Positions 1 to 64,000 of a stretch of 64,000 nucleotides of DNA are shown one piece after another. The notes beneath the pieces were generated by a model. That model did not search any database, was not told the DNA's origin, and saw only the letters and a list, made by a program, of their open reading frames with translations. Each line of letters begins with the position of its first letter. Position 1 is the first letter of the stretch. The DNA is from Norana najaformis (Eukaryota > Annelida > Clitellata > Crassiclitellata > Hormogastridae): NCBI GenBank assembly GCA_964023275.1, contig OZ029915.1, forward strand, positions 39,875,238 to 39,939,237, given 5' to 3'. Position numbers and translations under genes: made by a program.

Positions 1-113
1 TTTTGACTGAGCGCCTGTGAATAAGCTGGTTCCCGCGACTTAGCTTTTGTTGAGCGCTGTAGAAATCTCGAGATTACGATTACGATTACGATCTATTTTC
101 CAAAAATCTTATC
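1..113 (+). mobile_element. LINE 3' end with (GATTAC)n tail, copy 1
   Basis: This is the 3' end of a non-LTR retrotransposon family seen many times in the window. Here it runs from TTTTGACTGAGCGCCTGTG to GCGCTGTAGAAATCTCGAG and ends in repeats of GATTAC. The copies at 13330-13680 and 27731-28310 show that the same 3' UTR follows the C-terminus of a LINE reverse-transcriptase ORF. The copy probably continues off the left edge of the window. Confidence 0.8.
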
Positions 114-331
114 CTGCTTCTTCCTCTTCCCCTTATCTCTCTTCTCGCTTCAATTTCAAACACCATCCACCGTAGCCATCCGACTGTCTGACTATCTGAC
201 TTCTGGATCTTGACCTGGAACCGAACCCTTTTGCCTATCGATTTTGTTTTGACTGAGCGCCTGTGAATAAGCTGGCTCCCGCGACTTAGCTTTCGTTGGG
301 CGCTGTAGAAATCTCGAGATTACGATTACCA
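114..331 (+). mobile_element. LINE 3' end with (GATTAC)n tail, copy 2
   Basis: A longer copy of the same 3' UTR lies head-to-tail after copy 1. It includes the upstream block (CACCATCCACCGTAGCC, then a CTGACTGTCTGAC-like stretch, then GACCTGGAACCGAACCC) before the shared end block and a short GATTAC tail. The direct adjacency suggests either insertion into the tail of copy 1 or a tandem duplication. Confidence 0.8.
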
Positions 332-430
332 TAAAACCATAGGCTTCAGTTTCGGGTCATACTCAGCTGTTAGGGTTCGGGTGAGAAGGTCGTGTCCGTT
401 CTGTTATTACGTGGTGTTCGTGTCCATAGA

Positions 431-478
431 TATAAAATTATATATATGGTCGTTTCCCCTTCCCCAGTGTTGACGTCA
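431..478 (+). promoter_or_regulatory. TATA-like box and perfect CRE upstream of Jun
   Basis: A TATAAAA stands at 431-437 and a palindromic TGACGTCA (the CRE/ATF consensus, also bound by Jun-ATF dimers) at 471-478. A CRE half site, TGACGTG, lies at 762-768. They lie about 570-610 bp upstream of the Jun ATG, so they could be a core promoter with a long 5' UTR, as vertebrate c-jun has. The transcription start cannot be read from sequence. Confidence 0.4.
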
Positions 479-1027
479 TCGAACTATTTCTCTGTTTGAT
501 TTACGAGCATAATGGCCTGCGCTGGGTGCTTAAGAAGTATGAAGGTTACGATTACGATTACAAATTAACAATTGGAAACTGGTTGTGGTTCCTTGGAGCG
601 TGTCGTTGTCAACTTTAGGCATTTCGTTGTGTTGTTATAGATGGCGATGCGTTGATCAGCGTGTCCGAATGCTTGATCGTAATATATATATTCTGGGGTT
701 CGTGAGTGATTCATCGTCATGTAGGGCGTGGTAAATTCCGTCGCCTACGATGAGAGGTCGATGACGTGACAGGTGGTGGTTGTCGATGTGTCCTACTATT
801 GGGGAAGTGAATTTGTACAGTTAAAGTTGGTCGAGAATGTTATCGCTTTCCTAGGATTTACTGATAAACACTGACATAATATTCGGCAACAACCGCCGTA
901 GACGTGCGTGTGCGCCTGTCACCTGACCTGCCCTCTGGATCGCGGCCAGAAATCTCGTAAACTTTCGTTCGGCGCTGAAAAACCGAGTTTTACCTTACGT
1001 TACAGAGAGGATCGGTCACTCTGCGTG

Positions 1028-1034
1028 TGAGTCA
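1028..1034 (+). promoter_or_regulatory. Consensus AP-1 site just before the Jun ATG
   Basis: The heptamer TGAGTCA, the exact TRE/AP-1 consensus, lies 8 bp upstream of the start codon of Jun. Autoregulation through a TRE is established for vertebrate c-jun, though there the site is in the promoter. Here it would be in the 5' UTR, so a regulatory role is inference. Confidence 0.35.
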
Positions 1035-1042
1035 TCGCGGTC

Positions 1043-1987
1043 ATGGAAAAGACGATGTACGACAGTAGAGACGAACTGAAACGGAAGAAAAGTAGCTTCA
1101 CTTTGGACTTGACTGATAGCGGGAAGAAACCCGTACGACCTCAGATGCTCGACCCGAGGGAGGGGCTGCTGTCGTCTCCCGATGTCGGTCTTCTCAGATT
1201 GGCCACTCCGGAGTTGGAACGGTTCCTTATTCAGCAGAACACACCCACAGTCCTCACGCCGACACAGCTTGTCATGACGAAGGCAGCAACTGAAGAACAG
1301 GAAGCCTATGCCCGTGGGTTTGTCGATGCTCTTTTAAATATGCATCGGCAACGCAGTCCCCTTTTACATTCGGCCGGCGGTCTAGTTCGAGTTGATGGCG
1401 ACCAGTTGGGGTCTCCGTCATTTGTTACACTTACACCAGTTCAGTTCCACCCTGACTCTCTCAGAAATCGACCTGAGCTCCCCCTTGGACCGGGAGAATT
1501 ACCGGTAGGCCTAACAGCACTCCCAGTCATGGTTCCACCAACAGCTATGAATCGTCCACCATCCAATTCAATACCAATCCTTCAGACAAAACAAAACTCA
1601 GTGAATGACCATCACCTCAATGTCCCACCCTCTGGGCACCACCCCAGCGCCCCACCGTCTGTAATTCACCGAGGAAAGGAGTTGTCGCAGACCGTACCAG
1701 TCCTTGACCTGACACGCTCTGTGTCACCAATCGACATGTCAAGCCAGGAACGCATCAAACTTGAGCGACGGCGGGAGAAAAATCGTAATGCCGCCCAAAA
1801 GTGCAGAACGCGAAAAATCGAACGTATTCAGAGACTGGAAGAACGAGTGCAGGAACTGAAAGGCCAGAACACTCGTCTGGCACAGACGGCCAACGAACAA
1901 CGTGAACACGTGGCAAGGCTAAAACAGCAGATTGTGGAGCACGTTAGTAGTGGTTGTCAGGTAATGATGTTACATGACACGATGTGA
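1043..1987 (+). CDS. JUN: Jun family bZIP transcription factor (AP-1)
   Basis: A 314-residue intronless ORF, close to c-Jun in length (331). It is a nuclear transcription factor that binds TRE/CRE sites as a homodimer or with Fos/ATF partners. Residues 14-26 form a JNK-docking-like delta segment ([13 protein letters not shown]). SPDVGLL at 45-51 and TPEL at 55-58 match the two JNK target sites of c-Jun (S63 and S73, the second being Thr here). TPTQ follows at 72-75. The basic region is at about 242-258 with [12 protein letters not shown] (c-Jun has NRIAASKCRKRK). The zipper has d-position residues L265, L272, L279, Q286, L293 and keeps the a-position Asn276. The C-terminus carries the Jun-typical HVSSGCQ. 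The fourth zipper Leu is replaced by Gln. Lack of introns is typical of vertebrate jun genes too. The start was chosen as the first ATG in frame, 8 bp after an AP-1 site. Confidence 0.96.
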
Positions 1988-4780
1988 AATAACCCAGTTT
2001 GACATGACACCACGTGATGATGGATGAAAGAAATTTCATGTGACACAATCTACTCCAGTGAAAGATGAAGATTTTTGGACATTGTATGCACTAACACAAA
2101 TATTGGCTGCAGATGTTGTGCAGTTGTCTGTGAGATGTCTGCCATAGCAGCAGAATACTGTTTCAACTCGTCTGCCATTATCTCAGGGATCATTTTAAAA
2201 TAATTTTAACAGTTTGGACAGATTGTCTGTTGGTGGTTTGTTTCAAAGCTTCAATGCAGGTTGTAATGAAATGTAAGAGAGTGGTAGATAGTTCCTGAAG
2301 TGTACGATCGTTTGCACAAACTGCTGCATATAAACAGTGACAGAACTGATGTAGAAAGTCAGAGCGAGTCTGACTCTCAACACATTTAGCTCGATATTGT
2401 TTTGTTTCATCCGTAATTGTGTAAAAAAATTTCATTGCGTGACTGCTCATAATTTTATCTAGTGCCTTGATGAACTGTAGCTTTATGAACATGTAAATTA
2501 GTATATTCATTTATTTCTGTTTTTCTGCTTAAAAAGATCACTGATAATAGTATTTGTAGGAAATTGGCTGTTTCTTTTTTCATAAATGTGGAGTATCTTA
2601 GCAAGGCAATTTTTTCGTGACTTCTTGTAACTCTAAAACATTTTGGTTTTGCAGAAACCTTAATAGCTGTCAAGCAGTCATGTTGGTTGGGACTTGCTTG
2701 GTCTTTTGGGATATGGCAGATGTTGGGTTGTTAAGAAGGTTGATGTTTGTTTTGACACTTTGAAACAGCTTGTTGAAATTTGTTTTTGCATATAATGCTA
2801 AGAAATTGTGCTGAAATGCTGCCAATGAAATATGCTACTTTCTCATTAGGTGTAAGTAGCACGATAAGTAATGATGTTATTTTGTGTTGTTATTGTATGC
2901 ATAGAACATTAGGTGGCTGAATTTGATTATGACTAATATGTGAATATAAATGCAGTTAGCATGAGAATAAATTTCTAAGGCAGTAGCTTAATTTAGAAGT
3001 TATTTACTAGCATATCTATACACCAGTCTGTATGTATGTATGTACCGGTATGTTTTGGAACATGGAATTCCCATAGTGTAAGCAAAAACATAATGTGATA
3101 GCCAATGCCATCACCAGCCATGATCTGGATATCTCTGTCATGGTTGTGAAAGATGACACGAATCTGCTTCAGATGTCGAATTAATTAAGAAGACCTACAC
3201 TTACAGGGTATCATATTGTAGATGTGCCCCCCTATAATTCTGATCTGCTTACATTTGTTTGGGGAGAGGGCAGTGGGATTGCCTTGTTGAACTTTCCTCT
3301 TGGAGCATCTTCCGTAGTACATATGTACTGTAGCATTTGACTTTGCTCTGCATAAATTTTCATACTACATTAAACCAGGCTTGTTCAGATCAGTTAGCCA
3401 CGTGTGCAGCCCTTCTGAAAGTACTTAAAAGGTGCTATATTAAGTATCTTGATGCACGTGTTCATGCATTCATTCACTGATAGATACATGCATGTATACA
3501 TACTTACACACATATATATCTAAAACCAGTTTATCTCTGTCTAGAATGTTTTTATTAATAACACAGAATGAAATTATGAAAATTTGTTGGAGATTTTTAT
3601 AGTGACTGATCTTGCAAAGTTCCCCACTTAGAACTTGAATCTGATCTTGAAAACTGTAATCAAATGATGATATAGAACTTGAAAAAAGTGTCTTTTTGTA
3701 GCCTTGCTAGTACTGCAGAATAAGTAGATCCATAATAACATCTGCTGAAAGACAGAGTTGGGATTAGGCGGTTTTAAAGCTGCAAATAGGCTTGAGAACG
3801 TTTTGGACTGCATCTGTACATGTATATAAATATAGCGGAAATCTTGCCTTGGAAGCAAACCTGACCCAATGTTTATTTGAAGAATTATGTCTCAACTTAC
3901 ATATAATTCAGTTTTTTTCAAATGAGCTTTTTGTCGCTGATGCATTTAAATTACAATTTACTTGCTATTCATGTTCACTAGGAAAACTTTGAAACATTTT
4001 GAGACATCTTCCTGTGATGTGTGACACACATAACAGTACTAAAAATGTGAATTTTAAATGTTTTGATGCAATTCAGGTGAATTGTTTTTTGTTAAAATAG
4101 TTTGGTGGATAAATGGAAGAGCAGCTTTAACCGTTTCCTGCCACTGTGGTACAATTATACATAAATTGATTAACATTTATGATTGGAATGTATTAAATCA
4201 CCTTCTGAGGTAGAAGTTTGACATTACAGATAAGATCTTTGCTTGCATCTTTTAAAGTTAGTTAAAACTTTTATAAGAATAATGGATAAAATATATTGTA
4301 ATATACATTACTTATGAATTTAATCTGAATGTAAGATACATGTATTCATAGGAATTTGATGAAGTGTCCTATTATTTTCTGATATGTTGTGCATTTTATG
4401 AAGTATCCTTTTGTGTTATGATATTTTATCTAATAATTTGTTTGATTGAAAATTAAGCTGGTTAATTAGATAAAAATAAGTAAATCATGGTTATGAGTAT
4501 CGCATTAATTAAAATGAGATGTAACAAAGAATCTATATCTTCCTAAGTAACCAAAGTACATGTATCATGCATCATTTAGGCTTGCAGAGTCCGCCATCTG
4601 CATGCTCAGGTCAATAATAATATTAGTCATGTAGACACTTGATATGGCACCTTTAGAATTGATAATTTATTTTAACACCTACACAAGTGAAGTGTAAATG
4701 GTGTTAAAGTTCATTCAGACCAAAAAGATATCAGCAGGCACTGTAAACAGATTACTCTTCTTTCCCTTATTGGTCCTGCA
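1988..4780. other. AT-rich 3' flank of Jun
   Basis: No gene recognised. The proximal part should be the Jun 3' UTR. An AATAAA at 2966-2971 is a possible polyadenylation signal. Short TATG/ACATACAT-like runs occur near 3030-3050 and 3485-3515. The open frames here are AT-rich and match nothing I know. Confidence 0.6.
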
Positions 4781-4960
4781 GATCCAGTTTCGAGCACCAC
4801 CCACCATAGCCGTGTGACTGCCTGCCTCTCGGATCTTGACCTGGAACCGAACCCTTCTTGCCTGTTGATTTTGTTTTGACTGAGTGCCTGTGAATAAACT
4901 GGTTCCTGCAACTTGGCTTTCGTTGGGTGCTGTGGAAATCTTGAGATTACAATTACTAGA
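4781..4960 (+). mobile_element. LINE 3' end, GATTAC-tailed family
   Basis: Same two blocks as the copy at 114-331, including CTTGACCTGGAACCGAACCC and the CTGTGAATAAACTGGTTCC end block, finishing in GATTACAATTAC. Several CpG to TpG changes mark it as an older copy. Confidence 0.8.
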
Positions 4961-5754
4961 AGTCTCTAGTGGTGGGCTCCCACACATCTGTAACTGACCA
5001 CGTTCAGAGGATGAGGGATGACGATGGGCAGAGGTCCATCTGCGGAACATGTAATTCCACTGTCCAGCCTTGCCTTGTAGATGGTAGAAGACGCAGTCTG
5101 GATAGATCAGCAGAAAACATGTTGTCAAAATATGTAATGTAATATAATGGGCTTAATTGCTGATGCTGTGTTGTAAGGTGATTGGATGTTTATGTAACAC
5201 CACTAAACGAACTTTGCAGGCTTTACTTCGTATTCTGTGTAGTCACATTCAGTCTTAGATATTAGGAAAAGTTGGTATGTGTATACATACAGATACACAG
5301 TGACTGTATACATACATATATGTATATATATATATCTTGTCTAGATGAAATAGGACTCTATCCTGTGATCTTGTTGCTAGAACTGCTTTGTTAATAAAAT
5401 TTTGAATATTTTTATGCTGATATACGGAAAAGCGCTAACATTGTTGAATGAACATTATGTGCAAATGAAACGTGTGAAAAAGAAATCCTTGAAAATCCGT
5501 TCAGAATTGCAAATGTTTTCTTTTCATTTTTTTAATGTCCAGAATGTCCTCGGGGAAGGTTATGACTTAAATTGGCACAAGTTATGGTAGTATTTATATG
5601 CAGGAAAACTGTTCAAGATCAGAAATTATAACATTGTTAAAATAAATGATCAATTCTAAAAATGTACAGATAAGGAGTCTCGAATTGGCCACTTAAACAG
5701 GTGTTTGATTTATGACAGCAAACTTTCTACTTGTGAAGAAATAAATCTTGGAAT

Positions 5755-6220
5755 ATCCTGGCAGGATGTGAACCACAAACCACTCGGTTGTCGTCCAGTG
5801 CACTAACCACTAGATTTTCATACACATCAGATCTGCATGAGAAATACAGATGTTTCAAAACCTTGTGACCTCTGCATCACTTTGTTCTGTCATCACTGGC
5901 TTCATGTCTTCAGTTGTGATTATCTCCTTTTGATGGAAATTGTTGTCCGGACTCTCATTAATTCCATATAGGCCTGATAGATCTATTGGACTCTTGTCTA
6001 TTGGACTCTCATTAATTTCATTTAAATCTATCAGGCCTATATGGAATTAATGAGAGTCCGGACAACAATTTTCATCAAAAAGAGAAAATCACAACTGAAG
6101 ACGTGAAGCCAGTGATGACAGAACAAAGTGATGCAGAAGTCACAAGGTTTTGAAACATCTGTATTTCTCATGCAGATCGGATGTGTGAAAATCTTGTGTT
6201 TAGTCCACTGGCCTGATAGA
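5755..6220. repeat. Long inverted repeat (hairpin) with tRNA-like sequence at its left edge
   Basis: Left arm 5830-5982 and right arm 6026-6178 are each 153 bp and are reverse complements with about 5 mismatches by eye. Weaker complementarity continues outward to about 5793 and 6220. The 43-bp loop contains the dodecamer TCTATTGGACTC twice. On the minus strand, 5755-5815 resembles the A box and B box of a tRNA (GGTTAGTGCACTGG, then GTGGTTCACATCC), as in tRNA-derived SINEs. It may be a fold-back element or an inverted duplication of a SINE-bearing segment. A read-through transcript would form long double-stranded RNA. Confidence 0.85.
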
Positions 6221-6289
6221 TCGACTTATGGTCCAGAGTTTTGGATTTCTTATTCAAATTTGCTCTTTTGGTTCTCTGTTTTGTCATTC

Positions 6290-6445
6290 AAGGGGTTTGA
6301 GTGCTGGGCTTGTGATGTGGAGAGTACATGTTCGAGCCTCCGCTGAGATAGTTACTGTGTAAGGACCTTGAGTACACTCACAGTTGCTCAGCGCCATCAA
6401 TTGATGCTTAGTTATTAGATAGTGGAGCTTAATAAATGCAGAAAT
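6290..6445 (+). mobile_element. tRNA-derived SINE fragment
   Basis: The plus strand has a tRNA-like head with a B box, ATGTTCGAGCCTCC (consensus GGTTCGANNCC). A body block follows, TGTGTAAGGACCTTGAG then CATCAATTGATGCTTAG, that recurs at 54225-54365. The A box is weak. Sequence just after it (TGGACTGCAGTTTCA, about 6541) also recurs near 44850, suggesting a third shared block. Confidence 0.55.
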
Positions 6446-7169
6446 TATAATAACATACAAAAAGTCATACTTTCTAACTTGCATCCATCATAACCAATCT
6501 TCTGGTCTTTTGTGCTAACCTATCCAAAGGATTGTTAATATGGACTGCAGTTTCACTAAGAGCGACCATCAGTTGGTACCTTGTGTGTTACGATGGTGGC
6601 ACTATGAAAGTCTTTTGATTACATGGTTTTGTTCAGTGCTACCCAAATCCTGCTTAGTTTTCCTTGTGGTTATAACATTGTCTTCTGCAGTCCTTTAATC
6701 CTACTTCTTCTGCCATTCTCCTTATATTTCTTAACAGATTTCCATCCTCAGCATGTCTTTTCTGGGTCACAAAACCGCTTTTCCTCAATTGCTCAACATG
6801 GTCTGTTGCTTGTTTAGCCTTCAATATTCATTGACTCCAGTTGTTTAATCATTAAAACTGATACATACATATTGTCTTTAACAAGTTTGAATTTGACTTC
6901 CAGTAGTTTTGATTTTTAACTGCATTTCTTCAGTATCTTGGAAAAGATAAACCTAGACATCATCTTACTTACAGAAGCAGTCAAGCCAGACTTTCAAGGC
7001 TAAGACTGGCTCAGGTCGAAATCAAGCTGCATATAATGGTACCTGACACAGCAGTATGAGCTGAGTAACAAAGAGCAAAAACCAGGGTGAAACTCCTTTA
7101 CGTGTAGGTTTTATTATTTTAAAGCAGAAATTTCAAGTGATGGGTTAGTGCACTGAGTTCGTGGCTCAG

Positions 7170-7800
7170 AGTCATTAGAGAGGTGGTGTGGCTAGAGCCA
7201 TAAGAGCAAGTGTACTCTTAGGAAGTGAGCAAGGTAGTGCATGCAAGTCAGGAAGATGGGAAAGGCAGCTGTGGGTGACAAATGGTGATGCAATTTCTTG
7301 ATTGCAACTAGTAGAGTAAACGTAAATGCAAATCTGTGAAATTTCTCGGGGCCACACGAAAGCCGTGTCAGGGAGACCAGCTTGTCCACCAGAACTATAT
7401 AAAATCAAGTCCACAAGTGCCAAGTTGTTTGGTCAGTTTTGGTGCTAGGTCAGAATCCGGGAGCCAAGCCAGGAAGGCAACATTTGCAGAGTGGGCAGGT
7501 GAAAAGAATTAACAGGATGGGACCCAGAAAAGAACACCGAGGAACACTACTACAGGTGAGAGAGTGAGGATTAGACGAGTGTGGGGCAGCATTAAGAGCA
7601 AAAGAACAAGAGGAAAGGTAGGACTTGATCCAAGATAGGGCAGTTCCCAAGATTCTGAATACAGTGAAGCATTTGTCAAGGACTTCATGATCTATGGTAT
7701 CGAAGGCAGCAGATGCCTAAAAGACAGAGGCAAAAGACTTGTTAACGACCCATCGCCAAGACAGTTTTGATGAACAGTGAGGATCGGAGAATTTCAGTGG
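7170..7800 (-). mobile_element. Degenerate LINE reverse transcriptase
   Basis: On the minus strand, about 7700-7450 encodes reverse-transcriptase landmarks: SAAFDTIDHEVL (motif A region), then ALSWIKSYLSS, then PRCSFLGPILLILFT (motif B region, with the usual PQGSVLGPILF worn away). Stops and frame changes interrupt it and the YADD motif is not clear. The CR1/L2-like pattern is a family-level guess. The part at 7310-7465 has a second copy at about 37430-37575. Confidence 0.75.
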
Positions 7801-10800
7801 AGTGGTGCTTGGTGAAGGCAGATTGTTCGGGATTTTCCTGGTTGTTACAGGAAAGATAATTAGCGAGGTGACAGATGATATCTATTCTGAGAATTTACAT
7901 AGGAAAGTTAATTTTAGCTGTGCTGACAGGACTTACACATTATCGAAACAAATCAATCCTTCACATTACAGGAATGGTATTAATAACCTGACTCAAACGA
8001 CACTGTTTGGGTTAACCCCGCCCCATCACATGACCACTTTCTGGGACTTGTTAATACTTACTATACTTAAAAGTTTTCTACAGAACTGTTTGGCCCAGTC
8101 TAACCATTGGAACAGGACAAGGTTCTCAGCCTTCATTTCTCAGATTTTGAGTAAATATTATCCAGTAATGGATTTCACAGCAAGGCCTAAACCAATATCA
8201 TAATAAAAGAATTGTTCTACCAAGTTGGGTATCTGGAGGGACAAAGAATCAACAAACCAAGACAACAAAGAAATGAAACTTTAGAAACTTTATTGCTTTT
8301 CTTTTCTGTATTTCTTTTCTGTATATCTTTTGTTTTCTTTTTTAATTCATATTTTTTCTTGATATTTCATTGTCCATCAGTTAGATTTACTAACTAAAAA
8401 ACAGTACAAATTTCAGTGCAATCTAAAAGTGAACAATGACAATCGATTGAAAATATATAAAAAGAATGTGAATGGAAGTATGCAATGCCCTGAAAACAGT
8501 TTTAACCAATTAAAAAAGAGAAATTTCATTTGTAAGAACTTGAAATGAGACTGTTAAATAAATCAAACAAAATTAAAGCAAGATTACCTGCAAATATCTG
8601 TAAGTAAAAAATTAGAATGGCCAGAATGCTAATTATCATATGAAGTTAAAACCGGTAAATAAAATATAATCAGAAAAGCCAGAATCTGGTTCATTCACTG
8701 TAGAAATCTGTTTTGAAAAAACTGAAATTACTGGATCTGAAGAAAATAATTGGCATTGACAAATCCAGTTTAAATATTAAATTAATTAAATTGACCTATA
8801 TTATAGCAAACAGAAGGTTTTACCAGAACTCTGCAATAAAATGCCACAATAAATATTCACAAAAACAAAATGCAATTTTGCTAAATATTAACAAAACAAT
8901 CATGAGAAATTCAATTATGACTTATTCCTTTATATTTCAAGTATTTAACAAAAATAAATCTTATGTAAAAATAACAGATTCTAGATCAGGAAAATTTACA
9001 ATTACATCAATACTTAGCAATAACAGCAAACGTAACTCTAGTCTCAAAGCGTCAACTATATGCAGATAACTGTATAAGAAACAAACTGTATCACAGATTT
9101 TTTTGTATTAGGTATTTGTGGTCGTTTTGTATTGTTTGTTGACTATGTTTGTGTTCTTCATAGTTTTGTCTTTTTTGATTTTTTAAGTTTTTCATATTTT
9201 TCTTTTTTTTTTTGTAGTTTCTTTTACCATTTACACATATCCAGAGCCATCTTCAACATATCATAGCTAACATGAAATGCCATCAGAAATAACATCATAT
9301 GCACTATCTCCAACATCATTGTTAGCATTTTCAGTTTTTCTAAGTTTTTCTCTTTTTTTGGTGTTCTGAGTGAACATTTTAATATTTTCTTACAATAATC
9401 TTTTCCTATAAACAATAGCCAAATCATACATGCACAGTAAACATCAATGTCACTTTTGCCATCAATATTCATAATCATCAGCAAAATCATCAAAACATCA
9501 CTATCACCATTGCCATCAATATTCATAATCATCAGCAAAATCATCAGCCTGAAATTATACCACTGCTAAAAAAACATCACAAACTCAGCATTTAAAAAAT
9601 TAAAAACTGGAACTACTACATCAAAATTTGGAAGTCTGTTGCACAATCAGGACTGGCTAAAACAAATCAAAGTGCATTAAATCAGAGCTGAAACGATTAA
9701 TAGAACATAATTACTCTGCAATCAGATACAACTGGGACTTAATCTTTGACCAAACAACCCATCATAAAACGTCAGCAACAGACCTGAACAACCATAAAAC
9801 ACCAAAATAAATGTTACTCATTTGTAATAAAATAATTCACTAATTTGCCAAACTTGGCAACAAAATAGCCTAAATTGTGTAATTTCTTACACAACCAACA
9901 AGAACCCAACATCATGTATGGAGATCAGCAAGCAACAGGACCATGTAGGAGAAATATTATGTAAGCATTCTTACTTCAAAGTCATCATCCTTTATATCCA
10001 TAGGATAGGATTTTAAACCATTTATCACAGAATTTTAAGTAAAAAAGCTGAATAATACTCAGTGATTTATAATCTGAGAAATAATAATAATGCAAAGTCA
10101 CCATGGTTCACACTTAAAAAACTGCACCATCACAGTCACATCCATCACAGTCAGTAGCATCAACTTTCAAACATCACGTGCATTCAGTGGCATCTGTGGC
10201 GTCGTCAGAATGGCTCCCAGAAAGTCTATAAACAACAGCCAGAAGAAAATACTGGTTAAGTTCTACCGCTGAGTCTATCTACAACTAAGTCTCACCAAAT
10301 TTTAAGTAAGCAAGCCAGTATGGAAATAAAATAAAAAGAAATTATATCAATGATAAATCATGGTAGGAGCATCCGGGGCAGGTACATCCCAAGTGGCTTC
10401 TATCAAAATGTGAACAAGAATTGGCTACAAGGCTATGTTCCAGATACAACTGGTCTGGCTACCTTATACAATCTTCCTTGTCCTCTGGAATCATGGAGAG
10501 TATATCCAATTCAGAATACAGACTTTATAATCTCAGATTATACGGCTTTTATGCTAACAGAAAAAAAACAAACGCATAGGGAGTATTGCACTGCTAATTC
10601 AAAGGTAGTGGAAAAACAGCCCGGAATCAACTACGCCTTCAGTGCCTTTGCCAACCACCAACAGCATCATCCTCAAACAGCCCACTGAAATCTGTAGCAA
10701 CACACATCAACAAAATACAATTTCACAAATGCATCACACATTCAAAATTACACATTTTTACATAGTCATCTATTCGCTCCACTATACATGCATACATACA

Positions 10801-11675
10801 TAAGGCATGTACCGGTAATTAGCAATTTCAAATTATCTTTTGAGTAAAGGGGAAGTTGGTTTTCAAGGTAGGTAAACTAGAATTTTGTGAAATTTTGAAA
10901 GGAATTATGAACAGAGGCTGTGTGTGTTGGGATAAACTAATCCCTTTTCACAATTTTGAATCCAATTTTATTTTAAAAATCAACAATTTTGTCATATTTT
11001 AATGTAACAACATGATCTGCAATCTACTTTCCATTTACAGCTTATAAATTTCAGTCAATGAACTGTCATTATCAACAATATGTCATAAGCTAACTACTGT
11101 TCAGTCACTTTTGAAGTTCCTTTCACATTTTATGAAATTATGCAGTTCTTAAATGTTTTTATAAGCAAATGTTCAGAAAAACGCTTAAAGTTTCTTGTTT
11201 AAGTCACAGTATAAACATTTCTTAAAACTTTGTTTTGAATAAGAAATTTTATGCTACAAAATTCACAGACATCAGTTTCTAGTAAGCAGAAACAGCTAGA
11301 CCGACACCAACAGAAATGAAGCTGACTCTGCTCATCCCTCGTAATGACCAGGACAACCGTGGGTTATCAGGTCCTTCAGGGCCAACAAAGCCAGCTCATG
11401 TGGTGAAATCTTGTAAAAATTACATGAACACTTTTCACATCCTCAACCAATCATCCTTCCTGATTAACATTACTGCATCAATTCAGTTCTTCATTCCTAA
11501 ATGTCACTGCAACCCCTTACCCAAGTCACATGATCATAACGGGTTAGACTAAACCGTAGACTCGAAACATTACACTCTTCTAAAAAGCAGACTTAATACT
11601 TCGAACTGTACAAACAGTTTTGCTGCGCATATCGTCACCGAATTTTAAAAAAATGTCATCAGTCAAGTACCTGAA
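7801..11675. other. AT-rich gene-free stretch, 3' flank of Maf
   Basis: No gene recognised. It includes the presumed 3' UTR of the minus-strand Maf gene. A tandem duplication with a period of about 54 bp lies at about 9460-9550 (CATCAATATTCATAATCATC occurs twice). The ORFs at 8713-9069 and 10350-10688 look like composition artefacts. Confidence 0.6.
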
Positions 11676-12506
11676 CTAGAAATTACCACTCCTCACCAAC
11701 TTTACCAAATTGTCGATCTTCTGTTTGTAGGAATCTCGTTCGGCAGTGACCTCCTTCAGCTGTGACTTGAGCAATTCCTGTTGCTGCCGAAGTTTCTGCA
11801 CCTCCAGATACAGCTCATCGCGTTCGTTGACTCGCTTGTGACGGCAGTTCTGGGCGTAGCCACGGTTCTTGAGAGTGCGGCGACGCTGCTTCAGACGCTT
11901 GGCCTCCTCCTTTGAAACAACACGCAGGATTCGGTTCAGGTCTTTCACGGACAGCCACTCCAGTTCTGTGTCGGTCAGTCGAACCGTACTTGACACATCT
12001 GACGCACTCCACGGCTGATCTTCCGTATCAGTGATGCTGATCACTTCGCTGGCTGCATTGCTTGCTTCATTGTCATCATTCTCCTCATCCGGCTTCATCA
12101 GATACATTGATCCGTCGTCTACCAGGCTCGCCATGGGTCCATTGAAGCTGAAGTCTGAAAGACCTGACCAAATCTTCAGTGGCTGTGAAGAAGAGACTGC
12201 TTCACCACTTGGAAAATTTTCCACTCTCTCGTTTTCAGCTGGCTTGTCAAAACTTTCCTGTTCAACGGAACCGAACTGATCTGCTAGAGAAAACGACGAG
12301 TCGTTCAAAATATCCTGCAGTTCTTGAGAGCTCTGCTCCGGGAGAAGAAAATTCATGGAGCCAAGCTGTTCGTCCAACCTCTGAGACAGCTGCGATGTCT
12401 GACTTCCAATAACAGTTTCTAACAGGTCGGTGAAACCAAATTCACTCAGATCCTGACGATTTTCTGAATCAGTCAACAAGAACTCCGAAGAATAGGGCGT
12501 CTCCAT
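11676..12506 (-). CDS. Maf-type bZIP transcription factor with acidic N-terminus
   Basis: A 276-residue intronless ORF. Residues 177-205 are the Maf extended homology region ([19 protein letters not shown]). Residues 206-226 are the basic region [19 protein letters not shown], with the GYA signature seen only in Maf proteins. A coiled coil follows to about 270. Maf proteins bind MARE sites (TGCTGAC-type half sites) in the nucleus as homodimers or with Fos, Jun or CNC partners. The N-terminal 176 residues are acidic and Ser-rich and probably activate, so it is not a small Maf. I do not see the large-Maf N-terminal block (DFDLMKFEVKKEP-like). Length is between the small Mafs (about 150) and large Mafs (about 320-400). 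In the basic region N and H replace the usual S and Y. It could be a divergent large Maf or a lineage-specific paralogue. Confidence 0.92.
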
Positions 12507-12780
12507 CTTGCGTTGTAACTTCCGGTATTTTATGCTTGCACCGTCAGCAAAATTTCTCGATCAACGTTTATGAATAACCTACAGTCTCTGCCTCGACAAA
12601 ACGTTTCTTGATGTTTATCGACTGCTAGATGTAATTTCGGCACACGTGGATTCCAAAAAGTACTAAACGAATGATAAAAATGACTTGATTTCCCCGGTTT
12701 TAACGTGATTGTACCCTCCTCGACTTCAACCACGGGCACCACCAAACTGGCAAGAACGCCTCGGCGCCGAATGCTTGGGT

Positions 12781-12848
12781 CTTTTATGCATGCAGTGATG
12801 TCATTCGCTTGTGGTTAAAAATAGCACTCAACCCAATTTTTATCCAAT
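12781..12848 (-). promoter_or_regulatory. Maf promoter: TATA-like box, CRE-like site and CCAAT
   Basis: Reading the minus strand towards the gene: an inverted CCAAT at 12844-12848, a CRE-like TGACATCA at 12803-12796, then CATAAAAG at 12788-12781. TGACATCA is the same variant as the jun1 site of vertebrate c-jun promoters. The TATA-like box lies about 280 bp upstream of the ATG at 12506. A fairly CpG-rich segment surrounds it. Confidence 0.5.
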
Positions 12849-13054
12849 AGAAAGGAAGAAAAACCAGGTCGTCTACCCGTGGTTTTCAGTTGGAAAACCC
12901 ACCGAACGAGTCCGGACATGTTTTGTGCTGATGGTGCAATTTACTTTGTTCACGACGAACTGTGAAAGGCCGCATATGACACTTTGACAATAGGGTATTC
13001 GAGCAAATAAGTAAGAAAGTAGGTACATGAGCCTACGAACACCATAAAGTAACA

Positions 13055-13330
13055 TAACCCTCCTCTTCCGCAGATCCTATCCTGATTCCTCTTATTCTTC
13101 TCATCTATCCCGCGAATCCATTCCAAACACCACCCACCGTAACCGTCTGCCTGCCTGCCTGCCTGTCTGCCTCTTGGATCTTAATCTGGAACCGAACCCT
13201 CGTAATCGTAATTGTAAACTCAAATATTTAAAGCGCTACTTAAAAGCTAAGGGCAGGGCACCAGCTTATTCAAGATCTCTACGTCAAGTCCGTGGGGTTG
13301 TTCAATTCTTTGCCTGTCGATTTTATTTAA
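13055..13330 (+). mobile_element. LINE 3' end plus an abutting related tail
   Basis: 13055-13225 is a plus-strand copy of the GATTAC-tailed LINE 3' UTR, beginning CTCTTCCGCAGATCCTATCC and lacking the end block. It joins a reverse-orientation block (about 13205-13325: AAGCGCTACTTAAAAGCTAAG, then CCGTGGGGTTGTTCAA) also found at 53020-53100. That block may be a second subfamily end in minus orientation. Confidence 0.7.
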
Positions 13331-13680
13331 CTGAATCGTAATTGTAATTCCACGATTCCTACAGCGCCCAACGAAAGCCGCGCCGCGGGGACCAGCTTAT
13401 TCACAGGCGCTCAGTCAAAACAAAATCGATAGCAAAAGGGTTCGGTTCCAGGTCAAGATCAAAGAGTCAGGCAGAGAGACAGAGTGGCAGCTACGGTGGG
13501 TGATGTTTAGGGTTGGAGAGGAGAGGTGTCCGGATAGGATCTGTGGAAGAGGAATGTTTACAGTTTTCAGTGAAAGGCCGAAGCAGAAATTGCAAGCGGT
13601 GGGGCATTGACGAGTTTGTATGATGGGTCAGAAAACTGTCGCAGTTCTGGGGGGAGTTTATTCCAGAGTGGTGGGGCAGC
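13330..13680 (-). mobile_element. LINE ORF2 C-terminus and 3' UTR, GATTAC-tailed family
   Basis: Read on the minus strand, about 13680-13530 encodes the usual end of a LINE ORF2 (APPLWNKLPPELRQFSDPSY, then TFLFHRSYPD). This runs into the 3' UTR block (CACCCACCGTAGC, CTGGAACCGAACCC, GAGCGCCTGTGAATAAGCTGG) and ends in an ATTACAATTACGATT tail at about 13330. It ties the dispersed 3' blocks in this window to a reverse-transcriptase element. A stop before the final Leu-Lys block shows it is dead. Confidence 0.85.
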
Positions 13681-13745
13681 TATAAGAATAAACTGATTCC
13701 CGCAACTTGGCTTTCTTTGGCGCTGTAGAAATCTCGAGTTTACGA

Positions 13746-13746
<1 letters not shown>
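13681..13746 (+). mobile_element. Short LINE 3' end abutting (AGT)n
   Basis: The last 65 bp of the GATTAC-tailed family (AATAAACTGATTCCCGC to CTCGAGTTTACGA). It sits back-to-back with the minus-strand copy at 13330-13680 and runs straight into the trinucleotide tract. Confidence 0.75.
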
Positions 13747-13842
<96 letters not shown>

Positions 13843-13863
13843 TAGTAGTAGTAGCAGTAGTAA
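13747..13863. repeat. (AGT)n microsatellite
   Basis: About 115 bp of nearly pure AGT/TAG repeats with a few interruptions at the right end. It begins at the 3' end of a LINE fragment, as other microsatellites in this window do, so it may have grown from the retrotransposon tail. Confidence 0.97.
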
Positions 13864-14388
13864 TTTTAATGATAATATAATATAATAATATAATTATAAT
13901 TTTTAAAATGATGATGATGATCATGATCATCGTCGTCGTCGTCGTTCTCAGCAGCAGCACCACCATCATTACCATTCAAAAATTTGTTACCATTATTTTA
14001 CATTAATTTATAATGGTTAAGTCCCGGAAAACATAATGCCTTTCTTCGTTGGACATTCATCGAATTTTAATTTATGATAAAAATGTGAATAAGTGGCGGT
14101 GGCTTTGACGTAGAGGTTGATTATTTTAGAGTTTACTTTTATGAATTAAAATAACTTTTAAAACCAAGCTGCGGCGATGTGATGGCGATTAAAATTGTTG
14201 TCTAAAATTAACAGTTGTCTAGTCAATAGTTGTCTAAAATTAACAAATAAGTAAGGATGTAATCAAAAGCAATTAAAAAATAAATTCGATTTCGAATTCT
14301 GATGTAGGCCTATTCCTTAGCTCCCTAACCTATGCAACGTGACGAATTGGATGCAGGTCTCCTTCGGCGACGCTGTTTTGTTGTCAAA

Positions 14389-17300
14389 ATGGCGACTGCG
14401 GATTGTCATTTGACTAAAGTGTTCGTGAGCTTTCGAAGTTTTCTGTTGCTTTTTATTTTGCCAATGTGTAACTTAGTTGGGGGATTTCTGGGATCTGCTG
14501 CTGTAGGAATGCAGTCTTTTGAAACAGAGTTTCAACCTCTCAAAGTTGTGTCTAGTTCTCCTTTCGGTGTGGTACCACCCAGACCGTTGGACCCGATTTG
14601 TGAGCCACTGATTGACAATTTTACCGAGTCTTCCGTCTTCTATACAAGATGTATAATCCAGAATGCAAAGACGTACAAGCGCTGTCAGCTGTGCGTTAAC
14701 GACTATCTTCAGGTCGATAAAACGTATCATCTACTTACGCAGGAGGTGTGCAGTTCATCAATGTTACTTGTGAAGGCCAAGGCTAAGGCTGTTTTTTGGA
14801 AGTAACGTTTATAACATACGTATAGTATCGGCGACCACTCTGTTTTGGGTGTGGCTTTTGGCCTGGCTTTTGCCTACTGTGATTGGTCATAGTTGCCGCT
14901 AAGATGAATCTCTTTGAGCTAAACACTAATTGCAAAGATCTGTTAAGCATTATTCAATATTTACAAAGCCAAACTAACCCTGACTTTAACCATAACCTTT
15001 ATTTGACAGCAGGCATTAGAATCCATGTTTATTCATTTCAGTCAATGACGGGACACATACAGAAGCCACGCCTATAATTAACATCACTGCGGTGGGCAAC
15101 GCCAAAAAGCAACGGCCAAAACAGAATGGTCCCCAGTACTATAAGTTTTCCCGTTTATACGCCATGAGTGGAAAAAAGTGATCCCCTGGAAAACTTTGTA
15201 ATAACTTGCATTCAAGATTATTAATTAAATTTGTTTTCAAATTTGAAAAACAACCAATTTAGCTATTATGTTTGATGAATAAAAAAATAATTTATGCTCA
15301 AAATGTCCTCCTTTGGCTTTGGTGCAGGCAGTAAGGCATGTCTTCCACTGACTTATTGCAGCTGTGCATTGATCCATTTCATCCCACGCGTGCCTGATAT
15401 GTTGACGAAGCGCATCAGCATTCCGAATTTTTGTTCTCATCGACACCCCGAATTTTTGCTTTGTAGACTTTTTCTTGCATTATTCTCATGCAGTTTCTCC
15501 CTGTGCAGTTTGTCCTTTTGACTGAAAACAAGACCTTGAACCTTTTCGATGTTTTCTTTACTTCTCACAATTCATGATCTGCCACTACCTGCTTGACGAC
15601 CTGATGATACGGTTCTCAGAAGGGTCTTAAGTCCACCAAGTTTCTATCCATGTTCTTGAAATTCTTTTAGGAAACATTTGGCCCCAAAATTCTTATTTTT
15701 TTTGGCATAAATTTTTTTGTTTTGTCTTCTTCACTGAATTTCAATTTTTCTGTACACACAGTTGAAATATAACATTACAGTGACGTCTTATTTAACTGGG
15801 GGACCATCCAAGATTTAAAATATTATTAGCCATTACAGTCAAGATTAAAGCCATTTGTATATCCTTACATTTATGAATATTTTGTAATTGTGTAAATATC
15901 AGTTGTATGGGGTCACTTTTCCACTTTCAATGTAGAAGATGTGTTGGCACGGGTCCAGTTTTGGGGACTGTTATCCAAGTTCATAAAATTTTACCTGATG
16001 ATAACTTCAAACATAAGTAGCCAAATGTGACAGAACTAGTGATAAGTTAATTCCAGCACGTAATTATAAAATGCTAACTGTCCAATAAGAATTCTAATAA
16101 ATCAGGAATGTAAGAAGTAGGTTTATAAGTTTTAGGTTTTTAGTTTTTTAAACCTGAACACATATGAAGGTCCCAAACTAGGTTTTTTGTTTTTAGGTAG
16201 AAATAAAAAGGGGTATGGGTTGAGTTTTGGACTTTTACTGAATCTCAATTTATCTACTTTTGCTTGGATGCAGAGCAGTAACTTTTCCACTTTTGACTCT
16301 TTTATGCTTACATGAAATTTCAAGTGTTATTATTTTGAACAGCAAAATAATTCCAAACGTTGTACAGAGATTTATCCAGGCATGGAAGAAGTGAATGTCT
16401 TCTCGAATGTACACATCTTTGTCGAAGAGAGTTGGAAAGCTGGCGGATGTCAAAGTATGTCATAATTGTAATCATCAGTGTTGCTGTCATCACGGTCACT
16501 TTTATCATCATATCCCCAGTCCTGGTCATTGGTTGTTTCACTTTGGGATTTTCTTGTTCAATTGTTGTCTACATCTGCATTCATGTTAATCAGTGTTACT
16601 GTGTTTGTTCAGGTGCTCAAAATGTAACCAGCATGACTCAAGTTACTATTCATTATTTGATTATAAATTTAATGAAATAGCTATATAATTGTGTAGCATA
16701 GTCTTAATTTATAGTAGTATTTTACATGTTATTGCTGTAAAATCACTTGAGTGGACAGGTCTGCACTGAGTTGTAATCTGCTACACGATTGGCAATTAGC
16801 AGTATGAATCCACTGCTGAGCAGATAGGTTCCCTTGTTCACTATGTAGTACAAAGTTTGATGGTTATTGTAGTGCTATTCTTTCTTATCCTTCATAAAAA
16901 TAGGCAGTGAATGTATAATCCACACTAAGAGGAATCACATCCTTTTGATGATGTCAGCCATTAGAGTTTGAAGTTACTACTATTCAAGTGAAACATAAAT
17001 AAAGCAGTGACCTTAATATACCTATTAGGCACCAGTTAAACTAATTATATAGTTATCTTTTGGGGTGAAAGTCAGTAATGTGATTTCCCCATTGCAAGAG
17101 AAAGATTCTTGCATCAGATGAGATAAGGCTAAACTGGAATACTTCAAATTGAGTTTACAGTTGGAAAAGCTTTGATGTTGCAGGAACTTAATTATAGCCA
17201 GTCCACAGGTTGATTGTTAGAAGTAAGTTCCTGAAAGATGTGAAGACCTTCATAATGCTACCATGCTGCTATTTTGTATGCGTATTCGCTGAGTCACACG

Positions 17301-20300
17301 TGATTTCAACAATACTGAAATCTGAAGTGTAGCTTTTTTGACCATTCGATTGTTAGATCATTCTCTACTTGAATAACAAGAATCTTGTTGATCCTTTATG
17401 AGTAAACATCCTCTACAACTACATCAACTACAACTTCTTGTATAACCAGCAATTAAAAATATTTATTCAGAATAAATAATTATATTATAAGCATAAATGT
17501 ATTTCTTACTGAGTGTATTAAGGAAGTAAAGCTTTATTTTATTGATAGATTGATATATGTGTTACTGGTAGTGTTAAGTTTGTCAAAAGTTTAGAGTTAA
17601 TATATAATTCTGATACTATAAATAAAACCATTATGGTTTTAATGGAATCATTTGGTCTTGAAACAACAGTCAAACCGAGTATCCTAATCACACTATTGTT
17701 TTACAACAGACGAAGAACTTGAGGGTCAAGTCTTTAGTAATGTTCGTTGTGTCAAGTTGACTTAATGAATAGTCCACTGCAGTGACCGATTCTCCTACAC
17801 TTCTTGACATTTGTTATGTTCCATTTTTTTAACTCATCCTTGCTGGATTGGATTGTAACTCTGCATGGTGTGTTTAGTTTCTGTTGTGACCTGTTACATA
17901 ACTAATTCTATTATCATTTTCTTCGGTTTGAAAATGGTAGACTGCCATTGTGCCTAGTATATGTATGTGGATTTTATTCCTATTGTGCCATATCACTTTG
18001 TTATATGTGCCATTTTAATTACACTGATTATTTTAATCATGTGACTAAATACTTAAATAAGCAAACAAGTTATTTGACCAGAGTGAAATCCATAAGTCTT
18101 TGTTTTAATCTTGATAAGCAGAGTTTGATACTTCATGTGAAAGCCTGTGGATTCATAGAGCTTAACAGACAAACAAAGAGACAAACAATTCGAATTGTGA
18201 TACAGACTTTTATGTTCTCTGTTGAGTCCTCTGTCCCTTGCTCAATGTATTGGTGATTATTTTTGGAAGAATACAGAGCCTAGTACAAGTAAATGTATTA
18301 CCAAAGCTAGTAAATGAAACTTATCTTATTTTTAGATTGTTTCTCATGGTTTGAAATTAACTCCAACAAAACTGGTGAACTAACAAAATCTGCACAGACG
18401 TTTTTGAATATGTCGCAGGAATTTCTTAACTGCATTTTTGATGAATCTATTGTTTATAATTCACAGGTGGGTGTCACAATCCTGATTTTCTTGTTTATTT
18501 GAAGATATAATTGGCTACAATTGAAATGAATAAAATTGGAAAAATCACGTAGAGCCTAATGTTGGATCTTCAAAAGCTTTATTAATAGAGTCTAGTTCTA
18601 ATAGCCAACTGTGGAGTTGTGCAGAGAAAGCTGTCACATCCAAAAATCTTTAATATCACCAAGATAAATTATGATAATTGCATCCCCCACCTGTTGCAGC
18701 TACTGCTAGCCTAGCCTTGTACTGGTTAGTCTGTGGTGACTCCAGCCTGAGCTCGGCTGCTGTATGGGCATCAGAGATAACAGCTTCTTTCGGGTATCCT
18801 AGGACGTTGCCTACTGTCTTATCACACTTAAAAATAATTTCTAGAAACAGTCTGGTATCAGGTATTTGATTTGCGGCCTGTGTACCAGCCTTCTGTGTGG
18901 TCTCCGGGTACCTGCTGACAGGCCTAATAATTACTACATAGTATTGGTATTTTGTGAAAAGATGTGACTAGAGAAAAAACAGGTATGCATCTGTTATCTT
19001 TCGCTGGGGTTAACAAAAAGTTCCAGAACGTCTTTTTTCATTAAAAACCTGTGTGTGACTTTCTGTATTATATTGCAAGTGAAAACTGTGTTTATTGTTT
19101 AATAGGTAGCTGTGATGCCTAACTTACTATTGCACCACAACAAAAATGATTCGAATATGACGGTCTGTAACAGATGCAAGAACGCCTACAAAAAACTGAA
19201 CAAATTCTATGTTTCTAATTTTGAGACTATATTTGACAAAGATGCCATTATTTGTGTGGACATCTCGGATTTGGTATGTCATCACAGAGTTTAGTTTGTC
19301 CTCTTCTCTGTTGGATAATTTATTCAGTGAGGCAGTGTACAAGATGTAGTTAACAAGTTAACAATGATAATAACATGACTATTTGTACAGCACTGCACAA
19401 TTAGTTAGATGCAAAATTAATTGACAGCTGTTAAAATGGAAAATGTGCTAGGTTGCTTGCTGGATCTCTGCTATTGATTCATTTTTAGAAAGCTTTTAGT
19501 GCATCATGTTTGGCCCAGTCGAGATCACAGCATTCCTAAGGCAATTAATTAATTACGTCCATGACTGTTGGCTTTGACTTGTCTGCTTCATTTTCCTCAT
19601 TATGCAACTAAATTCTGCTTTCTCTGAATTGCAGCTGGTTGCTGCTGCTTGGCTCTTTTCCCTGTTGATGATTTTAATTAGTGTCTAATTTTTTCTGAAA
19701 AGAATCAGCTTTAATAATAATAATAATAATAATAATAAGACAATTTATATAGCGCCGTAGCACAGCCGAGGCCGAAGAAAAGGGCGCTGTACAAGGGTTC
19801 AAAATCAACTGCAGTCATAAGATATCCTAAAAAGATGTGTCTTGAGTCGTGACTTGAATGCGTCCAGCGATGGGGCATTCGTCACATTCTCAGGAAGACT
19901 GTTCCACGCAGTGGGTCCGGCGACAGTGAAGGAACGTTCGCCGAACGCCGAGCTTTATGCACAGACAAGAGTTATCACATATACAAGTATCTCTTTAATA
20001 CAGTATTCAATATTATTACGAGTTGACTGCAAAATACCATTTTGACGCCAATGTCTTGTACCAAATGCAGAAAGAATCAGTATCATTATTATTAATCAGA
20101 TACTTTTATCACGCTAATTTATAAATTCACCTCAAAAGTGCAGGCAGCTGGAAAAGAGATAAAAATGATGCAGTACATGTATTACTGCTCTGGTTATCCA
20201 ATAAGTGTAGAGAAATCATTAAAGTGCTTGGTCATTGAATGTAAGTCATCAGTCAGTGCTGCTTAGCATTAATTGTTGAGAGAATATTTAAAACTGGGAC

Positions 20301-21936
20301 TTAATCGTGATAGACTTAAACATCTCATTGAATTGGGGCCTTGTTATATTTTAAAGAATAATGTTATATTGGGTTTGCAGTGTACAAGCATCATTACTTT
20401 ACCTTACCTGTTCATTAGTTCTTAGTGGCCTTAAGGCTCTTAGAGTTTTATGATAATGTGATGTCAAATATCAGTAAGTGTTTGGTTTTCTAATGTTTAT
20501 TTCAGATGAACTTTACTCGTTATATGTGGCATGACTTATATAATTGTCCTATTCAGCATGCCTCCGTTTGGCCGGTCATTGTGGCTTCCTCTGTTATGAG
20601 TTCTCTGCCTGTTGGATTCTACATTGCAACCAAAATCTTTGGTCATGATGTGGAAGGGACCATGGTCCGACGTAAGTCGTTGCAAACTTAAATTACGCGT
20701 GTGTGCACGCACGCACACATTTAGTTATTGATAACACCTGCATCAGTAACTGGTGGCTCCCTATGAGGAAAATTCATAACAGTAGGAAAATGATTTCATT
20801 GGAGCAAATTAGTCGGCCAGGTCAAGTGCTGAGAGCTGGTTGGATGATATACAATATCGGACATAGTTTTTCTGGTCTTTGCACTATTCGGGCTGTAAAT
20901 GCATTGCTACTTACTAACCAGGGAATTACATTTGGATCAAGTGTGAGTGCTAAATTTCGATAAGTAAAGGAGCTTATCTTGTATTGTTTGTGAACTAGAC
21001 AGCTAGTGTGTTTTTTTATATGACTAAAATTGGCAACCAATTTGATGATAATTTGATTAAAACTAATTTTTTTGGTAACCAAGCAAACTTAATACAAGGG
21101 TTACTGGAACTTACTGGGGAAAAAATTGGATACAGAAATGAAAGACCAGTTTACCATTTTTCCCCTCAAGGTTAATGTTTACTGGTATACATCCATGTAC
21201 CTACATTTATATAGTGCCTTTTACAACCTATTAGGGTCAGTGAAACTTGGTTATCTTAGATCAAAATGGTGTAATATTGTGTGATATAATAACACTATGA
21301 GCAACCCAAAGAGCTGCAAGTTGAAATACTGACCAAAACCTGCACTGTTTCAATGCCAGCCTAAGAAAAAATGCATTTGGTTGAACATGGTACAGCAGTG
21401 TGACAGTTTGGTTATTACTAATATTATAACCCTGTGTGGTAGTTTATCTCTTGGTTATGCTCAGTAATTTGTAGTAGATACTGTACCAACATGTGCTGAT
21501 GTATCCATCAGTAAAAACTGAAACAATACTCATTTACAGTCTGGCACCCTTCTTCTTTTAATTGACTTCTTAAATGATCAGGATCTCATTATTTACTTAC
21601 GTTTGAAGTATTTGTGATTTGTTTCATTTTCAGTTTTCAACCATGTAAAAATTAAATTTAAAACTTGAATATTGAAGGTTACTTAAAAATCAGATGGCTG
21701 TAAATAAATGACAACCTGGAAGAACCTAAGAGATTGTGTGTATCCTGTGTAAATTCAGATGCTGGAGTAAATTGTAGCATTTTATCATTACCTAATGTTA
21801 TGTCTACACAGTAGAGAATGAACCGTTTGCTGTTGTTTGAAATGTTGCAGAGAAGAGGTTGAGAAGAAGGTCTGGAGGCACTTCAGCAATGCGCATTTCA
21901 ACTAGCTCTGATATTGGAAATCATTTACCTATGTGA
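14389..21936 (+). CDS. OSTM1: OSTM1 homologue, lysosomal membrane protein (six exons)
   Basis: Six exons give 339 residues (human OSTM1 has 334): 14389-14745, 16343-16454, 18336-18466, 19106-19273, 20506-20671, 21851-21936. All introns are GT-AG and phases agree (0,1,0,0,1). OSTM1 is the beta subunit of the chloride/proton exchanger ClC-7 in late endosomes and lysosomes. Visible features: a signal peptide in the first ~30 residues; CQLC in exon 1; a W-K-A-x-x-C stretch in exon 2 completing C-Q-N-C across the exon 2/3 junction; CNRCKNAYKKLNKFY in exon 4; NFTR then a single membrane span (VWPVIVASSVMSSLPVGFY) in exon 5; a basic cytosolic tail in exon 6. At least six N-glycosylation sequons lie in the lumenal part, as in the family. 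I prefer the ATG at 14389 (A at -3, G at +4, signal peptide follows) to the in-frame ATG at 14332. Only 112 bp long, exon 2 is easily missed. Confidence 0.93.
15168..15926 (-). mobile_element. Tc1/mariner-like DNA transposon remnant
   Basis: Facing terminal repeats AGTGGAAAAAAGTGATCCCC (left) and the reverse complement of GGGGTCACTTTTCCACTTT (right) bound about 760 bp inside OSTM1 intron 1. The minus strand at 15510-15260 encodes a transposase C-terminus in two frames: MRIMQEKVYKAKIR, then after a frame change LRQHIRHAWDEMDQCTAAIS and KGGHFEHK. That matches the end of IS630/Tc1/mariner transposases. The catalytic core is gone, so the element cannot move itself. Confidence 0.75.
19711..19970 (-). 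mobile_element. LINE ORF2 C-terminus with (ATT)n tail
   Basis: On the minus strand, 19960-19811 encodes FGERSFTVAGPTAWNSLPEN, then SLDAFKSRLKTHLF and a stop, the standard end of a LINE ORF2. A 3' UTR of about 75 bp (GGCCTCGGCTGTGCTACGGC) follows and ends in (ATT)n at 19740-19711. It lies in OSTM1 intron 4. The same 3' UTR end recurs at 37038-37095. Confidence 0.85.
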
Positions 21937-24820
21937 TATCAGCTTCATCAAATACCGGTCAAGACCAATTCACGCCTTGTGGTTATGGTTATAGTGATAA
22001 TTGAGTAACTGACAGCCTACAGATTGTGAATGATGGGTTCTTCTTTCTTAGGTTTCTTGTAACTGACTGTCCGTAATGTTTATCAGATGAGCATTTGGTG
22101 CTATTTTGTAGGATGTACAAATGCTGTTTTCGTGAATAATTCTTCTAGACAATACTTGGGTGAGTCATAGTTAACCAGGAGTAAGTGGTCTTTTGTTGTG
22201 GCATTTATCTTTGAGGATTTGTTTGCAGGTACTTACATAGTACCAGAACTGTTAGACACTTGATTTCACATTTATTATCCTGTCCCATGTTAAACATCCC
22301 AGTATTGAGCAAAGTGTATTTATGTTGTTTACATGTCTGCATCTGAACATTTGAATAACACATTATGGTGCCTTTGGGAGCCATATCGAGCATGAAGTAA
22401 CATTATAATGAGGTCATGTTATGAAAGTGAATTAAATTTGTGGTTGAAATTCCCAACTGTATCGTTTGAGAGTCTGCTGTTTAATGATGTATGCTTTAAG
22501 ACAAGTGTGACAACTTGATCTGGTGTATTTTGCATATTGTTAATAACATTCATTTAACATGATGACTGTGGTGTGACTCATTTGCCCTGTCATTTTCTGA
22601 ATTTAGAGTGTGTGTTGTATACTGCTGCACTATAGATGTTGCCTGTTTACCACGTCAGTCCAACAAATAACAGTGTATGTACTTTTGATCTGTGGCTTAC
22701 CGTGGGCATTCCTGCAGTAATTCATTTCATAGTTTGATTGTTAAATTCTTAATGAAGACATTTAATTTCACATGAATAAGATTATTCTGTTTTGTTTTCC
22801 TTGTTTTCCATTGCTGCCTGAAACTGTGGTGTTTTTCTTACATTTCTTTGACCACATATTCCATTCCAGAAAAACTCTTCCACAAGGAAAGACTGATATG
22901 ATTACAGGTAAACCCTAGAGTCGAAAGCTGCATTACACAGTAGTGCCACAGTTGACAAATCGTTAATCTTTTAAGTATTGAGACATTTTATTAGTGAAGC
23001 CTTTTATTAGTCACACGGGTCAATTTATCTGATGTACCAATATAGTATAGACCTTGGAGCAATGTGAAATTTATCTAAAGTTGAATTTCTGCTGTGACCT
23101 TATTAAGTAGTATCCATACATGTAATTTAACAATGCTAAAGTTTTTGGTTCCATGATTTCTAAATGCTCAGACAGGGTTTTTAGCTGTAACAGTGTTTGC
23201 AATGATTTGGGAATTTTTCACAGTATTTTGTTTATTGTTTCAGTTTTCGTCAGTTTCTGTTGCTGTATAATGTTATAGTTTTTCAGTCGTTCCAAGGTTA
23301 CTCGACTGTTGATGACCCATTCTATTGTTTTGTCTATGCTTTCACTGAATGCCTGTATGCTCAAACCTGGGTTATGTGAGTCTCGATGTTGGACTTAATT
23401 TTAAAAGCATGTTTTAAAAGCATGGCGATAAAAATTAAGCAGTGAAATGGCAGCCATCCAGTTTGTACAGCAGTTGGGTTAGTGTGGTGCCATGTGACCA
23501 TTTTTTAAGTTATTTGTATATGTTTGAAGTGTTTCTTATGTTACACTGTGTATGGAAAATGTTGTACGTTGATCCTCTAGGTAATACATCAGTGAAGGTG
23601 GACATTGCTGTGACTTCCTTAGTGACAAGCAAACAGTGATAGCCATAAGACGATGCAATATTATTGGTGTTAATGACTACTGATAAGCAGACTGCTGAAA
23701 GTAGAATTGTGAGCCCACTTTCACTCCAGTGCTACTTGTTCGGCAAACATTCCCCATTGCTTGACAGCACCTAAAGTTTGGTTAACCAGATGTGGCTTTC
23801 ATGTAGTCGTGAAAAACTATGAATATGTAGAATTCACTGCATACCCTGCAAATGTTGTCATTGCATGCTGTCAGGTAACATAATCAATGATTTAATAAAG
23901 GAACATAGATTATAATATTGCCAATGCTGTAATGAGTTTTTGTCAAAATGTAATATGTTGAATATAGTAGGTGTCTAGATTGGTATATGCAAAGATGTTG
24001 CATAACCCTTGCACCCTTCCTTTTTCAGCTGTACAACCTTTCGTAGTTTTAAAAATGTTGAGTCTGCAGTTGTTTTGTACAGATACTCCTTCCGTTGACT
24101 GCTGTGCTTCATACTCTTGAATGTATTAATTGTGCTGAACACCAGTTTCTCTTGTCTTTTATTTTATGATGTGTATCTAAAACTTTTGCTCAGATTTTTC
24201 CGTTTTTTGTGTTTAAATGTAGGTACACAAAACTCAGGTTACAGTTGTGTTCATTGCTTGTTACAAGGTTTCTGTAAGCTATTCGAATGCATGACTTCAC
24301 TGTTAAAAACAATATTTTAAGACTGTTTACCTTTCTTTCTCTCATTTTTGCAATGTTGATGTGGTATTTGATTTGAGAATGTCTTTCTTCAACTCCTTTT
24401 ACTTTCACTCAGTAAAATCTGGTCAGAATTCCTTGCATGCTGGACCAATGTACTGATATGTTTTGGTATACTGTACAGCTAGCATCCCTTTTCCTTTCAC
24501 TTATATACAGTATCCTTGTCTGCAGCACCAGTGACTGACCACATACAGCTAAGCTTTTTGTTATGTAGATGTTGAAATTTGCAAAATCAATATTTAATTA
24601 ATGAACTTGAAATTCTTTACAATTGTAGCATATCTTGAATAGAAGTTTACATTTGCTGGTCAGTCAACTATTTGGTATCATTTCATTCACCTGCAGTGCC
24701 ACTGACTGACCATGTATGTGTCCAAGCGTTTCATTTTGTAGATAATATGCAGAGCTTTTGCTTAACAGGCCTATATCAAATACCCATCTTGTAGCTGTGA
24801 ACTGTATGACAGGGGTGTAA
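21937..24820. other. OSTM1 3' flank, no gene recognised
   Basis: AT-rich DNA without a supported coding region, RNA gene or clear repeat. The first part is likely OSTM1 3' UTR. Confidence 0.6.
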
Positions 24821-24824
24821 GCCA

Positions 24825-24890
24825 AAGCATGGTTAGCTCTGAAGTTCAGCAGGGTAATCTAAGCCTTAGTACTCCGTTGGATTGCGGATG
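24825..24890 (+). pseudogene. 5S rRNA-like fragment
   Basis: The string GAAGTTCAGCAGGGTAATCT followed by CTTAGTACTCCGTTGGATT parallels the 3' half of animal 5S rRNA (GGAAGCTAAGCAGGGT, then TTAGTACTTGGATGG). This is the internal promoter region (A box and C box). The 5' half is too worn to align by eye. It may be a 5S pseudogene or the head of a 5S-derived SINE (SINE3 type). Confidence 0.6.
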
Positions 24891-24984
24891 TCCACAAAGG
24901 GGAAGAGGAGGGTAACGCCAAATGCGGACAAGGGAGGGCAGGGTAAAATGGTCATTTTTAGTACGCCTTTATGGACAACCCCTT
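24886..24984. repeat. Short dispersed repeat, possible DNA transposon end
   Basis: The block GCGGATGTCCACAAAGGGG, then AAATGCGGACAAG, ends in TTTATGGACAACCCC. A partner lies at 26190-26283 with GTCCTTAATGGATGACCCC at its end. The shared GGGG-T-x-x-TCCATAA-type ends suggest a non-autonomous DNA transposon. Confidence 0.4.
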
Positions 24985-25839
24985 AACAAAAACCGTTGAC
25001 TTTTTGTCTTTGGGGCTTTTCAAGACTCTGAGCACTCATGTCAGAACTTTCAAGTTATCCCTAAAATTTCTGACAACCACTTTTAGTCTGCAGCTTATTT
25101 TCTACAATGTCTTGCCATTTTATTGATTTTCACAACAAGCCATGTTCCATTGTTAGCCACGTTCTAGTGTCAAAACAGTGGCCTATAATATTTGGGGCAC
25201 CTTGGGAGCACAGAACTAGTTGGAGGCAAAATCCACCTGGGAAAAAGGCTGGGATCCTCTGTACTGCCACCACTTCATCAGGATAGCATTTATTTATTGT
25301 CTGATTGACCGTGGTTCTTTAAACTATTGCCTTTGATCTGATTGTAGTCTTTGTTAGTTGACTTGTGACACTAAAACCATCAGTTAATCCCAACCTCACA
25401 ATTTCACAATGCAGTTACAAAATCAGACTCATCTTATAATCTGACTTCGGCTGACTAATGTCAACCAGTCTCATTCCATGTTCGCGTGGGATTTTTGTGA
25501 ATTCAGCTTAAATGTTTGTAACTTTACATTGTAGATCCCTTTTTTATAAACCACATTTACAGATTCTGATTTGTGACTTTGGCATGTAGTTGGAAGTCAA
25601 AGTTGTGTTCTATCTGCATTTTTAGAACTCCCTCTTCTGCCTATTCCATTCTTCTAGCCGCTGTTGCCTCCACTTGCAGATGACAGATAACTAAAGTTAA
25701 TCTCCCTCCACTACGCATCTGACTATTGAAGCTAGGCAGCCAGTGACACATATACAAGGCATGGTACAGCCTCCAGATCTTAGGCAGCGAAGTCCACTAA
25801 TATTGGTAGTAGTTTCCAGTGTTTACTGACATCTTTCCA

Positions 25840-26015
25840 GTTCTAAACACCGTCTACAGGAGCCATCTGACTGTCTACCTTCCTGAACCCTGGATCTTCT
25901 TGACCTGGAACCGAATCTGACCTTACCTGCTTATAGGTTTTGTTTTGGCTGAGCACCTGTGAATAAACTGGTTCCATGGACTTCGCTTCCGTTAGGTGCT
26001 GTGGAAGTATCGAGT
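25840..26015 (+). mobile_element. LINE 3' end, GATTAC-tailed family
   Basis: Old copy with TTGACCTGGAACCGAATCTG and CTGTGAATAAACTGGTTCC blocks, ending near CGAGTTTACGGTTGC. Many substitutions. Confidence 0.75.
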
Positions 26016-26189
26016 TTACGGTTGCAATCTTATGGCTGACAGGGCCGTTGGCATCGACCTTACCTTACCATGCGTGAATTTGTTGCAAACTGGTCCACTA
26101 ATGATGATCCAATGCTGAATAGACTGCTGTCTGACCAAAGTTGCTGTTTAAGGCACATACTGTACTGAAATAACTATTTGCCAAATTTA

Positions 26190-26283
26190 GATGCGGAAGT
26201 CCGCATTGGGTATAATCTTCCTCTTGTCCGCATTTTGGTGACCCCTCCCCTCTGCGGACGTCCTTAATGGATGACCCCAAAGT
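26190..26283. repeat. Partner of the repeat at 24886-24984
   Basis: Contains GATGCGGAAGTCCGCATTGG (itself a small palindrome) and ends TTAATGGATGACCCC. The reverse complement aligns in part with 24886-24960. Confidence 0.4.
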
Positions 26284-27204
26284 ATACAATTTTGCCTCGA
26301 CTCTATTCCCCATATAAGTAACCTAGTATCACAAGTGTCCTGATGCAATAAAAGAGAAATCCTGATACTGTTGTCTGAAATGCGGAAGGAACTTCTTAAT
26401 GATGACAATGTTTATGCTAGCTAGACTGAATTCTCGACTGAATGACAGTACTGATGTTGGCTATTTTTCACTCCAGTAATAGCGGCAATAACCACATGAG
26501 AACGTGTCAAACCAGTTGCTGGGAACATACATGTCCCTCTGTCACTTCAGGGATAACACCCATGACCTCATGGGCAATAGCATAGATAGTCTGGCACAGA
26601 TGCTGCGGCGGGCTTCGTAATAAAAAATGGGAACCAGACGAGTTTGCATGTACTGCGCCGCTATTTGTTTTTTCTAAACAGACGAAAGTCTCAGGTAAAA
26701 AGTACCGCATCTGCCAGTTTCATCCGGTCCGGCTGTGCATTTCGCGACCTTAAGTATTTGCTGCACAGCGATTGTCCCTGCTGCTGCAGCCCAAGTCACA
26801 GTCAATCAACAACAGATCGACCCACCGACCGACCGACTGGTTGCCCTGTGTGCAAAGGTGATGCGCGGGTCTTCGACTGACTAGAGTCGAGTTCTGTTTA
26901 CGAAACGACAGTCAATCTGTGTTTAAAGTTTTCGCACGACGCCTTCAGCCAGACGGACTACTTTCTCACGGGAAACGATCGCCGACGGTCGACACCCCTT
27001 CGCCCACCAAACTCCACGTCTTCGATTCTCGATTGTCTCGTGATCGCATACACAGATTAGTTCGTCGACTCCCAGACAGCTAGCTAGCTGATTGTCTTAA
27101 ATTATGCAATAAAAAGCCGATCTTAAAAAGCGGTCCGATAGGTGTGATCTTCGAGCAAAACCTCGGCTTCGCTGATCACATCACTCATCTTTCAGGCTCT
27201 TGCA
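26284..27204. other. Gene-free segment with a CpG-rich part
   Basis: 26560-27180 is clearly richer in CpG than its surroundings, as a promoter or exon 1 would be. The open frame at 26644-26880 has no recognisable domain. No gene can be assigned. Confidence 0.4.
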
Positions 27205-27395
27205 TCATGCATCGTAATCGTAAACTCGAGATTTCTGTAGCGCCCAACGTTAGCTAAGTCGAGGGGAACCAGCTTATTACAGAGGTTCAGTCAAAACGAA
27301 ATCGTTTGGCAGGAGGGTTAGAAACGGTTCCAGGTCGAGATCCAAGAGTCAGGCGGCTACGGTGGGTGGTGTTCAGAAATGTGACCCTTCGCAGA
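27205..27395 (-). mobile_element. LINE 3' end, GATTAC-tailed family
   Basis: Minus-strand copy: tail ATCGTAATCGTAAACTCGAG, end block AGCGCCCAACGTTAGCTAAG, then GGTTCCAGGTCGAGATCC and the CTACGGTGGGTGGTGTT block. Confidence 0.8.
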
Positions 27396-27730
27396 ATCCG
27401 CCCTGCGTTTGACTTCAAAACCAAATCTACTTCAGGCCTGGGCGGAGTAGGCTACTCGAGTTACTCGACTTCAAACTAGAGTCGAGTAATGATTTCCTAC
27501 TCGTTAGAAAATATGAAAAGGACATTTTATTTAATATTAAAATGTGTAATTATGATTAGTGTATAGGAGTCCGTGGCCAGTTTTAAAGTTTATTTCACGG
27601 GTTTTACGTTGTGTCATATATGCTGCCAACAGCATTTGGTATTAGAGGTAGTCTATGCATAATTATTTCGATATTTATGCGCTGAGTTTACGCTTCAAGT
27701 ATAATTCTGGTTGTTTCCTTCTTAAAATCT

Positions 27731-28310
27731 TTGGTCCATAGAGCTAGACTACTGCAATACACTTTCCCTGTATACAGACGTCACACAAATAGAGCGCCTT
27801 CAAGCTATCCAGAATACAATCGCTCGTATTGTCAAAAAGCTTCCAAACGCCAGCACTTCACTCCTGTTCTCGCGTCATTTCACAGGCTTAAAATACCTGC
27901 ACACATAGAGTACAAAGTCCGATCACTTACCTACAACACCCTTCAATCCTCCCTCTCCTCCTCCTTAGTTATTGACAATACAACACTGCACTTAACCCGT
28001 TCCTCTCCTCCATTGACACTCCTCCGCTCTTCAATCACCTCATCCCTAAAATTTGGAATTACTGCATGTCCTTTGCTGCTCCGCCCATCTGGAATAAACT
28101 CCCACCAGAATTACAGTAATTATCTGACCCACCAAAACTGCACCCCTTGCAATCTCTGCTTAGGTCTTTCACTCAAATCTGAAACACTCCTCTTCCACAG
28201 ATCCTATCCTAATTCCTTCTTTCCCCTATCTTACCGCTTTAATTCCAAACACTATCCGCCGTAGCCGTACGTGTGACTGTCTGACCCTTGGATCTCCCCT
28301 CAACCTTGTC
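27731..28310 (+). mobile_element. LINE ORF2 C-terminal part and 3' UTR, GATTAC-tailed family
   Basis: The plus strand from about 27740 encodes LDYCNTLSLY, IERLQAIQNTIARIV, then after a frame change HFTPVLASFHRLKIPAHIEY and KVRSLTYN. A further frame change gives APPIWNKLPPELQ and finally LLFHRSYPN. This is the conserved end of CR1/L2/Rex-type ORF2 proteins. The 3' UTR block follows to about 28310, where the end block is missing. It is the longest coding remnant of this family in the window and is broken by frameshifts and stops. Confidence 0.85.
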
Positions 28311-29740
28311 ACCTTACTTTTACTCTTAGTACTCGCCCTTTTCATATATTAGCCCTTCGTCTGCTTTTCCTCATATCTCCATGCTTATGTATCTTCATCA
28401 TTTGTCACGTGCTGCTGTGGTTGACAGAAGTGGAAGACGAAAGGAACTAAATGTATGGGGTAAATGTGTATATAATGGGAGACAGTATGAACCTCATGTA
28501 TCTCATTTATTTTCTTATGCTAAAGTGACTCGCTATGGACTTTCCCACTTTTTGCCTTTAGATGGTAATCGGCCACCGATGATCTGCAGCAGCCACATCC
28601 AAGTGTGGCAGCTGGCATCCGCTGCCTCACCAGCTGCTGCTGTTATGTAGCATCTAAGCAGCTGCTCTGTGTCGCTTGCTGCAGCTGTAACACCACAAGC
28701 CGGAACTTCAGTCAAAGGCTGTGCTGCTATTCGCTCGAGTCCACATTCTGAAGGAACGACCCACATAAATTATTATGCCAGTAACAACACTGTGTTACGG
28801 CTGTTGATCGGTGAAACGCAAATAAATACACAGCACTTTGATTAAAGCTTAGTCTGTGACTAACCTAAGCCCTTGAAAGGCTATCAAGATTGCTGAGACA
28901 TTTAGCTATGTTGCCTTATAATGAAATCATAAACTGCTTTACTTTCTTAACAGAGTAAAAGCATACGTACGATTCATGCTAATAGTTCATGTAAGGCACA
29001 GCCTATTATAATTGCTATTATATCCAGCTATATAATATTACTTGCTATATAATATTATTCCTATTATTCTCTATCTTGCAGTTTGAAGTCTGTTGTAGGA
29101 CGGCCCACGTATATTAACAAGTAGAAAATATGAACTCATAACCATGTGACATATAGGCCTACGCACAGTACATGCCTTCGTATATGTATATACATACATA
29201 TATATAATCGACACTATATTCAGTGTCTTTACATGTATGTATACATAGCCTCTAAGTGTCGGCATGAGGATGTGTCTGTGACATTATCAAGCCAGTGACC
29301 TCTGACAAGGAGTTAGAGACGACTCCTCTTTTTAGCTGGCTCTTATATATATATAGGACACAGTGCGTTTGCAAACAACCCCTAAATATATGTATGTGTA
29401 TGGGCCAATGCATCTATTAGCATAATGCATGTATATTTGTGGCGAATACTGTGCTGCAGCCGATCGTCTGCCAATATGCTAAGAGTCGTCAAAAGGCTAA
29501 GGCACCGCTAGCTATCGGCGGTTTTCTAGACTTGGCTGGGACGACGAAGATCCGCTTAGAGGAGGGAGTCAGATGCAGTCGATCCACGATCAGCTGGTGC
29601 TAAAGGACTCTCCTCACTAGAAGGGACCTCTTGAGCCAGCAAGAACCCTTCGCACTGTAAAAGACAGTTGTTGCAAGAGCAGGAACCACCGCTTATGCAT
29701 CAGGCACAACAACTGCACAGTTGCCGCCACTCTGGCCGAG
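28311..29740. other. Upstream flank of cyclin D
   Basis: No gene recognised. Contains short (TATA)n/(ACAT)n runs near 29185-29205 and 29346-29356. The last few hundred bases before the TATA box are GC-richer and likely include promoter elements. Confidence 0.5.
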
Positions 29741-29748
29741 TATAAAGG
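29741..29748 (+). promoter_or_regulatory. TATA box of cyclin D
   Basis: TATAAAGG in a GC-rich setting (GGCCGAGTATAAAGGCTACC), 92 bp before the cyclin D ATG. A start site about 30 bp downstream would leave a 5' UTR of roughly 60 nt. Confidence 0.6.
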
Positions 29749-29832
29749 CTACCGACAGAGGTCACTGCAGTTCTCGAGGTCAGCCCTTGACCCCCTGAAC
29801 ACTGCTGCGGCATCTTTGGTGAACGGCAAGAG

Positions 29833-32800
29833 ATGATGCACCGGGAAATCAGGAGCAGCAGCAGCAGCAGCAGGAACAACAGCTGGAGAGAGAGGGAGAT
29901 GCTCTGTGCGGAGACGTTGGCTGGGGAGACACGTTCGACGACTGATCCAGTCCTGGCGGAAGACGACCGGGTCCTGGAGAATCTTCTTGAACTTGAGGCC
30001 AGCTACCTTCCTTCTGCCTCAGACCCTTCCAACTTCCAGCCAGACATTCGTCCGGAAATGAGAGAGATCCTCAGCGACTGGATGTTCTCGGTAAATTGTC
30101 CACTCTGACTGTTATAGAATAACCGATATATCTGAATAGAATATCCGTAATATCCGAACAGAATATGCGGAATAGTATGCAGCATATTGTGCTACATGTG
30201 TGTAGCAATACATAGCACCTTATAGCACAAGGCTTCAGTAGCAGAAGAGAAGCAAAGCAGTTCCTTAAACTAGTCCCGTTCGTGCAGTAACCATGAGTTT
30301 GAGGTGTTAGCGACTTCATTTTTCTTAGCCTCGGCAGATGAAGGCGGCAGGCAGCTTCTCTCTAGCCGTTTGATCTTTAATTAGGAGTTTGGATCGCCAT
30401 CTTTAGCCGACCACTCAATTTCTTGGACCCCGTCTGTAGTGTGTAGTTACGCTTGACTGAACTGAGACTTGCTTAATGAAGAAATAGCACTGAGACACTG
30501 AGATGGACATTGTAGGAGCTATAGACAAACATTAGCAGAATTTGGCCACACACGTTGTCTGCTTGATTAAGAGAGAACTTGTTTAATTAAGTATACACCA
30601 TTAGAGCGGACACTACACTTTCTTCGAGAGGATCATACACAGCAGTGCATGAATCGAAAATGGACAACTAACTGTGCCGACGTCTCATGAAATAGTATAC
30701 CTTCACATGTACATCATGTATATAATAACTATGCATGCATGCACTTTGTGTGGAAGATGCGTGTGATTTGTGTCGATTCTTGCGGGATTTTTGTCCTTGC
30801 TCTTCCGGACTGAGAAGCAAACCGTGTCGGAGACCTTGATATGTTCCTGGACGAAGAGTCGTCATTGACGGAGCATGTTAGCTTCCTCTGCAGGCTCTGC
30901 TTTTATCCATTTAGACCCAGGGTCATACGACGAAATTTATTATACGGCGCCGCTGAGACCCTCGCTAGTGCTCACTTTCATCCTAACGGGTTTTTGTTGC
31001 ATGGCGTCACGAGAAAACAGAAAATAAAAACACTTAGCGAAACTCTGAATATGAACTTATAGTTTGATAGCTAACACAACAAAATTTGCAAAGAATTCAT
31101 TTTTAGCCATTTTTACCTACTTGCCATCTGTTCTCGTTTCTCACTAAGTAACTTTTCCGACTTTGTGAGGGTTCTCTCGGGCAAAGCCATGACAGAGTGA
31201 TGTATTTTCCAGGCAGATTGGCACAAGTTCCATGTGCGACCATGAAAAAGTTGGAATTCATACTTGTCAGCCCCTTTCTGCTTAGAAACCTAGCCCGAGA
31301 GACTTTCCTCAACTTAGCCTTAGAGAATTTCCCCCAAATTCAATAATCCACAACCCATAGGCAACAAAATTCGGAAATGGCCTGGTCCCCTCGCAATCTC
31401 TGCAAGAGCTCGTCTGTCAGGTTCGTGATAAATGATTTAAAGGCATGCGATTGCGTGCGTCCGGTGATGTCAAATGACACGCGTTAGATTGCAACAGACG
31501 AACTTGATGGTCGACTTTGTCAAAAGCCTCACTGAGCTCTACAACAACCCACGCACAAGACAGATAGGATTTACACAGCGCAGCTGTCTACTGCTGATAA
31601 ATTATTTTTTGCCATTATCATTGCGAATGCAGTCTTCGTTACCCATAGGCATCCAGGAAGACGAGTGATTAATTAGTGGCTTGGAGAGTAGCTAGGACTC
31701 CGAATAAAAGCAATGTTCAGAATGAATCAAGAGGCTTTTTGCCTGTGATTCATTCCTGATGCATGAAATGGCAATTAAAGCGGTGGCTAGCACAAAGCTA
31801 TCGAGGATATTCTAGACAACCCCAAGTGGGTTTTACAGCCAACGTTTTTAAAAGATCAGTTGCACGAAATGATTAAAATACCGACTCGCTCGTTTACTGG
31901 GTCTTTGGGCCAACATTAGGCCTATGGCTGACCACTAGTTGCCACCTGTGGCACATAGCAAGTCCACTTGGGACAAAATAAATTTGTGGGGATACATGGG
32001 GGATGTGAGGCTGCTGTTCACGCAACTAGGCGTGTTATGGCGAATGTGTAGCAGGGATCTATCTTAGTCAATCTGGATTTTTCCAAATCTTTCATCTACC
32101 TATATTGGGACTGCATGCTGTCATCAGTTAACGAAATTCTACCAGTACTGCACCCTTTTGCTACTCAGCCCACTCTGGGGCCCCTAACCTCAATTTTGAC
32201 AATTTCACCGTCCTTTCCCAGGTTGGACCACAACAAGGAGACCCTTTGGGCCCACTGCGTTTCTGCCTCCCTTTGCAACCGGTCCTCCTCAAGCTGCTCT
32301 CCCGTCACATTTGGTTATCTTGACGATCTTACCCTGGGCGGGGAAGCATCGGTTGTCTCCGCCGACGTAGATGTTATCGAACATCGCTATACAGCCCTGG
32401 GACTAGACCTCAACCAAACAAAATGCCTATACTTAAAATTTAGGCGCCTAAGCGTGTAATTAATTGGACCATCTTCTTTATTCCAACGCCAAAATGAATA
32501 AGACGATGATCTGGCCCCTTCTTTGAAGCTTTGGCTCCCCATTGTAGGCAGGCCTATATTTAAGTCTAAGAGTTTCTGGATTTTGAATTACTGTTGTCAA
32601 TCATATTTCGTTTCGCTCTTGTAGAAGAGCAGGACAAGGGCTGCATTCCAGCATTTAAACAACTTCAATTGGATGTCAGTCCCAAAACGCACTTCACGCA
32701 TACAAGTCACCCAGAACTGCCCCGGAAGTTATCCCAAGTTCCCAACAGAGTCTGTGTAAAAAGAAAGTCTGTTCAAGAAGATAGAAGTTCAGCGGTCGAT

Positions 32801-35646
32801 AGACACTAATTCTGTTAAGAGTACGCTTTGCCATGCATGTGAGCCCACAGACCGTTGTGACATTGATTAAAGTCCATGTGATTGATTCTTATAATGGATT
32901 GTCTGATGTTTGCTAGGTTTGCGAAGAAGAAGGTTGTGCAGTGGACGTGTTTCTACTGTCCATGAATTATGTCGATCGATTCCTAAGCAGTTGTCCGAAA
33001 AGGATCAGGCGAAGTCAGCTGCAGTTGCTAGGTGCTGTCTGCCTCTTCATAGCATCGAAGTTCAAAGACACCCGGCATCTCTCGTCTTCCACTCTCTCCT
33101 ACTATACTGACCATTCCGTCAGTTCAGACGAAATTCACGTAAGCTGACTCGAATAATATGCACGAATGACGAACTTAGCTTGCAACACTTGCGCATCTGA
33201 ACTGCAATGAAAAAAGATACAATTACTATTTCTTTAAAATGCATGTATTGGCCTAATTAGTATGTGCGAAAACCTGAACATTTCTATTGCGCCATAATTT
33301 AACCTCTTAACAGGGCTCAGAAATAGACTTACTGAGCAACATGACGATAACCATCCCCAGTCTAAAATTTGGGTCAGGCATACTTCTGTCCTATAAGGAT
33401 CGACTTTGTGTTCATGTATAGGCCTACGTTCCTAGAGTAGAGCTGTACAAAAAGACTAGTCAAAGGTAGCGACTCACAGTTATGTTATGCTAAGTAATGT
33501 TACTTTGTGTTATGTTACGTTATGTTAAGTTACCGGAGGTATCATTTGTTGTAGGAATGGGAGTTGAACGTTCTTCAGGTGTTGAACTGGAACGTGTCCG
33601 CGATTACTGCCATCGATTTCATGGACTTGATTCTCGTTCGCCTTAAGCCTCCGGCCATTTTCGATAAGCAACTGATTAACATCCATCACGCTCATACTCT
33701 GGCTGCCCTCTGCAACATCAGTAAGTATACGACATCATTTAGGTTATCTTATGTAGAATTAGTCACAGAAATGACTAATCAGACACATATTTCATGCCTT
33801 TCGGAAGCTACTGGTAAGGAAACTCGGACAGTGGAGAAATCTCTCTCTCTCACCTTCTATGACGACACACAGACCTTCGTCCCGATCAACCCATAAGGGG
33901 CCCCACTTCGCGCTTCATTCAGTTCTCCGAGATGTGTTGTGTGACAAGCAATATACGAGTCTGTATCAGCAGTGTCGCCTTCTTCCAATCTTCCTGGGTA
34001 ACTCGATTCGAACTCTGAAGTTTCGGTTGTTCTCTCTGCTACGTTTATCTTAATCTGTCTTTCATCTGGTTACGTTTGAGTGTGGAACCCCTTAGTCTTC
34101 ACCTTGGAACACTGACCCGCGGTGTTTTCTCGTTATCTCTTCCCGTCCTCTGAATTTCGTCAAAAAGTAATGCGGGTGTGTCCTTCCCCGAGTTTCGCAC
34201 AATCTCAAATCTTCTCGCTATCGAGAATCAGCCCATTTCGCGACCTCGCAAAGGATGGACCCCTATCCAGAAATCTGATCATTTTGAGGCAGCATCTGAA
34301 CCGGACAGCGAACGCTACGGTTGTGACTTTCCGGGGAGCGCACTGACCTGCTTAACTTGTCTCTTTAATATTTGAAAAGACTCTTTTTCTTAACGGCACC
34401 GAAGGAGTAAGCTTCTGTAACGTTACCCCTTTGTTTCACACAGACCTATTTAACATGTCCTTTTCCGAGCTTCACAACCCTCTCTGATTTGCACCGACTA
34501 GTCTGTCGAAAGGAACCAGTGGGATAAGCTTCCGTAGCTTTACCCCTTGTTCTAGAACAGACCTGTCATTTATTTATTTATCACGAACGTGACTTTTCTC
34601 GAGTTCCGCACAACCTCTTATCTTCCCACTATCGAGATTTAGACCCTATCGCGATCTTATAGCAGGGTGGGCCCGGACCCTGTCGGATCCGCCGAGCCAG
34701 CCTTTAAACCAGACAACGAATGTTGCAGCTGTGATTCAAGATTGCTAGCTCACGGGGCTATGCATGTTCTATCTCAACCGACGTTATTATGTAGATGTAT
34801 CGATTTGTAAATGTGTCTCTTGATAATGACAACATACTTCTCGGGGTGAAGCAGAGGCATGCCTTTATTAAGTTATTTTGTATTGCTGATATCTGCGTTA
34901 TATTACGTCGCTAGTAGTTTCTCCAGTTTTATGTGCTTGTATACCCTCCGCGTTTAGGCAAGAATTGTCTTGTGTTTTCGCCATCGACGGTTGCTGCAGC
35001 GAGCATCGCTGAAATCGCCAGTATGACTGTGCACAACAGAATGGAGAATGACGTCATCAATCGACAGCTCCAAGACATCATCGACTGTGACGAGGTATGA
35101 GAACTTCCAAGCTGCAGGGCAACTGAAGCCTCCTGTTAAATATTGTTATGTCTTGGCTATAAGTCGCTTTCAGCATCGTTCCCCACCACCGCCGTTATAC
35201 TTAGTTTACATACTACATCGTACTCATAAATGGATACATACTGTAAATGCAAACATACATACAAACTTACATACATACATATACTGTATTCATACACACA
35301 TACATTCATACATACATATATTCATACATACATATATGCATACATACATATATTCATGCATACATATATACATTTATGCATATGTACATACATATATATA
35401 TACGTATATACACATACACTTGTACCTCGTGCATTTATACATACGTACATTCATACATACATGCATACATGCATACTTATATATACATATATTCATACAT
35501 ACCGACATGCATCATGCATACGTGCATACATTAATACAGATACATACTTATATACACATATACATGCATACTTATATATATACATACATACACAAACGAG
35601 TTTCTTCCTTTACTGTTATTACACTTGAGAAACTGCATAACACATA

Positions 35647-35681
<35 letters not shown>

Positions 35682-35951
35682 AGTCTCTAAATATTGATGA
35701 GTGTAGGGAAGTGAAAGGCTGTGTCTGTATAAATGCAGGAATGTCTCGTGTCCTGTCGAGAGCGAATTTCTGAGGCACTCTTAAGAAAATGCTCCGTTCT
35801 ACAGAAGCCTTTCGAAAAGGTGGAAGAGGCGACTATGGACGAAATCAAAGATCCAGTTACTCCAACAGATGCATCCGAAATTCGCCTAAAGAACAGTCCA
35901 AGCCCCGCATCAGCAGCAACAGCAGCAGCAGCTGTAGCAAAGCCATCTTGA
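29833..35951 (+). CDS. CCND: D-type cyclin (five exons)
   Basis: Exons 29833-30090, 32917-33138, 33555-33720, 34958-35094 and 35739-35951 join in frame (phases 0,0,1,0; all GT-AG) to 331 residues (human D1 has 295). D cyclins activate CDK4/6 to phosphorylate Rb at G1/S. The N-terminus has MLCAE where Rb-binding LxCxE is expected, with Met for Leu. The first cyclin fold spans exons 1-2 (RPEMREILSDWMFS, then VCEEEGCAVDVFLLSMNYVD and LGAVCLFIASKFKDT, then YYTDHSVSSDEIH). The second fold is in exons 3-4 (NWNVSAITAIDFMD, FSPSTVAAASIAEIA). Exon 5 ends with DPVTPTDASEIRL, matching the TPTD phosphodegron around Thr286 of cyclin D1, then an Ala-rich tail. The start is the first of two tandem ATGs. Exons 1-4 are about 2.8, 0.4 and 1.2 kb apart. 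Introns hold a retroelement fragment, a degenerate tandem repeat and microsatellites. Confidence 0.95.
31980..32560 (+). mobile_element. Degenerate copy of the RLE-type retroelement in cyclin D intron 1
   Basis: The segment encodes, in broken frames, GPQQGDPLGPLRFCLPLQP and GYLDDLTLGGEASVV followed by LGLDLNQTKC. These are motifs B and C of the same reverse transcriptase as the element at 40617-43056. It starts about where that element encodes the GGGEAAVH segment and fades after the NQTKC motif. Frameshifts make it non-functional. Confidence 0.85.
34165..34760. repeat. Degenerate tandem repeat in cyclin D intron 3
   Basis: A motif like GTCCTTCCCCGAGTTTCGCA recurs near 34177, 34456 and 34588. 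TAAGCTTCTGTAACGTTACC near 34411 recurs near 34529. Longer blocks (CTATCGAGAATCAGCCC to GACCCC; GGACAGCGAACGCTACGG) also appear twice with many substitutions. It is an old, irregular tandem duplication or a satellite-like unit. Confidence 0.6.
35230..35682. repeat. (ACAT)n-rich and (AT)n tract in cyclin D intron 4
   Basis: Imperfect ACATACAT/ATACATGC repeats fill about 400 bp, ending with an (AT)n run at 35659-35681 about 55 bp before the exon 5 acceptor. Long reading frames here are artefacts of the repeat. Confidence 0.95.
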
Positions 35952-36054
35952 TGCCAAAGTGCAATGAAGTAGGCCTACATCTATAGCTGGATTGATTCCA
36001 TGGCTTAAATATCAGTGTATTCGCGTCATCATCACCCGCCACGTTGGCCTATGG

Positions 36055-36117
36055 CATAAGCTGGTTCCCCCGACTTAACTTTCTTTGAGCGCTGTAGAAA
36101 TCTCGAGTTTTACGATA
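36055..36117 (+). mobile_element. Short LINE 3' end, GATTAC-tailed family
   Basis: ATAAGCTGGTTCCCCCGAC to GCGCTGTAGAAATCTCGAG, about 100 bp after the cyclin D stop. It may lie in the 3' UTR. Confidence 0.75.
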
Positions 36118-36295
36118 GGCTATTGCTTCCACTGCCTGCTCTATTGGTGTGCCTTTGGTCCTATACCTGTGTCATAATCCCATTTAATGTGGGGCCTGGG
36201 CTGTCCGTGGCTGCGAAACTAACATACTAAACGTGCTTAATTTATATAGGATGAGTGCAGCTCCACTGGTATGCCTAGACACTGCCTATGCGGCC

Positions 36296-36385
36296 AATAG
36301 ACTCTTATAACAGCGCTTTTGAGAGGTTCTTAAAATGCGCTATATAAAAGATTAGATACATACATACATACACAACAGCTTGACA
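36296..36385 (+). mobile_element. LINE/SINE 3' tail with (ACAT)n
   Basis: CAGCGCTTTTGAGAGGTTC, then GCGCTATATAAAAG, then ACATACATACATACA. The same GCGCCTTTGAGAGGTT-type hairpin end is found in minus orientation at 37805-37870, 45355-45425 and at the end of the LINE at 52130-52660. Confidence 0.65.
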
Positions 36386-36486
36386 GATGTTAGGCAGATA
36401 CATTTTATTTAAGCTCTACAGAATCTACATGCAGTGCTTATGCAACTGTATGCCCATATGTTCCATGTTGGGATTTACCAACCATG

Positions 36487-36490
<4 letters not shown>

Positions 36491-36566
<76 letters not shown>
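36491..36566. repeat. (AT)n microsatellite
   Basis: About 75 bp of uninterrupted AT repeats. Confidence 0.97.
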
Positions 36567-36567
<1 letters not shown>

Positions 36568-36867
36568 CCTACAGGAATCATATTGGAATATTGCAGACTG
36601 TTATTTATTATATACAGGCTTATAAGCGACTGTCGACTAGTACCTTATGCATTATTATAACGGGGATTCCTTATAGGCCTATATGCCGGCTTATTCGCTC
36701 TCTACCTGCATGTAAAATTATGCTTGCAATTTCATTGCCTAAATTTTCATTTAGGTTAATTTAGGTTAATTTTTAATTCAAACCTAACGGTGCATTTATT
36801 TTCTCTAGGCTTGTCATGTAAAAATACATTTGTAAATAAGTTTGCATTTATGAAATGTTTCTGCGAA

Positions 36868-37095
36868 ATAATAATAGTAGTAGTATTAGTATTAGTAGTA
36901 GCATTGGTAGTAGTAGTAGTATTAGTAGTAGTAGTGGTAGTGGTGGTAGTAGTAGTGGTAGTGGTAGTGGAAGTATTAGTAATAGTAGTAGTAGTAGTGG
37001 TAGTAGTAGTAGTAGTAGTGGTAGTAGTAGTAGTAAGACGATTTGCAGAGCGCCTTAGTACAGCCGAGGCCGAAAAAGGGCGCTATACATGAGCT
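36868..37095. repeat. (AGT)n-rich tract ending on a LINE 3' tail
   Basis: Interrupted AGT/GGT repeats at 36868-37037 lead directly into ACGATTTGCAGAGCGCCTTA and CCGAGGCCGAAAAAGGGCGC. That sequence is the minus-strand 3' end of the LINE family at 19711-19970. The microsatellite stands where the element's tail should be. Confidence 0.8.
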
Positions 37096-37429
37096 ACGTT
37101 TATTTAAGGTAGGCCTGTATACAATTATGTAGCATAGAGAAATATTGATCCGTTCAGACTTTGACAGAAATCTCGCATCTGATTCTTTAGGCTACTAATC
37201 TAAGTTCTCTCACAGTCGTGAATGTCGTCTTGGATGTCGGAATGAAATAGATAGATCACCCTGTTATCGGTCTACACCGCGGTATAGGCCTACTTCTTCA
37301 CCCTCATTCTAAATATCAAGTGCCGGGTCCTCCCACTTTCTATTATGTCACTATACTGAACCTTGCGCAACAGGTTCAAAGTACAGTCTACATAACGGAA
37401 TAAGGTTCAAAGATATTTTGTCGGTGACT

Positions 37430-37590
37430 TGCGATGCCTAATGTAAATGCAAATATCTGAAATTTCTCAGTGCCACACAAGCCGAGTCAAAGAGAACAGC
37501 CACGCTACATCAAAGTCCACAACAACCACAAGGTTTGTTTTGGTGAGTTTCTGCGCCAGGTCAGAATCCGGGGGGGGGGGGGGGGGTTAG
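37430..37590 (-). mobile_element. Fragment matching the old LINE at 7170-7800, with a G17 run
   Basis: Aligns by eye with 7310-7465 (AATGTAAATGCAAAT, AAATTTCTC, CCACACAAGCCGAGTCA, CAGGTCAGAATCCGGG). Seventeen consecutive G residues stand at 37570-37586, where the other copy has only GGG. Confidence 0.65.
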
Positions 37591-37804
37591 GCCTAAGCCA
37601 GGGAAAAAGTATGGTGCTACAGGGAAAGTCGTTAACGATGGTGGTTATGGGGTGGTGGAGGAGGTGAAGCATGCAGGGTAATAAGTCTTTGTGAAGTTCG
37701 GTTTTCAGTCGTGAGTGAAAATCTGCAGGAGAAAGGGCAAGAGGAGAAGTACTCGTATTGAAAGCTTCAGGCTCAGCTTTAAGTGAAGTTTGGTGGGTCT
37801 GATG

Positions 37805-37975
37805 ATTGTATGAGCGTATCTGGGAATTTATGTAGTGCCTTTTAGGAACCTCTCAAAGGCGCTGAAGCATGAATTTCTGATCAGTTCCAAAGTGCGTCTT
37901 ATAGCTGTGATATTTAGCTATATGTATATATATATAAAAGAAATTCATGCTTCAGCACATTTGAGAGGCTCTATA
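37805..37975. repeat. LINE/SINE tail with a small inverted repeat
   Basis: AGTGCCTTTTAGGAACCTC, then AAAGGCGCTGAAGCATGAAT, at 37828-37876 is partly repeated in inverse at 37938-37972 (ATTCATGCTTCAGCACATTT). A TATATA-rich spacer separates them. Confidence 0.65.
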
Positions 37976-37993
37976 TATATGTATATATGTATA

Positions 37994-38172
<179 letters not shown>

Positions 38173-38980
38173 CAGTGGTATACAGTTTCTCATGGCGCAC
38201 AAGGAACTGCTGGATTAATGCAATTATAAAATTAGCAAGGTCATGGCCACAGAGATCAAAGCGAGCGCCGTGATATGGGTGGTATCTGTTTATGGATGTT
38301 AGTGAAAAAGAGGATTCAGGATGTGATATAGTTTATAAAATAATTAAATAGATGAAGCCCATAAGCTTAGATGTTTGCATGCTTTACGTGGTTACTTGTT
38401 TTTAATATGTTTTAATGACTTTTAATTATAAACGATTATTAAGCGTGTTCTTAATTGTTTGCATTTAATGTCATTTCCTTGGATGCATAAAATTGCATGG
38501 CAAGAGAAAAGATTTGTGCTCTGTGATAAGCCAACGCTCTTGTGTATGCTTGCTTTTGAAATGATTTTCCAGGTAAATATTCTGCTGACCGCTACAAAAC
38601 TGTGATAGGCCAATAGCAATGGAATTTTTTGAACTCCTGCTAGTGAAAGCTTCTGTAGCAAGTGTGACTGATGGATTTTGTTGAAGCATATTACAAAGTT
38701 GTTCAATGCATTTAAAGAAGTGATCGATTTAATCTGTGGCGCTGGCGTACATAATAGCATAAGATACATTGAACCTCATTAGTGAATGGTGTCAAGATTG
38801 GACTGATTCGTGTTTTTCTTAAAGATAAAGCTGTGATATTTAGCAGAGAAATCATAGTCGCTGTGCAAATATTGTATGCAGTGTAAATGGCGAAGTATTT
38901 TAATTCGGACTTACGATCAATAAATTTGATTATGCCGCTTAACAACTGTTATCTGTTATTTTGAATGCTCTGAGGCCTAT

Positions 38981-38985
<5 letters not shown>

Positions 38986-39042
<57 letters not shown>

Positions 39043-39210
39043 GGAGAGAGGGGGAGAGAGGGGGAGAGAGAGGGAGAGATAGAGAGAGAAACAGGGAGAG
39101 AAAAAGAGAGAAAGGGAGAAAGAGAGAGAGAGAGAGAGAGGGACCAAAAAGAGAGAGGGAGAAAGAGAAAGGGAGAGAAAAAGAGAGAAAGGGAGAAAGA
39201 GAGAGGGATG
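38986..39210. repeat. (GA)n and GA-rich polypurine tract
   Basis: A pure (GA)n run of about 55 bp is followed by about 170 bp of purine-only sequence (GGGAGAGAG, AAAGGGAGAAAG). A polypurine run this long can form H-DNA. The Arg/Glu-rich reading frame is an artefact. Confidence 0.95.
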
Positions 39211-40487
39211 CATGCAACATGGATGTTCAGGCGTTTATAAGTTTATTTCAAGTTTGGTCTTTCAGTGGATTACGCGTATTTAACTCTCTGTACATATATA
39301 GTATTAGTGAATATTAAATTAATATACAGAATGTTTATAAAGGAAGTAATTTGACTAACATGATGTATACAGTCGTGTAATCCCATCTATCGAGTTATTA
39401 ATAAATACGTTACTTTGTAATTACTTCAATGTGTGCTTTTTAAAATAATATATTGTTGCATTTTGTCTGTTATCTCTAGGCTCAGCTGTTAGGTATTTGC
39501 TTGTATATGTTCTTAGTTCTTAATTTAATCTATCTCAGAACTTTTATAGCGCCACCCTATTCCGTCAGTGGCTGACCAATGCTTATCAACAACAGTCCGT
39601 CCTATTCCAAAAGGGTCAGTGCTTATAGCTATGAGGGACCGCTAGCTGTCTCGATGTCTAGTCCTACTTTCTACAGCATAGGCCTATCTCCGCGTGGTTA
39701 AATTCGCCTGAACATTACCTGTTGGCTATTCACAGCTGAACTCTAAGAAAGCCCTAAGCAGTGTTCGTATGGGCCTAGTACTTACTCCATGTATACTAGG
39801 CAGCTCTTTTGCAATCCATAAAACCGTCCGTTCAGAGCTATAAATAACCACAAGCGGAACAGAGGGAGCAAAGCAGCAAATGTTATAGCATCAAAGGGCG
39901 CTACTATCCAGTGTTGATCAGTAACAAAGTAACAGTAACGCTTAGTGTAGGCCTACTTAAGTAAACGTTCTAGTACTTTTACTTGTAAAGAAGTATTAAA
40001 TGGAAATATATTTACTTGTAACAAAGTAACACTTCACCAGTTTTGCAGTAGGCCTACTCTTGTACTCTTACTTCGTTATAAATGACGCCTGGGGCTATAT
40101 ATTACTAGTTACTTTAAATTTAGGCGCTAGACAGAGGCGTATAGTCGTATGGGCCTAATATATAGGTAATATATAGGCCTATTAGTAATTTTGCCGCTGT
40201 TGGTTCAAACGAGTCATTGCCCGCACATGTGGCAAGGAGTGGTGACAAGCAAAGCCGAAAATCGTTAAAGCAGAGAGGCACTGACTATTTATCGGACTAA
40301 GTGCAGATGGTTTGGAATCGTCCGAAAAGTAGCGGGGGAGGGAGTTGTTAGAGCCAAGTGCTCCTTGTCCACACTGAGTAGACCCCGAACCAGATAAATT
40401 TCCAATAGGCTTATACGTTCAGCAAAATGGGAACCCCGAGAGAGTGTGTCAAGCTCCTCGGAGTGTAAACTTGTAAAACGCTCTGTC
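39211..40487. other. Gene-free stretch rich in TAGGCCTA
   Basis: No gene recognised. The palindrome TAGGCCTA or its core occurs unusually often (near 39678, 39948, 40050 and 40173, with more on either side). Confidence 0.5.
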
Positions 40488-40488
40488 T

Positions 40489-40553
<65 letters not shown>

Positions 40554-40566
40554 AATCGTAGCTCTC

Positions 40567-40616
<50 letters not shown>
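40488..40616. repeat. (CAT)n and (AAT)n compound microsatellite, left flank of the retroelement
   Basis: (ATC)n at 40488-40552, a short spacer, then (AAT/ATA)n at about 40567-40616. Translation gives the runs of His and Asn at the start of the open frame, which are not real protein. The same two motifs occur on the right flank in mirrored order. Confidence 0.96.
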
Positions 40617-40618
<2 letters not shown>

Positions 40619-43054
40619 GCAAGCTATAGCAGCAGCTGTTTCCTCGAAGCTCGAAGATGGTAATATAAGGGCAGCTGTCAGAATCCTGAGTTCAGAGGAT
40701 AAGCCTGCGCCGATTAATAAGGATACCTTCGAAGAGCTTTCGATCAAACACCCCAAACACCCAGCGGGGCGCCCCATCATACCTCCCACCACAAAGGTAA
40801 CCCCATTCCAAACAACTTCGGACGAGGTACATAGTAACATCCTCTCGTTCCCCGCAGGTTCGGCGGGGGGACCTGATGGCCTGCGTCCCCAGCACGTCAA
40901 AGACTTAATGAATTGTAAAGAAATAGGTCCTGAGTTGTGTTCGAGTCTAGCAGCATTAGTTAACCTTTTGTTAGCAGGCTTCTGTCCAGCGGACATTCAA
41001 CCTATACTTTTTGGTGGCACCCTGTTCGCGTTAAGTAAAAAATCGGGTGGCTTGCGTCCAATTGTAATTGGCTACTATTGGCGTAGGCTGGCCTCCAAGT
41101 GCGCAAACAAGTTTGCCCTGTCTCGGACTTCAGCATTCTTTGGTAGTAGACAGGTAGGAGTGGGAACCCCCGGAGGTGGGGAGGCTGCAGTGCACTCGGT
41201 TAGGCGCTTTTTAGAAGACATGCCAGATGGCTCGATACTGGTTAAACTTGACTTTGCTAACGCATTTAATAGCTTGTACAGAGATGCTGAACTCATTAGC
41301 AGACATCCTTCCGGAGTTACTACCGTTTGTCAATCTAGCCTACGGTTCTGCCACGGAACTAAAATTCAGCCATTTCTCCATTTCTTCTGAAGTAGGTCCA
41401 CAGCAGGGGGACCCTTTGGGCCCACTCTTGTTTTGTCTCCCATTACAACAGATCTTGGAACAGTTATCTTCGGACCTGGTGATAGGATACTTGGACGACT
41501 TATCCCTGGGGGGCGATGCACCCACAGTGGCAGCTGACGTAAGTTTCATAGAACAAGCGTGTGATTCTTTAGGCCTCCGGCTTAATCATACAAAATGCGA
41601 AATTATTTCACATTCACCGTTTGCGAATAGCCATGCTTCTCTGAGTAGCTTCACTCAAACCAAACCGGAGAGCGCTGTCCTGTTAGGAGCGCCACTATGT
41701 ACTGCAGAGGCTCTTTCGGCCTGCTTAGAGTCTCGTTGTGCTGAACTCTCGCTAGCAATTTCCAGATTGATGACCATAGCTAAACATGATGCCTTAGTGC
41801 TCCTCAGGACCACATTTAGTTCACCCAAGCTATTGCACACTTTGAGATGTTGCCCGTGTGTGGGTCACCCGTTACTGGAGAGATATGATCTGCTGCTTCG
41901 TGAAGGTTTTGTCTCTATTTTTAATTTGGCCCTCACAGACCATCAGTGGCTTCAGGCCTCCCTCCCCATTAAAGCTGGAGGTTTAGGCCTACGCTGGGTG
42001 TCTTCGCTTGCGCTACCCGCCTTCTTGGCATCCGCTGCAGGCACCCAAACGTTGCAAACTGCCATTCTTCACAAAGGCCAAATATCACCAGATTTTCATC
42101 TCAACACTATGGTGGAACATTGGTGTGCACTCACCATGACTCCACAACCTGGTACTCATCTCTGGCAGAGACAATCCCAGTGGGATAAACCTCTATACGA
42201 GATATCGAAAACTACACTTATTACCAATAATAACGACGCGTACCACCAGGCACGTCTAAAGGCGGTGTCATCGCCTCATGCTGGGGACTGGCTATTTGCC
42301 CTCCCCATTAACTCAATCGGTCTTCGCCTGGATGACGAAGCCGTACGTATAGCCCTAGGTCTCCGTCTCGGAGCTATCCTATGTCAACCACATAATTGCA
42401 CATGTGGAGCTCTGGTGACTGCTGAGGGGTCGCATGGTCTCTCTTGCCGTTTGGGACCCGGCAGAATGGCACGTCACGCTTGTCTCAATGACCTTATTCA
42501 CAGAAGTCTGACGCGAGCGGGCTTCCCATCGGTGAAAGAACCTACGGGTCTTTCTAGAACAGACGGCAAGAGACCGGATGGCCTTACCCTGATTCCTTGG
42601 CGTTCGGGGCGCAGCCTCCTATGGGATGTCACCGTGATTGACACGCTTGCACATTCTTACTTACAGGCAACCTCTGTTACAGCAGGAGGCGCAGCTGAAC
42701 TGGCGGCCGATAGAAAAACTTTGAAATATGATCATCTCACTAATGCATACCACTTTGTCCCTCTGGCCTTTGAGACTTTAGGCCCTATCAATGGTTTGGG
42801 TATGACCTTTCTCACAGACTTGGGGCGTATATTGTCCCTCATATCCGGAGATGGTAGAGAAATAGATTACCTTTTTCAACGCTTATCTATAACATTACAG
42901 CGTTTCAATGCAGTCGCCTTCCACGGTACATTTGTGGTGCCGAATCCAGACGAGGATTAGCCGTTCCAGAGTCCCTCTCTCTCTTTTTCTCCGGAAATTT
43001 TTGAACAACCAAGGGATTATACTTACCTTGGTAAAAAAAAATTAAAAAAAAAAA

Positions 43055-43056
<2 letters not shown>
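40617..43056 (+). mobile_element. RLE-type non-LTR retrotransposon, 5'-truncated, one frameshift
   Basis: An element encoding reverse transcriptase and a restriction-enzyme-like endonuclease, which would copy its RNA at a nicked target in the nucleus. Coding starts mid-protein right after (AAT)n (AAVSSKLEDGNIRAAVR), with FPAGSAGGPDGLRPQHV and LRPIVIG. Motif A is LVKLDFANAFN. About 41284 the frame shifts by +1, then GPQQGDPLGPLLFCL (motif B) and GYLDDLSLGG (motif C, YLDD) follow. Near the C-terminus a C-x-C-x9-H-x3-C knuckle (42394-42450) and KRPDG...LLWDVTVID (42569-42641) match the zinc knuckle and PD-D nuclease of R2/R4/CRE-type elements. The stop is at 42958-42960. A 3' UTR of about 90 bp ends in an A-rich run merging with (AAT)n. 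The rest of the frame is uninterrupted, so the insertion looks recent. Clade is not certain; R4/Dong is the best guess because Dong inserts into TAA repeats. A relative is at 31980-32560. Confidence 0.85.
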
Positions 43057-43105
<49 letters not shown>

Positions 43106-43137
43106 AATAATCATCATCATCATCATCATCATCATCA
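43030..43137. repeat. A-rich tail, (AAT)n and (CAT)n, right flank of the retroelement
   Basis: A-rich run at 43033-43056, (AAT)n to about 43108, then (CAT)n to 43137. Order is the mirror of the left flank. Confidence 0.95.
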
Positions 43138-43894
43138 ACATCATCAGTCCCTAATGCCAGCCGTTTGGCGGCGATGGGTTCGAGTAAATGATCTCCACTC
43201 TTTTCGGTCATTTGTCATAATTAAGTGCTGTTCTATGTTTAGTCCATGTTTTGTTATGTCATTTTTATGCTATCTATCCAACGAAGTCGTGATCTTCATT
43301 GGCTTATCTTTCCTTCGCTTCTTTTGCATGTAATGCATTGTGTGGGATTCTGTCAGTTGGCATTCTTTCCACGTTGCTGAACGACTTTATCAAATAAGGT
43401 TGTCTGTAGGCCTATATCCAAGAATTGTCATATTAAATCATTTATGATGTTTGTAGTCGTGAGATTCCTGCAATTTTCCGGAAAAGTGGAATTGGGGCCC
43501 AAGATGTTCATGCATTGATTTCACCTTTATCGGCGTCTCATTCTTAAGTTCACTAATTTTATAAGACTTCCTTTGCTTTCGTAGTAGAGTTCAAATACGA
43601 AGTAGGCCTATGTATTCAGTCGAAAGATGGCACGCCACATCTGAATTTAATTGCGACATCAAATATGGCATCAGTATGTCGATATGTCATCCGCGAATCG
43701 TAGTTGACTCCTTTGCTTTCCTAAAAGATTTCTCGTTAACTAGCGTTCTACATTAAATCAATTAAATTTGTTAATAATAATCTCCAGACGTTGGGTGCAT
43801 TACCGGCGTACACATGTTGAAAAGTAGTATAATGTAAGTTGGACTCGTGTCTTCGTACGTCTAATGCCCTCTGGATTTACTAGAATGTCATTAC

Positions 43895-44115
43895 CTCCAT
43901 GTGCAACACGTTGGGGGTCGCCATATTTGTTTCCAGTTAAAGCAATCACAGTAGATGCGCCATAAACTCATTTCACTTACATACAGATTTCTCTGGTGAA
44001 GCCAGTAATGATTGTCATCTCGGTGTGCAACAGCTTGTCGTTCTCCATATTTGTTCCAAGTTAAAATACTGACAGATGCGCTTTAAACTTATTTCACTGG
44101 CATGCAGGTTACTCT
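43895..44115. repeat. Diverged tandem duplication upstream of mRPL55
   Basis: Two units about 124 bp apart share GTGCAACA, CATATTTGTT, AGTTAAA, AGATGCGC, AAACTNATTTCACT and CATACAG/CATGCAG. It covers the area where the mRPL55 promoter or first exon would be. Confidence 0.65.
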
Positions 44116-44387
44116 GACAGTCTTTTTAACCAGGCCACCATGTTTATATAACTAACACTGCTGTAAAATTCTTGGGAGATGTGCTGATAGTTTCGTCCAA
44201 ACTACAAAACCAGCTTATTCAGAACGTGTATAGAGTTCAGCAGTATGAAAGGGTGTAAATTCCAAAAGACAAAAAACTACTTCAGTAACTGGCATTCATC
44301 CATGTTTGGCACATCCTTTGTTCAGTTTTAAAGCTAGGTATTGGTAGTTGCAAACAAATGTCAAGGGATTTCTTTGTTTTTCCCCAG

Positions 44388-46014
44388 AATTTTAAAGCAA
44401 CAGCAGCTGTTGGTTAATATACCAGCAATGTCGTTGTTTTGTACTGGTGCAATGTCAGTTCGACATAATTCTAACCGAGCAGCTGTGACAAGGATCAATC
44501 GTAGGGCCTACCCACAGATGTACCCTACATTGTTGGTTTTTGCTGATGGATCTACAATTAATATACGATACAAAGAACCACGGTCTATCATTAAGGTACG
44601 TTATGTCGTTGGCTTGTGTTGTAGTTTTGAATGATTTATACTGTGATTGGGATTCCCCAGTGTTGTATTTTTGAATGATTTATACTGTGATGGAATTCCC
44701 CAGTGTTGTATTTTTGAATGATTTATACTGTGATAGAATTCCCCAGTCTTCCTGCTTCTGCTTTTTATTTTCACTTGCTTGTCCACCGTGGCCTGTTATC
44801 TGTTCTCTCTGACCTTGAAGATTTTGACTTGACCTGGCTATTGGATTGACATGGACTGCAATTTCAATCAAGTAATTGTTGCCATGTGTTTTGATAGTGG
44901 CATTACAGAAGTCCAGATTAGATTAGTTCTCAGCTGCTATTGTTTCTCTTCTGTATGGTAGTTTTTATATAGTATAGCCAGGGGTATGTCCCCCTGTGGC
45001 CATAGCTTACAGCTAAGTTGTGAGAATGGCTTCTATATATTTAGGCCATTTGATTCAGACATATCTATACAGACGTTTTGGAATGAACACAAAATTCATG
45101 AAGTAATGCCTCAGAATTAAAGGAATGAGTAGGGCAAAGGGGTAGAATTGAAGAAGGCGAAGAAGAGATTGAATTTGGTATTCCTGATTCCTGTAAACTG
45201 TTCAAATGGCTTTGCTCTGCCTTAAGCTCTGGGTGCAAGTCCTGCATTTCTTGCTATCAGCTTTGTTCATCTGGCTTTCTGTGGTGTCCTGAGTCAAGTT
45301 CACAGTATTGCAACTGGCCTACCTGCATTGATGGATGATTGAGACTGTTACTGCAGCGTGTATGTATGTATGTATCCAAGAACTTATATAGTGCATTTTT
45401 TGAACCTCACAAAGGCGCAGTGAGTACACTGCCGCAGATTATGGTGGTGGTTGGGGCTTGGACGTCATACAGTCCTGTGCTTTTAATTGGCAATAGTTTT
45501 CCCACAACAGCCAGTGACTTTCCTCATTTGGCCTTTGCTTCTTCATTGAAAAGGTATTGGAGACTTTGACCTTGACCGAGCTTCTACTCTGGTCTGTTGC
45601 TCTTGGTTCTCTCAATTGTCTTAGGTTATTTCCCATTCATTTACCTTTAGTGCCATCTTCTGGCAAGGGACATAATACACTCTTTTCATTTGTTCTTGAA
45701 AACTGTTCTGTTTTGCCTGGCTGGAAGTGTTTTGAGATGTGCTTTTACAATGTGTAAATAAAAAAAAATTAAAAATTGACCGCAATAATGGTATGTTAAT
45801 TTTGTACAATAGTCAAGTCCAGAAAATTTAGCTTCTAATGTATACTTTGAATTATGTTCATCTGTAGCTACCAATAGACCTGTCAACGTTAACGGAGAAA
45901 GAGCGAGCTGAAAGACTTGCAAAGCGAAAGCCAAAGAGAAAAGTTGTTAAGGAAGAAGAAATTGAAGATTCCTTTGATGTTAATCAGTATTCTCATCTTT
46001 GGAAGAAGAAGTGA
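44388..46014 (+). CDS. MRPL55: Mitochondrial ribosomal protein L55 (5' exon not found)
   Basis: Two exons are supported: 44388-44595 (acceptor after TTTCTTTGTTTTTCCCCAG, donor GTACGT) and 45868-46014. They join at phase 0. The product reads NRAAVTRINRRAYPQMYPTL, then ADGSTINIRYKEPR, then LPIDLSTLTEKERAERLAKR, ending SHLWKKK. This follows human MRPL55 block by block ([51 protein letters not shown]). It is a component of the mitochondrial large ribosomal subunit, made in the cytosol and imported. If translation starts at the ATG at 44428 the protein is 104 residues with a short presequence. If an upstream exon exists it must end in phase 2. A polyadenylation signal AATAAA is at 46159-46164. Confidence 0.9.
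44625..44755. repeat. Three-copy tandem repeat (about 43 bp) in mRPL55 intron
   Basis: TTTTGAATGATTTATACTGT, then GATNGNATTCCCCAGTGTTG, three times in a row with a few differences, starting 30 bp inside the intron. Confidence 0.9.
45355..45425 (-). mobile_element. LINE/SINE 3' tail with (ATGT)n
   Basis: GTATGTATGTATGTAT, then ATATAGTGCATTTTTTGAAC, CTCACAAAGGCGC. It is the minus-strand version of the end at 36296-36385, in the mRPL55 intron. Confidence 0.6.
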
Positions 46015-46501
46015 TAAAAGAAAATCATCCTAGTTTTCTAACTTTTCTTATACAATATAACTGTATGAAACTGTGTAATTAACACATACTTGGGCCATGT
46101 GTGGTCTCATTTGCTATTAGGTCCCTTACATTTAGCATATATCGTGCAAATCATTTAAAATAAAATTTAGGGGACAAGTGTGAACGATTTTGTGTTGAAG
46201 TTTTTTCTTAATTCTAGTTTTTACATTTTTAATATAGGTATTTACTCTGATGCAGCAATCTTTGAGTAGAACACCTGTAATAGATGACACAAATTCAAAC
46301 AAACTATGCAAAAACTTCATAAATTCATTTAATTCTATGTGATAATTTAATAAAAGATAAACCTGTAAACAAAATTGGATGCTAGGTCTACTTTAAAACT
46401 CAGTTAAAAGTTTAAACGTGGCCCAGATAGCATTGCCATGCTTCGAAAGTTGAAATGCGAGTTTTAACTGGCTAAAATTATGGTAAACAACAGCCAGTGT
46501 G
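46015..46501. other. mRPL55 3' UTR and flank
   Basis: AATAAA motifs at 46159-46164 and 46349-46354 could end the mRPL55 transcript. Nothing else recognised. Confidence 0.5.
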
Positions 46502-46630
46502 CTTGTTCTAGTTCACTTTCATTTAGTGCTCAACTGTTGTCTCAATAAAACTACTTGTTCTAGTTCACATTCATTTAGTGCTCAACTGTTGTCTCAATAA
46601 AACTTGTTCTAGTTCACATTTTTTCATTTA
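46502..46630. repeat. Tandem repeat carrying AATAAA motifs
   Basis: About 2.4 copies of a unit of about 50 bp: CTTGTTCTAGTTCACATTC, ATTTAGTGCTCAACTGTTG, TCTCAATAAAAC. Each full unit contains an AATAAA, so the array repeats a potential polyadenylation signal. Confidence 0.9.
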
Positions 46631-46735
46631 GCACTTACCATATGCACTTGCATATAAGTTGAGAAATTTTCGACAATTTTGAAAGTCCAGATTGGAGGGG
46701 TCACCTTATATGAGGGTCGAGCCATGATCGCAAGA
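46628..46735. mobile_element. Possible DNA transposon terminus
   Basis: TTACCATATGCACTTGCATA, TAAGTTGAGAAATTTTCG, then TTATATGAGGGTCGAGCC. The pattern resembles the ends of Tigger/pogo-like elements (a tataagtCGAcc-type TIR and its near complement). No transposase is visible. Confidence 0.35.
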
Positions 46736-48586
46736 TACATCCGAGGATACATCCATGAGATGACCGATACACCCAGGGGATAGTTATTTCAGCATTAAAC
46801 TTCAGACTTTCAACAGCCAAACAACACAACTATGAATGTGTATGTAGAGAGGTGTTTTTATATTTAGCAGTACACCGGCACTTGGTCTGCACCACCATTA
46901 ATAACTATGCCTGGTACTAACTAGCATGCTGGTATCTATAGTTTTTTAAGAAAAGAAGAGAGTTCAGAGTCTTCAGCACTAATAATTATTAAGATCTGTA
47001 ATCTTAGTTCACAGCCAGACCTGCCAAAGAATGCAATGAACAAGAAACTACTTATTTACTCAATCAAGTAGAAGACGTTTTGTGAATTAAAGTTAACAAT
47101 GGACACTGTTCTGTAATTTGGTGAAGTGTCGTACAACAATGAAGAAACAATCTCACAGTGCTGTTATCTGTGATTCTCTGTCAGAATTCTGCACTCGACT
47201 GAACACTCTGATGTCACAAAATTTGCAGTTCTGTGCTGTGCAAAGTTACCGTTAACTGCCGGCCAATTATCATGTTAGAAAACTGAACTGCTATCAAATG
47301 CACTAGAAGACAGATTCAGGAAAACATGCAAAGCATGCAACTGAAGCATTAGCCCTACATGTAGTCTTGATGCAGTTCCTAATAATAATAATTAGATATG
47401 AAAACTTGCAAGTTCTTGGCATAGTGCATGCTACTTTCTGCACAAATTATCCAATGAAAATTATACAATAACTTTAGAACAAAAAGAAAAGTGATTGGCT
47501 TTGACAAACACTGATGAAACACCAGGAAAACATGACGAGATGCGTAGTTTGGTTGTTAGAAAAACAAGTTTTGTTTCCCAGAACCTCTACATTTCAGTTA
47601 TGAACTGGCAGCTAGATCAAATAAAGTTGGCTCTGACTATTTGTGTAGAAAATGTCTCTCACAATCCAATTCCACCATTTGCCCATTCCAGTTGCTAAAA
47701 AGCAGAACAACTTTTCAGAATATAAATGTTAAAACAAAACAAAATATCAACTTTATGCAAGCTGGGATGCATCTCAGATTGATCCATATACTATTCGCAA
47801 GAAATTAGTGGATATGTTTCAAGAATTTATACTGTATTTTTATTGCGTGCATAATGATGAAGGTTGTTGCCAGGTAGGAAGTTCTCAAGCTGAAACACTG
47901 AATGCGAAAAGTGACAGAATGAAAGTGATACTGGGTATTTGACACTGATAACACACACTAAAGTTGAGCAATGTTCAGCCTGGTTATTATTATTATGGGT
48001 GACCATACATGGTATACAAGGCCATCTCAGCCAAATTCCACCCTGCATCCTTGCTGGGTCAGTACAGGTACTAGTGCAAATCAGGTTCAAAAAGGCTTCT
48101 TGGTGTCTTATCCAGTTTGCGGTATCGGTACCACAGGATAATGAAGAGAGATTAAAAGGGGTCACAATTACCAAATGGAGATATAACCACTGTATTTGGG
48201 ATTCTAATCTCAATGCATCACGCGAAAGTAACAATGTGTTGCCAAGCCATGTAACCTAAGTCGTATTTGTTTCAGCTAACTGTAATGTGAAAACCACAAA
48301 ACTGCACTTTTGGGCATAACTTTTATGATGAAACATTACAAATGCAGTTACTTTATATTTTTGGAAGCAAACACTATGGTCTTCAGTTTCACAGGTGATG
48401 TGATACCACTTCTGAAGAACTGGACACAGCTGGATTTGTTACTGGAGGAAAATGTTAAATTTTGAATACTTATTCTCTATAAGGCACCATGTAATTATGT
48501 CCAATCATTCAGCAGTTACAAAATGTCACAGCAACGTTTTAAAACAGTATCCAGTTATGTCTAAATATGTATTTGTATACTCTGAT
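46736..48586. other. Intergenic, between mRPL55 and EMC4
   Basis: No gene recognised on either strand. A short last exon of EMC4 (minus) could be here, see EMC4. Confidence 0.5.
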
Positions 48587-51500
48587 TTAGCCACATGTCC
48601 TTACCTTCTGTGGTTCAACAAAAGCCAGCCAGTCAGATGCATGTGTAGGTAATAGCCCCATCACCTGACATTTATAGACAGCCAGACCAACACCCACCAA
48701 GTTGCCAAAGGCATAAACTATTCGCTGAATGGTCTTATTAGCGCCTTCAATCATCTTGAATGCTACAGAAACAAAACAAAACCACTACAAAAATAACTCA
48801 CTGCATTAGCCTACATGCTGCCAATCTGTTAAGAAGCAGATGTCATGATGCTCGCAACAGCCCTGAGAAAACTGGCATGTCTTCCAATGGAGGTGCATAA
48901 GGAAGACCATACAATACAACGGAAATTTATAATGTCCTCCTTAATAAGTTCAGAAGCACACACTGAAGCCGGGATACAGAAAACACTAAGCATAAGAAGA
49001 CAGGAGGAAAGTGCATTCCCTACTTGACACTCATCACCAATACAGAAATTTACCAGCTCATGACACTGGTCCCTGTGTCTGAATGATACAAAGTACAAGG
49101 ATCCACATATCTGGATATGTTGCACGCTGTGAGGCCAGAAACATTCCTGGTAACTCCAAAGCATACCAGTCTGTTCCATGGAAGAGGAAGAGACCGGGCG
49201 GATGCCTCAAGCACATTAGAAACCTCACTTCACTTCTAAATACAGCCTGGAAACAAGTGCAGTGTAGAGAACCAGTGGTGGATTCATTTCACCTGCATTT
49301 ACATGTATTGCCATTTGCTATGCAAATTAGTTCACTAGTGTGGTGACATGCTATGTATCACATGACTTTCGCATGTTAGTTTGGCATCGTTGGGAGGCAT
49401 GACGTTGCTGCATGTTAACCAAATTAGGGCATTAATGGAATGTGCTTTAACAGACTTTATTGTACCACTTAAATACTGAGCAGTAGCCTCACTGACCTTC
49501 AAAAAATACAGTGAAAATAGCAGTGAAACAACTTATAGTATTTACTTGATAGAAGAAACACGACAGAAATAAGAAGAATAATAATGAAAATATAGATAAG
49601 ACAACAAAAATGAAACGGAATAAATCCTACTCTGTTGAATAGCAAGAAGAGCCTGGATCGGTCGTATGAACATCATTCCAACCATCATAATTGGAAATAT
49701 GGAGATGGAATTGCCAGCCATCCACATTATGAAAAGGTTCATCGGAATCTGCTTCAGTGGACCAAGAGCAATGTCCCACGATTTCTGAAAAATTAAACCA
49801 TTTGTTAAAGTGCAGTAAAATTCTGTAAGTTTTCAAACCTGTTCAAAGCTTTGGTGATCACAGAGTTTGAGGAAAAAATTAGCTGCTCGTAGGCTGACAA
49901 AGTTTTGCAGTGTACATAAGATAATTCTGATTAACTGACAAGATATACTGTCATAAGTTGAAATTTACTCTAGTAACAGATCAGAACAGTAAAGTGGAAT
50001 GGTCAATACCAAAACTAAATGCTTACATTACAGATAAGTAAAACCTACCTTTTCAATTAGGTCTGGATTGTTGTCTCGAGCTCCAGAGTCAGAAAACGTG
50101 GTGACACAGTAACCTGGTGGTTCTGGCAAAGGCTCATTCTGTGAAAGTTGCCTTGATCCCTCTGATCTGTGCCTACCATTTAAGATACACAAACTTACTT
50201 CACAGCCATCATGACAAGTTTCAATAAAATCAATCAGCTTATAATTATGAAAATTATGTTAAACCCTTACTGTTTTGTAACTGTGACAGATTTCAAACGA
50301 ACACTTGTGCTATTGGTTTCTGTCAATAAATAAAATGACGCCACATATAATGCAAATCGTTTAGCAGGAAATGCAAGGGAATAATGTGGACAATTCATGT
50401 TAACCGAATTTTGTGTTAAACGTCTGATCAACTAAACCGGACAAAACCTAACTGCAGTTGTATTTAAGGAGGCACTCATACATGTATTAAATGTAACTGC
50501 ACATGGTTTTCTACAGCGACCGTGCAGCCTTGACCCTGCTCATGTTTTAATGAATTTATTGGATGAGATCCTTCACCACTATTGCCCATTTGAATGGGTG
50601 TTACACCATTTAAGGTCTCATGTACAGACCATGAAAGCCTGAGATTCAAATCGCTGAAATGTAGCCATGATTGGTATGCAAACCAGCATCCTCAAGCAAA
50701 GAGGTGCCTTGACGTAAGCTTTAACTGATATAGCTAACCAGGCCAGTAGCCACGGCAATTTTATGTAGTCTGGCAATACAAGCTATGTCTGATACAGGTT
50801 GCAAAGGTGAAAGCCAAGGCATTAACCACTTGGCTGTAGCATTTTAAGCCTCTGTTATTAATGTGTCACTCTGCCACTATATTAGTCCAGATTCAGATGA
50901 CATCTGCACAGCAGATGGCCAATATCTATCACAGTCTACACAGGTTAATATGTATAATGCTAATTATTATATTCAGTTCTACATTAAAAGATTTTCCCAT
51001 GAATATAAAGGTCATTACTAATATTGCGAGCTGGTGATGTTATGTTGGCCAAAAATGCCACAGCTACTTTAAGCATTGAATGTCACAAATGCCACCAGCG
51101 CCCGTATAGGCCCGACGAAACAAAATACAATCGTTCACACTGAATGAGCAAAGCCAGAAGTTAGCTCTTTAAGCTACCAGATGGGCTGTCAAGTAAGTAA
51201 GTATGTAATACAATAAGTCATTAGGTCTTCCACAGCACGGAAAATGTTTGTAATTCCAGTAGCTGATTGGACTGTTGCAACCCTGGAAGGCATCATCTTA
51301 TGGTAATCCTTGAGAAACGGCTGCATGTGATCGCCCTACTTATAAACAATATGGCCACTCCAGACTGTGAGAGAAATTACAGCACTGCAAGCTACCGGAA
51401 GGGCTCCCAATATATAACTGAGTAATCTATAAGTAACAGACTAACAAAGTTATTAAAATACTTTTATTGGTGTCAGCTTGCTGAGTTCCAATTTCCCTCA

Positions 51501-51927
51501 CTGTCTAGGGTGGCCATAATTTTTATAAGGCGAGCAACCACAAAGCGGCCGTTTCTTGAGGATTACCTCATTTTTTATCATCACCGTATCGTCATCTCTT
51601 ACTTAAATTCAATAATGATACATGTTACGATTTTATCTCATGCCTCAATGTATACATTTATGTTCATTAGCTGCTGTCGCATTGGGGACGCTGAAGTTAA
51701 ACATTACTGTTCCCTCAAAACACGTGGTGCAATTAATTCCAATGTACAAAATCCAATTGACAACGGGGTTTTAGTTGCACCTTTAAATGTGCGCAACCAC
51801 TGAATTTTAAACCACAAAACGGTTTAAAATTCCATACGATAAGATATACTGCTAAATGTTTGAACCGTTACCTGGACGTAAAATCCAAGGCCCATTTGTG
51901 GCGTTTTTGAGTAGTTCTAACACTCAT
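48587..51927 (-). CDS. EMC4: ER membrane protein complex subunit 4 (EMC4)
   Basis: Minus-strand exons 51927-51872, 50172-50049, 49784-49631 and 48762-48587 join with matching phases (2,0,1; GT-AG) to 169 residues (human EMC4 has 183). EMC inserts tail-anchored and multipass proteins into the ER membrane. Exon 1 reads [18 protein letters not shown], matching the RRFKWAIEL start of human EMC4. Exon 3 has [37 protein letters not shown] and [11 protein letters not shown] (first hydrophobic segment). Exon 4 has [47 protein letters not shown]. The stop used here follows EPQKVRTCG. However AAG|GTAAGG at 48605/48604 is a perfect donor, so the true C-terminus may come from another exon. Human EMC4 ends EPPERMEFSGGGLLL, and the equivalent was not found. 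Confidence 0.93.
50515..50765 (-). mobile_element. tRNA-derived SINE, copy 1
   Basis: Minus strand: head GTTAGCTATATCAGTTAAAG, GAGGATGCTGGTTTGCATAC (decayed B box), body CTGCTCATGTTTTAATGAAT reversed, with the TGAGATCCTTCACCAC and CACACCATTTAA-type blocks. Same family as 52735-53005 and 61500-61740. It lies in EMC4 intron 1. Confidence 0.7.
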
Positions 51928-52129
51928 TGTTAACGTTCGTTAAAGTAGCCTTAAATTCACGATGTACTATGGTCGCAGTTGCTTGGCTATATCTATGGCT
52001 GCAATCATGCAAGGCTTTTATCGCTATCGTTACTATTAATAGAATTTTCCGAAGGAAGGATTCTATGCTCTATTTCAACTAGGAACGGTGTACGCTCGGC
52101 GCCCATCCTTAACAGCGTGTGGAACAGTG

Positions 52130-52660
52130 TACGTATGTCTGTATCACTAAATTTGTAAAGCGCCTTTTAAATAACTCACAAAGGCGCTGCAGCACGGCTA
52201 CCTAACGGTCTCTAAATAGGAACGTCTTGAGACGGGCAGAAAATGTTTCTTGAACTGTTGAACAGGTAAGGGATCGGATATCTGGTGGAAGAGAGTTCCA
52301 GAGAGACGGCCTCACAGTGGAGAAGGCACAGCCCACCCGAGCAGACGTACGAGAACGCGGTACAATGAGTTGACCATGTGTCGCCCATCGTAGTCTCTGT
52401 CGACCGGGTTGATCAGCAACCGGCTTGATGAGCTCATTGATATAACCCAGGGCTGAGCCAACGATCGAGAACCTGACCATGAGGAATAATCTGAACTGTA
52501 CCCTCTTATCAACTGGAAGCCAACATAGGGTGTCTCGTATGTAGGCAGAAATATGCGATAATCACAGCTGAGGACAGACTGGAGCTGACGGATGCGGAAT
52601 TTAGACAGGCCGACCAGGATGGAGTTGCAGTAGTCCTGTCAAATAATTAATTCAGTGTCC
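52130..52660 (-). mobile_element. LINE ORF2 C-terminus and 3' UTR
   Basis: Minus strand: YIRDTLCWLPVDKRVQFRL, then ATHGQLIVPRSRTSARVGCA, RPSLWNSLPPDIRSL, SARLKTFLFRDR and stop at about 52202. A frame change divides the upstream part. The 3' UTR ends GCGCCTTTGTGAGTTATTTA, AAAGGCGCTTTACAAATTT. That hairpin end recurs at 36296, 37828 and 45385. Confidence 0.85.
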
Positions 52661-52734
52661 GTCAAATAAAGCGGAGGTTATTACTTTTGTTGTCAAAACA
52701 AACAGGGCCGTGGATGTCTTTAAATATAAATTCA

Positions 52735-53005
52735 AACATTTTTCTATAATGACTGGGCCTCGGCCCTGCTCATTTTCCAATGAATTCATCCGGTGAGATC
52801 CTTCACCACCGCTGCCCGTTTTAATGGGCCTCACACCATTTAACTAAGGTCCCCGTGTAAGGACCAACGAGGTAATAGGTATGGACCGTGCTAGCCCGAG
52901 ATTCAAATCTGTTAAGTAAATACAGCCATAATCGGTGTGCGAATTGGCATCTTCACGCATAAAGGCGCCTTGACACTCGCTTTAACGATTGTAGGTAACC
53001 AGACC
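52735..53005 (-). mobile_element. tRNA-derived SINE, copy 2
   Basis: Minus strand head: GGTTACCTACAATCGTTAAA, GCGCCTTTATGCGTGAAGAT, GCCAATTCGCACACCG (A and B box remnants). Body blocks shared with the copies at 50515 and 61500: GGGCTAGCACGGTCC, GGGCAGCGGTGGTGAAGGAT and GAGCAGGGCCGAGGCC. Confidence 0.8.
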
Positions 53006-53290
53006 AGCACACGTAATGGTAAACTCGAAACTACTTATGCGCTACTTAAAAGCTAAGCTTATTCACGAGCACTGCGTCAAATCCGTGGGGTTGTCCAAAG
53101 ATGCCATGTCAAGAACCAAGTCCGGTTGCCAGGAGACCAGAGAGAGGAGGGAAAGGAGGCTAGGGTGGGTTGTGTTTAAGTTGAAAGGAATATTCAGGGT
53201 GTGATTTCTTGAAAAAGTGAGACCAGTTTTGAATGGAATACCTGAGGAGTAATAGTAAGAGTGAACGACAGAAGGGATAAAGAAATACAC
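53006..53290 (-). mobile_element. LINE tail, sister of 13226-13325, with worn upstream part
   Basis: AATGGTAAACTCGAAAC, GCGCTACTTAAAAGCTAAG, GTCAAATCCGTGGGGTTGTC match the block at 13226-13325. The rest, to about 53290, is probably older sequence of the same element. Confidence 0.6.
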
Positions 53291-53324
53291 TGCAACTCGC
53301 TTCTTGCTGGCATTTCAAAGGGTA

Positions 53325-53890
53325 ATTTGATGAAGCTTCAGAGTCGAAAATACATTGGCAAGAACCATCACTAAAACTCCAAAATATGAACAGACATCAC
53401 CAATCATAAAATTGTTGCATTGGTTGCTCATAGAAAAGCACATAATGTTCAAGACTGGACTTGCTGTGTATAAGACTACATTTCAGCCAACTTCACTGTC
53501 TTCACTCTGCACTGACTCCCAAGACTTGTCTGCACTTGACCAGGTCTTCTGCTGTCTAAATCCTACTATTCCATGGACAAGGACAGCTCTCGGAAGGTGT
53601 GCCTTTTCTGTCGCTGGCCCTAGACTCTGAAACTCTCTTCCGGCAAAAGTTCGCTTGGCAAAGTCTGTTTTGGGATTCAGACCTTGACTAAAAACTCACC
53701 TCTTCCTGGACTCAATTCCTCCGTAGGCCGTCTTTGTGTCTTCTGGATTCCCCCTTGACTTTTCAACCAGACTCACCATGGAATTTGGCTTGGACAATGA
53801 TTTTGCTTAGCAGTGACCACTGACTGATGCCTTGACCATTATTACAGTAGTGCTCTTAGATTAGATTGTATACCAACACTCAATTATACC
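53325..53890 (+). mobile_element. LINE ORF2 C-terminus and 3' UTR, another family
   Basis: Plus strand: ARTITKTPKYEQTSPIIKLL, HWLLIEKHIMFKTGLAVYK, GRCAFSVAGPRL, then a stop, NSLPAKVRLAKSVLGFRP, a second stop, LKTHLFLDSIPP. The two stops show decay. The 3' UTR probably runs to about 53890. Confidence 0.8.
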
Positions 53891-54115
53891 AACACTCACC
53901 TGCCACAAATCCTATCCGGATTCCTCCACTAACTCTGGCACTCCTCTTTCACCATCCACCATAGTAATCTGACAGTCTACCTGTCTGACCCTTGTATCTC
54001 AACCTGGAACCGAACCTGATCTAAACTGCCCATCATTTTGTTTTAACTAAGTGCCTATGAATAAGCTGGTTCCCACAACTTAGCTTATTTTGGGCACTGA
54101 TTATGATTATAATGT
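53890..54115 (+). mobile_element. LINE 3' end, GATTAC-tailed family
   Basis: CACAAATCCTATCCGGATTCC, CACCATCCACCATAGTAATC, CCTGGAACCGAACCTGATC, GCCTATGAATAAGCTGGTTC, ending GATTATGATTATAATG. Confidence 0.8.
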
Positions 54116-54224
54116 CTTAATGTCATGCAGCAGCAGTCATAATTTTTACTGAGCTATCCATGTTTAGACAACATTACAATACCCAGCAGGCCAACCTGTA
54201 TGACATTGTAGACGATTGATTCAC

Positions 54225-54365
54225 TGCACACCTTGTGGTAAAATGAAATGTTTCTCACCTCAGATGATCACTGTGTAAGGACCTTGAGCAAATATTTCAT
54301 TCCTTTGCTTAGCATCATCATTTAATGCTTGTCAGTATATAGTGACACTACATAATAAAATAGTA
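54225..54365 (+). mobile_element. SINE body fragment, relative of 6290-6445
   Basis: ATCACTGTGTAAGGACCTTG, GAGCAAATATTTC, TTGCTTAGCATCATCATTTA, ATGCTTGTCAGTATATAGTG match the body at 6352-6432. The tail is A-rich. Confidence 0.55.
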
Positions 54366-55788
54366 ACAACAAAAAACAACAAAAGTCTAAGTAATGACTT
54401 TTGTTGTTCTATTTTTTTCAATATTCATAGAGTTTCATAACATGATTTGGATTACAGGGATAAACAGCCAACACCCGTAAAAACAAACATCTTATGTACA
54501 GCCAAATCACAGTGGGTTAAGCAGTGGCTTACTCAGGTGTTGACATGTTTGTCTAACTCAGTAATGGATTTCCAGAAACAGCCTATGTATGCCTTTTAAA
54601 TCATAGGTAAAACTAGTATTTTCCAGTCCATGTGGATAGAGATTCTTACAGGTTTTCTTGCCTGGAATATGCTGAATGGAAGATGTCCGTCTATCCATGG
54701 CTACCATTTGAAAGCATCCAAATTGTGTAATTATACTTGCAGACAAGAGAACAGAGTGACACAAGTGGTTAATTAACATATATCAAAACCAAGCTATCTA
54801 TCAAGAGCAAAAAGCTAAAAAAAATTTAGATTTGGCTAGAATTTATTTTTCAATAATTTATAAATAACATTAATGGCACAACAAAGAGACTATCACAGAT
54901 TAAATATTTACACACAGCTAACACAAGAACTGGTTTGGCATCTCTTCCTAGTTTACTTTGGTTGGTCAATTTTAATTCAGCCTGTCTTCTAGAATGTGGC
55001 TCATTCTTCATAATCAAATCGCAATCTCGAGATTTGCACAGGAGCATAGCACTGCCCTATTCTCTGATGGGATGAAGTGGCAAAACAGCCCTGTGACATG
55101 GAGAACTGCCGCAACAACCAAGTAGCTTCATTTGTGGCAGGGTGAAATGCTACAGCAGCCCAGAGGTTTATTCTTACAACACTGGTGCATTAGCCTCCAT
55201 ATCAAATTAAAAACACAGTACACCAAATCCATTACTAAAAAACCCGATCAGCTAGGCTAAACTGTTGCTTAGTATTAAACAAATGTGTAGTTTTGATTCA
55301 CTTGACTTGAACTGCAAATCTGTAAAACAAAAATATATTATCAGGCTGCAGTTTGTTCTTCAACTGCAACGCTTCTTCCAAAAAACTGTCATGGGACCTG
55401 CATTTAAGTTTTGTGTGCTGAAGAACTTTCGCTATCAATTTACTGGGAAAGTAAAATTAATACTGTAATCACTTTTCGTAGCATAAAGTTCCATAAAATA
55501 CTGCAATCTGCATCATGTGGTCACCTGCTGGTTTCACTCTCCCTTACAGCATTTCAGACACAGTGTTGTAGTGCATCAGACAATACTTTGGAACAATCTT
55601 CCACTCGTAATCTGAACTCTGCTGCTAGAAATAGCTCACATTTTCAGCTTATATTACAATGCACATTTACACCTGTCAGATAGCAACATTTCAGCACCTC
55701 TGGTACATCTCAAAAGATGCTGTAAAAATGTCCAGATACAAAAACACTAACATACCCCATGAGTGAAACATCTTTTAGTACATGAGCA
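54366..55788. other. Gene-free flank, 3' of the zinc-finger gene
   Basis: Nothing recognised. Part is expected to be 3' UTR of the minus-strand zinc-finger gene. Confidence 0.5.
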
Positions 55789-58700
55789 TTAAAGCCAGTT
55801 ATACATTGGCATAGTTGGCCACTGATAGTCATTGACAGGGAACTGCTGTTGCTGCTGTGACAGAAGAGAAAGGGAAACATGCATCGCTGGCATGGTACCA
55901 GGAACATGAGATGAAACCGGATGGAGCGCTGAAGCACCACCGTGACTGAAATGCTCATCACGTCTCATGGCTGTGTGGTCATCAGACATGAAATTGTAGT
56001 CCATAAAAACCGAGCGTTGGTCTATGTTACCGGATGTTTCGCGAGGGATACCCTGGCGCTCAGCAGAGTAGCGGGACGTCATGTACGGGTCATGGCATGG
56101 CATTGAGAATGGGTGGCTTGCATTTGCTGCCCGGTCTGAGGCGGGAAGACGAGAAAAGCGAACTGCATCCAGCATGGTTTGTTTGGCATCATATGAGTTT
56201 GTAAGCAGCGGAACATTGCCAAACCATCGGCCAAATCTTGTAGTCTCATTGGTATATGGATTTGCAGCTGGTGGTTTGGTGTGTTGAGTTGGCATGGCTA
56301 CAGGACGGAAAGGCACGCTGGTATGGTCGCTGAAGGAAAGCTGGGTGGAGACAGGCCCTGCTGTCAAATCAGATGCCTTTGCTGCCATCTTATTGTTGGC
56401 ATGGGTGAAGGTGTTAGCTCGAGCAAACGAAAAAGACAGAGGAGCTGAAGGAAACTCCTCAGCATGGAAAGGATATCCATTGGGACCTGTGCGATATGTA
56501 TTTGAACCAGGATGATAGAAACCAAGGGAAGGATGAAGACCAGATGACGGTTGGCTTATCCTAGATGAAGGATAGCCTGGATATGTGAGAGTGGATGCGT
56601 TAGACAATGAAACCGGAGGCATTGGAGTGAACTGGTCAGAGGTACATCGAAGGACTCTGTTGGATTCTGAAGCCGTATCTACTTCGATATCCTGAAGAGC
56701 GTCATACTGAGGCTCTTCGTGATTGGCAATTGTACAGCATTCATTGCCAGATGAATTGCCATAGTCTGCTACATTGTATCCTGATGGTTGTGCATAGCTA
56801 TATCCAGTGAAACGCCGATCATGTGACTCGGATGGCAGAGATGTAAAACAGGACTGGCTGTACAGCTTTTCACCCTTTGTTTCATTACTGTTAAGCAGTT
56901 GAGGTGCATGGCTCCCTGGAAAATCAGTATTAGGAGGCGATGAAGGTGCATAAAATGCATCATTGACAACAGGTGTCAGTGTCACTGCATCTGTCAGATG
57001 ACAGTTCTTTCTTGCATCTACTGAATCAGATGAATTGTCTGGATGATGATCACCAGATGATGATTGCTCCTCACTCCATTTCAAAACTGGCAAAGCTGTG
57101 CCACCACCTTCCGCGTTTTTAGGAAGCTTTTTAGCCAACTTATTCCGCAAATGTTTCGACTTGCATTTGTGTTGCTTAGCACAACTTTGACCAATATCTT
57201 CGGTGCTATTGTGATGACGAGTCATATGTGTCTCGTAGCTCTTTACTCCCGCAAATCCCTTGCAGCAAATGTCACATCGAAAGCCCCAGTTGGCTACAAT
57301 GCTGTGATCACGTTCACTGTGTCGTTTGAGTCGTTCAGGCCGAGGAAAGGCCCGATTACAGATGTTACAGTGGTATGCATATATTTCCTTCCTGCTTTCC
57401 AGTTTGTGTACTAAAGAAAGATGTTGGCGCAACTCACTTGGACGTGGAAAAGAAATAGAACAATCAAAGCATCGGTAACGCAGTTCCTTTTCATGCATCC
57501 TTTCATGATAGCGCAGTCCTTCACGATAGCGATATTTTCGGCCACAAACAGAACAAGAGTACGGCTTTATGCTGCTGTGACACTTGAAATGGTCTTGCAG
57601 TTTATCCTTCCGCTTGAAAGCCTTGCCGCAACTTGGTTCCTTGCACACAAATGGCTTTGTTGTTGTATGAGCCGAGATATGGTGTCGCTGAAGGTGTTCC
57701 TTCTTGTTGAACGCCTTGCTGCAAATTTCACAAACATGCTGGCGACTAGGCAGTGGGGGAATACTGCGATGATTACAAAGTCCTGCTTGTTTGTTGCATG
57801 TAGAACCACACTGACCACATGTCCTGTCAGCCAGTTTCTGCACATCTTCAGACCTGAAGTCATTTTTTTCAAGCTTCTCAAGAGGTTTAGTGTTTGATGA
57901 ACTTTGCTCTTCACAAGTCTGTATACTCTGTGATTGCTTTTTTATACTTGAGTTTCTTGATCGTGTATTTAAAATAGAGTTTGACACAGGATGCGTCTGC
58001 CTATGAGCTGATAATCGATGTGAAAACAAAGCCTGCTTTTCGTCAAAATGCTCATTGCAAACTTTGCATATGAATGCAAATTGTAAGTGAACTTTAGAAT
58101 GTGCCTGGTATTCGTCAGCAGTTTCAAAAACTAACTTACATGATGAAATAACACAGCGAAAGAGGCAAATCAATTTGTGGTCATTGGTCCTATGCTGATG
58201 GAGTCTCTGAAGATTTGTAAACTCCTTCTGACAGTATGGGCATATGTTGCGTTCAGTCAAATTCAAATTCCTATTTCTTGAAGTCAGTACTGCCTCTATA
58301 CATGAGCCCTGTATGGACGAGGATTCGTCATTACATAAACAGCTGTTATTTCCAGTTTGCTCTGCATCGGTAACCAACGTTTCATTACTTAAATGCAGTG
58401 ACTCTTTAACACCGCCAGACGAGGTTTCAGCAAGGACCTGAATAGGAGGAATGGTTAATGCAGGGTCAAATAAATTAGCTGGAACAGGACCATCAGTTGG
58501 ATGTGGCAACCACACACGGTGGCATTCGATGTGTTCTCGAGCCGAGTCCTTATTTACAAATCTAAGACAGCAGATAAAGCAGACAAATGATCCAACAGAT
58601 GGTCTGCTTGTCTCAGTACATTCTCTTGCATTATCATCTGGTAAATTATGGCTTCTACTTTCTTCTGCAAGAACTGCAGTATCTGTCAAGAGTTGTGAGA

Positions 58701-60240
58701 TGTTGGACAATGGGACCTGTTGATGGGCCGTATGCAGCGCCATTCGATGTCGATTCATGTGACTGAGGTGCTGAAACTTACGCTGACAAACGGGGCACTG
58801 TCTGGAGGGATATTTAGAAAACTGAGTAGCTGGCCGGTGACTGGTTTTCAGGTGCAGCAGGTATTTTGTACGACTTTCAAAGCAACTTGAGCACAGCTTA
58901 CAGAAGTAGGACTTTCCTTTGGTATTTCTCTGGTGAGCAGTTTCTCGGTGATTCAAAAGCATCACCTGGTCCGCAAAGACCTGGTTACACTTAGAACAGG
59001 TAACCATATGCTTTTTCATTTTTGACTTTATCAAACCTACAGGACAAATGATCTTCATTTTTTCTACTTCCTTGCGAAATGCTAACATTTGCTCATCTGC
59101 CACGTCATCATGAATTGAAGAAACAACATGACGACGAAGCTTGTAACGGTTGGAAAACCACATACCACAAAATTTACAGATTCCAGGTCGAACACTTGGG
59201 TGTTTTGCCATATGTAGCAGAATGGCATTGTAGTTGTCACATGAATCACTGCACAACTGACAAAAATAGCACACCTTCTTGATGACTTGAAGTACTTCTT
59301 CTCCTGCATGACAATTAAATACTGAGTGATGATTTGTTTTCTTGGAGAATTCAATGAATGCTGGTACCTTGGCCTGTGGAGGCTCTCGTCGGCACAAACT
59401 CTGTAGATGGCGCTTCAGTTTGTATTTGTCGCTGAAAGCTTTCTGACACCGATAGCAAACATACGCGCTGAGATTATGACTTTTACGCAAGTGACGATCA
59501 TAGTCATCTTTGAATGATGCGATGTAGGAACACTTTGGACACTGATGAAGCCTAGGCTTACTGTTCCAGTGCACAGGCTTTTTTAACTGAACAATTTTAT
59601 TGTAGGTTAGGGATTTCGGAGGGCGGCCTCTTCTCCATTTTGGTAACGTGACAGGCTCTTCTGTTGTTCCAGCTGCTTCAAATGCACCTGCACCTTTCTG
59701 GCTTTCAATTTCGAATGATGATTCTTCAGTTAAATTCATCATTGTCTGTGCAGCATTTCTATTTTCCTCAGCAACGTGTTCATTTACAACACATGATGTG
59801 CAAACATTTTGTTCACTTGGCAAAATCTTTTCAGCAAGACTAGTACTGCTAGTTCCAAAATCACTTACACGTTCTTCATCACCAACAATGGGCGTCATAT
59901 CTCCAGATGCAATTCCATTACATCTTTTGTCAAAAAATTTAATTTTACTGTCTCTTCCATCTTCAACAGTTTCAGTAACGTTAACAATATTCTCAGAAGT
60001 TATCGTGTCACTTGTGTGGCTTAATTTAACGGCTTTCTGCTTTTTATCTTTCTCAAGTCTGACTCGACTGCACGACTTCTTTTTCTTGTGATCAAAATAG
60101 TCGATAATGCTGTGAAATATCTCCATACACCTCCCACACTGGTGTAGATCATCTTCTGATTCTAAAATTGCAAACTCCGGATATATGCATTTGTAAATAT
60201 GCCTGTAAATTTGTAAATATGAATTCATATTACTACACAT
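55789..60240 (-). CDS. Large C2H2 zinc-finger protein with AT-hook
   Basis: A 1483-residue open frame on the minus strand. About 18-19 C2H2 or C2HC fingers: one near 35-57 (CGRCMEIF...H...C), pairs at 234-255 and 262-283, more at 327-347, 355-377, 415-436, 447-468, 482-503, 554-573, 667-688, 696-718, 725-746, a poor one at 808-824, then a tight array 837-1010 (CEICSKAFNKKEHLQRH; CSVCGRKYRYREGLRYH; CNICNRAFPRPERLKRH). KWRRGRPPKS at 201-210 is an AT-hook. The last ~450 residues are Ser/Pro/Tyr-rich, low complexity and fingerless, perhaps an effector region. It is probably a nuclear DNA-binding regulator. I could not assign an orthologue. The N-terminus is uncertain: acceptor-like TTTTAG and ACAG occur in frame at about 60162 and 60203, so residues 1-26 may be intron and an upstream first exon may exist. 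Confidence 0.88.
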   Translation of the reverse strand: MCSNMNSYLQIYRHIYKCIYPEFAILESEDDLHQCGRCMEIFHSIIDYFDHKKKKSCSRVRLEKDKKQKAVKLSHTSDTITSENIVNVTETVEDGRDSKIKFFDKRCNGIASGDMTPIVGDEERVSDFGTSSTSLAEKILPSEQNVCTSCVVNEHVAEENRNAAQTMMNLTEESSFEIESQKGAGAFEAAGTTEEPVTLPKWRRGRPPKSLTYNKIVQLKKPVHWNSKPRLHQCPKCSYIASFKDDYDRHLRKSHNLSAYVCYRCQKAFSDKYKLKRHLQSLCRREPPQAKVPAFIEFSKKTNHHSVFNCHAGEEVLQVIKKVCYFCQLCSDSCDNYNAILLHMAKHPSVRPGICKFCGMWFSNRYKLRRHVVSSIHDDVADEQMLAFRKEVEKMKIICPVGLIKSKMKKHMVTCSKCNQVFADQVMLLNHRETAHQRNTKGKSYFCKLCSSCFESRTKYLLHLKTSHRPATQFSKYPSRQCPVCQRKFQHLSHMNRHRMALHTAHQQVPLSNISQLLTDTAVLAEESRSHNLPDDNARECTETSRPSVGSFVCFICCLRFVNKDSAREHIECHRVWLPHPTDGPVPANLFDPALTIPPIQVLAETSSGGVKESLHLSNETLVTDAEQTGNNSCLCNDESSSIQGSCIEAVLTSRNRNLNLTERNICPYCQKEFTNLQRLHQHRTNDHKLICLFRCVISSCKLVFETADEYQAHSKVHLQFAFICKVCNEHFDEKQALFSHRLSAHRQTHPVSNSILNTRSRNSSIKKQSQSIQTCEEQSSSNTKPLEKLEKNDFRSEDVQKLADRTCGQCGSTCNKQAGLCNHRSIPPLPSRQHVCEICSKAFNKKEHLQRHHISAHTTTKPFVCKEPSCGKAFKRKDKLQDHFKCHSSIKPYSCSVCGRKYRYREGLRYHERMHEKELRYRCFDCSISFPRPSELRQHLSLVHKLESRKEIYAYHCNICNRAFPRPERLKRHSERDHSIVANWGFRCDICCKGFAGVKSYETHMTRHHNSTEDIGQSCAKQHKCKSKHLRNKLAKKLPKNAEGGGTALPVLKWSEEQSSSGDHHPDNSSDSVDARKNCHLTDAVTLTPVVNDAFYAPSSPPNTDFPGSHAPQLLNSNETKGEKLYSQSCFTSLPSESHDRRFTGYSYAQPSGYNVADYGNSSGNECCTIANHEEPQYDALQDIEVDTASESNRVLRCTSDQFTPMPPVSLSNASTLTYPGYPSSRISQPSSGLHPSLGFYHPGSNTYRTGPNGYPFHAEEFPSAPLSFSFARANTFTHANNKMAAKASDLTAGPVSTQLSFSDHTSVPFRPVAMPTQHTKPPAANPYTNETTRFGRWFGNVPLLTNSYDAKQTMLDAVRFSRLPASDRAANASHPFSMPCHDPYMTSRYSAERQGIPRETSGNIDQRSVFMDYNFMSDDHTAMRRDEHFSHGGASALHPVSSHVPGTMPAMHVSLSLLSQQQQQFPVNDYQWPTMPMYNWL

Positions 60241-60859
60241 AAACTATGTTAGAGCTAATGTAGCCTGAGTGGTTGTGATGCTTTCCTGAACTTAAAAGTC
60301 CAAGGCCACTGCCTTCACTCAGACTACATTTGTTGGTTTGCCATTTTAGGTAGACGTTTCTTTCAAAACAGAAGACTACTTACTGTTATCCTGTGGCAGT
60401 TATTGCAGCTAGCAGTGAACGAAAAACTGATGATAAAGGCAATTTTGTATTACAGTAGATGTTAAGCTTTACATGACCTACTTGTCGATGTGACACTCAG
60501 ATTCCTACACTTAAACCTGATTCCCTTTTGGGTGGACCTTCATTTAACGCTTCTAACTATTTTATCGAAAAACTTCTCTGAGTTTTGAAGAGATCCGTTG
60601 TGATATTGGTGAAGGCCAAAAAAGGTAGAGTTACTCTTCTCACATCGTGATTACGCGCAATGTTTTCATATGTTACCATTTCCAAAGCTGAAGTTCTTAA
60701 ATAAATTTGTCTGCAGTTGTAGCCTTAGCTTTTAATTAGTTTCCCATTTGCAACAATTGTGTTGATTGCAGACTATTGATCAAACTTGCTCGTCCTTGTG
60801 TCACAAGTGTAATAATCCTAACTGTATTGCAGTATGAGACGTATGCGTTGCACGATGAA
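60241..60859. other. Upstream flank of the zinc-finger gene
   Basis: No feature recognised. A first exon of the zinc-finger gene could lie here or further right. Confidence 0.4.
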
Positions 60860-61215
60860 CATAAATCAACATAACTCAATCATCTGCCATCCTATTTATC
60901 ATCCATGGTTACACCTTGTAACTCTGTTAAAGGCCGAGCCTTTCTTCGGTCAGCATCTGCTGGAAAATACGTTGTTCCTCGCACACGTCTTGTCTTTGGC
61001 CGGCGTTCATTCACAGTTGCTGGTCCCTCAATCTGGAACTCTCTACCTCCTTATGTTCGTGACTCTCCTACTGAGGCAGTCTTTCGCTCTAACCTTAAAA
61101 CTTACCTCTTCCAGTCTGCTTGTGGTTCTTAATACTTCGCATAACCCGGCTTCGAGTGCACTTCTGAACTTTGTAAGTAGGACATTAACAAATTTTAGTT
61201 GTATTGTATTGTATA
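60860..61215 (+). mobile_element. LINE ORF2 C-terminus
   Basis: Plus strand from about 60881: LPSYLSSMVTPCNSVKG, RSASAGKYVVPRTRLVFGRR, SFTVAGPSIWNSLPPYVRD, FRSNLKTYLFQSACGS and stop at 61130-61132. The frame is intact over about 250 bp. The end resembles TTGTATTGTATTGTATAAAG. Confidence 0.85.
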
Positions 61216-61499
61216 AAGGCTACTTACTTACTTAGCGCCGAAGGAATAAGTACATCGACTATTAGGTACACAAACCTCAGAAACCGCAACAGAAAACTCA
61301 CCTTCTGAAGCCATGCTTCGTATAAACTTATTTACCTCAGAAACTCACATTAGATCATAAACATTAAGTAACAACATTTACTCGGTATGGTAGAAATAGA
61401 AAAACACAGACTACATATCAACGCAGCTTGCCATTACATAAATGAAACATGTGGCGTCATCATGTCACGAAATTTGTAATTTTTTACTTCACTGGCATG

Positions 61500-61740
61500 G
61501 TTAGCTACAATGGTTAACGCGTACACCAAGGCGCCTCAGTGCGTGAGGATGCCGGTTCGCGTCCCGGTCGTGGCTTATTCCAGAGCTTTTAATCTCGGGC
61601 TAGCACGGTCCGTACACGAGGACTTAAAATGGCATGGCGCCCATGCAAACGGGCAGCGGTGGTGAAAAATCTACCCGATTAAGTAATCGAAAATGAGCAG
61701 GCCATACGGTCTTTGTAGAATGGCGTGTGTTTACGTTTAA
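61500..61740 (+). mobile_element. tRNA-derived SINE, copy 3 (best preserved)
   Basis: Head: TAGCTACAATGGTTAACGCG (A box like), then GATGCCGGTTCGCGTCCCGG (B box GGTTCGCGTCC intact), GTCGTGGCT. Body: GGGCTAGCACGGTCCGTAC, AACGGGCAGCGGTGGTG, AAATGAGCAGGCC. It retains the pol III promoter boxes, unlike the two older copies. Confidence 0.85.
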
Positions 61741-62988
61741 TTTACATTAAACTTATAGAAACCAACGGGAGAAAAGCTCTAGCGAAATCATCAGTAATAA
61801 TATTTGGTTCCTTGGTCATTGATTTCATACGAACCTACTTGATCTCTTGACAAACTATTAATAATAATGCCGGATAGAGGCTCGCTGTAAACATTTCTTT
61901 GACTTACTTCAAACCAGTAACAAACCACAACGTACATATCTGTCCTCATGCATTTCCTCCATAGGTTGTTTCAGTGATTCTTAGGTTCTCCTTTTGCTTG
62001 GCAGCGACAATCGATTAATGTCGTGAGCATAATTTCCGTATCGCTATAGACGTTCCAAGGTAGAGTACGTGTATTAGATATGCGTGTGGATTTAAGCACT
62101 CAGTTGCTTACTTACGCAAGCACTTGTCACGTGCGCATCTCCTTGGAAACGGGTCAAGATGGCCGGTTGTTGTAGCTGGTAACCGTGATCCAAACCTGTT
62201 TGGAGTCGCGATTTTAGTATTTAGTTTTATGTGTTAAGTAATTATAACTTGTGTACGAAGATTCGAAAGGTATGAAGATAGCAACAGTATAAAAATAAAT
62301 TTGGAACTTGAATGCGTTACTACAATTTGTATAGCATTTAAAAGTAAAATATAATTATTGCCTTAAGTCTCGAGTATCTCATGTATCTCATGCATGAAAT
62401 AGCTTAGACTAAAATGTTTGGAATAAATATTTGCATTTTTTTCGCATGATGAAATTGGAAGTAAAAATGGGAAAGGAAAGAATTGTAAAGTTTAGTAGAC
62501 TTTAAAGCGACAATGCAACAGCTTAATTGTTACTTAAGATCTTGAGAAGCCATCATAATTGCAATCGTTCAGGCAGACAAGATAACTGTTTAGACAAAGG
62601 TTCAGTCAGGTTGTGCAGGGACGAGCCACCTGCAAACAGACTGCAAATATCGAGATGCATGTATGCATATTTCGACTGAGTGAAATGCTTTTGAACAGCA
62701 CATAACAGACAAATTACAGTGTCTCTATTACTGTGTACTAGCAATCATCAAAAGGTTAAACTCGTCAAGTATGAAATCTCACTAAGTGAGTCACCTAATT
62801 TATTTATTGAAATAGACCTGAACATGGTAATGTTAACATTTATGCATTGCAATAGTTTGTCTAGTAAGTCATGACTATGCACCTACAGTTATTTTGTGAG
62901 GCAACAAAATATATTTTTGTGTTTTAGAGTAAGGCAAACATCCAAATACGAGTAAACTGTTTTACTTGTTGTTAACAACCACATAGTC
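61741..62988. other. Gene-free flank with possible promoter at 62120-62230
   Basis: 62120-62230 is CpG-richer and holds CACGTGCGC and an ATG in good context (CAAGATGGCCGG at 62156) that soon meets a stop unless spliced at GTAACC. It could be the first exon or promoter of a plus-strand gene or part of a two-way promoter with the zinc-finger gene. The rest shows nothing. Confidence 0.35.
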
Positions 62989-63192
62989 ATGTCTGTTTTG
63001 CCTGCAGTTTTGGGATTGCATGCCAAAATCTGCAAAAGGGTTCACAATCAGAACCTGATAAAGTCCAAAAAGTCCATTTTGAATAAGCTTGTGGAAGCCC
63101 AAAATTCTGAAATTGTGCTACACATAGATCAGCCTTTATCCATTGTGAATTATGTTACTTTTGCTCTGCATGAGCAGTTGTTGTTGTTCTAG
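62989..63192 (+). CDS. Short open frame, unrecognised
   Basis: A 67-residue Lys/Leu-rich frame (KRVHNQNLIKSKKSILNKLV). No domain, signal or family resemblance. It lies just before the better exon candidate at 63234. Low support. Confidence 0.15.
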   Translation: MSVLPAVLGLHAKICKRVHNQNLIKSKKSILNKLVEAQNSEIVLHIDQPLSIVNYVTFALHEQLLLF

Positions 63193-63233
63193 GATTAACT
63201 GCAAACAGGCATCTGTTAGTTGTTAAACTAGCA

Positions 63234-63365
63234 ATGTCTGCAGAGGTGAAGGGAGCTGCACTGGGCTGCAGTGATGACATGATGGATGGAATGAGAAAGA
63301 GTAAGAGCAAAGTTGTGGCTCCTAGAAATCCAAAGTTACTTAAAGGATTCCAGCCAGAAGTGAAG
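63234..63365 (+). CDS. Probable first coding exon of an unrecognised gene
   Basis: ATG at 63234 opens 44 codons ending at AAG|GTGAGC, a good donor, phase 0. The peptide is basic in its second half (GMRKSKSKVVAPRNPKLLKG, then FQPEVK). An ACTAG stands just upstream of the ATG, so it could also be an internal exon. The rest of the gene would be beyond the window. Not recognised. Confidence 0.4.
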
Positions 63366-64000
63366 GTGAGCATTTTGTGCTGCAACACTTGGAGACAATT
63401 AATTCACTAAGCTTACATGATTTGGGATACATTGTATTCTTTATCTGTAGTTCCTAGTGCTTATACTCTGCTATAGTCTGAGTTGTCAATATATGGCTGA
63501 CGGTGGCCTTTGTAGCATGTATTTGAGTTAGTTGTAGGCTGTGTGGTTTGCATTTTATTTAGCAGTATTCTATGTAATTCATTAGTAAATCAGCTGTGTA
63601 TATGTTGTCTGTATATGATTTGTTACTAGGTCCTTCTAGCTTTTTAGTACTTACATGGTTGCCAATTGGTTGAAAGCACATCTTGGTGCATGTATTTGGA
63701 GTGTGCAGGTTTGAGACTTCCCTGAGATGGTTTCTGAGCAGGAACTTCGAAAAAGTCTCTAACTCATTGACTGATACTATATAAATAATAAGAAATAATG
63801 AAAAATACTCCGATTTAGATGTTATTAAAGTATGCACTGCATTGTCAGATATTTGTCATTATGCTGAGTTGATAATTCTCTGCATCACCTGCTGGATTTG
63901 ATATGGATTTTTGGGCACCATAGTTTTAGTAATATGATACATTATGAAATTACAGCTGAAATTTGTGCAGACTTAACTTTTATCCATGTTGCAATTTAAC
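63366..64000. other. Right end of window
   Basis: AT-rich, no feature recognised; possibly intron of the gene starting at 63234. Confidence 0.4.

Follow-up and report, generated by a model that had tools for sequence, protein, structure and literature searches.

The locus examined here raises the question of whether a reverse-transcriptase element enclosed by simple repeats selects those repeats as its target or has come to lie among them by another route. The window, which is the whole stretch of 64,000 nucleotides of the annelid Norana najaformis that was analysed, carries such an element between two (AAT)n tracts that are themselves enclosed by (CAT)n, and a reading made from the sequence only had proposed an RLE retrotransposon that targets microsatellites and was 5'-truncated on insertion. 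The window copy is a dead, 5'-truncated member of a recently active non-LTR retrotransposon (LINE) family. Its parts and those of its surroundings, in positions of the window, are the following:

31986 to 32426, plus strand: internal piece of another, older relative, decayed and frameshifted, from the RT region, 53-58% identity in short stretches
40489 to 40557, no strand: outer (CAT)n microsatellite on the 5' side, (ATC/CAT)23, from direct reading and Tandem Repeats Finder
40567 to 40618, no strand: (AAT)n target tract on the 5' side, (ATA/AAT)17, from direct reading and Tandem Repeats Finder
40618 to 43054, plus strand: 5'-truncated LINE copy lacking about 1 kb at the 5' end, 99.26% identity with the L021 copy
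40620 to 41285, plus strand: ORF piece A, the end of the N-terminal region and the first part of the RT, frame broken near 41285
41238 to 41276, plus strand: RT motif A, LVKLDFANAFNSL, from sequence and the RVT_1 match
41287 to 42957, plus strand: ORF piece B, the remaining RT, linker, knuckle and endonuclease, stop at 42958-42960
41401 to 41433, plus strand: RT motif B, QQGDPLGPLLF, from sequence
41488 to 41499, plus strand: RT catalytic motif C, YLDD, from sequence
42382 to 42447, plus strand: zinc knuckle C-X4-C-X1-C-X9-H-X3-C, from motif reading, with spacing compared with PMC5678591 and PMC12857005 in their available parts
42472 to 42957, plus strand: RLE, with RH, KE, KRPD (42568-42579), WD (42622-42627) and K in this order, from motif reading and the R2Tg endonuclease profile match
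42958 to 43054, plus strand: 3' UTR with A-rich tract, from direct reading
43008 to 43032, plus strand: 3'-terminal 7-bp hairpin ACCAAGG-loop-CCTTGGT, from pairing across seven hairpins and the genome count of its core
43055 to 43111, no strand: (AAT)n target tract on the 3' side, (AAT)19, from direct reading and Tandem Repeats Finder
43110 to 43146, no strand: outer (CAT)n microsatellite on the 3' side, (ATC/CAT)12, from direct reading and Tandem Repeats Finder

The mirrored order CAT-AAT-element-AAT-CAT that had drawn attention to the locus is real in the window, and the 3' end runs, as had been described, through an A-rich tract to about 43054 and then into (AAT)19. The RT motifs, the Cys-Cys-His-Cys knuckle and the PD...D nuclease motif were likewise all found in the window copy. 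Its coding sequence, which had been taken for one ORF, consists of two pieces, the frame being split by 5 bp that, in comparison with the L021 copy, are missing near 41285. That coding sequence begins directly after (AAT)n is correct for this copy, because it is 5'-truncated, but does not hold as a trait of the element, full-length copies having about 1 kb more. As a feature of the element the (CAT)n symmetry is without wider significance: of the 41 copies in the genome only 7 have arrays of the CAT/GAT type near the 5' flank and only 5 near the 3' flank, and the CAT-AAT mirror was therefore rejected as a signature. CAT belongs instead to the compound repeat of the window site, which probably predates the insertion. 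Rfam searched on positions 35000-48000 gave 32 hits with E-values of up to 5; none reached the gathering score, and most fell in simple repeats.

Several other features of the window were recorded in passing. No TAA run was seen at the edges of the decayed fragment at 31986-32426, which lies just upstream of frames at 32920-33730 that resemble, by eye, exons of a cyclin D-type gene. Frames at 1031-1984 and 11679-12560 look bZIP-like by eye, Jun-like on the plus and Maf-like on the minus strand, and one minus-strand frame of 1484 aa at 55792-60243 contains many C2H2-like zinc fingers, also by eye. The palindrome TAGGCCTA is frequent throughout the window (16 places, e.g., 1506, 39679, 40174 and 43603).

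Copies were searched for in the 608,420,607-base assembly of the same genome, which comprises 17 contigs and in which the window occupies positions 39875238-39939237 of contig C3, and at least 40 close copies were found beyond the window (40 of 829 candidates scored, 79 matches listed). A hand count gives 41 main places among the matches listed, the window included, with identities of 93-99% outside the window. Twenty of these copies (L021 to L040) were read with 5 kb upstream and 1 kb downstream, and both ends were read for the other 20. The copies are spread over many contigs and have constant 3' ends and variable 5' ends; among the matches listed they start at many different points of the query and so form a 5'-truncation series. 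The full-length element measures about 3.45 kb and begins in L021 with CTCTGGAATGGCCCTCGGTCAAGATGGCGG. Seven of the 41 copies begin within its first seven bases, and two of these seven, L021 and L028, retain one uninterrupted frame of 992 aa, RT motif B being altered in L028. The protein is under constraint, as is indicated by the dS of 0.036 and dN of 0.0098 between L021 and L028 together with the comparison of the L021 family with a second family lying upstream of it, in which synonymous change is saturated (pS 0.80) and pN is 0.32.

The junctions of these copies identify the target. At least three TAA-type units lie within 40 nt upstream of the 5' end in 36 of the 41 copies, and TAA units follow within 60 nt downstream of all 25 readable 3' ends, the fetched stretches of the other 16 copies being without the end and unscored. 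The background is 0.5-0.7%, i.e., 47 of 8724 forty-base segments elsewhere in the window and 48 of 7160 in distal flanks, which in part contain related elements. Five 5' junctions fall short of three such units: L036 and L026 (AT-rich), L051 (other trinucleotides), and L061 and L062, in which there is an internal break or the element continues and which are probably not true ends. Since TAA touches 5' ends truncated at many points, the target must have supplied the repeat, for which the tail of the element cannot be the sole source. At 17 clean truncated junctions a mean of 1.82 bases match the continuation of the TAA run, compared with 0.35 at random breakpoints, and none of 5000 simulations reached 1.82; 17 other truncated junctions, in which the nine bases upstream are not a pure TAA run, were left out. 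This microhomology fits the joining of incomplete cDNA to the array. Specificity for (TAA)n is secure, and the expectation of (AAT)n at most junctions is borne out by the tabulated flanks.

Two explanations would dispense with a chosen target. It could be argued that insertion occurs at any site and that the TAA is produced by the element, from a (TAA)n tail of its RNA or by later growth of the repeat, and the TAA after every readable 3' end would suit this view, as would the microsatellite families that RTE elements have reportedly generated in Lepidoptera. We regard it as very improbable, given that TAA lies directly upstream of variously truncated 5' ends, where an RNA tail cannot place it, that TAA microhomology marks the truncation points, and that copies sit inside the TAA tails of other elements. 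It is hardly credible that segmental duplication, or else unequal exchange involving microsatellites, and not retrotransposition has multiplied the copies, because constant 3' ends combined with variable 5' ends are the usual mark of target-primed reverse transcription, the copies occur on many contigs, and most outer flanks, compared over 150 nt, are unrelated. Microsatellites can recombine, it is true, and two copies stand side by side on contig 14 and two signature matches lie about 300 bases apart on contig 17. In outer flanks of 150 nt a non-simple stretch in common with another copy's flank was also found, for 4 of the 41 copies on the 5' side and for 8 on the 3' side, but the four 5' cases represent the tail of a different element, and in the 3' cases the sequence resembles further dispersed repeats with TAA at their end. 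The 3' flanks of L070, L071, L075 and L086 and of L031, L033 and L037 run into common sequences, one type containing ATATAGCGCC and another AATGCGCCGGTGT, and dispersed repeats of these types adjoining TAA may be a source of target arrays. The reading of the element as a (TAA)n-targeting RLE LINE that uses target-primed reverse transcription is thus supported.

Both ends of the element carry conserved sequence. A pattern of (AAT)4, a gap of 5-35 nt and AAGATGGCGG has 57 matches in the genome, the reversed pattern 9, and hand merging of overlapping registers reduces the 57 to 38 distinct places. A wider signature, TGGR(11-18 nt)AAGATGGCGG, is found in 32 of the 38 places in 17 variants; AAGATGGCGG and TAA were part of the query and are present by selection, which does not apply to the regular stretch that separates them and that reads TGGRATKG in most variants. 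The first and third families, which were found without the signature query, both carry the signature. The position of AAGATGGCGG, a YY1-type site by its consensus, is about 17-28 nt from the element start. Human L1 is a LINE of the APE type with two ORFs and, unlike the present element, has no TAA specificity. A likeness to it at the 5' end, where in L1HS a YY1 site lies 13-21 bp from the start (PMC4908685, in its available part), would be convergence. It is a plausible hypothesis that the signature serves as an internal promoter starting transcription at the first base of the element; since no promoter is available in a microsatellite, the signature would be what fixes the start. In 541 nt at the 5' end of L021 (3880-4420) no HDV-like ribozyme family of Rfam was found at E up to 10, a search that could miss a diverged ribozyme. 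A crude partner search for the first nucleotides gave one 7/7 pairing in the first family (G-U allowed, 86 nt in) and at best 6/7 in the third.

The 3' hairpin was compared in seven examples, three from other families and four from copies of the first. Of the 49 cells of its stem 48 are paired, and at two pairs both partners have changed; pairing falls to 25-63% when the partner is slid by one to three columns. With seven rows only, 7 of 500 shuffles reach the covariation score and 193 of 500 reach the number of pairs changed on both sides. The hairpin core GGGATTATACTTACCTTGG has 266 exact copies in the genome, the reversed control none. From this conserved pairing the hairpin is a probable RNA recognition structure for reverse transcription. 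The loop of the window hairpin is ATACTTACCT, which resembles the 5' end of U1 snRNA; the loops of other families differ, and the idea of a U1 link was therefore dropped.

The 992-aa protein of L021 contains, in this order, a finger-like motif CX2C...HGP...C near the N-terminus, a LINE-type reverse transcriptase, a linker, a CCHC knuckle and the RLE motifs. A single ORF thus unites RT, knuckle and PD-(D/E)XK-type motifs in L021 and L028, as is expected of RLE-type elements. Pfam lists only RVT_1 and, under filters that drop most weak matches, neither an APE domain nor a Myb match. The best PDB sequence matches of the RT are to R2 elements (R2Tg 3e-36), and the endonuclease region of R2Tg is matched in a profile comparison (domain i-E-value 0.0034). 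Structure models of the C-terminus were of poor quality, and the fold-comparison list was filled by the RT domain, so that nothing follows from it for the N-terminus or the RLE. The knuckle, C-X1-C-X9-H-X3-C with an extra upstream Cys, lies outside the published formula CX2-3CX7-8HX4C (PMC5678591). The available description of SLACS/CRE gives CX1-3CX7-8HX3-4C (PMC12857005), which shows that spacing varies among clades, and the mismatch therefore does not exclude the RLE-type group. Junction table, truncation series and the R2-like RT and RLE matches together uphold the proposal of the sequence-only reading; the two outcomes named there as speaking against it, non-repetitive flanks and an APE endonuclease, did not appear, most flanks being TAA and Pfam listing the RT alone.

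Relatives of this protein are common among the unnamed entries for animals and plants in public databases. No distant relatives were found in viral contigs, and none were confirmed in a first scan of genome contigs. A DNA pattern for QGDPLGPLLF found nine loci in genome contigs, seven of which encode distant relatives of the ORF; in the other two (L041 and L044) the match is limited to the motif itself. L042 and L043 are near-copies of each other, and C2H2-like fingers were seen by eye upstream of the RT in L042. The RLE positions RH, KE, RP, D and K are kept in the alignment as far as L042 and L043, the distant relatives having been picked by motif, so that shared motif letters are partly the result of selection. 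The HGP motif occurs in none of the seven within the stretches covered. The contigs of L042, L043 and L045 to L049 are filed in bacterial metagenome bins (Verrucomicrobia, Spartobacteria, Curvibacter, Granulicella, Methylococcales and Hyphomicrobiaceae), and they are probably eukaryotic contamination of those bins.

The placement of the element among known clades was approached by a phylogenetic analysis of the RT. In a tree of 12 rows, unrooted and with long branches, the lineage of the element (8 rows) is separated by a 100/100 branch from R2 (3 rows, 87/77) and L1, which makes an RT lineage separate from R2 plausible. R2 (R2Bm, R2Tg, R2Pm) resembles the element in domain order as well as in the R2Tg matches to RT and RLE; it differs in that RT branch, in its target, the 28S rRNA gene and not a microsatellite, and in the knuckle, as the available text gives it (PMC5678591). 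BLAG of the German cockroach, a recent R2-like RLE clade compared here by description only, is similar in being R2-like with an RLE and dissimilar in being reported as not site-specific (PMC7650587, available part).

Closer in target is Dong, which according to the available descriptions inserts into (TAA)n in most insects, molluscs and cnidarians (PMC7998251; TAA insertion also PMC3774820). Dong of Bombyx mori and R4 share with the element both this target, evident here from the junction counts, and a single ORF with RT followed by a C-terminal RLE (PMC7998251, PMC3774820). That the element is an ordinary R4/Dong member, its differences falling within the range of the clade, nevertheless seems unlikely. 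By description only, R4/Dong proteins have a diverged Myb-like domain and, in the available part of the source, no N-terminal zinc-finger motifs (PMC7998251), whereas a finger-like motif and no Pfam Myb match were found here, the published Myb domain having needed HHpred on a family alignment (PMC7998251) and our filters dropping most weak matches. The catalytic motif is YLDD against AF/YADD, which the available text describes for all non-LTR elements (PMC3774820), and the 5' end bears the YY1-type signature and no HDV-like Rfam family in the 541 nt of L021 against the self-cleaving ribozyme of Dong (PMC3774820). Finger-like motif, YLDD and ribozyme search are each a weak argument alone. Membership of the Hero or CRE clade, some members of which target simple or telomeric repeats, is doubtful. 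HERO elements, compared by description only, have an RLE, some families being microsatellite-specific, and occur in deuterostomes (PMC4640811, PMC9004415, available parts), and a microsatellite target is also given for Togen (PMC4640811). The REL motif order of C-C-H-C, RH, E, R/KPD and D/E agrees with that of the CRE clade (SLACS, CRE1/2, MoTeR, FoTeR), for which the available description of SLACS/CRE gives CX1-3CX7-8HX3-4CX9-10RHD/N, X19-33 E, X9-21 R/KPD and X12-14 D/E (PMC12857005). By eye, four steps of this formula are present (CX1C, HX3C, X19 E and X10 RPD) and four are just missed (CX9H for CX7-8H, X8 for X9-10 before RH, RHA for RHD/N and X15 for X12-14); the target here is an array of TAA, and the Pfam output does not contain the coiled-coil family given for FoTeR proteins.

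Insertion into TAA (Dong) and microsatellite targets (some HERO, Togen) are therefore already known, and what is new is the 5' signature with AAGATGGCGG and the stacking in TAA tails described below. The RT motif strings had no match in the literature searched, which lay outside Repbase and most subscription journals and is hence no proof that the element is undescribed. An unclassified clade, which had been suggested as a possibility for this locus, is compatible with the 100/100 RT split from R2 and with YLDD, but is not proven by them. It can tentatively be speculated, and we consider it possible though not probable, that a deep unnamed RLE-LINE lineage, marked by QQGDPLGPLLF and YLDD, extending well beyond animals and belonging to none of R2, R4, NeSL, CRE and Hero, has come by convergence to share the TAA target of Dong and, with human L1, a YY1-type switch giving +1 transcription, its copies acting as landing pads for mixed colonies of families.

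As a whole, the observations are very probably best explained by a dead, 5'-truncated copy of a recently active RLE LINE that inserts specifically into (TAA)n by the following cycle. Full-length copies would be transcribed from their own 5' end, the start being set by the signature ending in AAGATGGCGG, and would yield the one 992-aa protein with zinc-finger-like motif, RT, knuckle and RLE that is read from the sequence. The RT may recognise the 3' hairpin and the A-rich RNA end, as the conserved pairing suggests. The RLE would then nick the TAA array, the choice of which is evident from the junctions, so that the TTA strand could prime cDNA synthesis on the A/UAA-rich RNA end. The 5' end of the cDNA would be attached to the far side of the array, in many cases through 2-4 nt of microhomology to TAA as seen at the junctions, and often before synthesis is complete, which would give rise to 5'-truncated copies. 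Each insertion has TAA on both sides and can thus become a target again, and different families would in this way stack in one array, as they are seen to do at several loci.

Stacking is evident at L021, where three related elements of different families lie in the same orientation in one TAA-rich stretch (about 14-3150, 3987-7433 and 7590-8503). The upstream element represents the second family, with 57% identity over 835 aa, and the downstream one is the start of a third, with 39-59% identity in pieces. A very short 3'-end fragment with a terminal CCCTGAGGGATCATAAGTACCTTGGG hairpin lies between the first two. In at least 4 of 41 copies the tail of another element was found within 150 nt upstream, and in at least 3 of 41 another element was found within about 200 nt downstream, both being lower bounds obtained with few search strings.

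Target-specific RLE LINEs are under study as a means of inserting DNA where it is wanted, and R2 serves as the main model. From a (TAA)n-targeting enzyme of a separate RT lineage one would learn by what means a further protein locates its target, in this case with a single finger-like motif, and open reading frames of such an element are present in a living genome. The 5' signature predicts how an element in silent repeats is transcribed, unlike R2 in transcribed rRNA genes. The stacking, finally, suggests a rule for where such elements gather, namely that every insertion keeps the target alive.
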